A stretch of DNA of 64,000 nucleotides from an uncultured Clostridia bacterium (GTDB lineage Bacteria; Bacillota; Clostridia; UBA1381; UBA9506): assembly GCA_944393605.1 (NCBI GenBank), contig CALYAO010000017.1:1-64000 (forward strand). Direction: 5' to 3'. The position numbers and the translations under genes were made by a program. The notes under the pieces are model-generated. The model made no database searches. It was not told where the DNA came from and saw nothing but the letters and a program-made list of their open reading frames with translations. This document shows, one piece after another, positions 1-64,000 of the stretch (within the stretch, counting starts at the first letter, position 1; every line of letters begins with the position of its first letter).

Positions 1-1230
1 CAGCACATCCGCCTCATACGCACGCACGGCGGGCAGCAGCGCCATCCCCGACGGGCAGTCAGCCCGCTCACAGAACTCATTCCAAACGTCTCCCCACGGC
101 ATGGCCTTTAAGGCCTCCAGCGTGGCCAGGCGCCCCGTGTAATCCCCCGCATGCTCCATCTCCCGCAGTTGTGCGGTCGGCTCCAGGAGGCCAATCAGCA
201 GCGCCTTGCGCGCATTGCGGATCCCGATGGTCCATGCCGCAATCCGATTGATGCTCGCGTCAAAGAAATCCAGACCGATATGTACCTTCTCTGTCATCTG
301 GTTGCGAACGATTTCGGCCATAATGGTCTGCAGTTCATCATCCAAAATCACCACATGGTCGCTGTCCCAACGTACCGGACGGCTCACGTGCAGGACGATG
401 CCCGGCAGAAAGTCAACAAGCGCCGTCAGTTTGTTGGAGACCACCTCGGTCGGATGAAAATGCCCCGTATCCAGCGTGAGCAGCGTCTGGTGCTTGACCG
501 CATAGCCCATATAGAACTCATGGGAACCGATGACACAGCTCTCGCTGCCAATCCCAAACACCTTGCTCTCCACCGAATCCAGGTTGTATGGCGTCGGCTT
601 GGCGAAAATCTCGTCCAGTGCCTCCTCCAGCAGTCTGCGCGGCGTATACCGGTCCACGGGGATGTCCTTAAACCCGTCGGGAATCCACAGGTTGGTCACC
701 GCCGCATCTCCCAGCTGCCGGCCCATATCATCTGCAATCTCGCGGCACGCAATGCAGTGTTCAATCCAGAAGCGGCGGATGCCTGCATCCATGCTGGACA
801 ACGTAAACCCGCTTTCGGACAGCGGATGGGAGAACAGCGTGGGATTAAAATCCAGCGCGACCCCCTGCTGTCTGGCCCATTGCACCCAGCCCGCAAAGTG
901 CGCCGGAGCAAGCTCATTGCGCGCAACCTGCTTGCCCTCCGTCTCCGCATAACTCGCATGCAGGCTCACCCGGTGCTTGCCCGGCACCAGAGACAACACC
1001 TGTTCCAGGTCCTGCCGCAGCTCCTGCGGTGTTCTCGCCCTGCCGGGATAGTTCCCCGTCGTCTGGATGCCGCCCGTCAGCGCACCGCCCGTTTGCTCAA
1101 AGCCAATGACGTCATCCCCCTGCCAGCAGTGGACGGAAATGGGAATTTCCGATAGCTGCGCCATGGCCGCCTCGGTATCCACGCCGATGGCTGCATACCG
1201 TTCCTTTGCAATCTCATATTGCTTGCTCAT
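1..1230 (-). CDS. rhaA: L-rhamnose isomerase (3' end outside window)
   Basis: Converts L-rhamnose to L-rhamnulose in the cytoplasm, the first step of rhamnose catabolism. The 410 codons visible cover nearly the whole family length (about 415-420 residues); the last residues lie beyond the left edge. Reading starts MSKQYEIAKERYAAIG and includes SVHCWQGDD near residue 35, LDTGHFHPTEV, HVSRPVRWDSDHVV and HIGLDFFDASINRIAAW, which match RhaA almost word for word, including the metal-binding His/Asp residues. The ATG at 1228-1230 follows a GGAGGGGG ribosome site 4 bases away. A sigma-A-type promoter lies at 1306-1334. No rhaB or rhaD is visible, so the rest of the pathway may lie to the left. Confidence 0.96.
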   Translation of the reverse strand, partial: MSKQYEIAKERYAAIGVDTEAAMAQLSEIPISVHCWQGDDVIGFEQTGGALTGGIQTTGNYPGRARTPQELRQDLEQVLSLVPGKHRVSLHASYAETEGKQVARNELAPAHFAGWVQWARQQGVALDFNPTLFSHPLSESGFTLSSMDAGIRRFWIEHCIACREIADDMGRQLGDAAVTNLWIPDGFKDIPVDRYTPRRLLEEALDEIFAKPTPYNLDSVESKVFGIGSESCVIGSHEFYMGYAVKHQTLLTLDTGHFHPTEVVSNKLTALVDFLPGIVLHVSRPVRWDSDHVVILDDELQTIMAEIVRNQMTEKVHIGLDFFDASINRIAAWTIGIRNARKALLIGLLEPTAQLREMEHAGDYTGRLATLEALKAMPWGDVWNEFCERADCPSGMALLPAVRAYEADVL

Positions 1231-1305
1231 TTTGCCCCCTCCTTTTTTTCTTCGCAAACGGCATCTGCCGTTTTCTCATACCCACAACCGCAAAGAATCA
1301 GAGGT

Positions 1306-1334
1306 ATTATATCATACTCAAACAGCAGGTGCAA
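1306..1334 (-). promoter_or_regulatory. rhaA promoter
   Basis: On the minus strand TTGCAC (1329-1334), a 17-base spacer and TATAAT (1306-1311), with TG one base before the -10 (extended -10). It faces rhaA. The leader of about 70 bases contains a small hairpin (AAACGGCA/TGCCGTTT, 1256-1275). It is back to back with the promoter at 1361-1389. Confidence 0.75.
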
Positions 1335-1360
1335 TTCTTTTCCCAATTTTCTTATGTCTC

Positions 1361-1389
1361 TTGTGTTTCTACCCAAACTGTGGTATACT
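1361..1389 (+). promoter_or_regulatory. Promoter of the DUF975 gene
   Basis: TTGTGT (1361-1366), 17 bases, TATACT (1384-1389), about 38 bases before the start codon. It is divergent from the rhaA promoter; the two -35 boxes are 26 bases apart, so one regulator could touch both. Confidence 0.65.
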
Positions 1390-1427
1390 AAAGCCGTCTA
1401 TTTGCAAAAACTTGGGGAGGGATGCAT

Positions 1428-2117
1428 ATGTGGTCACGGGCCGATCTCAAGTGGCAGGCCAAGCAGGTGCTGGGCCGCAGCTATTGGAAATGGCTGCTGG
1501 TCACCTTCGTGGCGGGGCTGGTATCGGGGCAGGGATTTTCCTTCACGGTCAACTTCTCGGTCTCGGGCGCAAGCGCCGCACCCGCGGGCTGGGAGCCATT
1601 TGCGTTTCTGGCGCCGCTGCTTATGTGGATCCCTATGATACTGTTGGGCGCAGCATTGATCTTTACGCTGTTTGTAAGCGGCCCCATGCAGGTGGGCGCG
1701 TGCCGGTTTTACTTCTCCAGCACCGTGTACCAAAATGACGACCTGGGATACCTATTCAGCGGGTTCCGCAGCGAGCAATACCTCCGCAATGCCTGCGCCA
1801 TGTTCCTCATGGACCTATATATCTTCCTGTGGTCCCTGCTTTTTGTCATTCCGGGCATTGTAAAATCCTATGAATACCGCTTCATCCCCTACTTGCTGGC
1901 GGAGTATCCCCAGATGGACCGCCAGACCGCTTTTGCCATAAGCCGGGAGATGACCCTGGGGCATAAGTGGGAGATGTTTGTGCTGGACCTGTCCTTCTTG
2001 GGCTGGTATTTTTTGGGACTTCTGGCGTGCGGCATTGGCGTGTTGTTTGTTATGCCCTATGTGGAAGCCACCTACGCGCAGCTGTACCTGCGCCTGCGGG
2101 GTGCCCAAACGGCATAG
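1428..2117 (+). CDS. DUF975 family integral membrane protein
   Basis: A 229-residue protein of unknown function. It begins MWSRADLKWQAKQVLGR, the typical opening of DUF975 proteins, followed by about five hydrophobic segments (around residues 17-35, 58-82, 120-140, 175-200 and 203-220). The conserved KSYEYRFIPYLLAEYP stretch near residue 145 and the AISREMTLGHKWEMF region are also family-like. An in-frame ATG lies 6 bases upstream (1422), but the GGGGAGG ribosome site at 1414-1420 is too close to it and fits the ATG at 1428 better. The gene is alone after its own promoter and divergent from rhaA. Family assignment is by recognition; no function is claimed. Confidence 0.85.
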   Translation: MWSRADLKWQAKQVLGRSYWKWLLVTFVAGLVSGQGFSFTVNFSVSGASAAPAGWEPFAFLAPLLMWIPMILLGAALIFTLFVSGPMQVGACRFYFSSTVYQNDDLGYLFSGFRSEQYLRNACAMFLMDLYIFLWSLLFVIPGIVKSYEYRFIPYLLAEYPQMDRQTAFAISREMTLGHKWEMFVLDLSFLGWYFLGLLACGIGVLFVMPYVEATYAQLYLRLRGAQTA

Positions 2118-2147
2118 GCAAGTTCCCATGTAAATTTTTCAATTATT

Positions 2148-2176
2148 TTGACAAAAGGTCTTTTCTTTTATAACAA
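2148..2176 (+). promoter_or_regulatory. Promoter of potABCD
   Basis: A perfect -35 TTGACA (2148-2153) is followed after 17 bases by TAACAA (2171-2176), or after 15 by TATAAC (2169-2174). The -10 is therefore uncertain, but the region is AT-rich and 100 bases upstream of potA. The transcript would contain the hairpin at 2213-2248. Confidence 0.55.
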
Positions 2177-2212
2177 TCTATGATAATATGAAAGCATTCT
2201 CTAACGTATAGG

Positions 2213-2248
2213 GGTGTTACCATGCGTGGTAAAGCGTATGGTAACACC
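2213..2248 (+). promoter_or_regulatory. 14-bp inverted repeat in the potA leader
   Basis: Bases 2213-2226 (GGTGTTACCATGCG) pair with 2235-2248 through 14 positions with one G-T wobble, leaving an 8-base loop. No uridine run follows, so it is not a standard terminator. It ends 30 bases before the potA start codon. It could be an operator palindrome or an mRNA structure controlling the transporter; the sequence alone does not decide. Confidence 0.6.
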
Positions 2249-2278
2249 TTTCATCTTGTTGTGAAAGGGGACTGATAG

Positions 2279-3325
2279 ATGTCCAACGCAATCTTACGTC
2301 TGGAAGGCATCCGAAAAAGCTATGGGGAAGAGGAAGTCTTAAAAGGGATTGACCTTTCGATTGGGCGGCATGAATTTCTGACGCTGCTGGGGCCCAGCGG
2401 GTGCGGTAAGACCACGCTGCTGCGGATCATCGGCGGCTTTGTTGCGCCCTCCGAAGGGATCGTATGGTATGACGGTACCAACATCAACAAGCTGCCGCCT
2501 TACAAGCGCCAGCTCAACACCGTATTCCAGAAGTATGCCCTGTTTCCTCATATGAATGTGTTCGGAAACGTGGCATTTGGGCTGCAAATTAAAAAGCTGC
2601 CCAAAGCGACCATTGCGGAAAAGGTCAAAAAGATCTTGCAGCTTGTAGGCCTGTCGGGGTTTGAAGACCGGGACATCGAGTCCCTCTCGGGCGGACAGCA
2701 GCAGCGCATCGCCATCGCGCGGGCGCTGGTGAACGAGCCGCAGGTGCTGCTGCTCGACGAGCCATTGGGCGCGCTGGACCTCCAACTCCGCAAGGACATG
2801 CAGCTTGAACTCAAAAAGATCCAGACGGCGCTGGGCATCACCTTTATATACGTTACGCACGATCAGGAAGAGGCTCTCACCATGTCCGACAAGGTTGTGG
2901 TCATGAACAAGGGGGAAATCCAGCAGATGGGGACCCCGGTTGACATCTACAATGAGCCCAAAAACCGGTTTGTGGCGGACTTTATCGGGGAGAGCAACAT
3001 CATAGACGGCCGCATGCCGGCGGACCGGCGGGTGGTGTTTTTGGGCAAGGAACTGGAATGTTTGGACGGCGGTTTTGCGCCCGATGAGGCGGTGGACGTG
3101 GTGATCCGCCCCGAGGACATCCGCGTGAGTACCACCGAGGGGATCTTCCCCGGCGTGGTCACCTCGGTGGTGTTCAAGGGCGTGCATTACGAGATGATGG
3201 TACAGTCGGACGGCTTTGACTGGATGGTGCATTCCACGCTCATGGAGCCGGTGGGAACACAGGTGTATCTGACCCTGGGCCCCGACGACATCCACATCAT
3301 GAAGAAGGTGGCGGCCCATGAATAA
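2279..3325 (+). CDS. potA: Spermidine/putrescine ABC transporter ATP-binding protein
   Basis: Energises polyamine uptake at the inner face of the membrane with PotB and PotC. The 348 residues match the usual PotA length. Visible are Walker [10 protein letters not shown] (about residues 39-47), the Q-loop region, the ABC signature LSGGQQQR, Walker [13 protein letters not shown], the switch His in [10 protein letters not shown], and a C-terminal TOBE-like domain from about residue 240. The ATG at 2279 has GAAAGGGG 9 bases upstream. The end overlaps potB by 8 bases, so the genes are translationally coupled. Confidence 0.97.
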
Positions 3326-4157
3326 GAAATGGTATGCGCAGCCTTATATCCTCTGGTCCATCCTGTTCGTGGTGGTGCCGCTGCTGCTTGTGGTCTACTT
3401 TGGATTTACCACCAAAACCGCCGATGGCAGCATGGTGTTCTCGCTGGAAAATTTTCAGAAATTCTTTACGCCTGCCTATTTGGAGGTGTTTTTGCGCTCC
3501 CTCTGGTATGCGTTTATCAGCACGGTGGTCTGTTTGCTTTTGGGGTACCCTGCGGCGATGGTGCTGTCCAACCGAAACCTCAAATCCCAGGGCACCATGG
3601 TGCTGCTGCTGGTCATTCCCATGTGGATGAACCTGCTGCTGCGCACCTATGCATGGTTGACGCTCCTGGAAAACGAGGGGCTGATCAACCAGTTTTTGCG
3701 CTTTATCCATGTCCTGGGCGAAGGGGAATCCATCCAGTTTCTGTACCACGACGGTGCGGTCGTATTCGGCATGGTATATAACTTCCTGCCCTTTATGATC
3801 CTGCCCATCTACTCGGTCATGACCAAGCTGGATCAGAGCGTGGTGGAAGCGGCGGAGGATCTGGGGGCCAACTGGTGGCATGTGTTCCGCCGCGTGCGGC
3901 TGCCGCTGTCCATCCCGGGCGTCATGAGCGGGATTACCATGGTGTTCGTCCCCGCGGTGACCACCTTTGCCATCTCGGCCATCCTGGGCGGCAACAAGGT
4001 GACGCTGCTGGGCAACCTCATCGAGCGGCAGTTCGGGCAGATGAACAACTGGAACTTCGGTTCTGCCATCTCCCTGGTGCTCATGGTCATCATCCTGCTG
4101 TCCATGGGGTTTATGTCCAGCTATGAGAAGGAAAATGAAGGGGGTGGGCTGCTGTGA
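3318..4157 (+). CDS. potB: Spermidine/putrescine ABC transporter permease PotB
   Basis: First of the two membrane permeases of the polyamine importer. It has 279 residues with about six hydrophobic segments and the inner-membrane coupling motif ([20 protein letters not shown], about residues 176-195), which contacts PotA. It starts [17 protein letters not shown] within the last codons of potA and ends in a GTGA overlap with potC. The length and motif are typical of the binding-protein-dependent transport permease family. Confidence 0.95.
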
Positions 4158-4939
4158 AGCCAAAACGGAACATTGCGGGGAAGGTGTATCTATTCCTCAT
4201 CTTCCTGTTTTTATACGCGCCCATCATCATCCTGATTATTTACTCGTTCAATGAGTCCAAGTTCCGTACCTGGAGCGGTTTTTCATTTAAATGGTATATC
4301 GAGCTGTTCTCGGACACCAAGATCATGGCGGCGCTGTATAACACCATCTTGGTCGCGGTGGTGGCATCCCTGCTCTCCACTGTGATGGGGACGCTGGCCG
4401 CCATCGGGATTCACGGGATGAAAAAATGGCCCAAACGGCTCATCATGGATGTGACCTATCTGCCCGTCCTAAACCCTGACATCGTGACGGGCGTATCCCT
4501 CATGCTGCTGTTTGTGTTCCTCTCCATCCCGACGGGGCGGCTGACCCTTATCCTCGCGCATATGAGCTTCTGTATCCCCTATGTGATCCTGTCGGTTCTG
4601 CCCAAGCTCAAGCAGATGAATCCAAACATCTACCATGCGGCGCTGGATCTGGGTGCAACGCCCATGCGGGCGATGTGGAAGGTGGTGCTGCCCGAAATCA
4701 TGCCGGGCGTGATTACGGGGCTGCTCATGTCCTTCACCCTGTCCATTGACGATTTTATCGTCAGCTTCTTTACGACGGGGCCGGGCGTGGAAAACCTGTC
4801 CATTCTGATCTACAATGCGGCGCGCAAAGGGGTCAACCCCTCCATCAACGCGTTGTCCGCGCTCATGTTCGTGGTCATCATGTGCCTGTTGCTCATCATC
4901 AACAAGCGCACAAAGACCAACGTCGATATTATGTTTTAA
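4154..4939 (+). CDS. potC: Spermidine/putrescine ABC transporter permease PotC
   Basis: Second permease of the polyamine importer, 261 residues with about six membrane segments. It carries the coupling motif AALDLGATPMRAMWKVVLP (about residues 157-175) and the conserved FTLSIDDFIVSFF segment near the C-terminus. The start is GTG at 4154, overlapping the potB stop (GTGA). It is followed 56 bases later by potD. Confidence 0.95.
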   Translation: MKPKRNIAGKVYLFLIFLFLYAPIIILIIYSFNESKFRTWSGFSFKWYIELFSDTKIMAALYNTILVAVVASLLSTVMGTLAAIGIHGMKKWPKRLIMDVTYLPVLNPDIVTGVSLMLLFVFLSIPTGRLTLILAHMSFCIPYVILSVLPKLKQMNPNIYHAALDLGATPMRAMWKVVLPEIMPGVITGLLMSFTLSIDDFIVSFFTTGPGVENLSILIYNAARKGVNPSINALSALMFVVIMCLLLIINKRTKTNVDIMF

Positions 4940-4995
4940 GCGATGTATCGCCCAATGGGGCCTTACATAAAATTATTTTAAAACGAAGGAGTTTG

Positions 4996-6039
4996 ATGAT
5001 CGAGTTGAAAAAGCGTGTATTGTGTCTGGCAGCTGCCCTGTGCCTTGCTGCGTCCCTGCTTCTGGTGGGATGCGAGCAGAAGGAAACCATTCGTGTGTTT
5101 AACTGGGGCGAATTCATCGCAGAGGGTGTTTTGGAAGATTTTGAGGAAGAAACAGGCATCCAGGTGATATACAGCGAGTATAACACCAACGAGGACATGT
5201 ACAACAAGCTCAAGACCACGTCCTATGATGTCATTGTGCCTTCTGACTACATGGTGCAGCAGCTCATTGAAGAGGATATGCTCGCCGAGCTCAACTTTGA
5301 CAACATCCCCAACTACCAGTACATTGACCCGCAGTTCCAAAATACACCGTATGATCCCGAGAACAAGTATTCGGTGCCCTATATGTGGTGTACGCTGGGG
5401 ATTCTGTATGACAGCGAGAAGGTTGCCGAGCCCATCACCAGCATGACCGCAATGTGGGACCCGCAGTATGAAGGCCGGATGTTCATGATGGACTCCATGC
5501 GGGACACCATCGGCATCACCATGAAGATGCTGGGATACAGCGTCAACAGTGAAGATCAGGCCGAGCTGGATGCGGCGCAGGCCAAGCTCATTGAGCAGCG
5601 GCCCATGCTGCTTGGGTATGTGACGGATGAGATCAAGGATAAGCTCATCTCGGGCGAAGCCTATTTGGGGCTTGCATACTCAGGCGAAGCCGGCAAGGCC
5701 ATGGAAGAAAAGGAAAGCCTGGCATACTGTGTACCTGAAGAAGGCACCATCTTCTCCATTGATACGCTGTGCGTGCCCAAGAATGCGCAAAACAAAGAAG
5801 GCGGCGAAAAGTTCATCAACTTCATGCACAAACCCGACATCGCCGCGCGCAACGCAGAGGAGATGCTGTATGGGATCGCCAACACCGAAGGCAAAAAACT
5901 GCTGCCTGAGGAGATCACCAGCGACGAGAGTCTGTACCCCTCCGATGAGGTCATGGCGCGCTCCGAGCTGATGGCAGTCTCCAAGGAAATCAACGAAAAG
6001 AACGAAGCGGTTTGGCAGGCGGTCATGTCAGCGAACTAA
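4996..6039 (+). CDS. potD: Spermidine/putrescine-binding lipoprotein
   Basis: Extracellular polyamine-binding lipoprotein that delivers substrate to PotBC. The 347 residues start MIELKKRVLCLAA. A hydrophobic signal leads to the lipobox LLVGC with the lipidated Cys near residue 23. The mature part opens with IRVFNWGEFI, the standard PotD/PotF opening, and contains YDVIVPSDYMVQQL. The ATG at 4996 follows GAAGGAG at short spacing (4 bases). The same frame stays open upstream into potC, but a start there would bury the signal peptide. A strong terminator follows at 6043-6072. Confidence 0.96.
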   Translation: MIELKKRVLCLAAALCLAASLLLVGCEQKETIRVFNWGEFIAEGVLEDFEEETGIQVIYSEYNTNEDMYNKLKTTSYDVIVPSDYMVQQLIEEDMLAELNFDNIPNYQYIDPQFQNTPYDPENKYSVPYMWCTLGILYDSEKVAEPITSMTAMWDPQYEGRMFMMDSMRDTIGITMKMLGYSVNSEDQAELDAAQAKLIEQRPMLLGYVTDEIKDKLISGEAYLGLAYSGEAGKAMEEKESLAYCVPEEGTIFSIDTLCVPKNAQNKEGGEKFINFMHKPDIAARNAEEMLYGIANTEGKKLLPEEITSDESLYPSDEVMARSELMAVSKEINEKNEAVWQAVMSAN

Positions 6040-6042
6040 AAC

Positions 6043-6072
6043 AAAAAAGGGGCCTTTGGGGCCCCTTCTTTT
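6043..6072 (+). terminator. Rho-independent terminator of potABCD
   Basis: AAGGGGCC (6047-6054) pairs with GGCCCCTT (6060-6067) around a 5-base loop, followed by TCTTTTAT. It lies just after the potD stop. The stretch 6073-6220 that follows holds nothing I can assign. Confidence 0.85.
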
Positions 6073-6220
6073 ATGCCATAAACCCTTATAGGTTCCCCGA
6101 GACACGCAATTGGAGGATAAGACAACAGCGCGTTTTACGTTTGCCGCAATGACAGCGTTATTTTTGACTGCCAGGCATATCGCGCCGATGCGAAGATCCT
6201 GCCCCAATATCGCAATATAC

Positions 6221-6249
6221 AAAAAAAGCGCCTATTTGGCGCTTTTTTG
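6221..6249 (-). terminator. Terminator of the argD-argF-GNAT operon
   Basis: AAAAAAGCGCC and GGCGCTTTTTT (6222-6248) form an 11-bp stem with a 5-base loop. It has A and T tracts on both sides, so it could act in both directions. It overlaps the stop codon of the acetyltransferase gene. Confidence 0.85.
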
Positions 6250-6708
6250 ATACTCTTTACACATTTCCACCCGGTAATACCCCATGTCGGTGGACACGTC
6301 CCGCACATAAAACCCGCGGCCATAATAAAACCGCACCAACGGAAATGCTTTGGATGCGGTGTGCAAATACACCCGCTCAATGCCCATATCCAGCATGTCC
6401 ATATCCATCGCATTGATGATGGCCTTCCCAATTCCCAAATTTTGGTAATCCATGCTCACGCCAAACCGGGACAGATAGGCCTCTTTTTCATTCAGCAGCT
6501 CTATGCGCACACTGCCCACCACGCGACGGTTCATAAACGCCACATACACCCGCTTGGTCTCCAAATCGTGCAGGACCGCTTCCCGGGTTTCGTGCAGGGC
6601 TGCGGTATCCGAAATGCCCGCAATCTCAATATATTTGGCAAACGCTTCCCGCGTGATCTGCATGATGCTGTCCACGTCGGACGGCGTCGCCCGCCTCACT
6701 TCAAACAT
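6232..6708 (-). CDS. GNAT family N-acetyltransferase
   Basis: A 158-residue acetyl-CoA-dependent acetyltransferase. The acetyl-CoA loop appears as YQNLGIGKAIINAM (about residues 89-102), preceded by the beta4 strand AYLSRFGVSMDY and followed by the FYYGRGFYVRD C-terminal signature. It starts 18 bases after the argF stop and ends at the operon terminator, so it is probably co-transcribed with argD and argF. That context makes an arginine-related substrate possible, but no residue I can see fixes the acceptor. It could equally be a generic amino-acid or protein acetyltransferase. Confidence 0.88.
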   Translation of the reverse strand: MFEVRRATPSDVDSIMQITREAFAKYIEIAGISDTAALHETREAVLHDLETKRVYVAFMNRRVVGSVRIELLNEKEAYLSRFGVSMDYQNLGIGKAIINAMDMDMLDMGIERVYLHTASKAFPLVRFYYGRGFYVRDVSTDMGYYRVEMCKEYQKSAK

Positions 6709-6726
6709 GTCATCCCATCCCTTATC

Positions 6727-7647
6727 TTATTGCCCCATCACCGTGGCCAACACGGCCTTCTGCGCGTGCAGGCGGTTTTCTGCTTCGTCAAAAATAACCG
6801 AACGCGGCCCGTCAATGACCGACTCACTCACCTCATAGCCGCGGTATGCCGGCAGGCAGTGCAGGAAGATGGCATCCTCCTTCGCCTTGCCAAACAGCGC
6901 GTCGTCAACGCGGTATGCGTCAAACGCCTTGACCTTCTCCGCCTTTTCGGCCTCCTGCCCCATGCTCACCCACGTATCGGTAACCACGACATCGGCCCCC
7001 GACACTGCCTCCACGGGGTCTTCGGTCAGCAGAATATTCGTGCCCGTTTTCTTGGCATCTGCCTTGGCTTTCTCCACCACGTCGCCGTCGCACGCATACT
7101 TGGCAGGCGTCCCCACCGCGATGTCCATGCCCACCTTGGCACAGCCATACAGCAGGGAGTGCGCAATGTTGTTGCCATCCCCGACATAGGCCAGCTTCAG
7201 CCCCGCAAGCCGCCCCTTGTGCTCCGCGATGGTCTGGAAATCCGCCAAGATCTGGCAGGGATGCACCAGGTCGGTCAGGCCGTTGATGATGGGGATGGTG
7301 CCGAACCGCGCGAGGTCTTCCACGTCGCTCTGCGCATAGGTCCGAATCATGATGCCATCCAAAAACCGGGACAGGACGTTCGCCGTATCATAGATGCTCT
7401 CTCCGCGGCCCAGCTGGATATCGTTGGCGGACAGAAACAGCGCATGCCCGCCCAGTTGGTACATCCCCACCTCAAAGGACACGCGGGTGCGCGTGGAAGA
7501 CTTGGAGAAGATCATCCCCAGTGTTTTTCCTTTTAACAGCGGGTGGGAAACGCCCTGTTTGGTCTCTTTTTTCAGTTTATCCGCCAGCTTGAGGACATCC
7601 AAAATCTCCTCGCTGGTCCAATCATGCAACGTCAGCAAATGTTTCAT
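6727..7647 (-). CDS. argF: Ornithine carbamoyltransferase
   Basis: Joins ornithine and carbamoyl phosphate to give citrulline in arginine synthesis (the catabolic direction is also possible). The 306 residues show the carbamoyl-phosphate loop SSTRTR (about residues 45-50), LVHPCQ (about 132-137) and the ornithine-site Cys motif HCLP near residue 265. The ATG at 7647 follows GGAAGGAGAG. An upstream in-frame codon would overlap that ribosome site. It sits 18 bases downstream of argD in the same operon, under the palindrome at 8906-8921. Confidence 0.97.
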   Translation of the reverse strand: MKHLLTLHDWTSEEILDVLKLADKLKKETKQGVSHPLLKGKTLGMIFSKSSTRTRVSFEVGMYQLGGHALFLSANDIQLGRGESIYDTANVLSRFLDGIMIRTYAQSDVEDLARFGTIPIINGLTDLVHPCQILADFQTIAEHKGRLAGLKLAYVGDGNNIAHSLLYGCAKVGMDIAVGTPAKYACDGDVVEKAKADAKKTGTNILLTEDPVEAVSGADVVVTDTWVSMGQEAEKAEKVKAFDAYRVDDALFGKAKEDAIFLHCLPAYRGYEVSESVIDGPRSVIFDEAENRLHAQKAVLATVMGQ

Positions 7648-7665
7648 GGCCCTCTCTCCTTCCAT

Positions 7666-8856
7666 TTACACCAAAGCCGCAAGCGCCTGCTTTGCGGCAT
7701 CCATAAAGCCATCAATATCCTTGCGGGTCACAATGAGCGGCGGCAGCAGCCGCAGGATGGTGTTCCCAACCGCGCCCACCAGATAATGCGCTTCAAAGAG
7801 CGCCGTCTGAAGGGCCTTTGCGATGGGCTGCACAAACTCCACGCCCAGCATAAGCCCCTTTCCCCGTACCTCACAGGCGCAGATGGCACCCAATTCATGC
7901 AGCCGCTCCCCAAAATAGGCGCCCACGTCGGCGGCATGCTGCACCAGATTCTCCCGCTCCAGCACCTCAAATACGCACAGCCCTGCGCGGGTCGCCAGCG
8001 GGCCGCCGCCAAACGTGCTCCCGTGGTCACCGGGTGAAAACGCATCCGCCAAAAACTGCTTGGCACAAACCGCCCCGATGGGGATGCCGTTGCCCAACGC
8101 CTTGGCCAACGTAAACGCATCGGGCGTGACGCCGTAATGCTCATACCCGAACCACTTGCCCGTTCGGCCCATGCCCGTCTGCACCTCGTCGAACAGCAGC
8201 AAAATCCCCTGCGCATCACACAGCTTGCGCACCGCTTGGATATAGCCCTCCTCCAGCGGGTGCACGCCGCTTTCCCCCTGGATGGGCTCACACAAAATCG
8301 CCGCTGTCTTGGGCGTAATGGCCCCAAGCAGCGCGTCCATGTCGTTGATGGGCACATGCACAAACCCCGGCGTCAGCGGCGCATAGGGCTTCTGATACTT
8401 CTCCTGTCCCGTTGCAGCCACCGTGGTCAGCGTCCGCCCATGGAACGAATTCCGCAGGGTGATGATCTCATACCGGCCTGTGCCCTTCTTGTGATGATAG
8501 ATCTTGGCCAGCTTGATGAGCCCTTCATTGGCCTCCGCGCCCGAATTGGCAAAAAACACTCGGTCAGCGCAGGAGTGCTTTGCGATGGTCTCTGCCAGCT
8601 TGGCCTGGTTTTCGATATAATACAGGTTGGAGGTATGAACGAGCTTTTGCACCTGGTCCGTCATCGCAGCCACAAACACGGGATGGGAATGCCCCAGCGC
8701 CGTCACGGCAATGCCCGCCATAAAATCCTGATACGCCGTCCCGTCCGTGGCATACAGCGTCATGCCTTCCCCCCGTTCAAATGCAACGGGGGTACGGCTG
8801 CCAAATGTATTCATATAATATGTGGCATCCAGCGCCCCAATCTGTTGAAAATCCAT
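7666..8856 (-). CDS. argD: Acetylornithine aminotransferase
   Basis: PLP-dependent class III aminotransferase making N-acetylornithine from N-acetylglutamate semialdehyde and glutamate. The 396 residues contain NSGAEANEG (about 105-113), LLLFDEVQTGMGRTG with the PLP-contacting Asp near residue 223, and the Schiff-base Lys at about 252 in TLAKALGNGIP. The ATG at 8856 (MDFQQIGALD) has GGTGGG upstream. The frame is open for 26 more codons upstream, but these would cover the -10 and operator region, so the shorter start is chosen. First gene of argD-argF-GNAT. Confidence 0.95.
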   Translation of the reverse strand: MDFQQIGALDATYYMNTFGSRTPVAFERGEGMTLYATDGTAYQDFMAGIAVTALGHSHPVFVAAMTDQVQKLVHTSNLYYIENQAKLAETIAKHSCADRVFFANSGAEANEGLIKLAKIYHHKKGTGRYEIITLRNSFHGRTLTTVAATGQEKYQKPYAPLTPGFVHVPINDMDALLGAITPKTAAILCEPIQGESGVHPLEEGYIQAVRKLCDAQGILLLFDEVQTGMGRTGKWFGYEHYGVTPDAFTLAKALGNGIPIGAVCAKQFLADAFSPGDHGSTFGGGPLATRAGLCVFEVLERENLVQHAADVGAYFGERLHELGAICACEVRGKGLMLGVEFVQPIAKALQTALFEAHYLVGAVGNTILRLLPPLIVTRKDIDGFMDAAKQALAALV

Positions 8857-8892
8857 TCCAATCCCACCTTCATTCACAAAATGACGATAATA

Positions 8893-8921
8893 ATTATACA
8901 ACACATTGCATAAATATGCAA
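8893..8921 (-). promoter_or_regulatory. argD promoter overlapped by an ARG-box-like palindrome
   Basis: On the minus strand TTGCAT (8916-8921), 17 bases, TATAAT (8893-8898). Bases 8906-8921 read TTGCATAAATATGCAA, a near-perfect palindrome matching the ArgR/AhrC box pattern (TGCAT, AT-rich centre, ATGCA). It covers the -35 and most of the spacer. Arginine-dependent repression of argD-argF-GNAT follows from family knowledge; binding itself is inferred. Confidence 0.75.
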
Positions 8922-9006
8922 GTACTTTTTTCACATTTTTTTCTCATCCATTACCACTGTATGATTTGGCGCCCATGCGCACACACTAACTCCGAGGTGA
9001 AATGCC

Positions 9007-9180
9007 ATGAACACGCAAACAAAACGATTGATTGCGCAGCGTTCGACCCCCATCACGGAGGATGCGACAAAATATGGTGAATTCATCGCGCGCTTCCATA
9101 AGTGGCCCACATCCGAGTATCAGATGAAACGCGCGGAACACCTCGCGGATGTCACTTCCAGCAACCATTCCTTCTCATAA
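9007..9180 (+). CDS. Hypothetical 57-residue protein
   Basis: A short frame starting MNTQTKRLIAQRSTPITED and ending TSSNHSFS, with GAGGTG 7 bases before its ATG. It is divergent from argD. The protein is polar, with basic and acidic residues and no membrane segment, signal peptide or metal motif. I recognise no family. The good ribosome site and the codon use support a real gene; the length allows chance. A clear promoter was not found, only an AT-rich stretch around 8925-8965. Confidence 0.45.
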   Translation: MNTQTKRLIAQRSTPITEDATKYGEFIARFHKWPTSEYQMKRAEHLADVTSSNHSFS

Positions 9181-9205
9181 CGGCATCCTGGCCGAACTGC
9201 GGCCA

Positions 9206-9227
9206 AGCGGGAAGCCTCCTTCCCGCT
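9206..9227 (-). terminator. Possible weak terminator of folC
   Basis: AGCGGGAA (9206-9213) pairs with TTCCCGCT (9220-9227) around 6 bases and overlaps the folC stop codon. A second short stem (GGCCG/CGGCC, 9190-9204) lies beyond. Neither is followed by a good T run, so it may stop or merely stabilise the message. Confidence 0.35.
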
Positions 9228-10515
9228 ACATATGCGCCGCCCGGACCCCGTCGCGGATGTCGGACAGCATATACAGCGACCCCACCGCGAGTACTGCGCC
9301 GCCGGGCGGACAACTCTGCATCGCGCGCCCAACGGCCTCCTTGGGGCTGGGACAGACATGCACATGTTCGCACCACTGCCTGCCCGCTTCACACAGGGTC
9401 TCCGCGCTGGCTGCACGCGGGTTATCCACCGTCGTAAACCAGATCTCCTGCGCCACACCTGCCACCGCGCGAACCGCCTCTTCATATGCCTTGTCCGCCA
9501 GCATCCCCATCACAAACGTGATGGGCTTGTCCCGTAGGAACTCCGCCACCGCATCCAACATGGCGCGGATGCCGTCCGCATTGTGCGCCCCATCCGCCAC
9601 CACCAGCGGTGCCTGAGACAACACCTCCAGCCGCCCGCTCCACCGAGTGGCCGCCAGGCCAGCGTACAGCGCATCTTCCCCAATCTGCCATCCCTGCCCG
9701 GCCAGCACGTTCAGTGCGGCAATGGCAGTCACGCAGTTGTCCACCTGGTGCCGGCCCGCCAGACCGATCCGCACATCCCGGTACCCCGCATAATCAAAGA
9801 CCGCGCCGTCCAGGCCGCAATGGGAAATGTGAACCGCATGCAGGTCAGGCACCACCAGCGGATTGCCCCGTTGCTCGCATATCTCGCGGATGACCGCCAT
9901 CGCCGCCGCATCCTGCCGGGGATAGCAAACCGTCGTCCCGCCCGGTTTGATGATGCCGCACTTCTCATATGCAATCTGTGCTGGGGTATCACCCAGATAC
10001 TGCATGTGGTCCAAGCTGATGGAGGTGATCACCGATACCAGCGGCGTTGCAATGACGTTGGTGGCATCCAGCCGGCCGCCCAATCCCACTTCCAGTACCA
10101 CGATGTCACATTTTGTATCTGCATAGTGACAAAACGCCGCCGCAGTCACCAGCTCAAACTCCGTCGGATGGGGCAGGCCATCCGCCAGCATGCGCTCCAC
10201 CGCATCCGCCACCCGCGCAACACAGGCGACGAGCTCCTCACGGGAGATTTCCGCGCCATTCACACGGATGCGTTCCCCAAAGGCATAGAGATAGGGCGAG
10301 GTATACAGCCCCGTTTGGTAGCCTGCGCAGGTCAGAACAGATGCGATAAACGCCGCCGTGGATCCCTTGCCGTTGGTCCCTGCAATATGGACAAACTGGA
10401 GCTTGTCCTGCGGATTTCCCAAATAGCGAAGCAATGTCCGGATGTTATCCAGCCCTAGCTTGGAGCCAAATTGATTGGCCGAATGAATGAAGCGCATGGC
10501 GCCCAAAAAATCCAA
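9226..10515 (-). CDS. folC: Folylpolyglutamate synthase / dihydrofolate synthase
   Basis: Adds glutamate to folates using ATP, and often also makes dihydrofolate from dihydropteroate. The 429 residues match the family. It shows the Mur-ligase-like ATP loop VHIAGTNGKGSTAAF (about residues 42-56), EVGLGGRLDATNV (about 140-153), a C-terminal domain with LVVADGAHN, and FVMGMLADK. The start is read as TTG at 10515 because GAGGGGG lies 8 bases upstream. An ATG at 10497 is possible but lacks a ribosome site. No promoter is visible between the preceding terminator and this start (see findings). Confidence 0.94.
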   Translation of the reverse strand: MDFLGAMRFIHSANQFGSKLGLDNIRTLLRYLGNPQDKLQFVHIAGTNGKGSTAAFIASVLTCAGYQTGLYTSPYLYAFGERIRVNGAEISREELVACVARVADAVERMLADGLPHPTEFELVTAAAFCHYADTKCDIVVLEVGLGGRLDATNVIATPLVSVITSISLDHMQYLGDTPAQIAYEKCGIIKPGGTTVCYPRQDAAAMAVIREICEQRGNPLVVPDLHAVHISHCGLDGAVFDYAGYRDVRIGLAGRHQVDNCVTAIAALNVLAGQGWQIGEDALYAGLAATRWSGRLEVLSQAPLVVADGAHNADGIRAMLDAVAEFLRDKPITFVMGMLADKAYEEAVRAVAGVAQEIWFTTVDNPRAASAETLCEAGRQWCEHVHVCPSPKEAVGRAMQSCPPGGAVLAVGSLYMLSDIRDGVRAAHM

Positions 10516-10532
10516 TTTGTTTTCCCCCTCAA

Positions 10533-10566
10533 CAAAAAAATGGGGCGCTTTTGTCAGGCGCCCCGT
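10533..10566 (-). terminator. Terminator between the AI-2E transporter gene and folC
   Basis: GGGGCGC (10542-10548) and GCGCCCC (10558-10564) pair; on the minus strand the stem is followed by ATTTTTTT. It stands 4 bases after the AI-2E transporter stop and its T tract ends about 18 bases before the folC start. Confidence 0.8.
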
Positions 10567-10569
10567 TTT

Positions 10570-11715
10570 CTACTCTTGCTGCAGTTTTTGTTTTGCGGCC
10601 AGCCGCTTTGCAATAAACCGGTCATAGAAAATGAGCTTTACAACCGCAATCACCGGCACCCCCAAAAACATCCCCAGCAAGCCGCCGAATCTGCCGCCAA
10701 TGGCCACACCCGCAATGACCAGCAGAGGATTGATGCCAACCGTTTCAGACATGATCTTGGGGCCCACCAGAATGTTGTCAACCACCTGGATACCGATAGC
10801 ATACAAAATGGTCCACAGCGCCTTCCACGGATCATAGAACAGAACCAACAGCACGCAGGGGATCGCACCCATCCACGGCCCAAAATAGGGGATCATGTTT
10901 GTAATCGCGATGACCAGTGCAATGAGAGGCGCAAGCGGGATGCGCAGCGGGATCAAGACCATGAGGCCGATCAAAAACAGCGCAAAAGACTGCAGGATCT
11001 TACTGACCAGGAAATTCATAAAAATCTTATGGATATCCCGCCCAAGCTGAATGATCTTTTCTGCACGCGCATCGCTAAACAGCGCAAACAACAGGTCCTT
11101 CACATTGGACAGCGCTGCTTCTTTGCTGAACAAAAAGTAGATGGACACGATGACGCCAAACAAGAAGCGAATCATCGCAGTGACCGACACGCTCACCGCA
11201 TTGGTGACCGCGCCGCCGATGGAGGTATAGTCCAACGCAGATAGGAGCTTATAGAGGTTTTCAAAGAAATTGTCAATGAAGTTTTCCACCTGAAGTGAAA
11301 GTTCTGCATTGAGCCCACCCAGAAAATCTCCCAGCCACAGCTCCACGTTATCCGCATAACTGGGCAGGTTATCCACGATCTCTTTGACGCCGTCTATGAT
11401 GGTCGGCAGGATGGCCACCACAAACAACGTGATCAGGCCCGCCACCAATAAGTACAAAAACGCAATGATCCCGCCCCGCTTGATCATCTTCACCCGCGCC
11501 GAATCCTTGGTCGACGCAATCAGCTTCTCAAAATACACCATGGCGGGATTGAGCAGATATGCAATGACAAAACCCCATACAAAATAGGCAATGCAGGAAT
11601 AGATGGTATCCCAAATCCCCGCAAGAGAGATGTTCATGGTAGAAACCAGCTTATATAAAACAAAGGCGATGAGCAGCACAGGTATCAGCCGCAGATAGGG
11701 GATTTTCCACTTCAT
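10570..11715 (-). CDS. AI-2E family transporter
   Basis: A 381-residue membrane protein of the AI-2E transporter (PerM/YdiK) superfamily. The name comes from E. coli TqsA; most members have unknown substrates, and some are sodium/proton antiporters. It starts MKWKIPYLRLIPVLLIAF. Hydrophobic segments include residues about 10-25, 30-55, 85-110, 170-190 and several between 220 and 360. The family-typical TNMIPYFGPWMGAIPC and GPKIMSETVGINPL motifs are visible in the C-terminal half. ATG 11715 has GAGGAGG upstream. It lies 46 bases after the chromate transporter gene. Confidence 0.9.
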   Translation of the reverse strand: MKWKIPYLRLIPVLLIAFVLYKLVSTMNISLAGIWDTIYSCIAYFVWGFVIAYLLNPAMVYFEKLIASTKDSARVKMIKRGGIIAFLYLLVAGLITLFVVAILPTIIDGVKEIVDNLPSYADNVELWLGDFLGGLNAELSLQVENFIDNFFENLYKLLSALDYTSIGGAVTNAVSVSVTAMIRFLFGVIVSIYFLFSKEAALSNVKDLLFALFSDARAEKIIQLGRDIHKIFMNFLVSKILQSFALFLIGLMVLIPLRIPLAPLIALVIAITNMIPYFGPWMGAIPCVLLVLFYDPWKALWTILYAIGIQVVDNILVGPKIMSETVGINPLLVIAGVAIGGRFGGLLGMFLGVPVIAVVKLIFYDRFIAKRLAAKQKLQQE

Positions 11716-11761
11716 TAACGGTCCTCCTCTTTTGTCATGACATTTTAAGCGAATCCGACAC

Positions 11762-12319
11762 TTAATCCTTGGCCTGTCGGATGCCCTCCTTTGCAACGAG
11801 ACCATAATACACAATTCCCGCTAGCGCACCCGCGATGATCACCAGGATGATATTGACATCCAAAACGATGATGAGCAGAAATGCCGCCAGCGCCGCAACA
11901 ATGCCAAACCAGTCCCGGATGGCGCCGCGGCCAAGCTTATAAATAGCGGTAAATACCATGGCGACCAGCGCAGCACGAACGCCAAGGAAAAACTTGCTGA
12001 TCCAGACATTCTCGCCGATGTTGAGCAAAAATGCAGCGATCACCAGGATGATGAGAAAAGACGGCAGAATAATAGCAAGCGCGGCCACCACCGCCCCCTT
12101 CACGCCAAACAGCCGATGCCCGATAAAGATGGAGGAATTGATGGCAATGACCCCCGGCAGCGCCTGTGACAGCGCAAAGATATCCACGATTTCCTCATCC
12201 GTCACCCATTTTTGCCGGTTTACGAATTCGTCCTGCATGATGGAGATCATGACAACGCCGCCCCCGATGGTGAACAGCCCGATCTTAAATAAAATCCAAA
12301 ACATTTTCCACATTTTCAT
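11762..12319 (-). CDS. Chromate transporter family protein, single-domain (half-size)
   Basis: A 185-residue membrane protein of the CHR (chromate ion transporter) family. The N-terminal FKIGLFTIGGGVVMIS motif and the DEFVNRQKWVTDEEIVDIFALSQALPG region are characteristic, followed by about five membrane segments. Short CHR proteins are usually encoded as tandem pairs that together match the long two-domain form. Only one copy is present here, with cwlD before and the AI-2E gene after. The start ATG 12319 has AGGATGG at 9 bases. The substrate may be sulfate or another anion rather than chromate. Confidence 0.88.
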   Translation of the reverse strand: MKMWKMFWILFKIGLFTIGGGVVMISIMQDEFVNRQKWVTDEEIVDIFALSQALPGVIAINSSIFIGHRLFGVKGAVVAALAIILPSFLIILVIAAFLLNIGENVWISKFFLGVRAALVAMVFTAIYKLGRGAIRDWFGIVAALAAFLLIIVLDVNIILVIIAGALAGIVYYGLVAKEGIRQAKD

Positions 12320-12346
12320 TGGTATACGCCATCCTGACTTGGTAAT

Positions 12347-13069
12347 TTATGCGGCGGTCGCACCGTTGAAGTATTGGATCATCGCAGTATAAATCCCCCA
12401 TGCGATACGCTTTTGGTAGTCCTCCGAAAGCAGGAACTGCTCCTCCTCCGGATTGGACACAAATCCGCATTCCACTAAAACCGCCGGAACTTGTGCTTTT
12501 TTCAGCAGGTAGATATCATCCGAAGCCTGCTTGATCTCCCGCTTTTCAGGCGGGTCTAGCACCTCTATGAGCCGCGCTTGTATCAGCACTGCCAACGTCT
12601 TGCTTTGTTCGTTGTTTTTGGAATAAAATACCTGATGTCCGCGATACTTGGACTGCTCAAACTGATTCATGTGGATGCTTAAAAATACATCCGCATCCGA
12701 TTCGTTCATGATTTTTTCCCGGTTCCGCATATCTGAAACCTTCTTGGAACGGATGGTGCTCCCTGTATCGTGGATGGAGTTGGCATCCGCACGGGTCACA
12801 ATGACCTCCGCGCCGCTTTGCTCCAAAAATTCCTGCACCTGAAAGGCGATGGCAAGATTCAGCTCCTGCTCCCGTGCTCCCGCCGCGCCCACCGCGCCGC
12901 CGTCGGGCTCGCCATGCCCCGCGTCAATGATGATGCGCTTGCCAAAGCTCGGGATGGTGCTGGTCGGCACCGCCTGGCTGGACCGACCCAAAACCCCAAT
13001 CGTCCCCACCACGAGGACGCAGATACAAGCAAGCAACAACAAATTCCACTTCTTTAAAATTACAATCAC
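12347..13069 (-). CDS. cwlD: N-acetylmuramoyl-L-alanine amidase, CwlD type
   Basis: Zinc-dependent Amidase_3 enzyme. In endospore formers CwlD helps make muramic-delta-lactam in the spore cortex. The 240 residues include one N-terminal membrane anchor (about 9-28), the first zinc His in IIIDAGHGEPDGG (about residue 52), Glu near 69, FLSIHMNQ with a His near 133, and the catalytic Glu in AVLVECGFVSN (about 200). The start is read as GTG at 13069 after a GGGGTG site. The small single-anchor architecture fits CwlD better than vegetative amidases with wall-binding repeats. It implies a sporulating lineage. Confidence 0.9.
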   Translation of the reverse strand: MIVILKKWNLLLLACICVLVVGTIGVLGRSSQAVPTSTIPSFGKRIIIDAGHGEPDGGAVGAAGAREQELNLAIAFQVQEFLEQSGAEVIVTRADANSIHDTGSTIRSKKVSDMRNREKIMNESDADVFLSIHMNQFEQSKYRGHQVFYSKNNEQSKTLAVLIQARLIEVLDPPEKREIKQASDDIYLLKKAQVPAVLVECGFVSNPEEEQFLLSEDYQKRIAWGIYTAMIQYFNGATAA

Positions 13070-13241
13070 ACAACCACACCCCGGAAACAGGCAAACAGCG
13101 CCTGATCAATTTTGTATATACCTATTCCGGGATGCCCGTGTTTATGCCCGAGACAACCGCCGCAAACTGCTGATTTTGGCACTTCGTCCGCTGGAATACA
13201 AAGCGGTCGGCGGCTTCACCTCCCATTTCCATGCACAAATC

Positions 13242-13850
13242 CTATTCGTTGAATTTTTCCTTGACCTTTTTACTCGACCGCAGCAGCAGCGCCGACAGAT
13301 AGAATTCCTTGCTGCCCGCAAAGTACCCCAAAAATGCTGCCACGGGAATGACCAACTGGCCCGCCAACAGCAGAAGCGGATTGGTATCCTCCGCCGGCAG
13401 GAACCCCACCAGGTTGCCAAACCACAGCCGCACAATGGGCACCAGCACGCTGATCAACCGCGTCTCAACCAGCTCCCGTGGCTGCCCTTCGGGAAATACG
13501 TACGTCGTCCCCACCACAAGGTCACGGATGGGGATGACATTGGTATAAATCAGCGCATAAACCGCGATGATGAGCAAATTCAGCGCCAGCAGCGGGATAC
13601 ACATCACAAGCCCCTTATACCAGTAAGGCGTATCATCCGTATAGGACTTGATGTCGCGCGCGGCGGTATTCCATGTCCTAGAATAAATCATGCCAAATAA
13701 AATCAGTGTAAAAACCGCACTAAACACGACCTGCCCCGTCTGTGACCCCATCAGCCAAGCAAAAATGAGCAGCCCGATGATGGTAAACACAATCATCAAT
13801 AGATAGTCAATAAACAGCTTACAGCCCTTTAAAAGTCCGCATTTGATCAT
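13242..13850 (-). CDS. Hypothetical membrane protein, four or five membrane segments
   Basis: A 202-residue protein starting MIKCGLLKGCKLFIDYLLM. Hydrophobic segments lie at about residues 10-30, 36-52, 80-105 and 150-172. A non-membrane stretch includes YTDDTPYWYKG and VGTTYVFPEGQPRELVETR. The C-terminus is basic (RSSKKVKEKFNE). I recognise no named family. It starts 13 bases after the ybeY stop with GAGGTGG in front, so it is co-transcribed with phoH and ybeY. The next 170 bases before cwlD hold a 35-codon frame (about 13102-13220) that is too weak to call. Confidence 0.75.
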   Translation of the reverse strand: MIKCGLLKGCKLFIDYLLMIVFTIIGLLIFAWLMGSQTGQVVFSAVFTLILFGMIYSRTWNTAARDIKSYTDDTPYWYKGLVMCIPLLALNLLIIAVYALIYTNVIPIRDLVVGTTYVFPEGQPRELVETRLISVLVPIVRLWFGNLVGFLPAEDTNPLLLLAGQLVIPVAAFLGYFAGSKEFYLSALLLRSSKKVKEKFNE

Positions 13851-13863
13851 TTTTTCCACCTCG

Positions 13864-14355
13864 CTAGCGTCTGATTCCAAGTTTTTCCAGAACCGACTCC
13901 TGTTTTGTAAACATCTCCGACTCTTCCGCCTGTCCCAACTCATGGTCATATCCCAAAAGATGCAGCATGGAATGCACGGCAAGAAAACAGACCTCCCGCC
14001 GAAGGCTGTGCCCAAACTGGTCCGCCTGTTCCCTGGCACGTTCCAGCGACAGCACAATCTCCCCCAGCTGCACCCAGCCCTCAAAGAGATCACCCGGGCC
14101 AACCACCGGTTTTCCGTCGGGGCCCGTCTCCAAAAATGGGATGGACAACACGTCTGTCACCGCATCTTTGCGCCGGATGTCCCGGTTGACCGCACGGATA
14201 CCCGCGTTATCCACCCAGTCCAGCTCCAGCCAAACCGAGTACGCAAAGCCCTCCTGCATAAGCGTCTCCGCCACACATGCCTCCACATCAGCCAGCAGCG
14301 CCTCGGGCGGCTGCGCTCCGTCATAGATATGTTCGATTTGCACCTCAGCTGCCAT
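13864..14355 (-). CDS. ybeY: Endoribonuclease YbeY
   Basis: Single-strand-specific metallo-endoribonuclease for 16S rRNA maturation and ribosome quality control. The 163 residues contain the zinc motif HSMLHLLGYDH (His at about 128, 132 and 138) and the family strand NRDIRRKDAVTDVLSIPF. The ATG at 14355 directly overlaps the end of phoH and has GGGGGA at good spacing. The phoH-ybeY pair is a widely conserved arrangement. Confidence 0.95.
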   Translation of the reverse strand: MAAEVQIEHIYDGAQPPEALLADVEACVAETLMQEGFAYSVWLELDWVDNAGIRAVNRDIRRKDAVTDVLSIPFLETGPDGKPVVGPGDLFEGWVQLGEIVLSLERAREQADQFGHSLRREVCFLAVHSMLHLLGYDHELGQAEESEMFTKQESVLEKLGIRR

Positions 14356-14356
14356 G

Positions 14357-15340
14357 CTATTCCCCCGATCTGCGCCGTTCGGGCTTTTTCGCACGGACGC
14401 TGTTGTCATATTTCTCATATGCCTTAATAATCTTCTGCACCAGCGGATGCCGCACCACATCTTTTTCATCGAAGTAGCAAAAATCAATCCCTTCGATGTT
14501 GCGCAGGATCTTGATGACCTCCTTGAGACCCGACTTCTTGCCGCCCGGCAGGTCAATCTGCGTAATATCCCCTGTGATGATGGCCTTGGAACCAAAGCCG
14601 ATGCGCGTCAGAAACATCTTCATCTGTTCGGGCGTCGTATTTTGCGCCTCATCCAGGATGATATAGGAATTGTCCAACGTGCGCCCCCGCATATATGCCA
14701 GCGGCGCGACCTCAATCATGCCCTTTTCCACATATTTGTTGTAGTTCTCCACGCCCAGCATATCATACATCGCGTCATGCAGCGGGCGGAGGTACGGGTC
14801 CACCTTCATCTGGAGGTCACCGGGCAGAAAGCCCAGATTCTCCCCCGCTTCCACCGCCGGCCGGGTGATGATGATGCGGCTGACCTCCTTGTTGCGGAAG
14901 GCATTGACCGCCATCGCCACCGCAAGATAGGTCTTGCCCGTCCCCGCCGGCCCGACACCAAACACAATCACATTGTCACGGATGCTTTTGACATAGGCCT
15001 TCTGCCCCATGGTCTTGCTCTTGATGGGCCGGCCCTTGGCATTCACGCAAACGCAGTCCTGCCCCAGCGACTGCACGTCCAGCCCGTCTTGTGCCATGGA
15101 GATGGTGTAACGGATGCGCTGCTCGTCGATTTGTTCCCCCTTGTCCTGCATGGCGATGAGATTGGACACCGCACGATATGCATCCTCAACATTTTGCGCC
15201 TCTCCCGCGATCTTGAGCTTCCCATCCCGGGAAGAGATGACGACATCCATCTCGGTTTCAATCAGACGGATGTTTTGATCAAAGCTGCCATAAAGCTGCC
15301 CCAAATCCACAGTTGATACGTCAATATTTCTTTCTTCCAT
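14357..15340 (-). CDS. phoH: PhoH family ATPase
   Basis: Cytoplasmic P-loop ATPase related to helicase cores and linked to RNA metabolism through its conserved partner YbeY. The 327 residues contain an N-terminal KH-like region, Walker A GPAGTGKT (about residues 130-137), the Walker B region YIILDEAQN and IITGDITQIDLP. The ATG at 15340 follows AGAGGAGAG. Translation ends one base before the ybeY start. An extended -10 promoter at 15537-15545 would give a leader of about 190 bases. Confidence 0.94.
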   Translation of the reverse strand: MEERNIDVSTVDLGQLYGSFDQNIRLIETEMDVVISSRDGKLKIAGEAQNVEDAYRAVSNLIAMQDKGEQIDEQRIRYTISMAQDGLDVQSLGQDCVCVNAKGRPIKSKTMGQKAYVKSIRDNVIVFGVGPAGTGKTYLAVAMAVNAFRNKEVSRIIITRPAVEAGENLGFLPGDLQMKVDPYLRPLHDAMYDMLGVENYNKYVEKGMIEVAPLAYMRGRTLDNSYIILDEAQNTTPEQMKMFLTRIGFGSKAIITGDITQIDLPGGKKSGLKEVIKILRNIEGIDFCYFDEKDVVRHPLVQKIIKAYEKYDNSVRAKKPERRRSGE

Positions 15341-15536
15341 AGAGCTCTCCTCTTCTGTACCAGCAAAAACATAAAACACCCTGCGCGCCGCCCGGACCAA
15401 CACATTCGCTTAAAATCCCACAGAGCAGATGCGCGGCCGACGGTGCGCGGAGCACAAAAAGCACACAGCCCTTGCGCCTATGCTGCCACATTGGACAAAC
15501 GGGCCATTCCTGCCTTGTGTGCATCCAATTACGTCT

Positions 15537-15545
15537 ATTATACCA
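15537..15545 (-). promoter_or_regulatory. Extended -10 promoter of phoH operon
   Basis: On the minus strand TGGTATAAT (15545 down to 15537), an extended -10 with no good -35. Transcription would start near 15530, leaving a leader of about 190 bases before phoH. Nothing else is recognised in the 373 bases between the phoH start and the VanW gene (15341-15713). Confidence 0.55.
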
Positions 15546-15713
15546 CGTTTTTCCCCGATTGGGAGGAAAAATCAAAAAATTTATCATTTTTCTCAAGATA
15601 TCTTTTGCAAACGCCATAGTCAGCAGCTAGCAACACATTTTGTTAAAATTTACACCGCATAATCTGCGCCATTTATCACAGGCTAAAAGAAGTAGAAAAA
15701 GGAGAGATGCGGC

Positions 15714-16379
15714 ATGAAAATCGCGATTTGTTTGATCTGTATCCTGCTGCTGGCCGGATGCACCCGCAGCGGCACGGAGCTGCAAAAACAAAGCCAACTC
15801 AGCAGCGAAACGCCTCCCCCTGTCACGTCCCATGCGCCCTCTGTGACACAGATGCCCACACAGGCACCCACACCAACACCCGCTCCCACCGCCGTCCCAA
15901 CCACGCAGCCCACCCAAGCACCCCAACCGACCGAAGAATTTTTGATCACTGCCCAGACGCACATCGACGACCAAACGAATAACCGCATGCACAACATCCA
16001 GCTGTGCGCCGATAAGCTGAATGGATACATTGTGGGCCCAGGGGACACCTTCTCCTTCAACGAGGCAGTGGGTGCACGTACACCTGAAAAGGGGTACCGC
16101 AAAGCGCCCATCATCATTGAAAAAAAGAAGGAGATGGGATACGGCGGCGGCGTATGCCAGGTGAGCAGCACGCTGTATCAAGCTGCGCGCGACGCGGGAT
16201 TTCCCATAATAGAGCGGCATGAGCACGGCAAGCCCATCACCTACACCGAAAAGGGGGATGACGCGGCGGTCTCCTACAACGGGTATGACCTGAAATTCCG
16301 CAATTCTTCGGACAAAACCCTCAAAATCAAAACCGCGGTGGGCGACTCCATGTCCGTTTCGCTGTATCTGATTTCCTGA
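15714..16379 (+). CDS. VanW family lipoprotein
   Basis: A 221-residue secreted protein. The signal MKIAICLICILLLAGC ends in a lipobox with Cys at about 16. A Thr/Pro/Gln-rich linker (about residues 30-75) follows, and then a VanW domain with PGDTFSFNEAVGARTPEKGY, GYGGGVCQVSSTLYQAA and AVSYNGYDLKFRN. VanW domains occur near vancomycin-resistance genes and in many cell-wall proteins, but their biochemical role is not settled. No van genes are nearby, so resistance is not implied. AAAGGAG lies 8 bases before the ATG. The 160 bases after the stop show nothing beyond GC-rich sequence before the terminator. Confidence 0.9.
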   Translation: MKIAICLICILLLAGCTRSGTELQKQSQLSSETPPPVTSHAPSVTQMPTQAPTPTPAPTAVPTTQPTQAPQPTEEFLITAQTHIDDQTNNRMHNIQLCADKLNGYIVGPGDTFSFNEAVGARTPEKGYRKAPIIIEKKKEMGYGGGVCQVSSTLYQAARDAGFPIIERHEHGKPITYTEKGDDAAVSYNGYDLKFRNSSDKTLKIKTAVGDSMSVSLYLIS

Positions 16380-16540
16380 GGAAACATGGCCGCCGCGCGA
16401 CGGCATTTCTTGGCTGTTTCCGCAGCCGCCCACTGACGGCGGCCTGTCCGTCTCCGCAAAGAGCCGCCCACGCGCCTTGCAGCATACCCTCACAGGCAAT
16501 CGCGGACATGCGGCTTTCTCTTTTCATTTTGAAACAACGA

Positions 16541-16590
16541 CAAAACAAGGCCGAAAAAGGGACGCCCCTTTCTCGGCCTTGTTTTTTTAT
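16541..16590. terminator. Bidirectional terminator between VanW gene and gltX
   Basis: ACAAGGCCGA (16545-16554) pairs with TCGGCCTTGT (16573-16582), with an inner AAAGGG/CCCTTT stem. TTTTTTT follows on the plus strand and TTTTGT on the minus strand. It serves the converging VanW and gltX genes. Confidence 0.85.
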
Positions 16591-18029
16591 TGTGAAAGCA
16601 ACGCAATGCCAGCCTTGACCCGGCGGATGCTCTCCTCCTTGCCCAAGAGCTCTGCAATCTCAATGCCGCCACCCGGCGTAAACGCCTTGCCCGACAGCGC
16701 GACCCGAAGCGGCCATAAAATGATCCCATTTTTGACGCCCAGCCGCTCAATGAGCGCAAACAGCGCATCGTGAATGCCGGCCGCCGACCAGTCGTCTAGC
16801 TCCTCTAATACCGGCAGGATGGCAGTCAGGCTCTCCAGCGAATTTTCCTCGTTGGTCTTCATCTTTTTATGACAGTACAGCGCGGGCTCATATGCGGGCA
16901 GCGCATCCAAAAAGTCGATCTGTTCTGGGATGTCCGACAGCTTCTCCGTCCGCGTATGCAAGAGAGCACTCACCTTTGTGAGATCTATGTCCGGATTCTT
17001 GATCTGGTAATACGGCAGCGCCATCTCGTGGAACGCCTCAGGCGACAGCTTCCGGATGTATTCCCCATTCATCCAGTCCAGCTTCTTGACATCGAAGATG
17101 GCCGGAGACTTGCTGATACCCGACACGTCAAACTGCTTGACCATCTCATCCAGGGTAAACAGTTCCTGCTCTCCGCCGGGGCTCCACCCCAGGAGCGCCA
17201 CATAGTTTACGATGGCATCCTTTAGATAGCCCTTGGCGATAAAGTCCTCATAGGAAGCATCCCCTTCCCGCTTGGACAGCTTCTTGTGCGCGTCCTTCAT
17301 CACGGGGGAACAGTGGATATACGTGGGGATCTCCCACCCAAATGCCTCATACAGGAGGTTATACTTGGGGGTAGAGGACAGGTACTCGCTGCCGCGGATG
17401 ATGTGCGTGATGCCCATGAGGTGGTCGTCGATGACATTCGCAAAATTGTAGGTCGGCAGGCCGTCTGACTTTAGGAGCACGTTGTCATCCAGCGTCGCAT
17501 TCTCCACCGTAATCTTGCCAAAGACCTCGTCATGGAAGGTCGTGGTGCCCCGGCGGGGAATCTTCTGGCGGATGACATAGGGAACGCCGCTTGCCAGTTT
17601 CTCCTCAATCTCCTCTTTGGACAGGCGCGCACAGTGCCCATCGTATTTGGGGGGCACATTGTTCTTCACCTGCTGCTCCCGGAGCGCATCCAGCCGCTCC
17701 TTGTCACAAAAACAGTAATACGCGCCGCCCATCTCCACAAGCTTTTCGGCATACTCCCGATAAATATCTCGCCGCTCACTCTGGATATAGGGGCCATACG
17801 GGCCGCCCACATCGGGGCCCTCATCGTGCACCAGCCCTGTCTCCGCAAGGGTTTTGTAGATGAGGTCCACCGCACCTTCCACGTAGCGTTCCTGGTCGGT
17901 GTCCTCAATGCGCAGGACAAAATCCCCGCCGGCATGCTTCGCAAGCAAATAGGCATACAGCGCCGTCCGCAGGTTCCCGATATGCATATACCCCGTCGGA
18001 CTGGGGGCAAACCTGGTTCTAATCCTCAT
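16587..18029 (-). CDS. gltX: Glutamate--tRNA ligase
   Basis: Charges tRNA-Glu (and, in many Firmicutes, also tRNA-Gln for GatCAB). The 480 residues are standard for bacterial GluRS. The class I HIGH motif appears as YMHIGN (about residues 14-19) and KMSKS as KKLSKREGD (about 249-257). RFAPSPTG at the N-terminus is diagnostic. The Cys/His zinc region [15 protein letters not shown] lies near residues 107-121. ATG 18029 has GAGGAAG upstream. Last gene of the long minus-strand run. Confidence 0.97.
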
Positions 18030-18066
18030 GATGCTTCTTCCTCTCTGGTGTTCTTTTTTGACACGG

Positions 18067-18810
18067 TTAGGATGCCACACGGAACATGATGCCCCAAACC
18101 GCTGCGTTGATCAAAGCTGCGAGTTCTTCCGCGTCCTCCGGATCGTCCAAATCGCCGCTGATGATGCAGTCCTCCGACTGGATGGCCTCGGTCACCCGGG
18201 GCCTAGAAATCACTTCCCGCCCCAAGCGGATGGACAAATAATTTTTATTTTCTGCCGCACGGGCAGCAGCAGCCTGGGTCGCCTCATAAAACGCCTCGGC
18301 CCCTTCGGACGTAAACGTAAGCAAAACATAGTTCTGGCGAGGACCGCCCAAACTGATGGATCCATTTTCCGCGCTGGCGCCCTCAATCTGGCTCTCATCC
18401 AGCCACACCTTGCCGTCCGCATCCAAAAACGTCAGCGACTGCGGCCGGGAAAACGCTTCTACGATATCCTCCCGGACATCCGCGCGGTCGTCCCAGTCCA
18501 GGCCGGGGATATGGACGCGCAGCTTGTTGCCCTCCTGCGATACGGCCACATCCACATAGCCCTCCGCCTCCAGCCAGCTCCCCAAGATATCCGCCGCAGC
18601 GCGCAGCTCTGCGCCATTGGTACAGACGCCATCCTCCGTATATGCCTCCAAGATAATCTGCCCGCGTTCGGGCTGGCTGTAACCAGCACCGGCCCGCGGC
18701 GTCGGGCTCGTCTCATAGCGCCCGCCCATTGGAGTGCGTCCAATATCCGCAGGCCCCGAAGACGCGATCAAACCGACCGAAAGCAGGATCACCAAAATCA
18801 ATTGCAGCAT
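18067..18810 (-). CDS. SecD P1-like extracytoplasmic protein without a SecD membrane core
   Basis: A 247-residue protein with an N-terminal hydrophobic signal or anchor ([17 protein letters not shown]). After a Pro/Gly-rich linker it has a region resembling the P1 head of SecD: a base strand ([27 protein letters not shown]), then [52 protein letters not shown] and [19 protein letters not shown]. Full SecD continues into five more membrane helices, which are absent here. GGAGG precedes the ATG. It lies 12 bases after rluD. The SecD relation is my recognition of the LDG-VISAP-like and G-F-EEA-like pattern; the function is unknown. Confidence 0.65.
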
Positions 18811-18822
18811 ACAACTTGCCTC

Positions 18823-19728
18823 CTATTCCTGTTCCAGCTTATCCAATACCTGCGAAAAATACGCGGGCAAGGGCGCGGAAAATTCCATATAGGTCCCCGT
18901 CACAGGATGCACAAACCCCAGCAGCCGCGCGTGCAGCAGCTGGCCGTTTAGGGAAAACCGCTCCTTTTTGATGCCATACACGGGGTCGCCCACCACGCTG
19001 TGTCCCACCGACTGCATGTGGACACGAATCTGATGCGTCCGCCCCGTCTCCAGCCGGCATGCGACCAGTGTATACCCCCGGTACCGCCGCTCGACCGTAA
19101 CATGGGTCACCGCATCCCGGCCGCCTGGGACAACCGCCATCTTCTTGCGGTCTTTAGGGCTCCGGCCAATGGGTTTCTGGATGGTGAAAGAGTCCTCACG
19201 CACCCGGCCGTTCACCAGCGCCAAATATTCCCGCGTCACAGAATGTGCCTTAATCTGTTCGGACAGAGACAGGTGCGCCCGGTCGCTCTTGGCGACCACC
19301 AACAGGCCGCTGGTATCCTTGTCAATGCGGTGTACAATCCCTGGGCGGATGACGCCGTTGATCCCCGACAGACTGTCCCCACAGTGGGCCAGCAGCGCGT
19401 TCACCAACGTGCCGCTGGGGCTGCCCGATGCGGGATGCACCACCATGCCCTGCGGCTTATTGACCACCAGCAGGTCGTCATCCTCATACACAATATCCAG
19501 CGGGATGTCCTCGGGGGCCGCGTCCAATTGGGCGGGCTCGGAGGGTTCGCATTGGAGCACATCCCCCGTTCGGACGCGGTCACTCTTGCGGGCGGGCCTG
19601 CCGTTTACCGTCAGCGTCCCCTCCGCTATTTGACGCGCCACGGCCGACCGCGTCAGGCCAAAGCCGTCCGCTGCGGCCCTGTCTATGCGCTCTCCGTCTA
19701 GCGCATCCGTCACGATATATTCAAGCAT
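18823..19728 (-). CDS. RluA/RluD family 23S rRNA pseudouridine synthase
   Basis: Converts uridines in 23S rRNA to pseudouridine. The 301 residues comprise an N-terminal S4 RNA-binding domain (about 13-60) and a catalytic domain with HRIDKDTSGLLVVAKS (catalytic Asp about 136) and RTHQIRVHM (about 220). The size and S4 domain fit RluD/YlyB. It starts inside the lspA 3' end (8-base overlap), the usual Firmicutes lspA-ylyB pair. Confidence 0.94.
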   Translation of the reverse strand: MLEYIVTDALDGERIDRAAADGFGLTRSAVARQIAEGTLTVNGRPARKSDRVRTGDVLQCEPSEPAQLDAAPEDIPLDIVYEDDDLLVVNKPQGMVVHPASGSPSGTLVNALLAHCGDSLSGINGVIRPGIVHRIDKDTSGLLVVAKSDRAHLSLSEQIKAHSVTREYLALVNGRVREDSFTIQKPIGRSPKDRKKMAVVPGGRDAVTHVTVERRYRGYTLVACRLETGRTHQIRVHMQSVGHSVVGDPVYGIKKERFSLNGQLLHARLLGFVHPVTGTYMEFSAPLPAYFSQVLDKLEQE

Positions 19729-20251
19729 GGTCTGCCGTCTCTTTCTGTCTCAGCGCATCTCCCTCCGCCTCCTTCCGTTCTTTGGGAGATGACATCTGTT
19801 TTTCCTTTTTTCCTTCCACAAAGATCAAGTAGCAGGCCAACAGGATTGCGCCCACCACCACGAACACATCCGCCGCGTTAAACACGGCAAAATGGATGAG
19901 CCGAAAATCAAACATGTCAACCACATACCCGCGAATGATGCGGTCCAGAAAATTTCCCAGAGCTCCGCCCACCAACAGCGCCAGCGACGTGAGCAGCAGT
20001 TTGCTCTGGGGTTTATACCTCACCAAAAACCAAAACACCCCGATGATAAACACCAGCGTGATGATCACAAACAGCCCCAGCCGTTCCTGCAGAACACCAA
20101 ACGCCGCACCCCGGTTTTCCACATAGGTCAGGTGAAACACATCCTGGATGATGGGCACGGTGACAGCCGGCTTGACGCACAGCACAGTCAGATATTTTAC
20201 GAGCTGGTCAATCCCCAACAAGACAATGGCTCCGACAATGACGAATAACAA
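19721..20251 (-). CDS. lspA: Lipoprotein signal peptidase
   Basis: Membrane aspartyl protease that removes lipoprotein signal peptides; PotD and the VanW protein are likely substrates. Four hydrophobic segments, YVENRGAAFGVL and FAVFNAADVFVVVG carry the catalytic Asp regions. The start is uncertain. TTG at 20251 (176 residues) has AAGGAG 8 bases upstream and is preferred; GTG at 20260 is the alternative. The C-terminus has an unusually long charged tail (about 30 residues after LIFVEG). The ileS terminator is immediately upstream, so a separate promoter or readthrough is needed. Confidence 0.92.
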   Translation of the reverse strand: MLFVIVGAIVLLGIDQLVKYLTVLCVKPAVTVPIIQDVFHLTYVENRGAAFGVLQERLGLFVIITLVFIIGVFWFLVRYKPQSKLLLTSLALLVGGALGNFLDRIIRGYVVDMFDFRLIHFAVFNAADVFVVVGAILLACYLIFVEGKKEKQMSSPKERKEAEGDALRQKETADHA

Positions 20252-20283
20252 TCCTTCCACTCCTTCTCCCGAAATGGGACAGC

Positions 20284-20336
20284 AAAAAGGCGGAACCCGG
20301 CTGTCGGGAATGTTCCCGCGCCGCCGGCCGCCTTTT
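20284..20336 (-). terminator. ileS terminator
   Basis: AAAAGGCGG and CCGCCTTTTT pair at the base with an inner CCGGC/GCCGG stem. The T run lies on the minus strand after the ileS stop (20347). Confidence 0.75.
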
Positions 20337-20346
20337 GTATTCCATA

Positions 20347-23121
20347 TTATTCCACCACACTTGCGCACCGCGCGCAGATGGTCTCTTTGCCGGGGATGGT
20401 TCCGACCGACTCCAGATACATCCAGCACCGTTCACACTTTTCGCCCGGCGCAACACGGACCGCCACCTTCACACCCGTTGCACCCGCCAGCGCATCCGCC
20501 GGCGCGTCAGAGAGGGGCGCCACATGCGCGCCCGAGGTGATAAACAAAGTAAACAGGTCGTCCGCCATGCCAGATAACAGGTCATAATCGCTGCCCTCGG
20601 CATATACCGTGACAGCAGCGTTGAGCGAATGCCCGATGATCTTGGCGCTCCGGGCCTCCTCCAGCGCCTTGGACACATCGCCGCGGATGGCGATGAGCCG
20701 CTCCCACTTGGCCGCCAGCGCCTCGTTGTCGTAAGCGGGATTGGCCTTGGGCATGTCGTTTAGGAGCACGCTCTCACTATTATGTGAACTTCTGTGGGGC
20801 ATAAACTGCCAGATCTCCTCACTCGTATAGCAGATGGTGGGCTGCAGCAGCCGGACCAGCGCATCCAGGATCTCATACATCACGGTCTGGGCCGCACGGC
20901 GCGCCGGCGAATCCGCCTTCTCGGAATACAGCCGGTCTTTGATAATATCCAAATAGAAGTTGGACAGCTCCACCACACAGAAGTTATGGATGCTATGATA
21001 CACCACGTGGAACTCATAGGTGTCATATGCCTGTATGACGCGGCGAATGAGCGCATTCAGCCGCAGCAGCATATATTTGTCCAGCTCGGTCAGCGCGTCA
21101 TAGGAAACGCTGTCCCGGTCGGGATCAAATCCACTGAGGTTTCCCAGCAAAAACCGCGCCGTGTTGCGGATCTTGCGGTAAGACTCGGACATCTGCTTTA
21201 GGATCGCATCGGACATCACGATGTCGCACTTGTAGTCCGCCGACACCACCCACAGCCGGAGCACATCCGCGCCATACTGTTTGATGACGTCCAGCGGGCT
21301 GACGCCATTGCCCAGCGACTTGCTCATCTTGCGGCCGTCTTTATCCACCACGATGCCGTGGGTCACGACCTCCCGATACGGTGCCTTGCCCCGGACCGCC
21401 ACCGACGTGAGCAGCGAGGACTGGAACCACCCGCGGTACTGGTCGTTGCCCTCCAGGTACAAATCCGCCGGGAAACTCAGCTCGGGATAGATATCCAAAA
21501 CGCCCGCATGGGACGAGCCCGAATCGAACCAGACATCCATGATGTCTTTCTCTTTGGTAAATGCATGGCACCCGCATTCCGGGCACACCGTACCCGCCGG
21601 CAGGATGTCCGCAGCTTCCAGCTCCCACCAAGCATCCGACCCGCGCTCGCGGAACAGCTTTGCCACCGCCGCGATGGTCTCGTCATTTATGAGCTCCTTG
21701 CCGCACTCCTTGCAGTAGAAAATGGGGATGGGAACCCCCCAGATGCGCTGGCGGGAAATGCACCAGTCACTCCGGTCTGCCACCATGTTGGAGATACGCT
21801 CCTCCCCCCACTTGGGCAGCCATTTGACGCCTTTCACTTCCTCCAGCGCCGCATCCCGGAACTTATCCACCGACGCAAACCACTGCTCGGTTGCCCGGTA
21901 GATAATGGGGTCGCCGCACCGCCAGCAGTGCGGATATTGGTGGATAATCTCCTCCACCGCCAAAAGCGCACCCGACTCTTTCAGACACTCAATGATCTTG
22001 GCATTGGATTTTTCATAATACAGTCCCGCAAAGGGACCCGCTTCCTCATTCAGCACGCCATGCGCATCCACCGGCACAACGATGGGCAGGTCATAGTTCT
22101 GGCATGCCACATAGTCCTCCATACCGTGGCCAGGCGCGGTGTGTACGCACCCCGTACCGGCATCCAGCGTAACGTGATCCCCCAGGATGACCAGCGATTC
22201 CCGGTCTAGGAAGGGGTGCTGGGTGGTCATGTTCTCCAGTTCTGCGCCCGTAAACTGCCCAACGATCTCATAGGAGCCGATCCCCGCCGTCTTGCACACG
22301 CTTTCCACCAGATCCGTGGCCAGCACGTAGGTCTCGTCCTCCGCGACCTTGACGAGGCTATATGAAAAGTCCGGGTTGAGGCAGATGGCGACGTTGCCCG
22401 GCAGCGTCCATGTGGTGGTGGTCCAGATAACGAAATACACCTTTCCCAGCCCGTCAAACTTACCAAAGGAATCCTTCACCAGGAATTTCACATAGATGGA
22501 GTTGGTTTTATCCTCCGCATATTCAATCTCGGCCTCTGCCAGCGCCGTCTCGCAGTCAGGGCACCAGTAAACCGGCTTGAGCCCCTTATAGATAAAGCCC
22601 TTTTTGGCCATCTCACCAAAGACCTCAATCTGCTTGGCTTCAAATTCAGGCTTTAGCGTCAGATACGGGTCTTCCCATTTTCCAATATTTCCCAATCGCT
22701 TAAACTGCTCCCGCTGGCCATTTACGTATTTCATCGCAAACTCGCGGCACGCCTCCCGGAACTTCACCGGGCCCGCCTCATGGCGGTTGATGCCCAGCTT
22801 TTTGATGGCCTGCTGCTCGATCGGAAGCCCGTGGGTATCCCACCCGGGAACATAGGGCGCCTGAAAACCGTTCATGTTTTTAAACCGAATGATAATATCT
22901 TTTAGAATTTTGTTTAAGGCATGCCCCGTGTGGATATCACCGTTGGCATAGGGCGGTCCGTCATGCAGAATAAACGTGGGCTTGCCCGCGTTATGCGCCA
23001 TGAGCTTGTGGTAAATCTGCTCATCCTCCCATTTTTTCAAGGTCTCGGGTTCCCGCTGGGGCAGGTTGGCCCGCATGGGGAAGTCAGTCTGGGGCAGGTT
23101 CAGGGTTTTGCTGTAATCCAT
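20347..23121 (-). CDS. ileS: Isoleucine--tRNA ligase
   Basis: Charges tRNA-Ile. The 924 residues are of bacterial type: HIGH as GDIHTGHAL (about residues 57-65), an editing domain in the middle, KMSKS in DGRKMSKSLGN (about 600), and a C-terminal zinc ribbon with CERCW and CARC. The ATG at 23121 (MDYSKTLNLPQTDFPM) follows TAGGAG at 8 bases. A start 18 bases upstream would sit on that site. No T-box leader is visible upstream, although ileS is often T-box controlled in Firmicutes. Confidence 0.97.
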   Translation of the reverse strand: MDYSKTLNLPQTDFPMRANLPQREPETLKKWEDEQIYHKLMAHNAGKPTFILHDGPPYANGDIHTGHALNKILKDIIIRFKNMNGFQAPYVPGWDTHGLPIEQQAIKKLGINRHEAGPVKFREACREFAMKYVNGQREQFKRLGNIGKWEDPYLTLKPEFEAKQIEVFGEMAKKGFIYKGLKPVYWCPDCETALAEAEIEYAEDKTNSIYVKFLVKDSFGKFDGLGKVYFVIWTTTTWTLPGNVAICLNPDFSYSLVKVAEDETYVLATDLVESVCKTAGIGSYEIVGQFTGAELENMTTQHPFLDRESLVILGDHVTLDAGTGCVHTAPGHGMEDYVACQNYDLPIVVPVDAHGVLNEEAGPFAGLYYEKSNAKIIECLKESGALLAVEEIIHQYPHCWRCGDPIIYRATEQWFASVDKFRDAALEEVKGVKWLPKWGEERISNMVADRSDWCISRQRIWGVPIPIFYCKECGKELINDETIAAVAKLFRERGSDAWWELEAADILPAGTVCPECGCHAFTKEKDIMDVWFDSGSSHAGVLDIYPELSFPADLYLEGNDQYRGWFQSSLLTSVAVRGKAPYREVVTHGIVVDKDGRKMSKSLGNGVSPLDVIKQYGADVLRLWVVSADYKCDIVMSDAILKQMSESYRKIRNTARFLLGNLSGFDPDRDSVSYDALTELDKYMLLRLNALIRRVIQAYDTYEFHVVYHSIHNFCVVELSNFYLDIIKDRLYSEKADSPARRAAQTVMYEILDALVRLLQPTICYTSEEIWQFMPHRSSHNSESVLLNDMPKANPAYDNEALAAKWERLIAIRGDVSKALEEARSAKIIGHSLNAAVTVYAEGSDYDLLSGMADDLFTLFITSGAHVAPLSDAPADALAGATGVKVAVRVAPGEKCERCWMYLESVGTIPGKETICARCASVVE

Positions 23122-23144
23122 TGTGTTCGCTCCTAACATTTACG

Positions 23145-23282
23145 TCAATTCTCAAAGATTGAGGCTCCCATGGCATGCGCCACAAAAACACCCTCATACA
23201 TACGCGTTTCTGATACAATATGTAAATCGTGCTGGATGCATGTGGCGCTTTCGCATACCACAGCATCTTCATAAGACGTCAC
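23145..23282 (-). CDS. Possible small protein between divIVA and ileS
   Basis: A 45-codon frame from a GTG, reading VTSYEDAVVCESATCIQHD and ending MGASIFEN. It fills the gap between divIVA and ileS in the operon direction. It has two Cys four residues apart and several His. The ribosome site is weak (AAGAG). The composition looks protein-like rather than shadow-like, but length and start evidence are poor. No family recognised. Confidence 0.3.
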   Translation of the reverse strand: MTSYEDAVVCESATCIQHDLHIVSETRMYEGVFVAHAMGASIFEN

Positions 23283-23292
23283 ACGGCGTCTC

Positions 23293-24246
23293 TTACGACA
23301 GCGGGTCGTCTTTGAAGACATCAAAGCTTTCCCCGTCCGCCGCATCAAATTTGAGATAGGTTTTGCCATCCGCCGCATCTTCTTCCAGCACTACAGCGGA
23401 CTTTTCGGGCTCCACCTCAGCCGCCGGCTTTTGGTTCTTTTGCCGAAGCAATTCCTCCACCACCGGGTTCACCTTGGGCTCGTGGGGAATGGCCTGTTCC
23501 TGACGGCGCAGCCGGTGCGGCTCCTCCTTTTTTTCGGGTTCGTCCGTTTCGTCCGTATAGGGGGCAAGTCCACTCACGGCATCAGGCCGGCGCCGCTCCC
23601 GCTTCACAGGTTCGGGCTTTTTCTCCTCCACTTCCGCCGCCGGCGGCACAATAGGCGCCTTTTCTTTGGCTGCCGCCTTTTTTTCGATGGGGGTCGCCGT
23701 TTTGGCCTTCTCCTTTGGCGCTTCTTCTGGCCCTTTGGCATCCGGCGCAGCCGGCTGCACCTCCGCGTCGGGCGCGCCCACATAGGCCGCATGGGTCTGC
23801 CGGTAGGCTGGCATATCCTGGAAAATTCCGCTAAATGCCGTCAGCAGCGCGCTCATCTGCGCCCGGAAGCTGTCCGCCTCTCCGCAAATGCGCGCATATT
23901 CATTGTTGATCGCGCTGATGGACTGATTCGCATTGTCAATCGCAGCATTGGCACGGATCTGCGCCTCCGCCACAATATTTTCTGCCTGTTGATGCGCCGA
24001 CTGCTTGATATCCTCCGCCGTCTGCTGCGCCACCATCAGCGCACTCTGCATGGTATCTTCCATGGTTTTATACTTGCTGATGTGCTCCGTGAGCTCCTCG
24101 TTTTTCTTGCGGAGGTCCGCATTTTCCCGATAGAGCTTCTCGAAGTCGTTCACGACTACCCGCATAAAGTCATCCACTTCCCGCTCATCATACCCGCGGA
24201 AGCCTTTCCCGAATACTTTATTTTCAATATCAACCGGTGTCAGCAC
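23293..24246 (-). CDS. divIVA: DivIVA domain cell-division/polar scaffold protein
   Basis: Coiled-coil protein that recognises curved membrane at septa and poles. Of 317 residues, the first 60 are a classic DivIVA head (MLTPVDIENKVFGKGFRGYD, then EVDDFMRVVVNDFE). A coiled coil runs to about 155. The C-terminal half is a low-complexity Pro/Glu/Lys-rich tail (about 180-285) that is longer than in B. subtilis DivIVA, ending FDVFKDDPLS. The start is GTG at 24246 with AAAGGGGG. It sits downstream of sepF and ylmH in the conserved division cluster. Confidence 0.93.
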   Translation of the reverse strand: MLTPVDIENKVFGKGFRGYDEREVDDFMRVVVNDFEKLYRENADLRKKNEELTEHISKYKTMEDTMQSALMVAQQTAEDIKQSAHQQAENIVAEAQIRANAAIDNANQSISAINNEYARICGEADSFRAQMSALLTAFSGIFQDMPAYRQTHAAYVGAPDAEVQPAAPDAKGPEEAPKEKAKTATPIEKKAAAKEKAPIVPPAAEVEEKKPEPVKRERRRPDAVSGLAPYTDETDEPEKKEEPHRLRRQEQAIPHEPKVNPVVEELLRQKNQKPAAEVEPEKSAVVLEEDAADGKTYLKFDAADGESFDVFKDDPLS

Positions 24247-24274
24247 GTTCTGTCCCCCTTTGTTTGGTATTCTC

Positions 24275-25027
24275 TCATAGGTACCGTTTCATCATGACCC
24301 GTATCCGGCCCTTCTTGGTCTCGCCCGCCACCGAGGCCAGCGCCACCCTGCCAAACCGCCGGATGGAGAGCAGATCGCCCTCCTTCACCTGTGCGGACGA
24401 ATTGCCGCACGGCTCCCAATTTATGCTAACCAGGTCCCCTGCAATATATGCACTCGCTTTCGCGCGGGAAACCCCCATCACAAAAGCGACCACGCAATCC
24501 AGCCGCAGGGAGGCCAGGGTCCCTTCCATCAATCGAAATGCCCGCTCGGGCAAACACACGTCCGCCGGCATAACCGCTTCCGCCGTCACGTGCTCCCGCC
24601 CGACACGGTCCAGGTTCATGCAGATATAGTCCGCCATCGTCTGGGTGGCAAAGATGAATGCCTGCTGGGGCAGCGAAAAAATATCCCCGATGGTTTCCCG
24701 CTTGATCCCCAGGCCCATGAGCGACCCAAGCAGCTCCCGGTGCCCCGCGCCGCCCGTCCCTTTGACGCAAATGGCGGATATGGGAAAAAGAGCCTCATCG
24801 GGCTCTTGAAAATCGGGAAATATCCCAACCATGGCGCGTTCACAGTCCGCATGCCCGCCCCAGGTCCGCACCGTCACAAACGGCGACAGGGACAGATGCC
24901 GCACCAGACCCAACTGATGCGGATCGCAAAAGGCGGAAAACTGCGGGGTTTTCCGTTTCAGCGTTTGGCTTTGCATGTCCTCCAGACGGGCCAAAAACAG
25001 CTCGTCTTCCTGTTCATACCCTGGCAT
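24275..25027 (-). CDS. ylmH: YlmH-type S4 RNA-binding protein
   Basis: RNA-binding protein of the YlmH family; recent work on the family links it to rescue of stalled 50S ribosomes. The 250 residues have an N-terminal alpha/beta region (LGLVRHLSLSPFVTVRTWGG) and a C-terminal S4 domain (about residues 175-235: LRLDCVVAFVMGVSRAKASA, VKEGDLLSIRRFGRV). The ATG at 25027 overlaps the sepF stop (TGATG) and has GGAG upstream. Position between sepF and divIVA is conserved in Firmicutes. Confidence 0.93.
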   Translation of the reverse strand: MPGYEQEDELFLARLEDMQSQTLKRKTPQFSAFCDPHQLGLVRHLSLSPFVTVRTWGGHADCERAMVGIFPDFQEPDEALFPISAICVKGTGGAGHRELLGSLMGLGIKRETIGDIFSLPQQAFIFATQTMADYICMNLDRVGREHVTAEAVMPADVCLPERAFRLMEGTLASLRLDCVVAFVMGVSRAKASAYIAGDLVSINWEPCGNSSAQVKEGDLLSIRRFGRVALASVAGETKKGRIRVMMKRYL

Positions 25028-25458
25028 CAATAGCTCCAGGGAAAGCCTTTGCGCAATTCATCTTTGAAATCGCCCATGATCCCAACATTGTAGGGTGCGA
25101 TCAAAAAGATGCCGTTTGCGACCTTCTGGATGTTGCCGTCCACGCCATACACCGCGCCCGAGAGGAAGTCGACCACTCTGCGCGCAACGTCTTTTTCCAG
25201 CTTCTCCAGGTTGATGACAACCGGTTTTTTATTCTTCAGGTGGTCCGCAATGTCCCGTGCATCCTCAAAATCCTGCAGCTGGATGACAACCACCTTGAGC
25301 TGCGTCGTCGCATGGATGTTGACCACCTTCCCGCGCTTGCCGCTGGGAATAATGGGCTCTTCCATCTCATCAGCGGATTCGGGGAAGAACTCGTCCTGCT
25401 CGTCGTCCATCTCATCGCCAATCCCGATCCACCTCAGCATCTTATTCATCGCACTCAT
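25027..25458 (-). CDS. sepF: Cell division protein SepF
   Basis: Forms rings that tether FtsZ to the membrane during septation. The 143 residues have an amphipathic N-terminus (MNKMLRWIGIG), an acidic linker, and a SepF core from about residue 55 (LKVVVIQLQDFEDARDIADH, KKPVVINLEKLEKDVARRVV, DFLSGAVYGVDGNIQKV, FLIAPYNV). GGGAGGT precedes the ATG. A perfect 16-base palindrome lies just upstream (25481-25496). Confidence 0.96.
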   Translation of the reverse strand: MSAMNKMLRWIGIGDEMDDEQDEFFPESADEMEEPIIPSGKRGKVVNIHATTQLKVVVIQLQDFEDARDIADHLKNKKPVVINLEKLEKDVARRVVDFLSGAVYGVDGNIQKVANGIFLIAPYNVGIMGDFKDELRKGFPWSY

Positions 25459-25480
25459 GATATATACCTCCCATATCGTG

Positions 25481-25496
25481 TTGGCGCATGCGCCAA
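25481..25496. repeat. Perfect 16-base palindrome upstream of sepF
   Basis: TTGGCGCATGCGCCAA, self-complementary, about 10 bases upstream of the sepF ribosome site in the yggS-sepF gap. Could be an operator or a short hairpin in the message. No T run follows on either strand. Confidence 0.6.
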
Positions 25497-25546
25497 GTTA
25501 TCAAATGCAAAAACGGGCGTCACCATGCAGCCGCCGCAAAACGCTG

Positions 25547-26224
25547 TCAGTCCGCAAAGATGCCCCGTCCCACCCGGATATGCGTCGCCCCTTCCATGAT
25601 TGCCGGGACATAATCCTCCGTCATACCCATAGATAAAATATCCATAGCTATATTATCGTATTTTTTTCGCCCGATGTCAACAAATTTTTTATAAAGCGTG
25701 GAAAAATATTTCCGGTTGTCCTCCGCGTGTTCACATTTGGGTGCAATGGTCATGAGTCCCCGCACATGAATGTGCTCCAGTTCCGCCATGGCACAGGCTA
25801 TCTCCTCTGTTTCCTCCAGCGCCATACCGAACTTTTGAGGCTCCTTTGCAACGTTCACTTGGAGCAGGATATCCATGTCCCGTCCGGCGCGCGCCGCCTG
25901 CCGGCTAATCTCCTCCGCCAGGTGCAAGCTGTCCACCGAATGGATCAAGCAGACCTTATCCGCAATATATTTGACCTTATTGGTCTGAAGATGCCCAATG
26001 AGGTGCCACCGCACGGCGTCCCCCATGACCGCATATTTATCCAGCAAGCTCTGTACGCGATTCTCCCCCAGATCGGCCAGACCCAATTCCGCCGCATGCT
26101 GCGCCGTGGCAGCATCCACCGTTTTGCTGACGCCAACGACCGTGATCTCCTCCGGGCTGCGCCCCGCACGGGCGCAAGCGTCCGCAACCGTTTCCCGGAC
26201 ACGCTCGATGTTTTCCGCTAACAT
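25547..26224 (-). CDS. yggS: YggS/PLPBP family pyridoxal phosphate homeostasis protein
   Basis: PLP-binding protein that buffers vitamin B6 pools; it has no known catalytic activity. The 225 residues show the PLP Lys in TVVGVSKTVDAA (about residue 34), ENRVQ, WHLIGHLQTNKVKYI and the C-terminal SMGMTEDYVPAIMEGATHIRVG (shown in parts), all hallmarks. The ATG follows GGAGGGAG. It precedes sepF, as in most Firmicutes. Confidence 0.95.
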   Translation of the reverse strand: MLAENIERVRETVADACARAGRSPEEITVVGVSKTVDAATAQHAAELGLADLGENRVQSLLDKYAVMGDAVRWHLIGHLQTNKVKYIADKVCLIHSVDSLHLAEEISRQAARAGRDMDILLQVNVAKEPQKFGMALEETEEIACAMAELEHIHVRGLMTIAPKCEHAEDNRKYFSTLYKKFVDIGRKKYDNIAMDILSMGMTEDYVPAIMEGATHIRVGRGIFAD

Positions 26225-26234
26225 ATGCTCCCTC

Positions 26235-27452
26235 CTAACGAATCAGCTTGCCATCCTCATAGTGGTCGGCACGCAGGATGACCTCATCATAGAGCCGCAG
26301 GCCCTCCGTGCTGACCGGATCATACGCGATAATCGCATATTCATCATTGTTATAGGTGATCTCCACCGGGATAAACACCATGCTGCTTTCCCGAATGGCA
26401 TATACCCCCTGCTGGCCTTCCTCCGTATGGATGGCGCCGATGGGGAGCTTGAGTCCTTTATATTGGCTTTTGACCACGTCGGTAGCCAGCCGCCGCTTGG
26501 CAAAAACGCCCGAAACCTCCTGGCTGGTGGAGAACACCGCGGCGGTCTGCCCCTCCTCATCGGCCGACAGATACTCCACGCGGCAGTCCACCAGGTCATT
26601 CGAAATGTCCCGAAAACGCAGCTGCACGCTATCCCCCACCGCAAGGTCGCTGGCCAGCGCGGTGTCAATGGGTACCGCGACATAATACAGGAAGTTGTTG
26701 ATCACCTTGCACACGGGCGTTCCCGGCGACGCTTCCACCGCTACCTGCACCTGGGCATCCAAATACGGCTTCAGGTCGCTTGGCAGCAGGCCCTGGATGC
26801 GCGCGGGGGTCAGCTCCTCCTCAAACCCATCCAAATAGGAGGAAAACACGCCTGTCCCGCTGGCATACATGTCGCTTCGCACCGCCCCAAGCTGGCTTTC
26901 CAGTTGGGTTTTCTGTTGCTGAAGGCTCTCGAGCGTATCCAGCTGGATCCCCTCCTCGCCGCGCACAATGGCCTTTTGGTTGGTGAGCATGGCAATGGCA
27001 GTCGTGAGCTCGGACAGTTTCTCCATATCCTGATCGGCAGCACTCTCTATGATTTCCGCCACCTTTTCATCAATCTCCCCGTCCAGCTTGCCCATGTCGT
27101 TGGACAACACCTGCCCCTGCACCGAGCTGCTCTTTAGGGTTTCGATCCGGCGGTTGATCTGATTGAGCTCCATCTTGAGCGCGGGATCCACCTGCCCCTG
27201 GTACACCGACCCGATGCGCATGCCCTTGGACACACGTGCGCCCTCGGCCACCTGCGGTTCGAACGTCCCCGCCGTGCTGCTGGTATAGAGCGTCTCCTCT
27301 TTAATGAGCACGCCCTGTCCCGAGATGGCATCCTCCATGACCCCCATCCGCACCACTTCGGTCACCAGGCTGTCCGAAACAACAACGCGCATCAAAACAA
27401 TCACAATGGCCACAGCCACCACAACCGCCGCCACCTGTAAAAACCGTTTCAT
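26235..27452 (-). CDS. HlyD-like periplasmic-adaptor family protein
   Basis: A 405-residue membrane-anchored protein with one N-terminal helix (about 7-25). A lipoyl/barrel-sandwich part (ISGQGVLIKEETLYTSSTAG, VAEGARVSKGMRIGSVYQG) is interrupted by a coiled-coil hairpin (about 95-205), with a second half and a C-terminal beta domain (KLPIGAIHTEEGQQGVYAIRE in parts). Such proteins occur next to yggS/sepF in many Clostridia, without an ABC exporter, and probably have an envelope or division-linked role. AAGGA precedes the ATG. It is tightly linked to yggS (10 bases). Confidence 0.85.
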   Translation of the reverse strand: MKRFLQVAAVVVAVAIVIVLMRVVVSDSLVTEVVRMGVMEDAISGQGVLIKEETLYTSSTAGTFEPQVAEGARVSKGMRIGSVYQGQVDPALKMELNQINRRIETLKSSSVQGQVLSNDMGKLDGEIDEKVAEIIESAADQDMEKLSELTTAIAMLTNQKAIVRGEEGIQLDTLESLQQQKTQLESQLGAVRSDMYASGTGVFSSYLDGFEEELTPARIQGLLPSDLKPYLDAQVQVAVEASPGTPVCKVINNFLYYVAVPIDTALASDLAVGDSVQLRFRDISNDLVDCRVEYLSADEEGQTAAVFSTSQEVSGVFAKRRLATDVVKSQYKGLKLPIGAIHTEEGQQGVYAIRESSMVFIPVEITYNNDEYAIIAYDPVSTEGLRLYDEVILRADHYEDGKLIR

Positions 27453-27467
27453 ATGTATGTTCCTTTC

Positions 27468-27707
27468 TCAGGCTTCCTCCTGGGGTGGTTTCTCCTCCGC
27501 CGCTTCCTTCTCCTGTCTATGACGGTTTGCCGGACCCGCCACCAACACATAAATCAGCACGACCGCAGCAGCCATCAGGAGCAGCCGAAGCACCAGCACC
27601 GTCACCTTTGCCGCCAATACCACCAGCAGCAATACCAGCAGCACCAGGCCCAGATAGCCCAGCGTACGCCAGATGCCGCGGTCCTTTTGCTTGGGTTGCT
27701 CATGCAT
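27468..27707 (-). CDS. Small two-helix membrane protein
   Basis: A 79-residue protein beginning MHEQPKQKDRGIWRTLG, followed by a hydrophobic block from about residue 15 to 60 (probably two helices: LGLVLLVLLLVVLAA, VLRLLLMAAAVVLIYVLV), and ending in a charged tail (RQEKEAAEEKPPQEEA). Its ATG overlaps the ybaK stop and it lies 15 bases before the HlyD-like gene, with GAGG upstream. Possibly works with that protein; no family recognised. Confidence 0.7.
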   Translation of the reverse strand: MHEQPKQKDRGIWRTLGYLGLVLLVLLLVVLAAKVTVLVLRLLLMAAAVVLIYVLVAGPANRHRQEKEAAEEKPPQEEA

Positions 27708-28194
27708 GGTCCTCAACCTCCTGCCAATCCTTACACACATCCACCCAGCCTGCCGCATGGGACATCGTCTCCAACTCCGCCAAGGTCAGCTCAATCGCGG
27801 AATTGCTGCTCCCACAGGCGGGATATACCGTCTCAAACCGGCGGAGCGATGCATCCAGATAGATGGACACCGCAGGATTTTGAATACCAAACGGACAAAC
27901 ACCGCCCACGGCATACCCCGTGGCGTCAGCGGCCTCCTCAGGAGACAGCATCTTTGCCTTGCATCCAAACTGCGCCCGAAAGGGGCCGTTTGCCACCCGC
28001 GCATCTCCCGCCGCCACCAGCAGGATGCAGCCGCCCTCCGCCCCGTGAAAGGTGAGGGATTTGGCGATGCGCCCCGGTATCACACCAAGCGCCTCCGCCG
28101 CCAGCGCAACCGTCGCGCTGGACACCGGAAATTCCAAGATGTCTCCGTCTTTGCCCCATTGCCTCAAATATCTCCGAACCGTTTCCACTGACAT
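27700..28194 (-). CDS. YbaK/EbsC-type aminoacyl-tRNA deacylase
   Basis: Cytoplasmic editing-domain protein that hydrolyses mischarged tRNAs (Cys-tRNA-Pro in the YbaK branch). The 164 residues contain ALGVIPGRIAKSLTFH with the conserved Lys (about 45), GDARVANGPFRAQFG, and GYAVGGVCPFGI with the family GG.CPFG signature. The start ATG has GGAGG upstream at about 10 bases. Lies between nif3 and the small membrane protein. Confidence 0.9.
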   Translation of the reverse strand: MSVETVRRYLRQWGKDGDILEFPVSSATVALAAEALGVIPGRIAKSLTFHGAEGGCILLVAAGDARVANGPFRAQFGCKAKMLSPEEAADATGYAVGGVCPFGIQNPAVSIYLDASLRRFETVYPACGSSNSAIELTLAELETMSHAAGWVDVCKDWQEVEDHA

Positions 28195-28212
28195 GCCCGT
28201 TTCTCCTCCGTT

Positions 28213-28998
28213 TTATTGATACCGCCGCCAGACATCCCGTTCCCGGACGCTTTTCATCACATCCACCTCAAACCGGCCCGTCAGCAGCTCTCGCATCAGA
28301 TCACAAAAACAGATCTCTGCGTCATAATGGGTAAGTTCTAACAGGGCCAGGTTGTTCTCATACGCAAACCGGCCATGATGGTGTTTCAAATCCCCCGAAA
28401 TATACAGGTCACACCCCATCCGGTAAGCATCTTCCACCAGGTCGCCGCCACCGCCGTTGCAAATGCCCACCGTCTGGACCAGCTCATCCGGATCCCCCAC
28501 ATACCGAAGGCTGGGCAGGGAAAGCGCATCCCGGATTTGCTCCATCAGGTCCCCCAGCGTCATCGCCCGCTCCAGCACCGCCACCCGGCCAATGCCGTCC
28601 CGCCGGGCAGCATCCGTAAGAGAGTGCCGGATATCCGTGATGCCCATCTTTTGCAGCAGATAGTCGCACAGGCCGCCCTCTGCCGCATCCAGGTTGGTGT
28701 GGCAGGCGTACAGCGCCATGCCGCCGCCGACCAGCCGCCGGAGGGTCTCCCCCGCCGCCTCGTCATACAGGATATGGCGCACCGGATGAAACAGCAGCGG
28801 ATGATGGGACAAAATGAGCTCACACCCTTGCTCCGCCGCTTCCGCCACCACGTCCGCATCGGTGTCAAGGGACACCAAAACGCGGCTCACCTTGGCCTGC
28901 CGGTCCCCCACGAGCAGGCCCACGTTGTCATAGTCCTCCGCCAAGGACAGGGGCGCAATGGTCTCCAAATACGCCATCAGTTTTTCCAGCGTTACCAC
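28213..28998 (-). CDS. Nif3-like dinuclear metal centre protein (YqfO family)
   Basis: Conserved metalloprotein; proposed roles include metal insertion and GTP cyclohydrolase type 2-like activity, none firm. About 261 residues. Metal-ligand motifs: LILSHHPLLFHPVRH (about 65-79), CHTNLDAAEGGLCD (about 100-113) and the C-terminal HYDAE (about 225). Start: GTG 28998 sits 9 bases after AAAGGAGGT; GTG 29004 is possible but too close. It follows trmK, a pairing common in Firmicutes. The family often carries a central insert, which is absent here. Confidence 0.9.
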   Translation of the reverse strand: MVTLEKLMAYLETIAPLSLAEDYDNVGLLVGDRQAKVSRVLVSLDTDADVVAEAAEQGCELILSHHPLLFHPVRHILYDEAAGETLRRLVGGGMALYACHTNLDAAEGGLCDYLLQKMGITDIRHSLTDAARRDGIGRVAVLERAMTLGDLMEQIRDALSLPSLRYVGDPDELVQTVGICNGGGGDLVEDAYRMGCDLYISGDLKHHHGRFAYENNLALLELTHYDAEICFCDLMRELLTGRFEVDVMKSVRERDVWRRYQ

Positions 28999-29020
28999 AA
29001 GCACACGACCTCCTTTACTC

Positions 29021-29716
29021 TCATAGCTCCGCTCTCATGCGCACAAATTCCGCCAGCAATCGCTCCGCTTCCGCCAGACGCGGCCCGCCGCCCGACACGC
29101 TTCGGCGCAGGCCATCCACCATCTTGGTATACTTCCCAATCTGTTTTTCCAGCAGCCGGGGCAGCAGCGGGTCATGCGCCCTAAACAGGGCCTCCCCGAT
29201 GTGGTAATACCCTTCCCGGGTGACCGTCATCTTACCCGACATACACAGCAGAATGGTATACAGCTTGTCCCCTTCCGCGGCCAGCCGCTCAGACACAATT
29301 TGAAAACCGTGGGTACACAGGTAGCGGCGCGTCTCCGCAATGGCCGTCATGGGCTGCAGCACCAGCCGCTCCGCTGCCTGCGCGACCGCGCGGCCCGCCT
29401 CCAAAATCTCGGTAATCAAAACGCCCCCCATGCCCGCGATGACAATGGTGTCTACCTCACCGGGTACAAGGCCAGAGAGCCCGCCAGCAAGCCGGGTCTC
29501 AATGCGCCCGGCAAGCCCATAGCGCGCGATGTTCTCCGAGGCACGCGCGAGCGGGCCGGGGCGCACATCCGACGCAACCGCATGCGCAATGCGGCCCGCC
29601 ACCGCGATGGGGACATATGCATGATCCGTCCCGATATCCGCCAGGCGCGCACCATCCGGCACATAATCTGCCACCGCGCGCAGCCTCGGCGTCAGCGGGA
29701 TTTGCGTATCCGCCAT
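29021..29716 (-). CDS. trmK: tRNA (adenine(22)-N(1))-methyltransferase
   Basis: SAM-dependent enzyme making m1A22 in tRNA. The 231 residues begin MADTQIPLTPRLRAVADYV. The SAM loop is LADIGTDHAYVPIA (about residues 24-37), then DVRPGPLARA and TIVIAGMGGVLITEIL (about 90-105). The C-terminal part is a helical region as in the family. ATG 29716 has AAAGGGG at 8 bases; another ATG 6 bases upstream touches that site. Its promoter is at 29753-29781. Confidence 0.93.
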   Translation of the reverse strand: MADTQIPLTPRLRAVADYVPDGARLADIGTDHAYVPIAVAGRIAHAVASDVRPGPLARASENIARYGLAGRIETRLAGGLSGLVPGEVDTIVIAGMGGVLITEILEAGRAVAQAAERLVLQPMTAIAETRRYLCTHGFQIVSERLAAEGDKLYTILLCMSGKMTVTREGYYHIGEALFRAHDPLLPRLLEKQIGKYTKMVDGLRRSVSGGGPRLAEAERLLAEFVRMRAEL

Positions 29717-29752
29717 ACCCATTCCCCTTTTCCCACCTGTCTGTTTTGTATC

Positions 29753-29781
29753 ATTATAATACATTCCTGCCCATTTTGCAA
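29753..29781 (-). promoter_or_regulatory. trmK promoter
   Basis: On the minus strand TTGCAA (29776-29781), 17 bases, TATAAT (29753-29758). It probably drives the run trmK-nif3-ybaK and beyond. Confidence 0.75.
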
Positions 29782-29820
29782 GGAAAAACAACCGCATGCC
29801 GACTGCTCGTTCCATCGCTT

Positions 29821-30135
29821 TCATAAAATGCACTTTACAAAACGTTTCCATTGTGTATCCACTCTCCATGAATGCTTTTCACCGCGCAGTAAATATAAAA
29901 CCTGCCTTTCGCGCACTTTCCTACCAAATCGCACTCCGCTGATGTCCCCGCTCAGCCATCCACAAAATATCATTGGGCAATCCTCACACAGCAGAGCACC
30001 CTTGCCGTGCTTCAGGCCCCAAATTGCGCGCCGCGCAAGGCTGCTTGCCACAAAAGCAAACCAATGCTGTGATGGAAAACGGACACCGCCAGACGGCAGA
30101 GTGAACAATCCCTGCCCATTTGTAACCGACAGCAA
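29821..30135 (-). CDS. Doubtful 104-codon reading frame in a gene-poor gap
   Basis: The gap 29782-30250 holds no clear gene. The longest frame runs from a TTG at 30135 (GGAG 9 bases upstream) and reads LSVTNGQGLFTLPSGG, then LLCEDCPMIFCGWLSGDIS and ends WKRFVKCIL. It has a C-x-x-C pair and a GVRF repeat but no family I recognise. It could also be a structured RNA or a decayed gene. Given here so the gap is described, not as a firm gene. Confidence 0.22.
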   Translation of the reverse strand: MLSVTNGQGLFTLPSGGVRFPSQHWFAFVASSLARRAIWGLKHGKGALLCEDCPMIFCGWLSGDISGVRFGRKVRERQVLYLLRGEKHSWRVDTQWKRFVKCIL

Positions 30136-30251
30136 GAAAATACACTCCGAAACGACATCAACAGATTCTCGTTTTTATCTGTTATATGAAATTTTCTCCA
30201 GAAAAAATTTCATTTTTTCCTTTCGTCCCACAACTTTTTTTGTATTTTCCC

Positions 30252-30280
30252 TTGAAATTCAACAGGTTTTATTGTATGAT
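30252..30280 (+). promoter_or_regulatory. nfnAB promoter
   Basis: TTGAAA (30252-30257), 17 bases, TATGAT (30275-30280), 74 bases before the start codon of the next gene. Confidence 0.75.
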
Positions 30281-30353
30281 AAAAAAGTATGTAATACAGC
30301 AAAACTGTGCATTCGGGTTGCTGGTACAGCCAGATGCAGAAAGGAAGGGCGCT

Positions 30354-31190
30354 ATGTATCCGATCGTACGCAAAGAGGTGCTCAATCCGCAGGTGACACT
30401 CCTGGAGGTCGCCGCGCCGCTCATCGCGGCCAAAGCGGAGCCGGGCCAATTTATCATATTCCGCGTGAAGGAAGGTGGAGAACGGGTTCCTCTCACCATC
30501 GCGGACTTTGACCGGGAGAAGGGAACAGTAACCATTATCTTCCAGATGGTGGGCAAGTCCACCAAAGAGCTGGGGCAGCTGGGCGAAGGGGATTCCATTT
30601 TGGATTTCGTGGGTCCCTTGGGGACCGCATCTCACCTCACCGGCTACAAGAAGGCGGCCGTCATCGGCGGCGGCCTGGGAACCGCGATTGCCTATCCGCA
30701 GGCCAAGCGCCTGCACGAGCTGGGCTGTGAGGTGCATGCCATCTCGGGTTTCCGAAACAAGGATATTATCATCCTGGAAAAAGAGCTCAATGCCGTGGCA
30801 GACAAGGTGGTCATTATGACGGACGACGGCTCCAACGGCAACAAGGGCTTTGTGACCGACGCGCTCCGTTCCCTCATTGAAAGCGGAGAGGAATATGACC
30901 TTGTGGTCGCCATCGGCCCCCTCATCATGATGAAGATGGTGAGCGAGCGGAATCGGCCCTATGGAATCAAACCCATCGTCTCCATGAACCCCATCATGAT
31001 TGACGGCACGGGGATGTGCGGCGGCTGCCGCGTCAAGGTGGGAGGCGAGACCAAGTTAGCCTGTGTGGACGGGCCTGATTTTGACGGTCATCTGGTGGAT
31101 TTCGACGCCGCGATGAAGCGGCAGGGAATGTATAAACGGCAGGAGCGCGACGCGGATTGCCGGCTGTTAGGAGGGAACGGACATGCCTAA
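30354..31190 (+). CDS. nfnA: NfnA-type FAD/NAD-binding [2Fe-2S] subunit
   Basis: Small subunit of an NADH-dependent reduced-ferredoxin:NADP+ oxidoreductase (electron bifurcation), homologous to the DHOD electron-transfer subunit PyrK. The 278 residues include the FAD site (RVPLTIADFD, about 48-57), an NAD loop AAVIGGGLGTAIAYPQ (about 101-116) and the cluster ligands in MCGGCRVKVGG and LACVDGPDFDGH near residues 222-245. ATG 30354 follows GAAAGGAAGG. The last 8 bases overlap the large-subunit gene. An alternative role as a sulfide dehydrogenase subunit cannot be excluded. Confidence 0.9.
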   Translation: MYPIVRKEVLNPQVTLLEVAAPLIAAKAEPGQFIIFRVKEGGERVPLTIADFDREKGTVTIIFQMVGKSTKELGQLGEGDSILDFVGPLGTASHLTGYKKAAVIGGGLGTAIAYPQAKRLHELGCEVHAISGFRNKDIIILEKELNAVADKVVIMTDDGSNGNKGFVTDALRSLIESGEEYDLVVAIGPLIMMKMVSERNRPYGIKPIVSMNPIMIDGTGMCGGCRVKVGGETKLACVDGPDFDGHLVDFDAAMKRQGMYKRQERDADCRLLGGNGHA

Positions 31191-32577
31191 TATATCCCCA
31201 AACAAGGTGCCCATGCCCGAGCAGGCGCCCGATATTCGAAACAAGAACTTTCTGGAGGTCACCCATGGATATGACGAGGCCATGGCCATGGAGGAGGCGG
31301 CGCGGTGCCTCAATTGCAAGCACAAGCCCTGCATGACGGGATGTCCCGTGAGCGTCAAGATCCCTGAGTTCATCGCCCTGGTCGCCGCCGGCGATTTTGA
31401 GGCGGCTTATCATAAAATCAAAGAGACCAACGCGCTGCCTGCGGTGTGCGGGCGGGTGTGCCCCCAGGAGAACCAGTGTGAGAAACACTGTGTGCGGGGC
31501 ATCAAAGGGGAGCCGGTCGCCATTGGGCGGCTGGAGCGGTTCGTCGCAGACTGGTACATGAAAAACCGAACGCCCGAACTGCCCGCCATCCAGCCCAATG
31601 GGCACAAGGTCGCCATAATCGGCTCTGGCCCCGCCAGCCTGACCTGTGCGGGGGACCTCGCCAAACTTGGATATGCCGTGACCATCTTTGAAGCATTCCA
31701 CACGGCGGGCGGCGTCCTCATGTATGGCATTCCTGAATTCCGGCTGCCAAAGGCCATTGTCCAAAAGGAGATTGACGCACTGCGGGAGATGGGCGTTGAC
31801 ATCCAGACCAACATGGTCATCGGTAAGGTGTTTTCGGTGGATGAGCTGCTGGAGAGCGGCTATGACGCCGTCTTTATCGGGACGGGTGCAGGCCTGCCCA
31901 GCTTTATGGGTATCCCGGGCGAAAACCTAAACGGCGTATACTCCGCGAACGAGTTTTTGACCCGCATCAACCTCATGCAGGCATACCGTTTTCCCGAAGT
32001 GAATACCCCCGTGGAGGTGGGCAGTCACGTCGCGGTCATCGGCGGCGGCAACGTTGCGATGGACGCGGCCCGGTGCGCAAAGCGCCTGGGCGCAGAGCAT
32101 GTGTCCATCGTATACCGCCGGTCGCGGGAGGAGATGCCCGCCCGTGCAGAAGAGGTGGAGCACGCCATGCAGGAAGGCATCGAGTTCCAGATGCTCACCG
32201 CCCCCACCGAGATGCTGGGTACGGAGGACGGTTGGGTGCGCGGCCTCGCATGCGTGAAGATGGAGCTGGGCGAGCCCGATGCTTCGGGCCGGCGGCGGCC
32301 TGTGGCGGTGCCGGGCAGCGAGTTCGTGCTGGAGGCGGAAACCGTGGTGGTCGCTATCGGGCAGACCCCCAATCCCCTCATCAAAAACACGACGGGCGGC
32401 CTTGAAACCCACAGCTGGGGCGGCATCATCACGGAGGAAAACGGCGCAACCAGCAAGCCGGGGGTCTATGCCGGCGGGGATGCGGTCTCGGGTGCGGCAA
32501 CCGTCATTCTGGCCATGGGTGCCGGCAAAACGGCGGCTGCGGCCATGGATGCCTATATCCAAGAAAAAAAAGAATAG
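31183..32577 (+). CDS. nfnB: NfnB-type large subunit (glutamate-synthase-like flavoprotein)
   Basis: A 464-residue flavoprotein annotated in genomes as homotetrameric NADPH-dependent glutamate synthase (GltA); next to an NfnA gene it is better read as NfnB. The N-terminal 4Fe-4S region has CLNCKHKPCMTGCP and CGRVCPQENQCEKHC (about residues 43-107). Two Rossmann loops are AIIGSGPASLTCAG (about 144) and VAVIGGGNVAMDAAR (about 285). The C-terminal FAD motif GVYAGGDAVSGAATVILAMG (about 428) completes it. Together with NfnA it would interconvert NADH, NADPH and ferredoxin. Confidence 0.92.
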   Translation: MPNISPNKVPMPEQAPDIRNKNFLEVTHGYDEAMAMEEAARCLNCKHKPCMTGCPVSVKIPEFIALVAAGDFEAAYHKIKETNALPAVCGRVCPQENQCEKHCVRGIKGEPVAIGRLERFVADWYMKNRTPELPAIQPNGHKVAIIGSGPASLTCAGDLAKLGYAVTIFEAFHTAGGVLMYGIPEFRLPKAIVQKEIDALREMGVDIQTNMVIGKVFSVDELLESGYDAVFIGTGAGLPSFMGIPGENLNGVYSANEFLTRINLMQAYRFPEVNTPVEVGSHVAVIGGGNVAMDAARCAKRLGAEHVSIVYRRSREEMPARAEEVEHAMQEGIEFQMLTAPTEMLGTEDGWVRGLACVKMELGEPDASGRRRPVAVPGSEFVLEAETVVVAIGQTPNPLIKNTTGGLETHSWGGIITEENGATSKPGVYAGGDAVSGAATVILAMGAGKTAAAAMDAYIQEKKE

Positions 32578-32582
32578 ACAGA

Positions 32583-32629
32583 GCAAAATAAAAAGCTTCC
32601 AGGACTGGTCCTGGAAGCTTTTATTTTGC
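32583..32629. terminator. Strong bidirectional terminator after nfnAB
   Basis: A stem of about 21 bp with one bulge: GCAAAATAAAA..GCTTCCAGGAC pairs with the mirror half, and the loop is only a few bases. T-rich sequence follows on both strands. It separates nfnAB from the converging HPr-like gene. Confidence 0.9.
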
Positions 32630-32645
32630 TTTTTTGACAAAAATC

Positions 32646-32873
32646 TTACTGGATGTATGGCTTGAGATCGTTCACAAACGCATCGCAGTTGTCTTCATGC
32701 ACCTCTACCTTGATGGGCTTGCTGAGGTCCAGGCTAAAGATGCCCATGATGGACTTGGCATCCACCACATACCGGCCCGACGTCAAATCTACCTCAAAAT
32801 CATACTTGTTTACAATATTCACAAAGTTCTTCACATCGTTGATGGAACTCAGGACAATGTTAAAGGTTTTCAT
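32646..32873 (-). CDS. HPr-like protein lacking the phosphorylatable His
   Basis: A 75-residue protein (MKTFNIVLSSINDVKNFVNI...) with the HPr fold pattern: a hydrophobic first strand, the helix-1 region, and AKSIMGIFSLDLSKPIKVEV, which matches the segment around the HPr regulatory Ser46. The active-site His15 region (normally GLHARPA) reads SSINDVKNFV, so PTS phosphotransfer is not expected. Such His-less HPr-like proteins are known in Clostridia; the role is unclear. ATG 32873 has GAGGAGG at 8 bases. Own promoter at 32938-32966. Confidence 0.85.
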   Translation of the reverse strand: MKTFNIVLSSINDVKNFVNIVNKYDFEVDLTSGRYVVDAKSIMGIFSLDLSKPIKVEVHEDNCDAFVNDLKPYIQ

Positions 32874-32937
32874 ATCGGTTGCCTCCTCGAAATAAAAAAT
32901 AATGTAACTGGCAGTGTTTCCCTCCACCACCATGTTT

Positions 32938-32966
32938 ATCATACCTCTTTTTCCGAAAGAAGTCAA
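32938..32966 (-). promoter_or_regulatory. Promoter of the HPr-like gene
   Basis: On the minus strand TTGACT (32961-32966), 17 bases, TATGAT (32938-32943). Divergent from the mtaB promoter 8 bases away. Confidence 0.8.
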
Positions 32967-32973
32967 TTGCTTC

Positions 32974-33002
32974 TTGAGAATTTCGTCTTTTTTGTGTATA
33001 AT
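32974..33002 (+). promoter_or_regulatory. mtaB promoter
   Basis: TTGAGA (32974-32979), 17 bases, TATAAT (32997-33002), with TG just before the -10. Leader about 55 bases. Confidence 0.8.
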
Positions 33003-33064
33003 GGAGAAATCAAGGCCCCAATCTTATTGATTTTGAACAAAAGGGAGGACCCCGGAAGAACGCC

Positions 33065-34369
33065 ATGAAAACCATCGCCATCTATACCCTTGGCTGCAAA
33101 GTCAACCAATACGAAAGCGAAGCCGTCTTGGAGCTGTTTGAGCGGGCCGGCTATACCGTCGTGCCCTTTGATGGACCCGCTGACGTCTACCTCATCAACA
33201 CCTGCACCGTGACCGCCATGTCCGACCGCAAATCCCGCCAGATGATCCGCCGCGCCAAGCACCACAACCCCCATGCCGTGGTGGCCGTCATGGGCTGCTA
33301 TGCGCAGACCGCGCCCGAGGCCGTGTCCGCCATCCCTGACGTGGACATCGTGATGGGCAACCGCCATCGGGACCGCTTGGTGTCCATGGTGGAGGCATTT
33401 CAAACGGAACGGCAAAAAATCACCGCCGTCGAGGACATCATGGCGCAGCGCACCTATGAGCCCCTCACCCTCACCACCTATGACGGCCGTACACGCGCAT
33501 ATCTCAAGGTGCAGGACGGGTGTGACCGCTATTGCAGCTACTGTATCATCCCCTATGCACGGGGACCGGTGCGCAGCCGGCCGGTGGCGGACGCGGCCGC
33601 GGAAGCCGAAAAATTGGCAAATTCTGGGTTTTCAGAAGTGGTGCTCACGGGCATCCACGTCGCGTCTTACGGGAAAGACCAAAAGGACGTGACCCTGCTG
33701 GACCTCCTGCGCGCCATACACGACATTCCCGCCATCGCCCGCATCCGGTTGGGCTCCTTAGAGCCGCGGCTCTTTACAGATGCATTTGTGAAGGCACTTT
33801 CACAAATGCCCAAGGTCTGCCCCCACTTCCACCTCTCTCTCCAGAGCGGGTGCGACGAGACGCTCGCCCGCATGAACCGGCGGTACACCACGGCGGACTA
33901 TCGCGCAGCCGTCGCGCGGCTGCGACAGGCCATCCCCGACGTCGCCATCACCACCGATATCATTGCGGGCTTCCCGGGGGAAACGGATGCGGAATTTGCT
34001 GCGACCTGCGCATTTGTCGCAGAAATCGCCTTTGCGGATGCCCATGTGTTTCCCTTTTCGGTCCGCAAAGGGACCCGCGCAGAGACCATGCCCGACCAGG
34101 TGCCGCCCGCTGTCAAAGAGGAACGCGCCCAGCGACTCATCGCGCTTGCTGCCCAATCTGCCCGTGCTTTCCGAATATCCTTCATCGGCCGCACCCTGCC
34201 CGTCTTGTTCGAGCAGCGGCATCACGCCGATTCGGCCTATTTAGAAGGAAAGACAGGCAACTACATGACCGTCTTGGTTCGTACAGAAGAGGATTTGACA
34301 GGCCAGCTGCGGGATGTACGGCTGGAGGGCATGCTGGGGGATGCCGTGGTGGGAACGCTGCTGCCCTGA
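33065..34369 (+). CDS. mtaB: tRNA t6A37 methylthiotransferase MtaB
   Basis: Radical-SAM enzyme that adds a methylthio group to t6A37 in tRNA. The 434 residues begin with IYTLGCKVNQYESEA, the MtaB-type UPF0004 domain with cluster Cys residues (also NTCTVT and GCYAQ). The radical SAM motif is DGCDRYCSYCIIPYARG (Cys at about 153, 157, 160), followed by VVLTGIH and the C-terminal TRAM region. GGGAGG lies upstream of the ATG but is distant (about 16 bases); a closer GGAAG may serve. Single gene ending at a bidirectional terminator. Confidence 0.94.
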   Translation: MKTIAIYTLGCKVNQYESEAVLELFERAGYTVVPFDGPADVYLINTCTVTAMSDRKSRQMIRRAKHHNPHAVVAVMGCYAQTAPEAVSAIPDVDIVMGNRHRDRLVSMVEAFQTERQKITAVEDIMAQRTYEPLTLTTYDGRTRAYLKVQDGCDRYCSYCIIPYARGPVRSRPVADAAAEAEKLANSGFSEVVLTGIHVASYGKDQKDVTLLDLLRAIHDIPAIARIRLGSLEPRLFTDAFVKALSQMPKVCPHFHLSLQSGCDETLARMNRRYTTADYRAAVARLRQAIPDVAITTDIIAGFPGETDAEFAATCAFVAEIAFADAHVFPFSVRKGTRAETMPDQVPPAVKEERAQRLIALAAQSARAFRISFIGRTLPVLFEQRHHADSAYLEGKTGNYMTVLVRTEEDLTGQLRDVRLEGMLGDAVVGTLLP

Positions 34370-34443
34370 CCCGGTTTTGGGGGGCGCCTGCCAGAGAAGC
34401 AAACCCAAGCCCGAGAACGTTGCTCAGGCAGTATACAATACGC

Positions 34444-34485
34444 AAAAAAACGGCCAGGCGAATCATCGTCTGGCCGTTTTGTTTA
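34444..34485. terminator. Bidirectional terminator between mtaB and the SLH/pectate-lyase gene
   Basis: AACGGCCAG(G/A)CGA arms pair across ATCA (about 34449-34478) with A and T runs on both sides. The end overlaps the stop codon region of the next gene (34483). Confidence 0.85.
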
Positions 34486-37400
34486 TTCCTCCGTTTCCCC
34501 GATATAGACCACGTTGTCCGTTCCGTCGTCCGTCATCTTTTTCTCCACATTTTCATAGGTGTTGTCCTTGACCAGCACACCCGTCACCAGCGAGCCCTTG
34601 GCCTTATACGGCTGCAGCGGATTGCTGTCCGAGCCCAGCGTGATGCCCCGGTCCAGGTCCTTTAGGGTATTGCCTTCGATGGTACAGCCTTTGATCACAT
34701 ACCGGTCGGGCTTCTCATAGGAACTGGGCGTCACAATATAGATACCGTTGACCTTGGGCGCCTCCGAAAAGTCCCCGATCTCGGGCGCGGGCAGGACACC
34801 CGTGATGCTGTTTCCGCGGATGGACAGACCGTACACATGGTATCCAAACGCTTCGTTGTACTCGATGCCCGCCTGTGCGCCAATGCCCGCCACATGGGAT
34901 TTTTGGGACACACCCGATACACGGTTGTTCTCCATGCGGTTGAAGTAACCGACCACCATGCGGCTGTTGGTTTCACTCTGGCGCACATAGTAGGTCTGGA
35001 GGAACACGCCCTCCGCATCCACACTGTCGTTGTCCGCAATCACGCAGTCCATGCCGTTTAAATAGAGCCAGTATCCCTTACCTGCCCGCGTGACGCTGTT
35101 TTGGTACATGGTACACGCCCGCTCGGGGATGACCGCTGTGAACTTGCTGGTGCTGTCTGGAACGATGTCCCATGGCCGGTCCAGCGTAACGGTATTGCCG
35201 TTGACACCCACCACCTGCCGGTACTGGCCCATGCCTTTGCCGTCCACAATCACGATGTTCCACCAGCCCCACCGCCGTTTTAGGAAATCCCAGGAGTTCT
35301 GCCCCTCCTCCGAATGACCCATGATCACGCCCTCCGGACTGAGCATGGGGTCTAGGATCGCGGTGCTGCCTGCCGCGGCTTGGATGGTACCGAACATCTT
35401 GGTGCCGCCCTGGTTGGCCTCGTAGTTGATGACCTCGCCCGCGTTGTCGTCGGTGGTGTTATCCGAAAAGCGGTTGCCCTCGAGGTAAGCCGGGCCGTCC
35501 ATGTCCAGCCCGCGCCGCAGGACGGTCATGCCTTCCTGCCAGGGTTCATGGTAGCTGATGGTGTTGTGCATAGCGACCGTATACGTGCAGGAGATGCCGC
35601 AGTTACTGGTCACACAGGTAAAGTCGTTGTTGAGCCACCGGGTGTAATAACTCACGTAGTTGGAAGGGGTGTATGCGCCATACCCCGTAAACGTGCTGTC
35701 CTTTAGCAGATAGTGCTGATACAGGGTGGTCTGCACTGCCATGCCGCGGCCCGATCCCTCCCGCATCTCATACGGGTAGGTCAAATGGATGTTGGAGATG
35801 AAGCACTTCTCCCCCGTCCGGTCCGCCATGGAGGAGATGGCATCGTTCCAGTCCTGTCCGAGGTGAATGAAGGTGTCGGGCCAGAGCTGGTCGGGATTGG
35901 CCTCGTCAATACCCACCGTGAGGTTTGCAATGCCGTTTCGGCCCACCGTCTTGGCGTCGTCCTTGGTGGTGATAAAGCTCCGGCTAGGCACCGATGCATC
36001 CACATCCGCCAGCGTGAGGCGGGTGCTTTCCTTGCTCTCCCCCAGCAGCACCACCCGCGCAGGCAGGGCGACCGACTTTAGGTGGTAGTCGCCACCCGGG
36101 AAGTACACCACGCCGCCGCCCGCAGCATGCGCCGCATCCACAGCGGCCTGCACCGCCTGCGTGTCATCCGTCGCGCCGTCGCCTGCCGCGCCATGGTCTT
36201 TCACGTTCACTTGGTTGTTCCACTGGAATTCCCGCGCCCAGGACACGCCCAGGCCCAGCGGATCCTCCCCTTTTTCCACGATTTCCAGCTGCTGCGGATA
36301 CTCCAGCCCCCGCCAGAGCACGCCGTCGTTGGACGCCTGGACGTCATAGATGCCCAGCGGCGTCCCGTCGGGCACGGTAAAGTCCAGCGCATAGGGGTTG
36401 GCACCCGTGAGCGTCATCTCAAACGTGCCCGCTTCCCCCACCAGCCGCACCCGGCTGGCATCCGCCGCGCCAAATTCGCTGCCCAACAGGTTTCGCCCCG
36501 TCAGCTTGACAGAAAGCCCTGCCGCCACCTCGTTGGTGTCAATCCACTGGGGCCGCGGCGCATTGATCACAACGGGCTTGCTCCATCCATATTCATTCTT
36601 GACCCACACATCATAGGCCCCCGCTGGCAGATCAGCGGGCAGCACAGTCACCGCGAAATGCCCCTCCGCATCCGTCTGCACCACCTCTGCCGCACGTGCA
36701 TCAGCCGGCGGCTCGGAGATCACGGTATCCGCCTGTGCAGGCGCGAGTTTGATCTCACACGCGCTGGGCGTCAGAAAACCGCCGTACAGCGTGACAGAAT
36801 CCCCCGGCTTCGCCGCATCCGACGCGCGGTACAACACGGGCGGCTGCTTCCACGTGAGGGCATCCAGCGTCTCCCCCAGCGCATCCATGACGCGCTTGGT
36901 CATGACGGTCGCCTCCGCGCGGGTCGCGGTGCTCCCCGGCTCAAAGGCATCCGCCGTCTTGCCCTGGACGATGCCCAGGCCGCTTGCCGCCGCGACGTAT
37001 CCTGCGGCCCATGGGCTGATCTGATCCCGGTCGGAAAATTGGTCAACGCTTCCCGCGGGCGGCGCAGCGTCTGTGACCCACTCGTAGGCATTCACGATGG
37101 CAGAGGTCATCTCCTCCCGCGTGATGGGTGTCTGGGGCTGTGCGCCGCCCGCCAGCATGGCCGGGTCCAAAAGCCCCGCATCCTGCGCGGCCTGGAGGGT
37201 ATTGGCATACCAGTCGGTCCCCGACACGTCCGCCGCAAACCCCGCATACGTGACGGGATTGAGCTTAACTACCCGGGTCAATATGGTCAAGAACTCCGCA
37301 CGGGTGATGGTCGCGTCGGGCGCAAAGTTGGTCTCGTCCACCCCCGCGACAATGCCGCGCTCGGCGGCATATTCCACATCCTGCTGTGCCCAGTGTCCTT

Positions 37401-38592
37401 CGATATCTGCAAATGTCTTGGTGGGCTCAGTGGGCTGACCAGGCTGCTGTTCCTGCCCAGGTTCCGGCACCTGCGTCCCCACATCCCCCTTTTCAATCTC
37501 CCCTGCCGGCAGCTGCACAAACGCAGTCCCATCCCACTTGCCGCTGATGATGAGCACATTCCCCTCCACCAGCATGGTGATACAGCTGCCCGGCAGGAGC
37601 ACGCCGGTGCTCTGTTCCCCAATGATCTGGTAAAGCTCGGGCTTGCCCGGGTTTGCGACGTTTACAATCTCGGTGCGCCGCTTGCCATAGGAGCCGATGA
37701 TCATGCACTTTCCGTGGGACGCGATCCCATCGGGCTTAAAGTCGGGGTCAGGCGAGGTATACACATACTGCTCCGCGACATCCATGGCATCAGGCCGTTT
37801 GTTGCTGAGGTACACCACCTTGTTCTTGCCGTTGCCATGGCATGCGATGTACACATAATTGTCATCCACATGGAGGTCGTTGATCTCTCCCCCTGCGATT
37901 TTGTGCTCCGTGAGATCCGCAACGGTGCATTCCTCGGCCGAGATGGATCCGTCTGCTCCCGTCTTGTATGCCTTCAGATACTCGTCAAACAGCACATACA
38001 GATAGCCATTGTGATGGGCAATCCGATTGACACGGCCCGATCCCATATCGATGTCCGCCTTCCATGCCAGCTTATCCAGCTGTGCATCAAACTGCGCCAA
38101 GCCATTGTCAAATCCGATGTAGCAGTAATTGCCCACCACCTTCATGGCCCAGCCGCGGGAGGGCAGCCCCGTCACGCGCGCGGTCTCCCCCGGCATCTCA
38201 GGGTTTCGGATATCCATCTTTTTGTAGACAAAGGGTTTGGCTTCGTCCGCGATATCTCGATAACCAAAATACAGATAGTCCCCCGCCGCATCCATCAAGC
38301 GGTTGTCATAGGTCTCCCCCGAAAACCGCAGGGCTTCGGGCATCTGCGAAAGCAATGCGGGCGCCGCCATGTCCCGTACACTGATGACATCAATCCCCTG
38401 ATTGGTGTACACATACAAATAATCCCCCCGGCGTACGGCGCTGGTGGTCTGGTCTTCCTTTTCCCCCGTGCTGATGGGGATGGTGGCAATCAGGGAAATC
38501 CCCTCCGCCGCCCCAATGGGCAGGACACACAGAACCGACAGCAGCGTCATCCCAGCGATGACACATCCCAACAACTTTTTCCACATCGACAT
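34483..38592 (-). CDS. Secreted chimera: propeller-like, SLH x3, pectate-lyase-type beta-helix
   Basis: A 1369-residue surface protein. It starts at ATG 38592 (AGGAGG 6 bases upstream) with a signal peptide (MSMWKKLLGCVIAGMTLLSV, cleavage near GAA at 28-30). Residues about 32-365 are LVIVD-like propeller repeats (GDYLYVYTNQGIDVISVRD, GNYCYIGFDNGLAQFD). A Pro/Gln linker precedes three SLH motifs (about 394-575: FADIEGHWAQQDVEYA, TITRAEFLTI). Then come one or two IPT/Ig-like domains (about 585-775) and a Pectate_lyase_3-type beta-helix (about 792-1369: VNVKDHGAAGDGATDDTQAV). SLH anchoring in the middle of the chain is unusual; they usually sit at a terminus. The substrate is unknown; catalytic residues could not be fixed. 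Confidence 0.85.
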   Translation of the reverse strand: MSMWKKLLGCVIAGMTLLSVLCVLPIGAAEGISLIATIPISTGEKEDQTTSAVRRGDYLYVYTNQGIDVISVRDMAAPALLSQMPEALRFSGETYDNRLMDAAGDYLYFGYRDIADEAKPFVYKKMDIRNPEMPGETARVTGLPSRGWAMKVVGNYCYIGFDNGLAQFDAQLDKLAWKADIDMGSGRVNRIAHHNGYLYVLFDEYLKAYKTGADGSISAEECTVADLTEHKIAGGEINDLHVDDNYVYIACHGNGKNKVVYLSNKRPDAMDVAEQYVYTSPDPDFKPDGIASHGKCMIIGSYGKRRTEIVNVANPGKPELYQIIGEQSTGVLLPGSCITMLVEGNVLIISGKWDGTAFVQLPAGEIEKGDVGTQVPEPGQEQQPGQPTEPTKTFADIEGHWAQQDVEYAAERGIVAGVDETNFAPDATITRAEFLTILTRVVKLNPVTYAGFAADVSGTDWYANTLQAAQDAGLLDPAMLAGGAQPQTPITREEMTSAIVNAYEWVTDAAPPAGSVDQFSDRDQISPWAAGYVAAASGLGIVQGKTADAFEPGSTATRAEATVMTKRVMDALGETLDALTWKQPPVLYRASDAAKPGDSVTLYGGFLTPSACEIKLAPAQADTVISEPPADARAAEVVQTDAEGHFAVTVLPADLPAGAYDVWVKNEYGWSKPVVINAPRPQWIDTNEVAAGLSVKLTGRNLLGSEFGAADASRVRLVGEAGTFEMTLTGANPYALDFTVPDGTPLGIYDVQASNDGVLWRGLEYPQQLEIVEKGEDPLGLGVSWAREFQWNNQVNVKDHGAAGDGATDDTQAVQAAVDAAHAAGGGVVYFPGGDYHLKSVALPARVVLLGESKESTRLTLADVDASVPSRSFITTKDDAKTVGRNGIANLTVGIDEANPDQLWPDTFIHLGQDWNDAISSMADRTGEKCFISNIHLTYPYEMREGSGRGMAVQTTLYQHYLLKDSTFTGYGAYTPSNYVSYYTRWLNNDFTCVTSNCGISCTYTVAMHNTISYHEPWQEGMTVLRRGLDMDGPAYLEGNRFSDNTTDDNAGEVINYEANQGGTKMFGTIQAAAGSTAILDPMLSPEGVIMGHSEEGQNSWDFLKRRWGWWNIVIVDGKGMGQYRQVVGVNGNTVTLDRPWDIVPDSTSKFTAVIPERACTMYQNSVTRAGKGYWLYLNGMDCVIADNDSVDAEGVFLQTYYVRQSETNSRMVVGYFNRMENNRVSGVSQKSHVAGIGAQAGIEYNEAFGYHVYGLSIRGNSITGVLPAPEIGDFSEAPKVNGIYIVTPSSYEKPDRYVIKGCTIEGNTLKDLDRGITLGSDSNPLQPYKAKGSLVTGVLVKDNTYENVEKKMTDDGTDNVVYIGETEE

Positions 38593-38834
38593 CGTCTCCC
38601 TCCTCACACATAGCACGCAGCCGCATGTTTGTGCAACCTGCATTATCTGGTATCCCTATACATGATATTTTATTATACAATGTGCACCAACCCGTCCGAT
38701 ACACAAATTTTGCGCTGTTTGCGGCCAGGTACAACATATCTTGTCATGCATCCAGCTCCAGAAAAGGCACCCACCCGGACGTATCCGCATACAATAGAGC
38801 AAACCCATTTCGCACAAAGAAGGAGTGAGGGTAC

Positions 38835-39917
38835 ATGGCAACCATCAGCCTATGTATGATCGTCAAAAACGAGGCAGCAGTACTCGCGCGGTGTTTGGAC
38901 AGCGTTGCGGGTATCCCCGACGAGATCATCCTTGTGGACACAGGCTCAACCGACCAAACGCGGGACATCGCCAAAGCCTACACGCCCTATGTCTACGAGT
39001 GCCCTTGGACAGAGGATTTTGCCGCCGCGCGCAACGCCTCCTTCGCCCGCGCCACCATGGACTACATCCTGTGGCTGGATGCAGATGACGTGCTGCTTCC
39101 CGCGGACAGGCTGGCACTGCTCAGACTAAAAGATACACTGGACGGAAGCGTCGACGTGGTCATGCTGCCCTACCACACCGCCTTGGACAGCAATGGCAAG
39201 CCCACCTTCACCTACTACCGGGAACGGCTTCTCCGCCGTGCGATGGATTTCCACTGGGAGGGGGCAGTCCATGAAGCCATCACGCCGGCCGGCCATGTGC
39301 AATACGCTGACATCCCCGTCACGCACCGCAAGCACGGGCCCAGCGATCCTGACCGCAACCTGCGAATCTACGAACGGCTCTTAACCGAAGGGAAACCGCT
39401 GTCTCCCCGGAGCCAATTCTACTATGCGCGGGAGCTGTCGGCACACGCACGATATGCGGAGGCAGCGGAGATGCTGGAGCAATATCTGGCGGCGGGGACG
39501 GGGTGGATGGAAAACCAGATAGAAGCCTGCCGGGACCTGGCGGCCTGTTACTACCAGCTGGAGGACCCCACCCGCGCGTTGCTGGCCCTACTGCATAGCC
39601 TCGCCTACGACCGGCCCCGCGCAGAGCTCTGCTGTGACATCGGCAAACACTTTTTGGACCGGGGCCATTATGCGCCCGCGATCTTTTGGTATACCACCGC
39701 CAGCACCTGCCCCCGGCCAGACGTTTTGGGCGGGTTTGTCCTGCCCGACTGCTACGACTATGTTCCCTATCTGCAGCTTTGCGTCTGCTATGACCGGCTG
39801 GGCGACCATGCGCAGGCTGCAGCATACAACGAACTGGCAGAACGCGCCAAGCCCGGTGACCCCATCGTGGCACAAAACCGGGCATACTTCGCAGCGCGGC
39901 AGGGCGGGACTGTGTAA
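38835..39917 (+). CDS. Family 2 glycosyltransferase with C-terminal TPR-like region
   Basis: A 360-residue cytoplasmic enzyme. The GT-A fold shows in ISLCMIVKNEAAVLARCLDS (about residues 4-23), DTGSTDQT (about 35-42), and the metal-binding LWLDADDVLLP (about 78-88). The C-terminal half (about 175-350) is helical with TPR-like spacing (YYARELSAHARYAEAAEML, LAACYYQLEDPTRALLALL). Similar to SunS/TPR-type GT2 enzymes that glycosylate peptides or cell-surface components. GGAGTGAGGG precedes the ATG. It stands alone; the 190 bases upstream show no confident promoter. Confidence 0.88.
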   Translation: MATISLCMIVKNEAAVLARCLDSVAGIPDEIILVDTGSTDQTRDIAKAYTPYVYECPWTEDFAAARNASFARATMDYILWLDADDVLLPADRLALLRLKDTLDGSVDVVMLPYHTALDSNGKPTFTYYRERLLRRAMDFHWEGAVHEAITPAGHVQYADIPVTHRKHGPSDPDRNLRIYERLLTEGKPLSPRSQFYYARELSAHARYAEAAEMLEQYLAAGTGWMENQIEACRDLAACYYQLEDPTRALLALLHSLAYDRPRAELCCDIGKHFLDRGHYAPAIFWYTTASTCPRPDVLGGFVLPDCYDYVPYLQLCVCYDRLGDHAQAAAYNELAERAKPGDPIVAQNRAYFAARQGGTV

Positions 39918-39960
39918 AGTCGGTCATGTTGCCACCTCGTCCCACGCTGCGGCTTTGCAC

Positions 39961-39983
39961 ATGCGCCCTGCAGGGCATTTTTT
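39961..39983 (+). terminator. Terminator of the GT2 gene
   Basis: GCCCTGCAGGGC palindrome followed by ATTTTTTAT, 50 bases after the stop codon. Short stem but a good T run. Confidence 0.55.
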
Positions 39984-40088
39984 ATGGGCAGCACAAAGGG
40001 AGGCCCCACTGTGCCAAACACAATTCCACGGCGTACAACGGCTAAATACAACAGGCGCGGACAAGCCACTCCGTAACCGCTGACACAC

Positions 40089-40115
40089 AAAAAGCCTGAC
40101 CCGAGGCCAGGCTCT
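40089..40115 (-). terminator. Hairpin in the 39.9-40.4 kb gene-free stretch
   Basis: AGCCTG (40093-40098) and CAGGCT (40108-40113) pair; on the minus strand the stem is followed by TTTTTGTG. No minus-strand gene upstream of it is convincing. The rest of the 495-base stretch (39918-40412) holds a further hairpin at 40221-40259, an imperfect repeat at 40207-40227, and no gene I can support. Confidence 0.4.
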
Positions 40116-40206
40116 TGAACGCGCCCAAATTGCGCCTTACTTTTTCCCATGAAAATGCTGAGATTGAATACGGTCGAGAGTTTCCCCAAAATGGGTGAGT
40201 TACACG

Positions 40207-40227
40207 CCGCCCCACCATACAAACGGG
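40207..40227 (+). repeat. Imperfect direct repeat, left copy, flanking the recombinase unit
   Basis: A 21-base sequence (CCGCCCCACCATACAAACGG plus one G) that matches 42136-42156 at 17 of 21 positions in the same orientation. Each copy runs into a hairpin whose stem begins AAAC (here 40221-40259, then TTTTTG). Possible element end or attachment-like site; could also be a recurring terminator context. Confidence 0.4.
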
Positions 40228-40412
40228 TGACTGCCAAGATGACGCCCGTTTTTGTCCCTATCGCACACATCCCCAACCAATGTAGGGGACAGCGGCGGCG
40301 TCATACCCCTTGTCCATACAAAAAAGCAGGCCCCCGCATCATCTACCAGACGACTGTTCCGCCTATCCCGTGCATAAGATAGGATAGATCAGTGATACGG
40401 GAGGGACGGGCA

Positions 40413-40586
40413 GTGGTAGATAAGCATCGCGATGCACCGAAAGAAACATACTGTGGTAAGGACGGTACCATACGCACCGTCCGGCATATCGCGCTTGTGT
40501 CCGACGGAGACGCATCGGACAAAGACCAGCAACTACATCAGGCACTGTACCGCATCTCCTTCCCGCCCGCATCCGAAGGGGAGTGA
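40413..40586 (+). CDS. Small protein encoded just before the serine recombinase
   Basis: A 57-residue protein, MVDKHRDAPKETYCGKDGTI and onward, ending FPPASEGE, read from GTG 40413 with GGGAGGGACGGG upstream. The frame is open to a GTG at 40392. The stop is 4 bases before the recombinase start, so the two are translationally linked. The central DGTI-V-H then DKDQQLHQALYRI pattern loosely recalls small TnpW-type proteins that accompany large serine recombinases, but this is a weak resemblance. Possibly an accessory or directionality factor. Confidence 0.6.
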   Translation: MVDKHRDAPKETYCGKDGTIRTVRHIALVSDGDASDKDQQLHQALYRISFPPASEGE

Positions 40587-40590
40587 CACC

Positions 40591-42129
40591 ATGATCGCAC
40601 TGTATGCCCGGCAGTCGGTGGAACGGGAAAACAGCGTCAGCATCCAGACGCAGCTGGCTTACTGCCGCACGGCACTTGGTCCCGACGTGCCCGAGGAGGA
40701 ACTTGTCTGCTACACCGACGAAGGCTGGAGCGGGGGCACCACCAATCGCCCAGCATTTGCAAAATTGATGGCGGACATCGCACAGGGCCGCATCCAGAAG
40801 GTCGTGACCTACAAATTGGATCGTATCAGCCGCTCCCTGAGCGATTTTGTGGGCATTCTCGCCCAATTCCAGGCCCATTATGTAGAATTTGTCTCCTCCC
40901 AGGAATGCTTTGACACCGCCTCCCTCTATGGCGACCTGATTCTAAAAATCCTCATGGTATTCGCCGAGTTTGAGCGCACCTCCATCATCAATCGCGTGCG
41001 GGACGCCTATGCCAAACGCACAGACATGGGGCTGTATATGGGTGGGCGGCGGCCATATGGCTTTTGCCTGCAAGACACGGTAGAAGGCGGTATCCCCACC
41101 AAGGCCTATGTGCCCATTCCCGAAGAGGCCGCCGTCGTGCAGTTCCTCTTTGCCCAATACGCACAGCCCAACATGACGCTCTATAAGCTGCTGGACCGGC
41201 TTTCTGAAAACACGGCTGTATCCGGCACGAGTAGGTCGTGGAGTACCGCGAAGCTCCGTGCCATTTTGATCAACCCGCTCTACGCGGCGGCAGACGCGGC
41301 GCTCTACCAGTACTTCGACAGCCACCGGGTCCGGATGGTGGACGGTCCCGCCGTCTACGACGGTACCCGTGCGGCCCGCCTGTATGGCCGCAGCACACAT
41401 GACCGGACCCTGCCCGACTGGTCAGACATGAAGCTGGTCCTGCTCCGTCATGCAGGGCTAGTGCCGTCCGCAGTGTGGCTGGCATGCCAGCACAAGCTCG
41501 CCGCCAACAAACAGGCGGGCAACAGCCTGAGCAACCAAACAAGCAGGCTAGCGGGTCTGGTGGTATGCGGGCGATGCGGGCGCACCATGACCACCATCAA
41601 AAGCCGTCGCAAAGACGAAACATGCCGCCGATTTTTTCAATGCACCGGGCATACGCATGCCCAAAGTTGTCCCGGCATCGGCCTGCCTATATATGCAGAG
41701 GACTTAGAAGCCCTAGCAAACCGCCACATCGCTGCACGGCTGCACGGCATGGGAGAGCTTTTGGTGCCCCAGATGCCGACAACCTCAGACCCAGCGGCCC
41801 CCTTACGTACCCGGATGCAAGAAATCCAATGCCAACAGCGTCAGCTCGGAGAACTGCTCCTGTCCCCCGCGATGTCTCCCGAACTGCTGGCCATCGCCAA
41901 CCGGCAGGCGGCGAGCCTTGCCGAGGACCGGTACCGTGTGGAGGCCGCACTCCGCGAGCATGCCAGACAGGATGCCGCACATGCACCCCGCTTTCGGCTC
42001 GCATCCCTTTGGGATACCGCCTCTTTTGACCAACGTAAGGCAGTAGCTCGGCTTCTGCTGGCAGGTGTGGTCATCCAGCCCGGCGGCGGCTGCACCTTCC
42101 TTTGGCAAACCTCTGTCGCCCCACCCTAA
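40591..42129 (+). CDS. Large serine recombinase
   Basis: Site-specific DNA recombinase of the resolvase/invertase superfamily, 512 residues. The catalytic Ser is in ALYARQSVERENSVSIQTQ (about residue 9). The resolvase domain runs to about 145 (YKLDRISRSLSDF, FAEFERTSIINRVRDA). A Recombinase domain follows (GGRRPYGF, about 150-260), then a zinc ribbon with Cys pairs (VVCGRCGRT and CTGHTHAQSCPG, about 328-370) and a short coiled coil (about 405-460). ATG 40591 has AAGGGGAG upstream. No transposition or phage genes are adjacent, so this is either a minimal mobile unit or an orphan recombinase controlling a local rearrangement. Confidence 0.93.
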   Translation: MIALYARQSVERENSVSIQTQLAYCRTALGPDVPEEELVCYTDEGWSGGTTNRPAFAKLMADIAQGRIQKVVTYKLDRISRSLSDFVGILAQFQAHYVEFVSSQECFDTASLYGDLILKILMVFAEFERTSIINRVRDAYAKRTDMGLYMGGRRPYGFCLQDTVEGGIPTKAYVPIPEEAAVVQFLFAQYAQPNMTLYKLLDRLSENTAVSGTSRSWSTAKLRAILINPLYAAADAALYQYFDSHRVRMVDGPAVYDGTRAARLYGRSTHDRTLPDWSDMKLVLLRHAGLVPSAVWLACQHKLAANKQAGNSLSNQTSRLAGLVVCGRCGRTMTTIKSRRKDETCRRFFQCTGHTHAQSCPGIGLPIYAEDLEALANRHIAARLHGMGELLVPQMPTTSDPAAPLRTRMQEIQCQQRQLGELLLSPAMSPELLAIANRQAASLAEDRYRVEAALREHARQDAAHAPRFRLASLWDTASFDQRKAVARLLLAGVVIQPGGGCTFLWQTSVAPP

Positions 42130-42135
42130 TCAGGG

Positions 42136-42156
42136 CGGCCCCATCATACAAACAGC
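42136..42156 (+). repeat. Imperfect direct repeat, right copy, flanking the recombinase unit
   Basis: CGGCCCCATCATACAAACAG plus one C; matches the left copy at 40207-40227 at 17 of 21 positions. It begins 6 bases after the recombinase stop and enters the terminator hairpin at 42150-42187. Confidence 0.4.
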
Positions 42157-42187
42157 ACCGGACCCTTAAGGGCCCGGTGCTGTTTCA
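42150..42187. terminator. Bidirectional terminator between recombinase and GH130 genes
   Basis: AAACAGCACCGG.CCC pairs with GGG.CCGGTGCTGTTT around TTAA (42150-42187). Perfect except for one internal mismatch. T runs are short (TTT on each side). It lies between converging genes. Confidence 0.75.
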
Positions 42188-42205
42188 AATTTATCGGTCC
42201 AATCC

Positions 42206-43375
42206 CTATTGCTGCAAACTTTCATTGTGCGCAATGAGCGCATACCGCTGTTTCACACAGTTGGCGGACGTCAGCCCGTCTGCGGGGGTGTTGAAGCAAT
42301 AATCCACCATCTGCGCCACCGTGGTGGTCGCCACATGCATGCGGGTGTCGCTGGATCCATAGTAAATATACAGCACGCCATCCCGCTCGACCGCACCGTT
42401 GCAGAACACCACGTTGGAGGTATCCCCCACCCGTTCTGTACCCAAGGGCGCCAGAAAATGCCCGCCCGGCGCCGCAATCACCCGGCTCGGGTCATCCAGC
42501 GCCGTCATGAAGCAATACAGCACATACCGCAGCCCCGCCGCCGTGTTGCGCACGCCGTGGGCCACATGCAACCAACCCTTGTCCGTCTTGATGGGAGGAG
42601 CGCCCGCGCCATTTTTCACCTCTTTTATCGTGTGGTACACGCGCGGCTCAATGATAGACTCCTCATAGACCTCCGCATGGGCCATATCCTCCACCAACGC
42701 AAACCCGATTCCGCCGGCACTTCCCACCTCAATAAATCCATCCGACGGTCGGGTGAACAGCGCATACTTGCCATCTACAAACTCTGGATGCAGCAGAACG
42801 TTTCGCTGCTGTGCCTTGCTTTTGAGATCAGGCAACCGTTCCCACTGCACCAGGTCCTTGGTGCGCGCGATTCCGCATTTGGCCACCGCCGAAGAGGTGT
42901 CCCCCGCAGGTGCATCGGGGTCATGTCGCTCGGTGCAGAACAGGCCATAAATCCACCCATCCTCATGGGCCGTCAGCCGCATGTCGTACACGTTGGTGTC
43001 GGGATCCTCCGTCTCGGGCATACACACGGGCCTGTCCCAGAAGCAGAAGCCGTCCACCCCCGTCTCGCTCTCCGCAACCGCGAAGAAGGACTTGCGGTCA
43101 TAGCCCTCCACGCGCGCCATCAGGATAATCTTCCCATTCCAGACCATCGCGCCCGAATTCATGACCGAATTGATGCCCATGCGCTCCATGAAAAACGGAT
43201 TGGTGTCCTCACACATGTCATACCGCCAGGTGAGCGGCGCGTGGTCGCGGGTCAAAACGGGATCTTGCCACCGCTCATACACCCCGTTGTACCACGTGGA
43301 GTCCACCTGATTTTTCTTCCCAATCAGCGCCTCCTGCGCGGCCAGAACCCGCGCCTTTCTCTCTGCAAATTCCAT
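42206..43375 (-). CDS. GH130 phosphorylase, probably 4-O-beta-D-mannosyl-D-glucose phosphorylase
   Basis: Cytoplasmic five-bladed-propeller phosphorylase. The 389 residues match the GH130_1 mannosylglucose phosphorylase subgroup: [98 protein letters not shown] and [16 protein letters not shown] are near-invariant in it. It would split Man-beta-1,4-Glc with phosphate to mannose-1-phosphate and glucose, the last step of the epimerase route of beta-mannan use. ATG 43375 has GAGGAGG upstream. Third gene of the operon; no mannobiose 2-epimerase is in the window. Confidence 0.9.
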
Positions 43376-43407
43376 TGCCTTACCCCTCCTCAAATCCAGC
43401 TAAATCG

Positions 43408-44415
43408 TCAAATAATCTCATCCCACACCTTAAACGTCTCATACACATTTTCGGGCTTGGCGCCGGGTCCAAACTCACAGTGTGCCACGCAGCCGCCCTG
43501 TTCCCACAGCGTCTCCTTGATGCGGATGACCGCCTCCCGGATGTCCTGCGTCGTCCCATAGGGCAGCAGGTGCTGGCGGTCCATCTCTCCCCAGAAGGTG
43601 ATGTGCCCCTTAAACTGTTTGAGCTTATCCAGCCCGATACAGAAAATCTGCGCATTTACGGTATCCAGCCCCAGGTCGATGAGCTCGGGGATGATGTCTA
43701 AGATATACCCATCCGAGTGCATTTTGATCTTTTTGCCATGCTTATGCGCAATCTCGATGTAATCCCGGTACATGGGCCGAAAGAGCTCCTTCCAAATGGA
43801 CGGGTTGATGAGGAGGCTGTGCTGCGAGCCCCAATCGTCCATGATGAACAGCCCCGACACGTCGGTCTGCGCCCATTGGGTCAGAAGCTCACAGTAGAAG
43901 GCATGCAGCTTTTCCAGGAATTCCATTAGCTTCCTAGGCCGCGTGAGCAGGTCGATGTACAGCTGCTCGGTGCTGCGGATGAACTGGAGCTGCTCAAACG
44001 GGCGGGGGCAGTATCCTGCGGTCACATACTTGTCCGTATTTCGACAGAATTCGTTTACCTTATCCACATCCAGCGTCAGCAGCTCGGTGGGAAAGCGCAC
44101 GTTGTCCGCGTCCTCCCACTCGTCCCCTCGGACGATGGGATCTTTTACCTCTCCTATGACACCCCGCTGGTAGTTGGTGAACACACAGCCCCACTCGTCC
44201 ACATACTGGCCGATCTCTGTGGGATTCCCCTTGGTGACGGGCGGCGTCTTGTAAAAACCAGGGCAGGTTACCGTGTCCCGCGGGAAATCCCGGTAAAACT
44301 GCTCCAACTCCTCTTTGTAATGGATCTCCGCCCAGGGAAGTGCATACATCTCCCGCGGAATCCGCTCGTTGTTTTGAAACTCCATGGTCTTAATGACCAG
44401 TTCTCTGGATGTCAT
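43408..44415 (-). CDS. Uroporphyrinogen decarboxylase (URO-D) family protein in a glycan operon
   Basis: A 335-residue TIM-barrel protein of the URO-D superfamily, which holds HemE, MtaA/MtbA-type methyltransferases and many unassigned members. It begins MTSRELVIKTMEFQNNERIP, the standard opening of the unassigned branch. DDWGSQHSLLINPSIWKELF (about 199-218), KIKMHSDGYILDIIPELIDL (about 235-254) and EFGPGAKPENVYETF follow. The His of HSDG is a likely metal ligand by analogy with methyltransferase members. It lies between the six-hairpin glycosidase (11 bases) and GH130 (32 bases), so it is co-transcribed. No haem or methanogenesis genes are near. Function in carbohydrate use is inferred from context only. 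Confidence 0.88.
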   Translation of the reverse strand: MTSRELVIKTMEFQNNERIPREMYALPWAEIHYKEELEQFYRDFPRDTVTCPGFYKTPPVTKGNPTEIGQYVDEWGCVFTNYQRGVIGEVKDPIVRGDEWEDADNVRFPTELLTLDVDKVNEFCRNTDKYVTAGYCPRPFEQLQFIRSTEQLYIDLLTRPRKLMEFLEKLHAFYCELLTQWAQTDVSGLFIMDDWGSQHSLLINPSIWKELFRPMYRDYIEIAHKHGKKIKMHSDGYILDIIPELIDLGLDTVNAQIFCIGLDKLKQFKGHITFWGEMDRQHLLPYGTTQDIREAVIRIKETLWEQGGCVAHCEFGPGAKPENVYETFKVWDEII

Positions 44416-44426
44416 ACCAGTGCCTC

Positions 44427-46445
44427 CTATTCCAGCACCACCCGCTTGGGTGTGCCCTCATATACAACTGATCCGTCCTTTACAATCCGCGTCCAGCCCG
44501 GCTTCATCTCAACGTCAATGGTGCTCCCACGATGCCGGTAGCCCCGGATGTTCACATACCCATCCTCGGGCGGCTGCGGCATTGCGACAATGCTGCCATC
44601 TAGCTTGGGGCACAGCCCCGCCATCCCGTACAGAACCGCCTGCAAACCCGCCACACCCGCGATGATGTTGGCACGCTTGTTGGCGGGGACGCCCGGCTTG
44701 TCACAGTAGTGCTCCTGCGGATAGTATGGCAGCTGCCTGCCCATCCAGAAGTGCCGCTTTAGCACATCCCATGCCAATTCAGGGCATCCGCAGCCCCACA
44801 GCGTCTCCGCCAGATTGGGGCCGTCTCCGCCGTAGCTGCCCGCACCCGACCAATCGGGGTCGTTGAGCTCATAGTGCAAAGCGTCCTCTGCGGAGACGCT
44901 GCTCACGCCGTAGTCCCCCAAAAATGCACCATCCCGCACGTGCCGCAGGAGTTTCTCCTGCATCGCAGCGTCACATGCGCCGTTGCGCAGCACGTCATAT
45001 GCCTGGATGGAGTACACCATCTCCACATGGCCGCCGGGGTGGATGCAGCGGAACCAGCCCGCATCCGCATCCCACAGCTTGTCGCGAATGGCCTTGCGGA
45101 TGGCATCCGCCTTCTCCCGCCATGCTGCAGCGCCCGGTCTGCCAAAGTGGTCCGCGAGGTCCGCCAGCCGATCATAGCACCAGGCCCGCTCCGCATTGGG
45201 GCTGGCAACCAAATATTCATACCCGCAGGTGCGCATCTCCAACAGATTGTGCTGCCGGCCATAGTCTTTGAGGCCATCCCGTTCTTCCAGGCGCGCCTCT
45301 TCGCCTTCCAGCACCCGCAGCATGTCGTCAAACAGCGCCTCCCCGCTGCCCGTCATGGTGACGCACATCCAGTAGAGATGAAACAGGGACCACAGGCTGT
45401 ACGAATAGCTGCACCAACCCAGCCCGCCGCCATCCAGCGACATGCTGATGTGGCGGTCAATGCCCGACTGTAGCATCGCGCTAAGAAAGTCCAGCGTTTT
45501 GTCCCCCAACAGCATGATGAGGGTCTCGGCACTGTACCCCGCGACATCCCACGGGTAACAGCAGATGGAGCCGCCGTCAATGCCGCTGGTGGCCGGGAAG
45601 GGCTGCACAACAAACGCTTCCTTTTCCCACAGAGACACCAGCCCACTTGCCAGGGAGCGGTTGTAATAGCCCACAAGGCCCGGGATGTCGCTCTCCAGCG
45701 TGGGTACACCATCCGACGCAGCCAGCACGCGCGCTTCCCATGCCGCACGGGTCTCCTGCTGCCATGCCAAAAGGCTTGCAGGCCGCGTGACCGTCTCACC
45801 CGGCAGGGTCAGGACCGCCGCCGCCCAGAACCGCCGCACGCCGCCCGGCGCAAGCTCTCCTTCCCCATCCGCCTCGGTCAGCAGCGTCACCCGCACCTGG
45901 TCGTTCTCCCAAATGCTGTCTCCCACCGGGAGAGCCGCCTGCTCAGACGGCTGAGGAGGCATAAATTCCCACTCCCCCAGCGGCACCGTCTTAGGATGCC
46001 CCGGATCCAACGTCGTCTGCACTTCCAGCGGCACCGCACAGTCCCCCCGGTTGGTCACGGTGAGCACCACCAGGACGCCCGCCCGGTGCACCAGCGGCAC
46101 CAGCGCGCTTTCTACGCCCAAAGACAACAGCGTCTCCTCCACGCGGTAGTGGTAGGTGCCGGTGCGTGTGATGGCATCGGGCTGCCAGCGGGCGCCCGAA
46201 AACAGCAAGCCGCAGTCCTCTTTTCCCTTATTGCCCGTGTCCGGGATGACATGTCCATTCGCCACAAGCGTAAAGGACAGCGAAAGATCCCCTGCGGCAA
46301 AGGGCGGAGAAAAACACCCCTTGACGCCCGCCGCCGTATCCGCAAGCGGCGCACAGGTGCTCCAACCGCTCCCCACCCAGACGTGGTGCGCCGGGGATAC
46401 GCATTTACGCAGATCCAGAGCAAAATCAGCAAGAGAAAACCCCAT
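44427..46445 (-). CDS. Six-hairpin (alpha/alpha-barrel) glycosidase, no signal peptide
   Basis: A 672-residue cytoplasmic enzyme. The N-terminal third is a beta-sandwich (GCFSPPFAAGDLSLSFTLVA, VVLTVTNRGDCAVPLEVQT). The rest is an alpha/alpha barrel with GSICCYPWDVAGYSAETLIM (about 320-339), GGGLGWCSYSYSLWSLFHLY, SPNAERAWCYDRL and NLAETLWGCGCPELAWDVL, as in GH36/63/94-like clan folds. The GH family is not certain. ATG 46445 has AAAGGAGGAG. First gene of the operon with the URO-D protein and GH130. Acidic residues within the barrel could be catalytic, but I cannot single them out. Confidence 0.82.
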   Translation of the reverse strand: MGFSLADFALDLRKCVSPAHHVWVGSGWSTCAPLADTAAGVKGCFSPPFAAGDLSLSFTLVANGHVIPDTGNKGKEDCGLLFSGARWQPDAITRTGTYHYRVEETLLSLGVESALVPLVHRAGVLVVLTVTNRGDCAVPLEVQTTLDPGHPKTVPLGEWEFMPPQPSEQAALPVGDSIWENDQVRVTLLTEADGEGELAPGGVRRFWAAAVLTLPGETVTRPASLLAWQQETRAAWEARVLAASDGVPTLESDIPGLVGYYNRSLASGLVSLWEKEAFVVQPFPATSGIDGGSICCYPWDVAGYSAETLIMLLGDKTLDFLSAMLQSGIDRHISMSLDGGGLGWCSYSYSLWSLFHLYWMCVTMTGSGEALFDDMLRVLEGEEARLEERDGLKDYGRQHNLLEMRTCGYEYLVASPNAERAWCYDRLADLADHFGRPGAAAWREKADAIRKAIRDKLWDADAGWFRCIHPGGHVEMVYSIQAYDVLRNGACDAAMQEKLLRHVRDGAFLGDYGVSSVSAEDALHYELNDPDWSGAGSYGGDGPNLAETLWGCGCPELAWDVLKRHFWMGRQLPYYPQEHYCDKPGVPANKRANIIAGVAGLQAVLYGMAGLCPKLDGSIVAMPQPPEDGYVNIRGYRHRGSTIDVEMKPGWTRIVKDGSVVYEGTPKRVVLE

Positions 46446-46469
46446 GTCGCTCCTCCTTTGTCGTTTTCC

Positions 46470-46498
46470 ATTATAGCTGTCCACAAAAACCAAGCCAA
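46470..46498 (-). promoter_or_regulatory. Promoter of the six-hairpin/URO-D/GH130 operon
   Basis: On the minus strand TTGGCT (46493-46498), 17 bases, TATAAT (46470-46475), 24 bases before the start codon; the leader is very short (about 18 bases). Confidence 0.7.
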
Positions 46499-46562
46499 TG
46501 GCCAATTTGACTTTTTCCTGTCTCTTGTGTCCCACAGCCCGCCGGCGCACATGCCGCCTATG

Positions 46563-46598
46563 CAAAACAGCGGGCGCCGTTCGTGCTGCGCCCGCTGC
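46563..46598 (-). terminator. Terminator of the giant surface-protein operon
   Basis: CAGCGGGCGC (46568-46577) and GCGCCCGCTG (46588-46597) pair around 10 bases; on the minus strand TTTTGC follows. It sits 40 bases after the 907-residue gene, before the next promoter. Confidence 0.75.
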
Positions 46599-46635
46599 CG
46601 ATTGTCCTGTTTGAAGGGCGCTAGCCCCGTGGTGT

Positions 46636-49359
46636 TTATTTGTAAATAAAGCAGTCCCGAATATCGCTCCACTTACAATGGATCAGCATAAACGATGCGT
46701 CCGACCCATAGGTTTTGAAGTCACGGATATCGTTGACGCTGCCCCATTCCACCTTGTCTCGCTCCCGGTCGTACACACAGATGTTGACCGAGCCCGCCAC
46801 ATAGGTATACAGGTTTGCCTCATCCGTCTCAAACTCCAACGCGGGCAGGGAATCCCGCTTATACGTGGAGGTCACACGAACCCCGCCGCCACCCTGAGAA
46901 TACACCATGGCATACACCAGGCCGACCTCATTTCTCGTCGTATTGGTAAACACAGATAGATCCATGTTGTCGGGGTTTTTCACTCGCCGGATGTCCATAT
47001 CCACCGAAATCCCTGAAATCTCACCCTGTGCGTTGGTCGCGTATCGGATCACGTCCCCCCGTTCCAGCTGGATGTATTGGCCAGGGACAATCTCCCAATT
47101 GTTGTCATACACCGGCTTTTGAACGGTATTGACGCTGTCCACAAACAGGGACTTTAGCGCACCGTCCTCCATGAAATACAACCTCGGCACCTCTTCCCCT
47201 TCGCTGTTGACTGCCATGGTCACGCTGTCCACCATAGAGCAAAGTGCGTCGGTGGATGGAATGTCACTGCCCTCCTCCAGCGTGGTATTGGGCCATACGA
47301 TAATGGAGGCAATTCCGCCGTCGCTGACATCATAAGCCACCAAATTTGCATACCGCTGGTTGTGAATAAAGCTGCTGTTTGTCCGGACTAGGAATTTTTC
47401 ATCGCTGATTTGATCGTTGCCGGGACCGGCCGTCGGCACAAAGAATACCACTGTCTCGGTATTGGCAATGACGCGGCTCCCAAAGATCCCCGCGCCTGAG
47501 CGCCAGCTTTCGCCGTCTGCCGAGGTGGATACGTCCATCTTGCGTAGAGACGTCACAGGATCTTCCGAACTGGTCAGATTGGCAGTATCCACATAATTGA
47601 TCTCATTTTTGGCGTTGGTTTTAAAGCGAACGACCTGCATATTGGTATAGCTGCCGCTGCCCTCCGTGACGGTGAGAAGCGCATACAGATCTTCCGGCGT
47701 CTTCCCTTTGACACCATCCAGCTCCAGTTTGTCCGCAACGTCCATCTCAACCATCGCACCATCGGTTGTCATGAGCTTGAGCTTAATCTCATTGTCTATC
47801 CCACCCATTTGCGCCACCTGCTTGATGTAACCATATTGGGTGGTATCATTGGTGGTACCGAGCTTGCCGGCAATCCTGCCCGCAAAATCCAGCAGGAAAG
47901 TTCCGGTATATCCGACCGCAATTTTTCCCGCTTCCTCCAAAAAGGACGGCGCCACAGTATGCTGTATGCCATCCAGCCACATCTTATCTTCATCCAAGGC
48001 AACGGCATCCATGGTCCCCGTGATTTTTTGAGAGGAGACAATGATCTCCACATATGTCCCATCCTGGCTAGGCATGATGGTCAAAACCTGGTTGGCCATG
48101 AGGGAATTGAGCCGCATTTCCCGGCCTTCTATGTCCCGGATCACCAGGCCGTCTTTATCCTCCATTTCCCCATAGGCAAAGGCAGTATAGGGCGTATACT
48201 TACCGTAGATCACCCGGTCACCCGTATCCAGCACCGAAAGCACGAATGTCTGATATTCCTGCACAAATGCGACGCCATATCCGGTATTGTTGTTGTCAAC
48301 GAGCGTCAGCTTCCCATCCGCCTCCAGCAGACGGGATAGGTCGTAATCAGGATATGCGATACCGTTGAAAATGATGTCCACACTGGTCAGCAGGGTTGCA
48401 AACGTGCTTCTGCCATCCTCCTGGAAATAGGTGATCCGCCCGCTCTGAACGTCGATCAAGTCCTTGCTGTCAATCTCCAGCACATTGGTCCTGGCCTGAG
48501 ATACATAGAGCAGCTGATAGTCCCCTTCCGCATCTTCCTGATAGTAGGCTTTGACGCCATAGCCCAGCAGGGAAGCCGCATCCGTCTCTCCGACGTAGGC
48601 CAAAACGGATGTGCCCCGGCTGTCCGTGATCAGGACCTGACCTCTGGGGGTTTTCGCATCGACCGAAGCCAGGCCGGTAAATGCATTGGCTTGGATAACA
48701 CCACTGATGACATCGCATTCTAAAAACTTGGTCAACACATTCTCCCCAGGGACGATGACAAAATCAGCCTGTTCCCCAATGCCCTTGAGCTGTGCAATGT
48801 CAATCTCCAGCATGTTGTAGAGCATGACGGCCGCCTGCGACTTCGACAGAGTCTGGCCCAGCGTCAGCCCTTTAAGCACCCCTAGGTTGGCCGCCCGGGC
48901 CAGATACCCAGACGGGAAACCGCCCATGTTCTCCGCCTGCTGCCAATACCCCAACAGGCGGATGACAATGCTGACCGCCTCCGCCGGCGTTATAAGCTCA
49001 TCGGGACGGAAGATGCGTCTGCCATAGCCACTGATCAGACCGTGCTGTTCCGCCGTCATCACCGACCGGTAATAGGGGTGATCGGGTTCCACATCCCGGA
49101 ACACATCCGTCTCTGCCGGAATAAAGTCGGGAGCGATGAGCTGGACCAGCATATCCACAAACGCCGCCCGGGTCATTTCCTCATCGGGGCGGAACTCCCC
49201 GCTGTCCGTCAGCGCGCCAAGGGCTGTCAGCACCTCCACGGCCTCCCGGTAATCCGCGTTGGCCGGCACGTCCGAATATGCCGCCACGCCGGCGCCAAGC
49301 GGTAGGCCCACTGTCAGCAGGCATACCGCCAAGGCCAGACATAACCATTTCTTCAGCAA
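46636..49359 (-). CDS. Secreted SLH-domain protein of unknown function, 907 residues
   Basis: N-terminal signal (MLKKWLCLALAVCLLTVGLP, cleavage near GVAA at about 27), then three SLH motifs (about 28-187: YSDVPANADYREAV, DEEMTRAAFVDML, LITPAEAVSIVIRLL). The remaining 700 residues are beta-rich with no family I recognise. They contain several similar short strands (GQVLITDSRGTSVLAY, GKYTPYTAFAYGEMEDKDG, DGTYVEIIVSSQKI). Possibly a scaffold or wall-attached assembly factor. The start is TTG at 49359 after AAAGGAGG, which overlaps the stop of the preceding 2493-residue gene, so the two are tightly coupled. Confidence 0.85.
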   Translation of the reverse strand: MLKKWLCLALAVCLLTVGLPLGAGVAAYSDVPANADYREAVEVLTALGALTDSGEFRPDEEMTRAAFVDMLVQLIAPDFIPAETDVFRDVEPDHPYYRSVMTAEQHGLISGYGRRIFRPDELITPAEAVSIVIRLLGYWQQAENMGGFPSGYLARAANLGVLKGLTLGQTLSKSQAAVMLYNMLEIDIAQLKGIGEQADFVIVPGENVLTKFLECDVISGVIQANAFTGLASVDAKTPRGQVLITDSRGTSVLAYVGETDAASLLGYGVKAYYQEDAEGDYQLLYVSQARTNVLEIDSKDLIDVQSGRITYFQEDGRSTFATLLTSVDIIFNGIAYPDYDLSRLLEADGKLTLVDNNNTGYGVAFVQEYQTFVLSVLDTGDRVIYGKYTPYTAFAYGEMEDKDGLVIRDIEGREMRLNSLMANQVLTIMPSQDGTYVEIIVSSQKITGTMDAVALDEDKMWLDGIQHTVAPSFLEEAGKIAVGYTGTFLLDFAGRIAGKLGTTNDTTQYGYIKQVAQMGGIDNEIKLKLMTTDGAMVEMDVADKLELDGVKGKTPEDLYALLTVTEGSGSYTNMQVVRFKTNAKNEINYVDTANLTSSEDPVTSLRKMDVSTSADGESWRSGAGIFGSRVIANTETVVFFVPTAGPGNDQISDEKFLVRTNSSFIHNQRYANLVAYDVSDGGIASIIVWPNTTLEEGSDIPSTDALCSMVDSVTMAVNSEGEEVPRLYFMEDGALKSLFVDSVNTVQKPVYDNNWEIVPGQYIQLERGDVIRYATNAQGEISGISVDMDIRRVKNPDNMDLSVFTNTTRNEVGLVYAMVYSQGGGGVRVTSTYKRDSLPALEFETDEANLYTYVAGSVNICVYDRERDKVEWGSVNDIRDFKTYGSDASFMLIHCKWSDIRDCFIYK

Positions 49360-49373
49360 ATTACTCGCCTCCT

Positions 49374-52300
49374 TTATTCGGCATAGGTGATGGTGTTGAA
49401 TATGATCTGCGCCGCCTGCGCTCTCGTCGCGCTGTCGAGCGGCTGGAACATATTGTCCCCCACGCCATTGATGATGCCAGATGCCTTCATCGCATTGACT
49501 GCGTTTACGGCATACCCATCAATCTGTGCCTCATCTGCAAAGGGCTCCGCATCAAACTGCATCTGAATCCCCAGCTCGGTAATGGCGCGGTAGAGCATCA
49601 CCGCCATATCCTCACGGGTAATCTCACTGCCAACGCCAAATGTGGTGTCCGACATGCCCTTCACCAGCCCGCTCTGGTATGCCGATGCGATATAGCTATA
49701 ATACCAGGCATCCTCCGGGACATCTACAAACGAGCAGGTGGCATCCGGGTCATAATACCCCAGCGCCAGCACAATCATCTTCACAAACTCTTCCCGCACA
49801 ACCTTCTGATCGGGATTGAATTGGGTGACATTGGACAAAACGCCGCGACGGGTCAAGGTGCCAATTGCCTCCTGCGCCCACGGCACCGTCTCCAGATCGG
49901 TAAATAAGAGCGGCACTTCTGGGGTATCGGGCTCCGTCGGCTGATTCATACCCGGCGTACTAAACCCAAGCCCACTGCCGCCGGTTCCGCCGCCACCGCC
50001 GCCAATCGTACTCGGGCGGTTCGGGCTGCCAGTATTCTGCCCGTTCGCAAGCGAGGACACCACGCTGTTAAACCGGTTTTGTACCGCCGCAACCGAGGCG
50101 TATTGCCGCCCCAGCATTTCTTTGAAAACGTCAGACGGGTCGAGGTTTGCATAGTCACTGCCCGCACTGGTGTTCACATCCACATAGGAGGCATAGGTCT
50201 GGGTCAGGAGGGTTTGCAGCGTCGTCCACGTGTTGGCCGGATTGCTGAATGCCGCACCGATCACCGCATCCACAAACGCCGCCTGCGCCTGCGCCAACGT
50301 GGTCATGGTCTTGGAGACCATGAGGGTGGCCGCGATGGCCCGCGTCCCCGCGTCCATCGCCTGATAATCCGCCAGCAGCCTGGTATCCAGGCCCAGTGCC
50401 CCTGCATACCGCAGGATCCAAGCGTCTTCCTTGTCCGCATCGGACTCGCTGTTGAGCAGCTCGAGGCCCACCGCAATGTCCAGCACATCCTGCACCGACT
50501 GCACATCCGTAAAGGGTGCTGTCCGGTTGGCATTGAAGCTGCTCAGCACGTTCCCCTTATCCACATACGAGAGCAGGTACTCGGTCAGATCCAATCCCAA
50601 ATAGGGGTCTTCCAGCATCTCACGGGTTACGGGATTTGCGTTATCGAGCGCTGCAATGAGGCTCGCGAGATTGTCCTGATGGGTGAAGTAGAAGGTGCCC
50701 GCCTTCTGATACCCCTGTGCATCCACGCCGGCTTCCACCGTATACATCCCCTGCGGCCACGACTCATCCAGCTGGATGTCCGTCGCGGCAAAGGTTCCGT
50801 TTGCCGCGGTCACCAGGTGGTCCACATAGACAATCTCCCCTTCGGACAGAACCGAAATGGGGATGAGCCGGCCGGCCTGTGCCGGGCTGATGGCGCCGCT
50901 TACCTCCAGACGGAGGGTCTGCGTGTTATACACCGCCGCAAGCGACGTCATATCCACGCTGCTGGTGCCCGACGGCATCCATTTCTCGGTACCCGCACTC
51001 GTCAGATCATATACGCCCGAGAGCAGCCGCTGTCCAGCCGCCCCAATCGCATCCCATACAAACACTTTGATGTGCTGGCTTGCCGCGGTTACTGTAAGGG
51101 ATGCCTCAAAGGACAGCGAATCCCCCGCAGAAAGTCCCGGGTGGGACTCGGTCACCACATCCAGCAGTTTTGCACCGTCGTACAGCGCCGCAATGCAAAC
51201 CACGTCTCCCAGGTCCGCATACACATCCCCTGTAAGCGACACATTTGCCGTACCAACCGTAAGCCGGTCGGTTTCGTTCACCGTGAGGGAGGAGACATAG
51301 AGCGCAGGCTGCTGCATGGTGTGGAACGCAAACGTCCGCGTCCCGCTATCCACGCTGATGCCCTCATAGTCTACCAGTGACGGGGACAGGGTCAACGTAT
51401 AATCCGTATCAAACGCCAGCGCACCGTCTAAAACCAGCGTACACGTTCTGGGGTCAAGCGGGTCGCTCAGCACCTCCGCTACCTCGGCGCCGTCTATGGC
51501 AAACGAGCCCGGCACAAAGGAAGCACGATCCATGTTTTTGTCAAAGGTCACCGTAAACTGCGGCTGGATGTCCACATTGTCCGCATTGATAGTCAGCGCA
51601 GGGATGCTCGCCTTGGCTGTCTGCGCCTCATACGTGAAGCGCACAGCCGAAACCGCAACCGCCCATGCATACCCGCTCTTGTATGCCGGGAACTTCACCT
51701 TCAGATATTGAATCTCATTGGGGTCCACAACCGTCTCTCCCGTGGCCGAATCCACCGGGAAGATCAGGTCCGCAATATTGGCCTCATGCAGATAGGTCGC
51801 ATACCCGGCGTTGTTGTACACGATGGTAGGCGCGGCATTGGCCGTAGCATATGTGACATTGTCCTCCGACACCTCAATGGTGAACAGCTGGGTGGAATCC
51901 ACCAAACCCGGCCCGTGAATCACCGACCAGACCTGGAAGCTTTTGAGCGCACCCGCCGGCACCTTGTATGTAATGTAGTTATCCGCAAAGTCGTTCAGCG
52001 GGCCATACCGGTCTGCACCGTGATCCGGATCATATTTCGGATCGGGATTGTTGACGCGCGCCGCGATATCGGGCCTGCCAGACGCATCCTTTGAGACGTC
52101 AAACACCAGGTTTGCGTCATTAATGTCCAAGCACTCATCCAAAACCGTCCCCGCAGGGGCCATAGGGCCTGTCGCAGTCGTCCGGAAGGTCAGCGTCTTG
52201 GGCAAAATCTCTTTGTCGCTCACCGCACACACCGCGTCCCCAATGGTGAGGGTGTATACGGTGTCCCGAGCCAGAGCGCTCCCAAACCGGATCTCACAGG

Positions 52301-55300
52301 CATCCGCCCCAACCGGCGTCACCGATGCGATGACCGCACCGTTGTCCACCGCAAAGTTCGCGGGAATCAGCGTGGCCGTATCCATGTCCTCGCTGAAACG
52401 CAGGAGCAAAATGGGCTCCACCTGCACGTTCGTATTGGGCGACAGCGTCGCAAGCACGGTGCCCGGCGCGGGCTCTTCCCCGCCTTGGCCGTCGCCATAG
52501 CCGATCTCGACATACGAAATCATCGCGCTCCAAGACGCCACATCCGACCACGCCGGGAAGGTGAGCCGCAGATACTGCATGTCAGAGGGGATGCCGCTGG
52601 CAAGGCTCGCCTTGTGCGAAATGGTGGAATACCCGCTGTTCTCATATTCCTGCGCGGTCGCAATGGGCTGCGCATCCGCGTCCGTTGTGCCCTTTGGCGG
52701 CGTCGCAAGCGCCTGCCACGCAGCCCCGTCCGCCGACACTTCAAACTTGAAGCTGTCCACACCGTTGATGACACACCAAACATCAAAGTTTTCGATCATG
52801 CCAGACGGCACCTTGTAGGTCACAGAGTGCTCCGTCCCTGTGCTGGTCGTATTGCCAGCGACCCGAATCTGGCCCAGGCCATGTGTCGGGTCATACCGGC
52901 CGCCCACCTGGTCGGGCTGAACCTGAACCTGAATGGAATCGGTTTTGGCATCCAGATATTGATTATTCAGGTCGATGCACTCGTCCTCAATCACGCCTTC
53001 ACCCGGCACTGGACCGGGGTCCTCTCCGCCGCCCTGTCCGTCGTCGTAGTCAATCTTCACATAGGTCAGCAGCGCACGCCAATTCTCGCCCGCGCCCCAT
53101 CCCGGGAACGTGATTTTCAGGTACTGCATCCCTTCCGGGAGGCCCAGCGCCAGGCTGGATTGATAGGAGATGGGAGACCAGCCGTTCTTGGTCGGCGCTT
53201 CCAGTGTCTTTCGCATGGGCCTTGCCGTAGCATCGTCTACCGCCGGCATGGGCAGCGTCTGCCAGGTCGTCCCATTTTGGGATACCGCCAGCGAGAAATC
53301 GTTGCCGCCCGTCACATTCATGGTCGCCCAGACCTCAAAGCTACCAATGGTCTGCCCCTCCGCCGTCTTATACGTAACATAGTGCGTATTGCCGTCATGC
53401 GCGGCGCTGTCGCTGACCACCAGACGGTCAAAGTCGTGCCGGGGGTCATAGTTGGCGTTCTCGCCCGTGCCCACCACAATTTTACCCGACTGGTCGTCAA
53501 TCTTACCCAGTGTATCACACTCATCCTCGATGCCCGTTGCGGGCTCTGGATCGGGCACATCTCCGCCGCCTTCGCCGTCACCATAGCCGATTTTCACGTA
53601 GGCGAGCTGCGCTTCCCAGCTGTTGGTTCCATTCCAAGCCGGGAAGGTGACCTTTAGGTATCGCATCCCGGCGGGGATACCGCTTGCATTGCTGGCTTTA
53701 AAGGAAATGGTCGAATAGCCGCTGTTCTCATATTCCTGCTCGGTCGCAATGGGCTGCGCATCCACATCCGTTGTGCCCTTTGGCGGCGTCGCAAGAGCCT
53801 GCCAGCTTGTCTTGTCCGCCGACACCTCAAATTTGAAGTTGTCCGTGTTGAGCTGCACGCCCCATACCTCAAAGTTTTGGATGACGGTATTTTCGGGAAC
53901 CTCATAGATCACATAGTGCTCCGTCCCCGTGCTGGTGACACTGCCATTGACACGCAGCCGCCACAGGCCATGCACCGGGTCATACCGCGTGTTGCCGTCC
54001 TGGTGCGCCATGATGAGGCTTGAATACTCCGCCGCCTTCGTCAGATCCTCTCCCTCATCCTCTATAACGCCCTCCTCCGGCTCCACCGGGCCAGGATCTT
54101 CGCCGCCTTCGCCGGCACCGTATCCAATTTCTACATACGAAATCTGTGCACGGAAGGAATCCGTCCCCGACCATGCCGGGAAGGTGAGCCGCAGATACTG
54201 CATGTCGGAAGGGAGGCCACTGGCAAGGCTCGCCTTGTGGGAAATGGTGGAATACCCGCTGTTTTCGTATTCCTGCTTGGTTGCAATGGGCTGGAATGCA
54301 TCATCCACCGTGCCTCGCGGCGGCGTCGCCAGTGCCTGCCACGTATTGCCGTTCGCCGACACTTCAAACTTAAAGTTGTCCACGCCGTTAATCACGCACC
54401 AAACATCAAAGTTTTCAATCATGCCCGACGGTACCTTGTAGGTCACCGAATGCTCCGTCCCTGTGCTCGTCGTGTTGCCCGCAACCCGAATCTGACCCAG
54501 GCCATGTGTCGGGTCATACCGGCCGCCCACCTGGTCGGGCTGATTCTGCTCCTGAATCTTTTCCGTTTTATCCACCAGCGCCGAATTCAAAAGGTCGGTG
54601 CACTCATCCTTGATCACACCTTCGCCCGGCTCCACCGGGCCGGGATCTTCGCCACCTTCTCCAGCGCCATAGCCGATCTTCACATACGCAATCTGGGCCC
54701 GGTAGGACTCGTTGCCATTCCAGCCCGGGAAGGTAATTTTCAGATACTGTGCACCCTTTGGGATACCCGCCGCAATGCTTGATTTGTACGACATGGTGGA
54801 ATATCCCTGGCTTTCATACTCCTGCTTGGTCGCAATGGGCGTCCCCTCTTCGTCTACTTCCGTGGGCGTCGGCATGGGCGTCCAAGTTGTGCCATCGGAC
54901 GACGTCGCAATCTGGAAGAAACTCTTTGCGTTGTTTTGCACGCCCCAAATCTCAAAATTCTCAATCATACCCAACGGCACCTGATACGTGATCCAGTGCT
55001 CGCTGCCCGTACTTGTGCTCTCTGGGCTGCCGTCCACACGGATGCGGTCCGCACCATGCACCGAGTCGAATTTGCCATCGTTGCCCGACTGCACTGTGAT
55101 TCTGTCAGACGACTTGTTGTGGAGTTTGGTCAGATCAACGCCCTCGTCCTCCATCACGCCTTCACCCGGCTCCACCGGGCCGGGATCTTCGCCGCCTTCG
55201 CCTTCACCATAGCCGATTTCCACATAGGAAAGCTGCGCATCCCAGTTGTTGCCGCCGCTCCATGCCGGGAAGGTGAGCTTTAAGTACTGCATCCCAGAGG

Positions 55301-56855
55301 GAATGCCGCTCGCAAGGCTTGCTTTGTGCGAGATGGTGGAATAGTCGCCCGCATACTCCACCGAAGTCGCGATGGGCTTAAACTGATCGTCCGTCGTATT
55401 CCTAGGCGGCGTCGCCAGCGTCTGCCACGACGATTTGTCCTTGGATACCTCGAACTGAAAGTTGTCCACGCCATGGATAACGCACCAGACATCAAAATAT
55501 TCAATCATGCCGGACGGCACCTTGTAGATAACATAGTGCTCGGTGCCCGTGCTGGTCATGTTTGCCTCTACCACACGCAGTCGCCACAGGCCATGCACCG
55601 GGTCATACCGCGTATTGCTGTCCTGATGCGGCACCACATACTGCGAGACCTCGTCTGCGATGCTCGTCGTTTCACCCTCGTCTTTTAAAACATTGCCAGT
55701 CGGCTCGGGGGCTTCTTCACCGCTTTCGCCATAGCCGATTTTCACATAGGAAAGCACGACCCGCCAACGGCCACCCTCTTCCCATGCCGGAAAGCTGATT
55801 TTCAGGTACTTCATCCCCGTCGGCAGCCCCTGCGATACGCTGGATTTATAAGACAGGGTGGACCAGCCGCCGCTGTTGGATGACTCCAGCGTTTTGGCAA
55901 CCGGCTGTGCCGCAGGGTCCAGACCTGCCGGCAAGGCCAGCTTCTGCCAATTCTGCTGATCGGCCGACACCTCCAGCGTAAAGTCACTGGAAGTCATCAT
56001 GGTGGCCCACATCTCAAAGTTGCCAATGGTTTGGCCATCCTCTGCCGCATAGATCACATAGTGATTGGTTCCGTCGCTTGTGCCCTGGTCGTCCACCGTG
56101 AAGCACTCGTTGTCATGCTTGTCGTTGTACTGGGAGCCAATTGCCGAACCAACGATAATGGCACCTGACTGGCTATCAATTTTATTGAGTGTATCACATT
56201 CGTCCTCATACCCGCCTGTCGGGTCCACCACCGGCGGTTCGGGATCCGTTCCGCCTTCTTCGCCTTCCCCGTCACCATAGCCAATCTTCACATAGGAAAT
56301 CTGCGCACCGATGGAATTGTCAAACGCCGGGAAGGTGATCTTTAAGTACTGCATCCCCGCCGGGATACCGGATGACAAGCTGGCCTTATACGAAATGGTA
56401 GAATATCCGCCGCTTTCATCGCCCTTGGCAGGACCATACTCCACATCCGTCGCGATGGGTTTTGCCGTCGGATCCACATCTGTCCCAGGCGTCGCAAGCG
56501 ACTGCCAGCTTGTCCCATCTGCCGACACTTCAAATTTGAAATTGCCCGTGTTGAGATGGACACACCATACCTCAAAGCTCACAATGGCAGCTTCGGGCAC
56601 CTTATATGTCACATAGTGATCGGTGCCGTCGCTCGTAATCCCTCCGGGCAAACGCAGGCGCTCAGCGCCATGCACATCATCATATTTATAGTCGCCGCCC
56701 GGATGAGACATGATCCCTGTCGAGTAGTCATGAAGCAGCTTCAGATCCTTTCCCTCGTCCTCCAGGTAAGATACCGTATCCGCCGCAAACGTGACTGCCG
56801 GGAACAGGCCAACCACCATGGCAAGCGCCACAAACAGGGCCAGTATTTTTTTCAT
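49374..56855 (-). CDS. Giant surface protein: 9 repeated beta-sandwich domains, Ig-like domains, C-terminal SLH
   Basis: A 2493-residue secreted protein. Signal MKKILALFVALAMVVGLFPA, cleaved near FAA at 23-25. Eight tandem units of about 180 residues (to about residue 1465) share DEG/DEC at the start, HYVTYKVP, FEVW, FKFEVSADGTSWQ, YSTISYKASLASGIPSGMQ and SYVKIGYGDGEG. They look like carbohydrate-binding galactose-binding-like folds. An SbsA-type Ig domain (FSEDMDTATLIPANF), a divergent ninth unit and a second Ig domain (FDKNMDRASFVPGSF) follow. Then come a region of about 500 residues without recognised family, a Gly-rich linker, and three SLH motifs (about 2317-2493). The ATG at 56855 is preferred over 56861 because AGGAGG is 8 bases away. 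It starts 12 bases after the GH30 gene. Confidence 0.9.
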   Translation of the reverse strand: MKKILALFVALAMVVGLFPAVTFAADTVSYLEDEGKDLKLLHDYSTGIMSHPGGDYKYDDVHGAERLRLPGGITSDGTDHYVTYKVPEAAIVSFEVWCVHLNTGNFKFEVSADGTSWQSLATPGTDVDPTAKPIATDVEYGPAKGDESGGYSTISYKASLSSGIPAGMQYLKITFPAFDNSIGAQISYVKIGYGDGEGEEGGTDPEPPVVDPTGGYEDECDTLNKIDSQSGAIIVGSAIGSQYNDKHDNECFTVDDQGTSDGTNHYVIYAAEDGQTIGNFEMWATMMTSSDFTLEVSADQQNWQKLALPAGLDPAAQPVAKTLESSNSGGWSTLSYKSSVSQGLPTGMKYLKISFPAWEEGGRWRVVLSYVKIGYGESGEEAPEPTGNVLKDEGETTSIADEVSQYVVPHQDSNTRYDPVHGLWRLRVVEANMTSTGTEHYVIYKVPSGMIEYFDVWCVIHGVDNFQFEVSKDKSSWQTLATPPRNTTDDQFKPIATSVEYAGDYSTISHKASLASGIPSGMQYLKLTFPAWSGGNNWDAQLSYVEIGYGEGEGGEDPGPVEPGEGVMEDEGVDLTKLHNKSSDRITVQSGNDGKFDSVHGADRIRVDGSPESTSTGSEHWITYQVPLGMIENFEIWGVQNNAKSFFQIATSSDGTTWTPMPTPTEVDEEGTPIATKQEYESQGYSTMSYKSSIAAGIPKGAQYLKITFPGWNGNESYRAQIAYVKIGYGAGEGGEDPGPVEPGEGVIKDECTDLLNSALVDKTEKIQEQNQPDQVGGRYDPTHGLGQIRVAGNTTSTGTEHSVTYKVPSGMIENFDVWCVINGVDNFKFEVSANGNTWQALATPPRGTVDDAFQPIATKQEYENSGYSTISHKASLASGLPSDMQYLRLTFPAWSGTDSFRAQISYVEIGYGAGEGGEDPGPVEPEEGVIEDEGEDLTKAAEYSSLIMAHQDGNTRYDPVHGLWRLRVNGSVTSTGTEHYVIYEVPENTVIQNFEVWGVQLNTDNFKFEVSADKTSWQALATPPKGTTDVDAQPIATEQEYENSGYSTISFKASNASGIPAGMRYLKVTFPAWNGTNSWEAQLAYVKIGYGDGEGGGDVPDPEPATGIEDECDTLGKIDDQSGKIVVGTGENANYDPRHDFDRLVVSDSAAHDGNTHYVTYKTAEGQTIGSFEVWATMNVTGGNDFSLAVSQNGTTWQTLPMPAVDDATARPMRKTLEAPTKNGWSPISYQSSLALGLPEGMQYLKITFPGWGAGENWRALLTYVKIDYDDGQGGGEDPGPVPGEGVIEDECIDLNNQYLDAKTDSIQVQVQPDQVGGRYDPTHGLGQIRVAGNTTSTGTEHSVTYKVPSGMIENFDVWCVINGVDSFKFEVSADGAAWQALATPPKGTTDADAQPIATAQEYENSGYSTISHKASLASGIPSDMQYLRLTFPAWSDVASWSAMISYVEIGYGDGQGGEEPAPGTVLATLSPNTNVQVEPILLLRFSEDMDTATLIPANFAVDNGAVIASVTPVGADACEIRFGSALARDTVYTLTIGDAVCAVSDKEILPKTLTFRTTATGPMAPAGTVLDECLDINDANLVFDVSKDASGRPDIAARVNNPDPKYDPDHGADRYGPLNDFADNYITYKVPAGALKSFQVWSVIHGPGLVDSTQLFTIEVSEDNVTYATANAAPTIVYNNAGYATYLHEANIADLIFPVDSATGETVVDPNEIQYLKVKFPAYKSGYAWAVAVSAVRFTYEAQTAKASIPALTINADNVDIQPQFTVTFDKNMDRASFVPGSFAIDGAEVAEVLSDPLDPRTCTLVLDGALAFDTDYTLTLSPSLVDYEGISVDSGTRTFAFHTMQQPALYVSSLTVNETDRLTVGTANVSLTGDVYADLGDVVCIAALYDGAKLLDVVTESHPGLSAGDSLSFEASLTVTAASQHIKVFVWDAIGAAGQRLLSGVYDLTSAGTEKWMPSGTSSVDMTSLAAVYNTQTLRLEVSGAISPAQAGRLIPISVLSEGEIVYVDHLVTAANGTFAATDIQLDESWPQGMYTVEAGVDAQGYQKAGTFYFTHQDNLASLIAALDNANPVTREMLEDPYLGLDLTEYLLSYVDKGNVLSSFNANRTAPFTDVQSVQDVLDIAVGLELLNSESDADKEDAWILRYAGALGLDTRLLADYQAMDAGTRAIAATLMVSKTMTTLAQAQAAFVDAVIGAAFSNPANTWTTLQTLLTQTYASYVDVNTSAGSDYANLDPSDVFKEMLGRQYASVAAVQNRFNSVVSSLANGQNTGSPNRPSTIGGGGGGTGGSGLGFSTPGMNQPTEPDTPEVPLLFTDLETVPWAQEAIGTLTRRGVLSNVTQFNPDQKVVREEFVKMIVLALGYYDPDATCSFVDVPEDAWYYSYIASAYQSGLVKGMSDTTFGVGSEITREDMAVMLYRAITELGIQMQFDAEPFADEAQIDGYAVNAVNAMKASGIINGVGDNMFQPLDSATRAQAAQIIFNTITYAE
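52460..56770 (-). repeat. Eight tandem in-gene repeats of about 540 bp
   Basis: The segment encoding (K/E)IGYG recurs on the plus strand near 56281, 55735, 55213, 54668, 54121, 53585, 53040 and 52499, a period of 522-547 bases. DNA identity is high between particular pairs: 54420-54545 and 52800-52925 differ at few positions. A ninth, diverged unit lies at about 51620-52150 behind an Ig-like domain. Such an array can change copy number by recombination. Confidence 0.9.
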
Positions 56856-56867
56856 CGCCATACCCTC

Positions 56868-59800
56868 CTATTGGATTTTTACGCTGTTGCTTTCCGGATC
56901 CCACTCCACCGGATGCTGCATCGCCTCGCTGATAAAACGCAGCGGGACCAGGATGCGCCCGTCTGTCAATATGGGCGCCGCATCCAATTGGACGCTCTGT
57001 GTGTTGACATACGCCGTGCTGTCCCCTGCGGATAACACAATGCTGGTATATTTATCCAGCAGCGTCGCGCGGCCGCTTGCCTCATCCCAGCGGACTTCCA
57101 AGTCCAGCGCCTCCGCCGTCGCACGGATGGGAACCATCACCCGCTCATTCACCATCACCGGCGCCACATCATACGTAACAGGCACGCCGCCTACATACAC
57201 TTTGATCTCCTGCTCCGGCTCTGTTGGCTCATCGGGATCTTCCACATTGCCACCCGGCGTGAAAACGATCTCGCGGTCCACATATGGTACATCGGGCTCC
57301 GTCGAAAGAATCAGGGTCCCAAAGCCAGACGTATCCTGCCAGTTGTTGCTCGTACCATTCCATGCCAGAACGGTTTCTCGCGTGATCCCGCCTTCGTTGT
57401 CATCACATGTCAGGTCAAACCCAATCTCAACGCCATCTCCCGGCTGCACGCCTATCACATTCCACGGGATGGCCATCTCGACCGTATAGCCATCTTCTAC
57501 GTCCTGCCAGCCGGTCTTAACGCCGCTCACGTTGTTGTCATGCAGACCCGTCCGGCCCATGGGATAGCCAACAAACAGCTGCCGGTCCCCCTCCTGGTAT
57601 GTCCCGCGTTTTTGGTTGCTGGGGTTCAGGAATACCTCCACGCAGTCGTTGTTATAAGGTTGCGAATGGGTAAAGGCCAATATGTGATCCACCACCTTGG
57701 CGCCGATGTAGAGGTTTTCGTTGTCCCACAGGGTGCCGAAATTGACAATGTTGTTGGCGCCTGATCCCGAGATCAAAAGCGACGCCTTGTTGTCCATCCG
57801 CCAGTCCGCCTCGGACAGTCTGCCGTCAATGGAGACGGGATTGCCCGTGAAGCGGGTATAGGAGACACCATCCGTAAAGTGCGGGGACTGGTCTGTTTTG
57901 GTATAGGTCACAACAAATGGGGTCTGTCCCACGTTGTCATACAGGTCCGTTGCCGTCACCACGACATTGTTCTCGCCCTCTTGTAGGACCACCTTTTCTA
58001 CAAAGGTGTTGCCTTCCCGCATCACGGCCTCCTGCCCGTTTACCATCACATACTTGACATCTTCATTCACTTGCCCGTGTAACACAAATTCCGCATCCTC
58101 TGTGGTGTTGGGGTCTGTGAAAGTAACCTCGGGCGCCAGAGAATCACAGAACACCTGGAGCGTCATAGGATCGGATTTGTTGCCCTCCGTATCTTCGGCG
58201 GACAGTGTGATGGTGTTATCCCCCTGCTCCAGCGCCACCGTCGTCTCAAAGGACAGGTCCTCACTGACTGCCACCTGTTCTCCATTCACGGTCAGCGTCC
58301 CCGCGGTGTTGAGCTTTCCCGTCAAAGGATACGCCGCACTGGATACCACGGTCTGCGGATCCTCTAGGTCAATGCCGACATAGTCGGGGTCATAAGTAAA
58401 AGAATAGGTCGCGGCTGGCGCGCTGTTTTTGTTCTCATCCGTCGCCTGCACCTGCACCCTGGTGGTCGCAGACGAAAGCGTCAACGGAACCGACACAGAG
58501 AGGTCCGTATCGGTGGTATAGGACTGGCCGTTAATCACAATGGTCGCCGGCTCGTCCGATGTAACCGTAAACGTGATCTCGCGGCTGCGGCTGACATACA
58601 CATCTCCCTTTTGGCTCAGCTGCCGCTCAGGCACAAACTGCACGTCGGGATAGGAGACGTCGGTCTGGCTGGAGGACACCATGACAATACTTCTGGCCGG
58701 CACTGCAATATTTTTCACCGTCCCGCCGGCGATGTTCTGCCGAGCCGTTTCGCCAAATCCACTTGCCTGGATGGTATACACCGTCGCCGAGCTGCCCTTC
58801 ATGCCATTGAAATTGTATACCTTATCGTCCTTGGATGTGTTAACCAAAACGGCCAGCGTGCCGTTCGCGTGCTCATAGGCCACCATGTCCGTCATGAGGC
58901 CGCCATCGTTTTTCACGCCTGGGTCATCCGTTTCCATCCGGCGGATGTAGGAGCCTACCGGCGCGTTGTTGTAGATGGTTTCAAGCGCATAATACTGGAG
59001 GCCCTTGTTGACGATAGAAACCCCTTCACCGTCAATCAGGCACTGCTGCCCCACGTCCGAGATGTTGCAGCGCGGGGACCAGCCAATCCACCAGAACCAA
59101 TAGTTGATCCCGGTAAATCCCATATCTGCATTCATAATCCGCTGAATATCAATGACGCGATCAATCTCCAGAGGCTCCTCGATGGTTGCGTTACATACCT
59201 CGGTCTGCCAACGGTCCTTTTCAGGGAATTTGTCATACAATGCGGCAACCCGTCTGGGGCCGTCGTCCTGCGAATCCCGTTTGTTCATATAAGAGTGGCT
59301 GGCAAAGGCATCCAGCGCGTCCTGCAAGTCCTTGTCCCTTTCCAAATCTGAAAAATTTTCTCCCAGCCACATCTCCGTGTTGATGTAAGAACCGCCCTCA
59401 GGCCCAATCAACGTCACATCCTGGTAACCCGCCTCATCCATGGTCTTGCGCATGAGCTTGGTCAGGCGGATGAACTGCTCGCCTGTCAGATACAGGCTCT
59501 GGTAATCCATCGCGTTTTCGGGCTCATTTTGGACACTCAGCGCCGTCGGACGCGGCAGATGCTGTTCTTTTACCAAATAGTCCAGCACGTCCACGACATA
59601 ATCGCAGTAGGGCTGCTCGTTCTCCTCCGGCAGCTTGGCCACCGTTCCGTCAGGATGCCGCCCCAGCTGGCTCTGATTGTCCTTAAAGACCGCAGGTGGT
59701 GAAAACAAGGTGAGCAGATACTGCTCCACGCCATTGTCCAGCCCCAGGCGGATGTTGCCCGCCAGCCGGTCTAAGTGCTCCAACACAAGATTGCCGTCTA

Positions 59801-60059
59801 GATCCATACACTGAAAAGACAGCTCAATGCGCTGAATGGTGGTACCCAGCTCCTTATACAGTACATTCTGTGCCTCATATTTGTTCCGAAATATAGCCGC
59901 CTCGCTGATATAGGCCGGCGTCAGACCCCACCCTTTTACCTGCTGGTAGTTGGTTGGAAGGACGGTGGCCTCATACACCGTCTCCGTCGCCGCCATCACA
60001 GGCATCACAGGCAGAAGCAGCGCCGTCAATATCACCAATGCTATCCACGCTCTTTTCAC
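56868..60059 (-). CDS. Secreted GH30-type glycosidase with Ig-like domains, CBM9 and a stalk domain
   Basis: A 1063-residue extracellular enzyme. Signal 1-23 (VMA then ATETV). The GH30 core (about 30-465) has the acid/base in SVQNEPENA (E179) and a likely nucleophile in RWQTEVCN (E287). The layout is typical of GH30 glucuronoxylanase/glucanase-like members; the substrate is not fixed. Ig-like domains follow at about 490-560, 570-640 and 645-720. A CBM9-like domain (about 735-920: VSIDGRLSEADW, LYIGAKVVDH, VEMAIPWNVIGV) binds glycan ends. A copper-amine-oxidase-N-type domain (about 952-1063: VMVPIRATAEALDLEV, ILVPLRFISEAM) probably anchors to the wall. Start GTG 60059 after GAGGAGG. First gene of the giant operon. 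Confidence 0.9.
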   Translation of the reverse strand: MKRAWIALVILTALLLPVMPVMAATETVYEATVLPTNYQQVKGWGLTPAYISEAAIFRNKYEAQNVLYKELGTTIQRIELSFQCMDLDGNLVLEHLDRLAGNIRLGLDNGVEQYLLTLFSPPAVFKDNQSQLGRHPDGTVAKLPEENEQPYCDYVVDVLDYLVKEQHLPRPTALSVQNEPENAMDYQSLYLTGEQFIRLTKLMRKTMDEAGYQDVTLIGPEGGSYINTEMWLGENFSDLERDKDLQDALDAFASHSYMNKRDSQDDGPRRVAALYDKFPEKDRWQTEVCNATIEEPLEIDRVIDIQRIMNADMGFTGINYWFWWIGWSPRCNISDVGQQCLIDGEGVSIVNKGLQYYALETIYNNAPVGSYIRRMETDDPGVKNDGGLMTDMVAYEHANGTLAVLVNTSKDDKVYNFNGMKGSSATVYTIQASGFGETARQNIAGGTVKNIAVPARSIVMVSSSQTDVSYPDVQFVPERQLSQKGDVYVSRSREITFTVTSDEPATIVINGQSYTTDTDLSVSVPLTLSSATTRVQVQATDENKNSAPAATYSFTYDPDYVGIDLEDPQTVVSSAAYPLTGKLNTAGTLTVNGEQVAVSEDLSFETTVALEQGDNTITLSAEDTEGNKSDPMTLQVFCDSLAPEVTFTDPNTTEDAEFVLHGQVNEDVKYVMVNGQEAVMREGNTFVEKVVLQEGENNVVVTATDLYDNVGQTPFVVTYTKTDQSPHFTDGVSYTRFTGNPVSIDGRLSEADWRMDNKASLLISGSGANNIVNFGTLWDNENLYIGAKVVDHILAFTHSQPYNNDCVEVFLNPSNQKRGTYQEGDRQLFVGYPMGRTGLHDNNVSGVKTGWQDVEDGYTVEMAIPWNVIGVQPGDGVEIGFDLTCDDNEGGITRETVLAWNGTSNNWQDTSGFGTLILSTEPDVPYVDREIVFTPGGNVEDPDEPTEPEQEIKVYVGGVPVTYDVAPVMVNERVMVPIRATAEALDLEVRWDEASGRATLLDKYTSIVLSAGDSTAYVNTQSVQLDAAPILTDGRILVPLRFISEAMQHPVEWDPESNSVKIQ

Positions 60060-60120
60060 ACCGGTTCCTCCTCGTTACTTATTTTCTTCCATGCTTCTTG
60101 CAAATGTTTACAAAAGCCCC

Positions 60121-60129
60121 ATCGTCTAT
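60121..60129. promoter_or_regulatory. Third copy of the 9-bp word ATCGTCTAT, upstream of the GH30 operon
   Basis: The word is identical to the core of both arms of the inverted repeat at 62850-62929. Here it lies 62 bases upstream of the GH30 start codon. A plausible promoter on the minus strand (TTAAAA, 17 bases, TAAAAT) lies just upstream of it but is weak. The 231-base gap otherwise contains the terminator at 60237-60263. Confidence 0.45.
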
Positions 60130-60236
60130 CTTTATTTTACAGGAAATCAAGCCCGTTTTTAATAGATAATATTGCGCTTTCGTATAACATTTTGCCCAAA
60201 CCCGCATCCGTCCGCCAGCTGATGCCACAGATGAGA

Positions 60237-60263
60237 AATACCGGGCACCCGAGCGCCCGGCAT
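60237..60263 (-). terminator. Terminator after the Fn3/Ig secreted protein gene
   Basis: On the minus strand ATGCCGGGC pairs with GCCCGGTAT (one G-T), followed by TTCTC. Moderately good stem, weak T run, 28 bases after the stop at 60291. Confidence 0.55.
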
Positions 60264-60290
60264 TCTTCCCTATTTCAATAGGTTTCCCCG

Positions 60291-62777
60291 CTATTTGATT
60301 TCCGCCGGCACCAAATACGGCACCTGCGATGCTAAACTATCCCACAGAAAACTCCTAACGGTACAACCAGCAAACCCAGTGAGATCCATTTCCGGGCCTG
60401 TGATGGACAGCGCAGTGCCTTCCGCCTGCACCGCCGCCGAACATTTGACAGCCGCCAACACATCGTTCTGGTAAACTGCGGTTATCAAGATGTAGGAATT
60501 GCCCGGCACCGCATCCACGATGTCTGCGGTTGCGGTGACCTGCGTCGCACCCGCCAGGGATGTGATCTCCGCGCCCGACTGGTCACGGTAGACGATGGCG
60601 GTCTCTTCGGGCTCGGGTTCAATGAACTCCGGCTCATCCGCCCGGGTCACAAACCGCACGTTGTCCAGATAGAACGTGATGGGCACGTCCGTGGTGTTCT
60701 TACCCGTGAAGCCAACGCCCGCAACAGAGTCGTAGTTGTAAGTGCCAGCTGCGGTCACCGTCCCCTGCTCTTTCATCTCGGTCAGCGGAATCACGATCTG
60801 CTGCCACTGCCCGATCTTTGTACTATCCACATACTCCGCCAGCGGCAGGGATAACGTATCGGGCGCTTCCTCCGCTCCGCTCATAATATACACCGCAAAG
60901 TCCTCCGGCATGTTGCTCGCCAGATACACCCAGAATTGCAGGAAAGCCGGACTTTGTCCCTGATGCTCACCCGTCGTATAGGCGTCAAACATCTTTCTTT
61001 GATTCGCAACCGGTCCTGATTTTACGCCGAAATCGCAATCCTCTGCATTTGCATCAAAGGTCACCTTGGTGGAATACGTTCCACTGGCAGGCGTGATCTC
61101 GGTGGATTTTTCTACCACGCTCCGCGATTCGCTGCCGCTTTGATACAGCGGCGACGTAATGCCCTCCGTGATGAAGTCCCGAAGGAGATTGTTGTCGGGC
61201 GAAACATAAACCGTAATGATCTCCGACTCGGCCAAAATGTCCGCCGAGGCATTCTGTGCACGCAATCTCAGCCGGTAATACCCGGGATACCCGGCATAAT
61301 AGCTGATCGGATAGCCTGCCGCAGCATTGGAGGAATAGGTATTTGTCCTTTGTATGAGCCCCGGCGCCGTAGGCACGTCATTATCCACATACACACGGGA
61401 GATCTGGTTATCACCGTTCTTGGCGGGCTGATTTGCCTCCACGTAGAACTGGAAGAAGGAGCCCGTCTGCACGGTGTACATATCAGGCATCGCCATGCCA
61501 TACAATGCGCCATCCGCCGGGAATTTTGCAGCAATGGTAACGCCCGACACCGTAAACGCACGGGTCACAGCCTCGCTCGCCAGGCCTTCATCGTCATATG
61601 CGATCACCTTCACAGTATGCGCCGCATCCGCATCCGATGCAGTCGGTGTCCACGTTGCCTCAAACGGCGCCTGTGTGGCCGTCGCAAAGGGAGAGTCTGC
61701 ATCATCTAAATAGAACTCCACGCGGTCCGCCGTGCCGTCATCTGTCACATCCGCGCTAAATACGAACTCTTTCTGCTGCTGAATAAACTGGCCCTCTCTA
61801 GCCGGCGAGGTGATGGTTGCAGTAGGCGCTGTATTCTCCCCCGTTACTCGCACCTGTCGGGAAATCGCCTCGGAAGTCGCTTCCGCATTCTTTGCCTGAA
61901 CCGCATATACATAAGAGCTTGCGGCATCTCCGGGCAGCGTATCGGTATAAGTCGTCGCGGTCACAGTATCCAGCAGGGTGCCGTCACGATACACATCATA
62001 CCCCGTCACGGTTCCTTCTGTCGGCGCCGTCCAGGTCAGCGTTACGTTGGAGGCTGTTTTTTCGGAGACCGCAAGTGCCGAAGGTGCGGCAAGGTAGGGT
62101 TCAAATACGGCATCCGCCAGCCGCATGAGTTGGAAGGATTCCAGCGGCTCCTCATTGATGCACGCAATATACAGGCCGCTCACATTGTTCCAATTAAATT
62201 CGGTCGCCTCTGCCATACTGGTAGAAAAGGTCCCACGCTCTTTGAAGTACGAAAGTGGGATGGTGACCTTCTGCCAGGTATATACCGCTGTGTTTGGCGC
62301 AAAAATTTCCATGTCCGCCACATCTTCCATAGGGACGGTCAGCCTGCCCAATTCATCGGCTCTGCCGCTCGTCCCCAAATCACAGGTGATCCCTATTTCA
62401 AAATCCTCGGGATTGGCCATGATAACCGTCCAGAAACTCAGCGCCGCCGTATTCGCCCAGTCCCGTTCCGTATCCAGCGCCTTGCCGTGCAGAATAAATT
62501 CCGCTTTGTCATTGTCATCAAAGATATAGTTGACCTTGATGCGCCCATCCTTTTGCACATCTACCGCCGGCCGATTATTTTCTGCAATATCTGCCACCGA
62601 AAAGGTTGCAATATTCACCTGCGTCCTGGTGAAGCCGGGATAGGTTCCGTCTTTGCCGAACAGCGTCGCAAGCACCGTTCCGCCCGCGGGCGCGACCTCA
62701 GCAGAAACCGCGGGGAGCAGCCCCACCAGCAGAAACGCAGCCACACACAACCCCAAAAGCCTCATACCTTTTTTCAT
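60291..62777 (-). CDS. Secreted multidomain protein with Fn3 and Ig-like domains, no catalytic domain recognised
   Basis: An 828-residue exported protein. Signal MKKGMRLLGLCVAAFLLVGL, cleavage near VSA at 25. Residues about 30-235 form a beta-sandwich resembling a CIA30/galactose-binding domain (AALSFWTVIMANPEDFEIGI, YTWQKVTIPLSYFKE). An Fn3 domain (about 240-325: SNVTLTWTAPTEGTVTGYDV), a bacterial Ig domain (about 327-425: VEFYLDDADSPFATATQAPF), a middle beta region and a second sandwich (about 560-730: FLQFWVYLASNMPEDFAVYI) follow. The two sandwiches look like internal duplicates. There is no SLH or sortase anchor. ATG 62777 follows AAAGGAGGAG. It is divergent from the GH5-like gene and shares its control region. 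Probably a glycan-binding accessory protein. Confidence 0.82.
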   Translation of the reverse strand: MKKGMRLLGLCVAAFLLVGLLPAVSAEVAPAGGTVLATLFGKDGTYPGFTRTQVNIATFSVADIAENNRPAVDVQKDGRIKVNYIFDDNDKAEFILHGKALDTERDWANTAALSFWTVIMANPEDFEIGITCDLGTSGRADELGRLTVPMEDVADMEIFAPNTAVYTWQKVTIPLSYFKERGTFSTSMAEATEFNWNNVSGLYIACINEEPLESFQLMRLADAVFEPYLAAPSALAVSEKTASNVTLTWTAPTEGTVTGYDVYRDGTLLDTVTATTYTDTLPGDAASSYVYAVQAKNAEATSEAISRQVRVTGENTAPTATITSPAREGQFIQQQKEFVFSADVTDDGTADRVEFYLDDADSPFATATQAPFEATWTPTASDADAAHTVKVIAYDDEGLASEAVTRAFTVSGVTIAAKFPADGALYGMAMPDMYTVQTGSFFQFYVEANQPAKNGDNQISRVYVDNDVPTAPGLIQRTNTYSSNAAAGYPISYYAGYPGYYRLRLRAQNASADILAESEIITVYVSPDNNLLRDFITEGITSPLYQSGSESRSVVEKSTEITPASGTYSTKVTFDANAEDCDFGVKSGPVANQRKMFDAYTTGEHQGQSPAFLQFWVYLASNMPEDFAVYIMSGAEEAPDTLSLPLAEYVDSTKIGQWQQIVIPLTEMKEQGTVTAAGTYNYDSVAGVGFTGKNTTDVPITFYLDNVRFVTRADEPEFIEPEPEETAIVYRDQSGAEITSLAGATQVTATADIVDAVPGNSYILITAVYQNDVLAAVKCSAAVQAEGTALSITGPEMDLTGFAGCTVRSFLWDSLASQVPYLVPAEIK

Positions 62778-62837
62778 GATCCGCTCCTCCTTTGTGATGG
62801 ATATTTCCGAGCTATCTGGTTTTATCATACCAATGTG

Positions 62838-62954
62838 TGCCCCATAAATACAATAGACGATCTTGCGGTATTGTGTATATTCTTGCCGTGGTACAAAAAT
62901 ATACAATGAAGGGCAAAATCGTCTATTGTTTTCGGTTTGGTCAGCCTCTAAAAT
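62838..62954. promoter_or_regulatory. Symmetric divergent control region with a 12-bp inverted repeat
   Basis: ACAATAGACGAT (62850-62861) and its exact reverse complement (62918-62929) are 56 bases apart. Each arm runs directly into an outward promoter -35. Rightward: TTGTTT (62926-62931), 17 bases, TAAAAT (62949-62954). Leftward: TTGTAT at the mirrored position, 18 bases, then TATGAT near 62821-62829 with an extended TG. Between the arms lies a partial inner inverted repeat (ATTGTGTATATT / AATATACAAT). The layout suggests one activator serving both genes. Confidence 0.7.
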
Positions 62955-62993
62955 AAAAAGAGGAAAAAATCAAGCCGAAAGGATGATGCACCT

Positions 62994-64000
62994 ATGAGAA
63001 AGCGCATACACTGTCTGCTGCTTGCCGCGCTAGTTGGGGCAATGACGCTGTTGCTCTGTCTGCCCGCCTCCGCGACAGACGATACAGACCCTATCCGCCC
63101 GCTGCACATCGAAGGCAACGACTTTGTGGACGACGCGGGCAATGTGGTCAAATTCTGGGGCTTTAACCTGGTCGCCCTCTATCCAACCGCCACGCAGGCC
63201 GAGGCCATTGCGGAGCAGCTGGCTGCGTTGGGCGTCAACGTCGTCCGCCCGCACCACAACATGCGCAACAGCAAGGACTGGAACTGGGGGGACATCCCCG
63301 GCGCGCTGGTGGACTACGTAAACGACTCGCGGACGCCTGACCCCGTCGCATGGGAAAACTTTGACTATTTAAACTACCAGCTGCGGAAAAAGGGCATCTA
63401 CACCCGCCCCAGCCTGGATGCCAGCCGCCGGTATCTGCCGGGGGATGTGGCGATTTTAGAGACCACAGAAGAGGATGCGGCAGCATGGTCTAACGCCATG
63501 GCAGCCTTGGAGCGGCTCGCATGGAACGAATCCATGGACCTGCGGCGCATCCTGCCCATGATTGACGAGCGGTGTGCGCTGCTCAATGAGGAATATATCA
63601 AAAATTTCCTGACCCACACAAACGAACACACCGGCCTCACCTACGGCGAAGACCCTCAGACCCTGACATTGGAGATCATGAACGAGACCTCCACACCGTA
63701 TGCCATCTATGCGGGCAACCGGTTTGAAAACTACATTGAGCGCGAGCCGGACCTACAGTACTGGTACGACCTATTTGTGGACCGGTTTGAGGCCTATTGC
63801 AGCGAACACGGCATGGAGCCGTTTGACTTCCTGACCACGCACACCAACGACCTCACCCTCGAACAGCAGGAATTCCGGGACAATTTCCTGGTGGAGCTAG
63901 ACAACAACTACTACGAGCGCATCCAGGCGTTTGTCAAAAATGACCTGCAATGCGATATTCCCATCACGTTCAGCAACCTGTTCCGCGGGGAGCATGTCAT
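62994..64000 (+). CDS. GH5-like secreted glycoside hydrolase (3' end outside window)
   Basis: At least 335 residues, cut by the right edge. Signal MRKRIHCLLLAALVGAMTLL with cleavage near SA at 27. The mature part opens IRPLHIEGNDFVDDAGN, then VVKFWGFNLVALYP, LGVNVVRPHHNM (about 80-91) and LTLEIMNETSTPY, where N230-E231 would be the acid/base pair of a clan A (GH5-like) barrel. The nucleophile Glu would lie beyond the edge. ATG 62994 has AAAGGA about 10 bases upstream. Driven from the divergent control region. The substrate class (cellulose, mannan, other) cannot be read from what is present. Confidence 0.85.
   Translation, partial: MRKRIHCLLLAALVGAMTLLLCLPASATDDTDPIRPLHIEGNDFVDDAGNVVKFWGFNLVALYPTATQAEAIAEQLAALGVNVVRPHHNMRNSKDWNWGDIPGALVDYVNDSRTPDPVAWENFDYLNYQLRKKGIYTRPSLDASRRYLPGDVAILETTEEDAAAWSNAMAALERLAWNESMDLRRILPMIDERCALLNEEYIKNFLTHTNEHTGLTYGEDPQTLTLEIMNETSTPYAIYAGNRFENYIEREPDLQYWYDLFVDRFEAYCSEHGMEPFDFLTTHTNDLTLEQQEFRDNFLVELDNNYYERIQAFVKNDLQCDIPITFSNLFRGEHV

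Follow-up and report, generated by a model that had tools for sequence, protein, structure and literature searches.

A 38-bp direct-repeat site before four promoters of a glycan gene cluster in an uncultured Clostridia bacterium: a candidate target of a shared YesN-type activator

Gene organization of the glycan cluster

We analyzed a window of 64,000 nucleotides, i.e., positions 1–64,000 of contig CALYAO010000017.1 from the assembly GCA_944393605.1 of an uncultured Clostridia bacterium. Positions beyond the window are given in contig coordinates with the prefix C17. At the window end two genes for secreted proteins diverge. The first one, hereafter the Fn3/Ig gene (60291–62777, minus strand), encodes a protein of 828 aa with Big_7 and SGBP_B_XBD-like domains. 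It is likely transcribed as a single gene, and a GC-rich hairpin is located between it and the next of the sites described below (60157–60194).

The second one, hereafter the 62994 gene (62994–64000, continuing to C17:66512, plus strand), encodes a secreted protein of 1172 aa with an Fn3 domain and is followed by a gene of the URO-D family. The earlier note had labeled it GH5-like. A Pfam domain search revealed no GH5 match in this protein, and what is left in favor of the label is a single match to an endo-beta-mannanase, of marginal significance (E = 0.014). From its sequence, the protein may possibly be an enzyme of clan GH-A; the structure predicted for its N-terminal 335 aa, with a mean pLDDT of 44, was of too low quality to be of help.

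Next to the Fn3/Ig gene, on the same strand, lies a likely operon that begins with a GH30-like gene (56868–60059, minus strand) containing CBM9, Glucodextran_B and Cu-amine-oxidase-N domains. The later genes (42206–56861, minus strand) encode two SLH proteins of 2495 and 907 aa, an MGH1-like glycoside hydrolase, a URO-D family protein and a GH130 protein, and the intergenic gaps within the operon are short (about 7–71 nt). The SLH-anchored protein of 2495 aa (49374–56861) contains many repeated F5/8-type-C-like units and probably binds glycans at the cell surface.

Past the window end, the minus strand carries genes for a sugar-binding protein (SBP_bac_1), a kinase and a response regulator, then a gap, and then an ABC operon composed of two permease genes and genes for a DUF3502 binding protein, a GH28-like protein and a GH38 protein. 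It should be mentioned that two URO-D family (corrinoid methyltransferase-like) genes stand inside glycan operons beside glycan-related genes, at 43408–44415 and C17:66539–67567 (L012:2539–3567). Their products possibly take part in O-methyl-sugar demethylation.

The 38-bp site and its four copies

In the earlier note the space between the divergent genes was described as mirror-symmetric, with a perfect 12-bp inverted repeat and a second, imperfect one inside it. Both repeats were confirmed. The left arm of the perfect repeat is located at 62850–62861 (ACAATAGACGAT on the plus strand) and the right arm at 62918–62929 (ATCGTCTATTGT on the plus strand). Extended without gaps, they grow to arms of 39 nt (62847–62885 and 62894–62932) that are 77% complementary and separated by 8 nt. 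At this arm length the pair is the best on the 88-kb contig: 30 of its 39 positions are paired, as compared with 27 in the next unrelated pair and at most 28 in five Markov controls.

Both repeats are parts of one 38-bp site that is present twice and points outward. The copy belonging to the Fn3/Ig gene occupies 62848–62885 on the minus strand (CAAGAATATACACAATACCGCAAGATCGTCTATTGTAT), its distal half-site beginning at 62885 and its proximal one at 62865, while the copy belonging to the 62994 gene occupies 62894–62931 on the plus strand (CAAAAATATACAATGAAGGGCAAAATCGTCTATTGTTT), with the distal half-site beginning at 62894 and the proximal one at 62914. The left and right 12-bp arms fall into the proximal half-sites of the Fn3/Ig site and the 62994 site, respectively, and the inner imperfect repeat is formed by the promoter-distal half-sites of both.

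When the own genome was searched with the divergent region, a third site was found as a single arm on the same contig, before the sugar ABC-transporter operon outside the window (C17:75734–75771, minus strand; CAAGAATATACACAAAAGAGCAAGATCATCTATTCAAT). A matrix built from three sites revealed a fourth, previously unseen copy upstream of the GH30-like operon (60157–60194, minus strand; CAAAATGTTATACGAAAGCGCAATATTATCTATTAAAA), with a score of 25.6 versus 14.0 for the best of six shuffles. This copy is the most diverged of the four.

The search for the repeat and its arms proposed in the earlier note thus ended with four copies, all of them in the glycan cluster and two without a mirror partner. 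All four lie within 16 kb, each stands before genes of the cluster, both transporter and enzyme genes being among them, and each is oriented toward its own -10 hexamer. A sequence model of the four sites detected no further copy in the 2.5-Mb genome, the next match having E = 0.12. The model matches its own four sites by construction, and the independent test was a leave-one-out analysis. Each held-out site ranked fourth, directly behind the three sites used for training, with scores of 25.6–47.4 versus maxima of 12.4–17.4 in 1 Mb of Markov sequence. For the two sites of the divergent region the held-out scores were 45.1 (Fn3/Ig site) and 35.3 (62994 site), the respective Markov maxima being 14.8 and 17.4.

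Comparison of the site with itself gave a column agreement of 0.51 at offset 20 versus 0.19–0.39 at all other offsets tried; therefore each site is built of two directly repeated half-sites, which are 20 bp apart and can be written as CAARA-N15-CAARA-TC-TCTATT. The earlier note had assumed one symmetric operator serving both promoters. Such an operator would be required as a whole symmetric unit and its arms would not occur singly elsewhere; instead, the region contains two separate direct-repeat sites back to back, and single complete arms stand unmirrored before the promoters of the GH30-like and ABC operons. The left (Fn3/Ig) site resembles the ABC-operon site at 32 of 38 positions and its mirror partner at 29 of 38, which argues against the palindrome as the functional unit.

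The core of an inverted half-site (ATCGTCTAT on the plus strand) was also observed at 60121–60129, just downstream of the -10 hexamer of the GH30-like promoter. This 9-mer occurs exactly four times on the 88-kb contig, both strands considered, and the copy at 60121–60129 could be a vestigial site, a second contact of the regulator or a chance match.

Outward promoters at a fixed distance from the sites

The outward promoters proposed in the earlier note were found as described, each with an arm abutting or overlapping its -35 hexamer. The predicted promoter of the Fn3/Ig gene (62824–62853, minus strand) consists of TTGTAT (62853–62848) and TATGAT (62829–62824) separated by 18 nt, and that of the 62994 gene (62926–62954, plus strand) of TTGTTT (62926–62931) and TAAAAT (62949–62954) separated by 17 nt. 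Short leaders are predicted, of about 40 and about 33 nt for the Fn3/Ig and 62994 genes, respectively. Promoters were likewise predicted for the GH30-like operon (60134–60162, minus strand; TTAAAA-17-TAAAAT) and for the ABC operon (-35 TTCAAT, -10 TATAAT).

Counted from the start of the site, the -10 hexamers of the Fn3/Ig gene, the 62994 gene, the GH30-like operon and the ABC operon begin at offsets 56, 55, 55 and 55, and they match the consensus at five to six of six positions. They lie outside the matrix used for the search; comparably good -10 hexamers occur at about 0.2% of contig positions and at about 1% of positions in these intergenic stretches. The -35 hexamers are poor (three to four matches of six) and start inside the site at all four promoters.

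Class II activation, in which the activator sits over the -35 region, is an established layout for AraC-type activators. The features of this layout in the AraC family, namely direct half-sites about 20–21 bp apart (20 here), a proximal half-site over the -35 hexamer and a fixed distance to the -10 hexamer, were all found at the sites studied. By analogy, we infer that class II activation may apply at these four promoters.

A candidate regulator and its possible mode of action

The earlier note had seen no regulator gene adjacent to the divergent region and placed the regulator elsewhere, which is probably wrong. The same cluster, at a distance of about 13 kb and shortly beyond the window end, encodes a kinase together with a YesN-like AraC-type response regulator (C17:75836–77434, minus strand). 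Its Response_reg, HTH_AraC and HTH_18 domains score above the Pfam cut-offs, and it matches solved AraC-type response regulators. The YesM-like kinase beside it contains His_kinase (PF06580, 2.3e-27), HATPase_c and HAMP domains. The ABC site lies in the intergenic gap that immediately follows the regulator gene, and no other regulators were seen among the annotated genes over about 42–81 kb of the contig. As judged from its location and the form of the sites, this response regulator most likely uses the four sites.

We consider it probable that the divergent region contains two back-to-back sites of an AraC-type activator, and that the local YesN-like regulator, together with an oligosaccharide-sensing kinase, would activate at least four promoters in the class II manner. 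The extracellular binding protein and the YesM-like kinase would sense an oligosaccharide outside the cell, and the activated kinase would phosphorylate the response regulator. The 20-bp spacing of the half-sites would let two regulator subunits bind as a pair to the same face of the helix. At each site such a pair would be bound, its promoter-proximal subunit touching the -35 hexamer and recruiting RNA polymerase to a promoter with a weak -35 and a good -10. The Fn3/Ig gene, the 62994 operon, the GH30-like operon and the operon of the ABC transporter, GH28 and GH38 would then be switched on jointly. The earlier proposal that one activator is shared by the Fn3/Ig and 62994 genes is supported by the sequence, which has the layout of an activator site next to or over the -35 of each outward promoter; the two genes should respond together. 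With respect to the inducer, the GH130, GH38 and MGH1-like genes and the weak mannanase match permit a guess at a mannose-containing plant or host glycan.

Of the other explanations, one accepts the four activator sites as genuine and assigns them to a different protein of the AraC or YesN type, with its gene at another place in the genome. A search with the regulator gave 26 matches in the genome (REC or AraC HTH parts, with partial matches and the regulator itself counted), so that a paralogue could be the real binder. The roughly 25 further matches include full-length YesN-like paralogues with 28–30% identity. This assignment appears unlikely to us, because the four sites lie within 16 kb and nowhere else in the genome, and the cluster's own AraC-type regulator stands beside one of them. 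For comparable systems local regulation is the norm (PMC8579813; PMC3656788), which also speaks for the local regulator.

The overlap of the site with the -35 hexamer would suit a repressor as well, one that blocks RNA polymerase until the inducer frees it from the DNA. This is quite improbable: the -35 hexamers are as poor as in activator-dependent promoters, most of the site is located upstream of the -35, and the direct-repeat form and position fit AraC-type activators (PMC8579813). Activation is the direction of control that we favor at all four promoters.

A promoter scan also reported an inward-directed pair inside the repeat, TAGACG-16-TATATT at 62854–62881 (plus strand) and 62925–62898 (minus strand), that is, two promoters where 0.7 were expected. 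If these were the true promoters, transcription would start centrally and each leader would carry one arm. They are present twice only because the sequence is inverted-repeated, and this pair was rejected, as it is not kept at the ABC and GH30-like sites. On the matching strand, transcription from the ABC site would lead in the direction opposite to the ABC genes, and the GH30-like site lacks TATATT, whereas the outward -10 hexamers are kept at four of four promoters; we regard the inward pair as very improbable.

A mobile or repetitive element, or a palindrome formed by chance, is scarcely credible as the source of the inverted repeat: perfect 12-bp inverted repeats with loops of up to 60 nt are indeed not rare on the contig (16 start/loop combinations, with runs of neighboring positions at several loci), but there are only four copies of the site, each before a glycan operon and two of them unmirrored, with no clear shared flanks beyond the site and promoter, and the leave-one-out test contradicts this explanation.

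The preferred reading, a shared activator acting on outward promoters, turns an apparent palindrome into a defined candidate regulon: one regulator, four operons and one 38-bp site with clear half-site and promoter geometry. It predicts that the genes of these operons act together on one extracellular glycan and provides a testable rule for locating the poorly defined DNA targets of YesN-type regulators.

Comparison with known systems and related genomes

In the YesM/YesN and AraPST systems of Bacillales, a kinase acts with an AraC-type response regulator, and AraPST adds a sugar-binding accessory sensor. The kinase, the AraC-type response regulator and the sugar-binding protein of the cluster resemble them in general terms. 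This type of regulon is already known, and the four-site cluster is a fresh example of it, in which the idea of a shared activator is well supported at the sequence level.

A closer counterpart is CuaDSR of Ruminiclostridium (Clostridium) cellulolyticum, for which a putative 19-nt CuaR motif was described before cuaA, cuaB and cdpA (PMC3656788). The following components of a CuaDSR-like regulon were found here: an AraC-type response regulator, an adjacent kinase with His_kinase and HAMP domains, a binding-protein gene in the regulator operon, a neighboring ABC transporter and a common site before transporter and enzyme genes. CuaDSR likewise combines a binding protein, a sensor kinase and an AraC-type response regulator in an operon by a sugar ABC transporter, and one motif precedes several targets. 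It differs in motif length, gene content and probably substrate, and no divergent back-to-back pair is described for it in the text examined (PMC3656788).

The XydS/XydR system of R. cellulolyticum is similar in regulator length (532 versus 533 aa) and domain plan. The regions bound by XydR share CAAAA(N14–15)CAAAA upstream of the -10, near the promoter, which resembles CAARA(N15)CAARA of the sites studied here. In gel shifts XydR was shown to bind long fragments, the exact site being unmapped, and its targets are cellulosomal hemicellulases (PMC3572039). For the AraC-type two-component regulators of Caldicellulosiruptor bescii, which were read as activators, the sites are tandem repeats that precede mapped promoters. 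Systems such as AviRS resemble the cluster in this respect and in their locally encoded two-component pair, which controls an oligosaccharide ABC transporter together with a secreted enzyme (PMC8579813).

A related module was found in seven genomes of one other genus (L070–L076), presumably Caldicellulosiruptor. It comprises a binding protein, a kinase and a regulator with 32–34% identity beside an ABC operon. Just upstream of the ABC promoter and first permease gene, the seven genomes share a block of about 65 bp with hardly any variation, which is probably the site of their own response regulator. In contrast to the cluster analyzed here, the module has no match to the 38-bp site in this block, the 20-bp repeat of which is weak (best offset 21, agreement 0.41). 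The module supports the general arrangement only.

No orthologues were found of the Fn3/Ig protein (150 relatives) or of the 62994 protein (391 genomes of the class); a search of 95 genomes of the order revealed no closely orthologous regulator, and a scan of genome contigs with the regulator confirmed none. The orthologous cluster was not found in any of the four sets, so that, as lineage context, nothing of it was detected in the 95–391 related genomes searched. The exact site pattern gave six matches in the genome contigs, all within ORFs of unrelated bacteria, and these were taken as chance.

The site model yielded 16 weak matches beyond the own genome in the 150 relatives (E up to 0.01), several in genes and a few upstream of genes. 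Of these, we cite one as an illustration, in L085, which belongs to the same order (positions 1501–1590, minus strand): GCAAGATTGT is repeated there at a distance of 21 bp, and the second CAA is followed by TATAAT at 35 nt. This match is located upstream of a probable sugar gene and has the same geometry as the 38-bp site with different flanks. In addition, GCAARAT-N13/14-GCAARAT was found about 130 times in the 95 genomes versus 26 times in a backward control, but many of the matches are probably coding or low-complexity repeats, and we place no weight on this excess.

Given the likeness of the CAARA-N15-CAARA geometry to the repeat of the XydR-bound regions and to the L085 match, it may be tentatively suggested, as a possibility that we find rather doubtful, that this arrangement, in which the second CAA precedes the -10 by 35 nt, is a common code of YesN-type glycan regulators across Clostridia. 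If so, the sites of the many orphan YesN regulators could be found by geometry and not by sequence, including those of XuaDSR, for which the authors report that no conserved site was found (PMC12175519).

Finally, a serine-recombinase-like ORF (40432–42129) borders the glycan cluster, which was not found in relatives, and is a possible mark of its horizontal gain.
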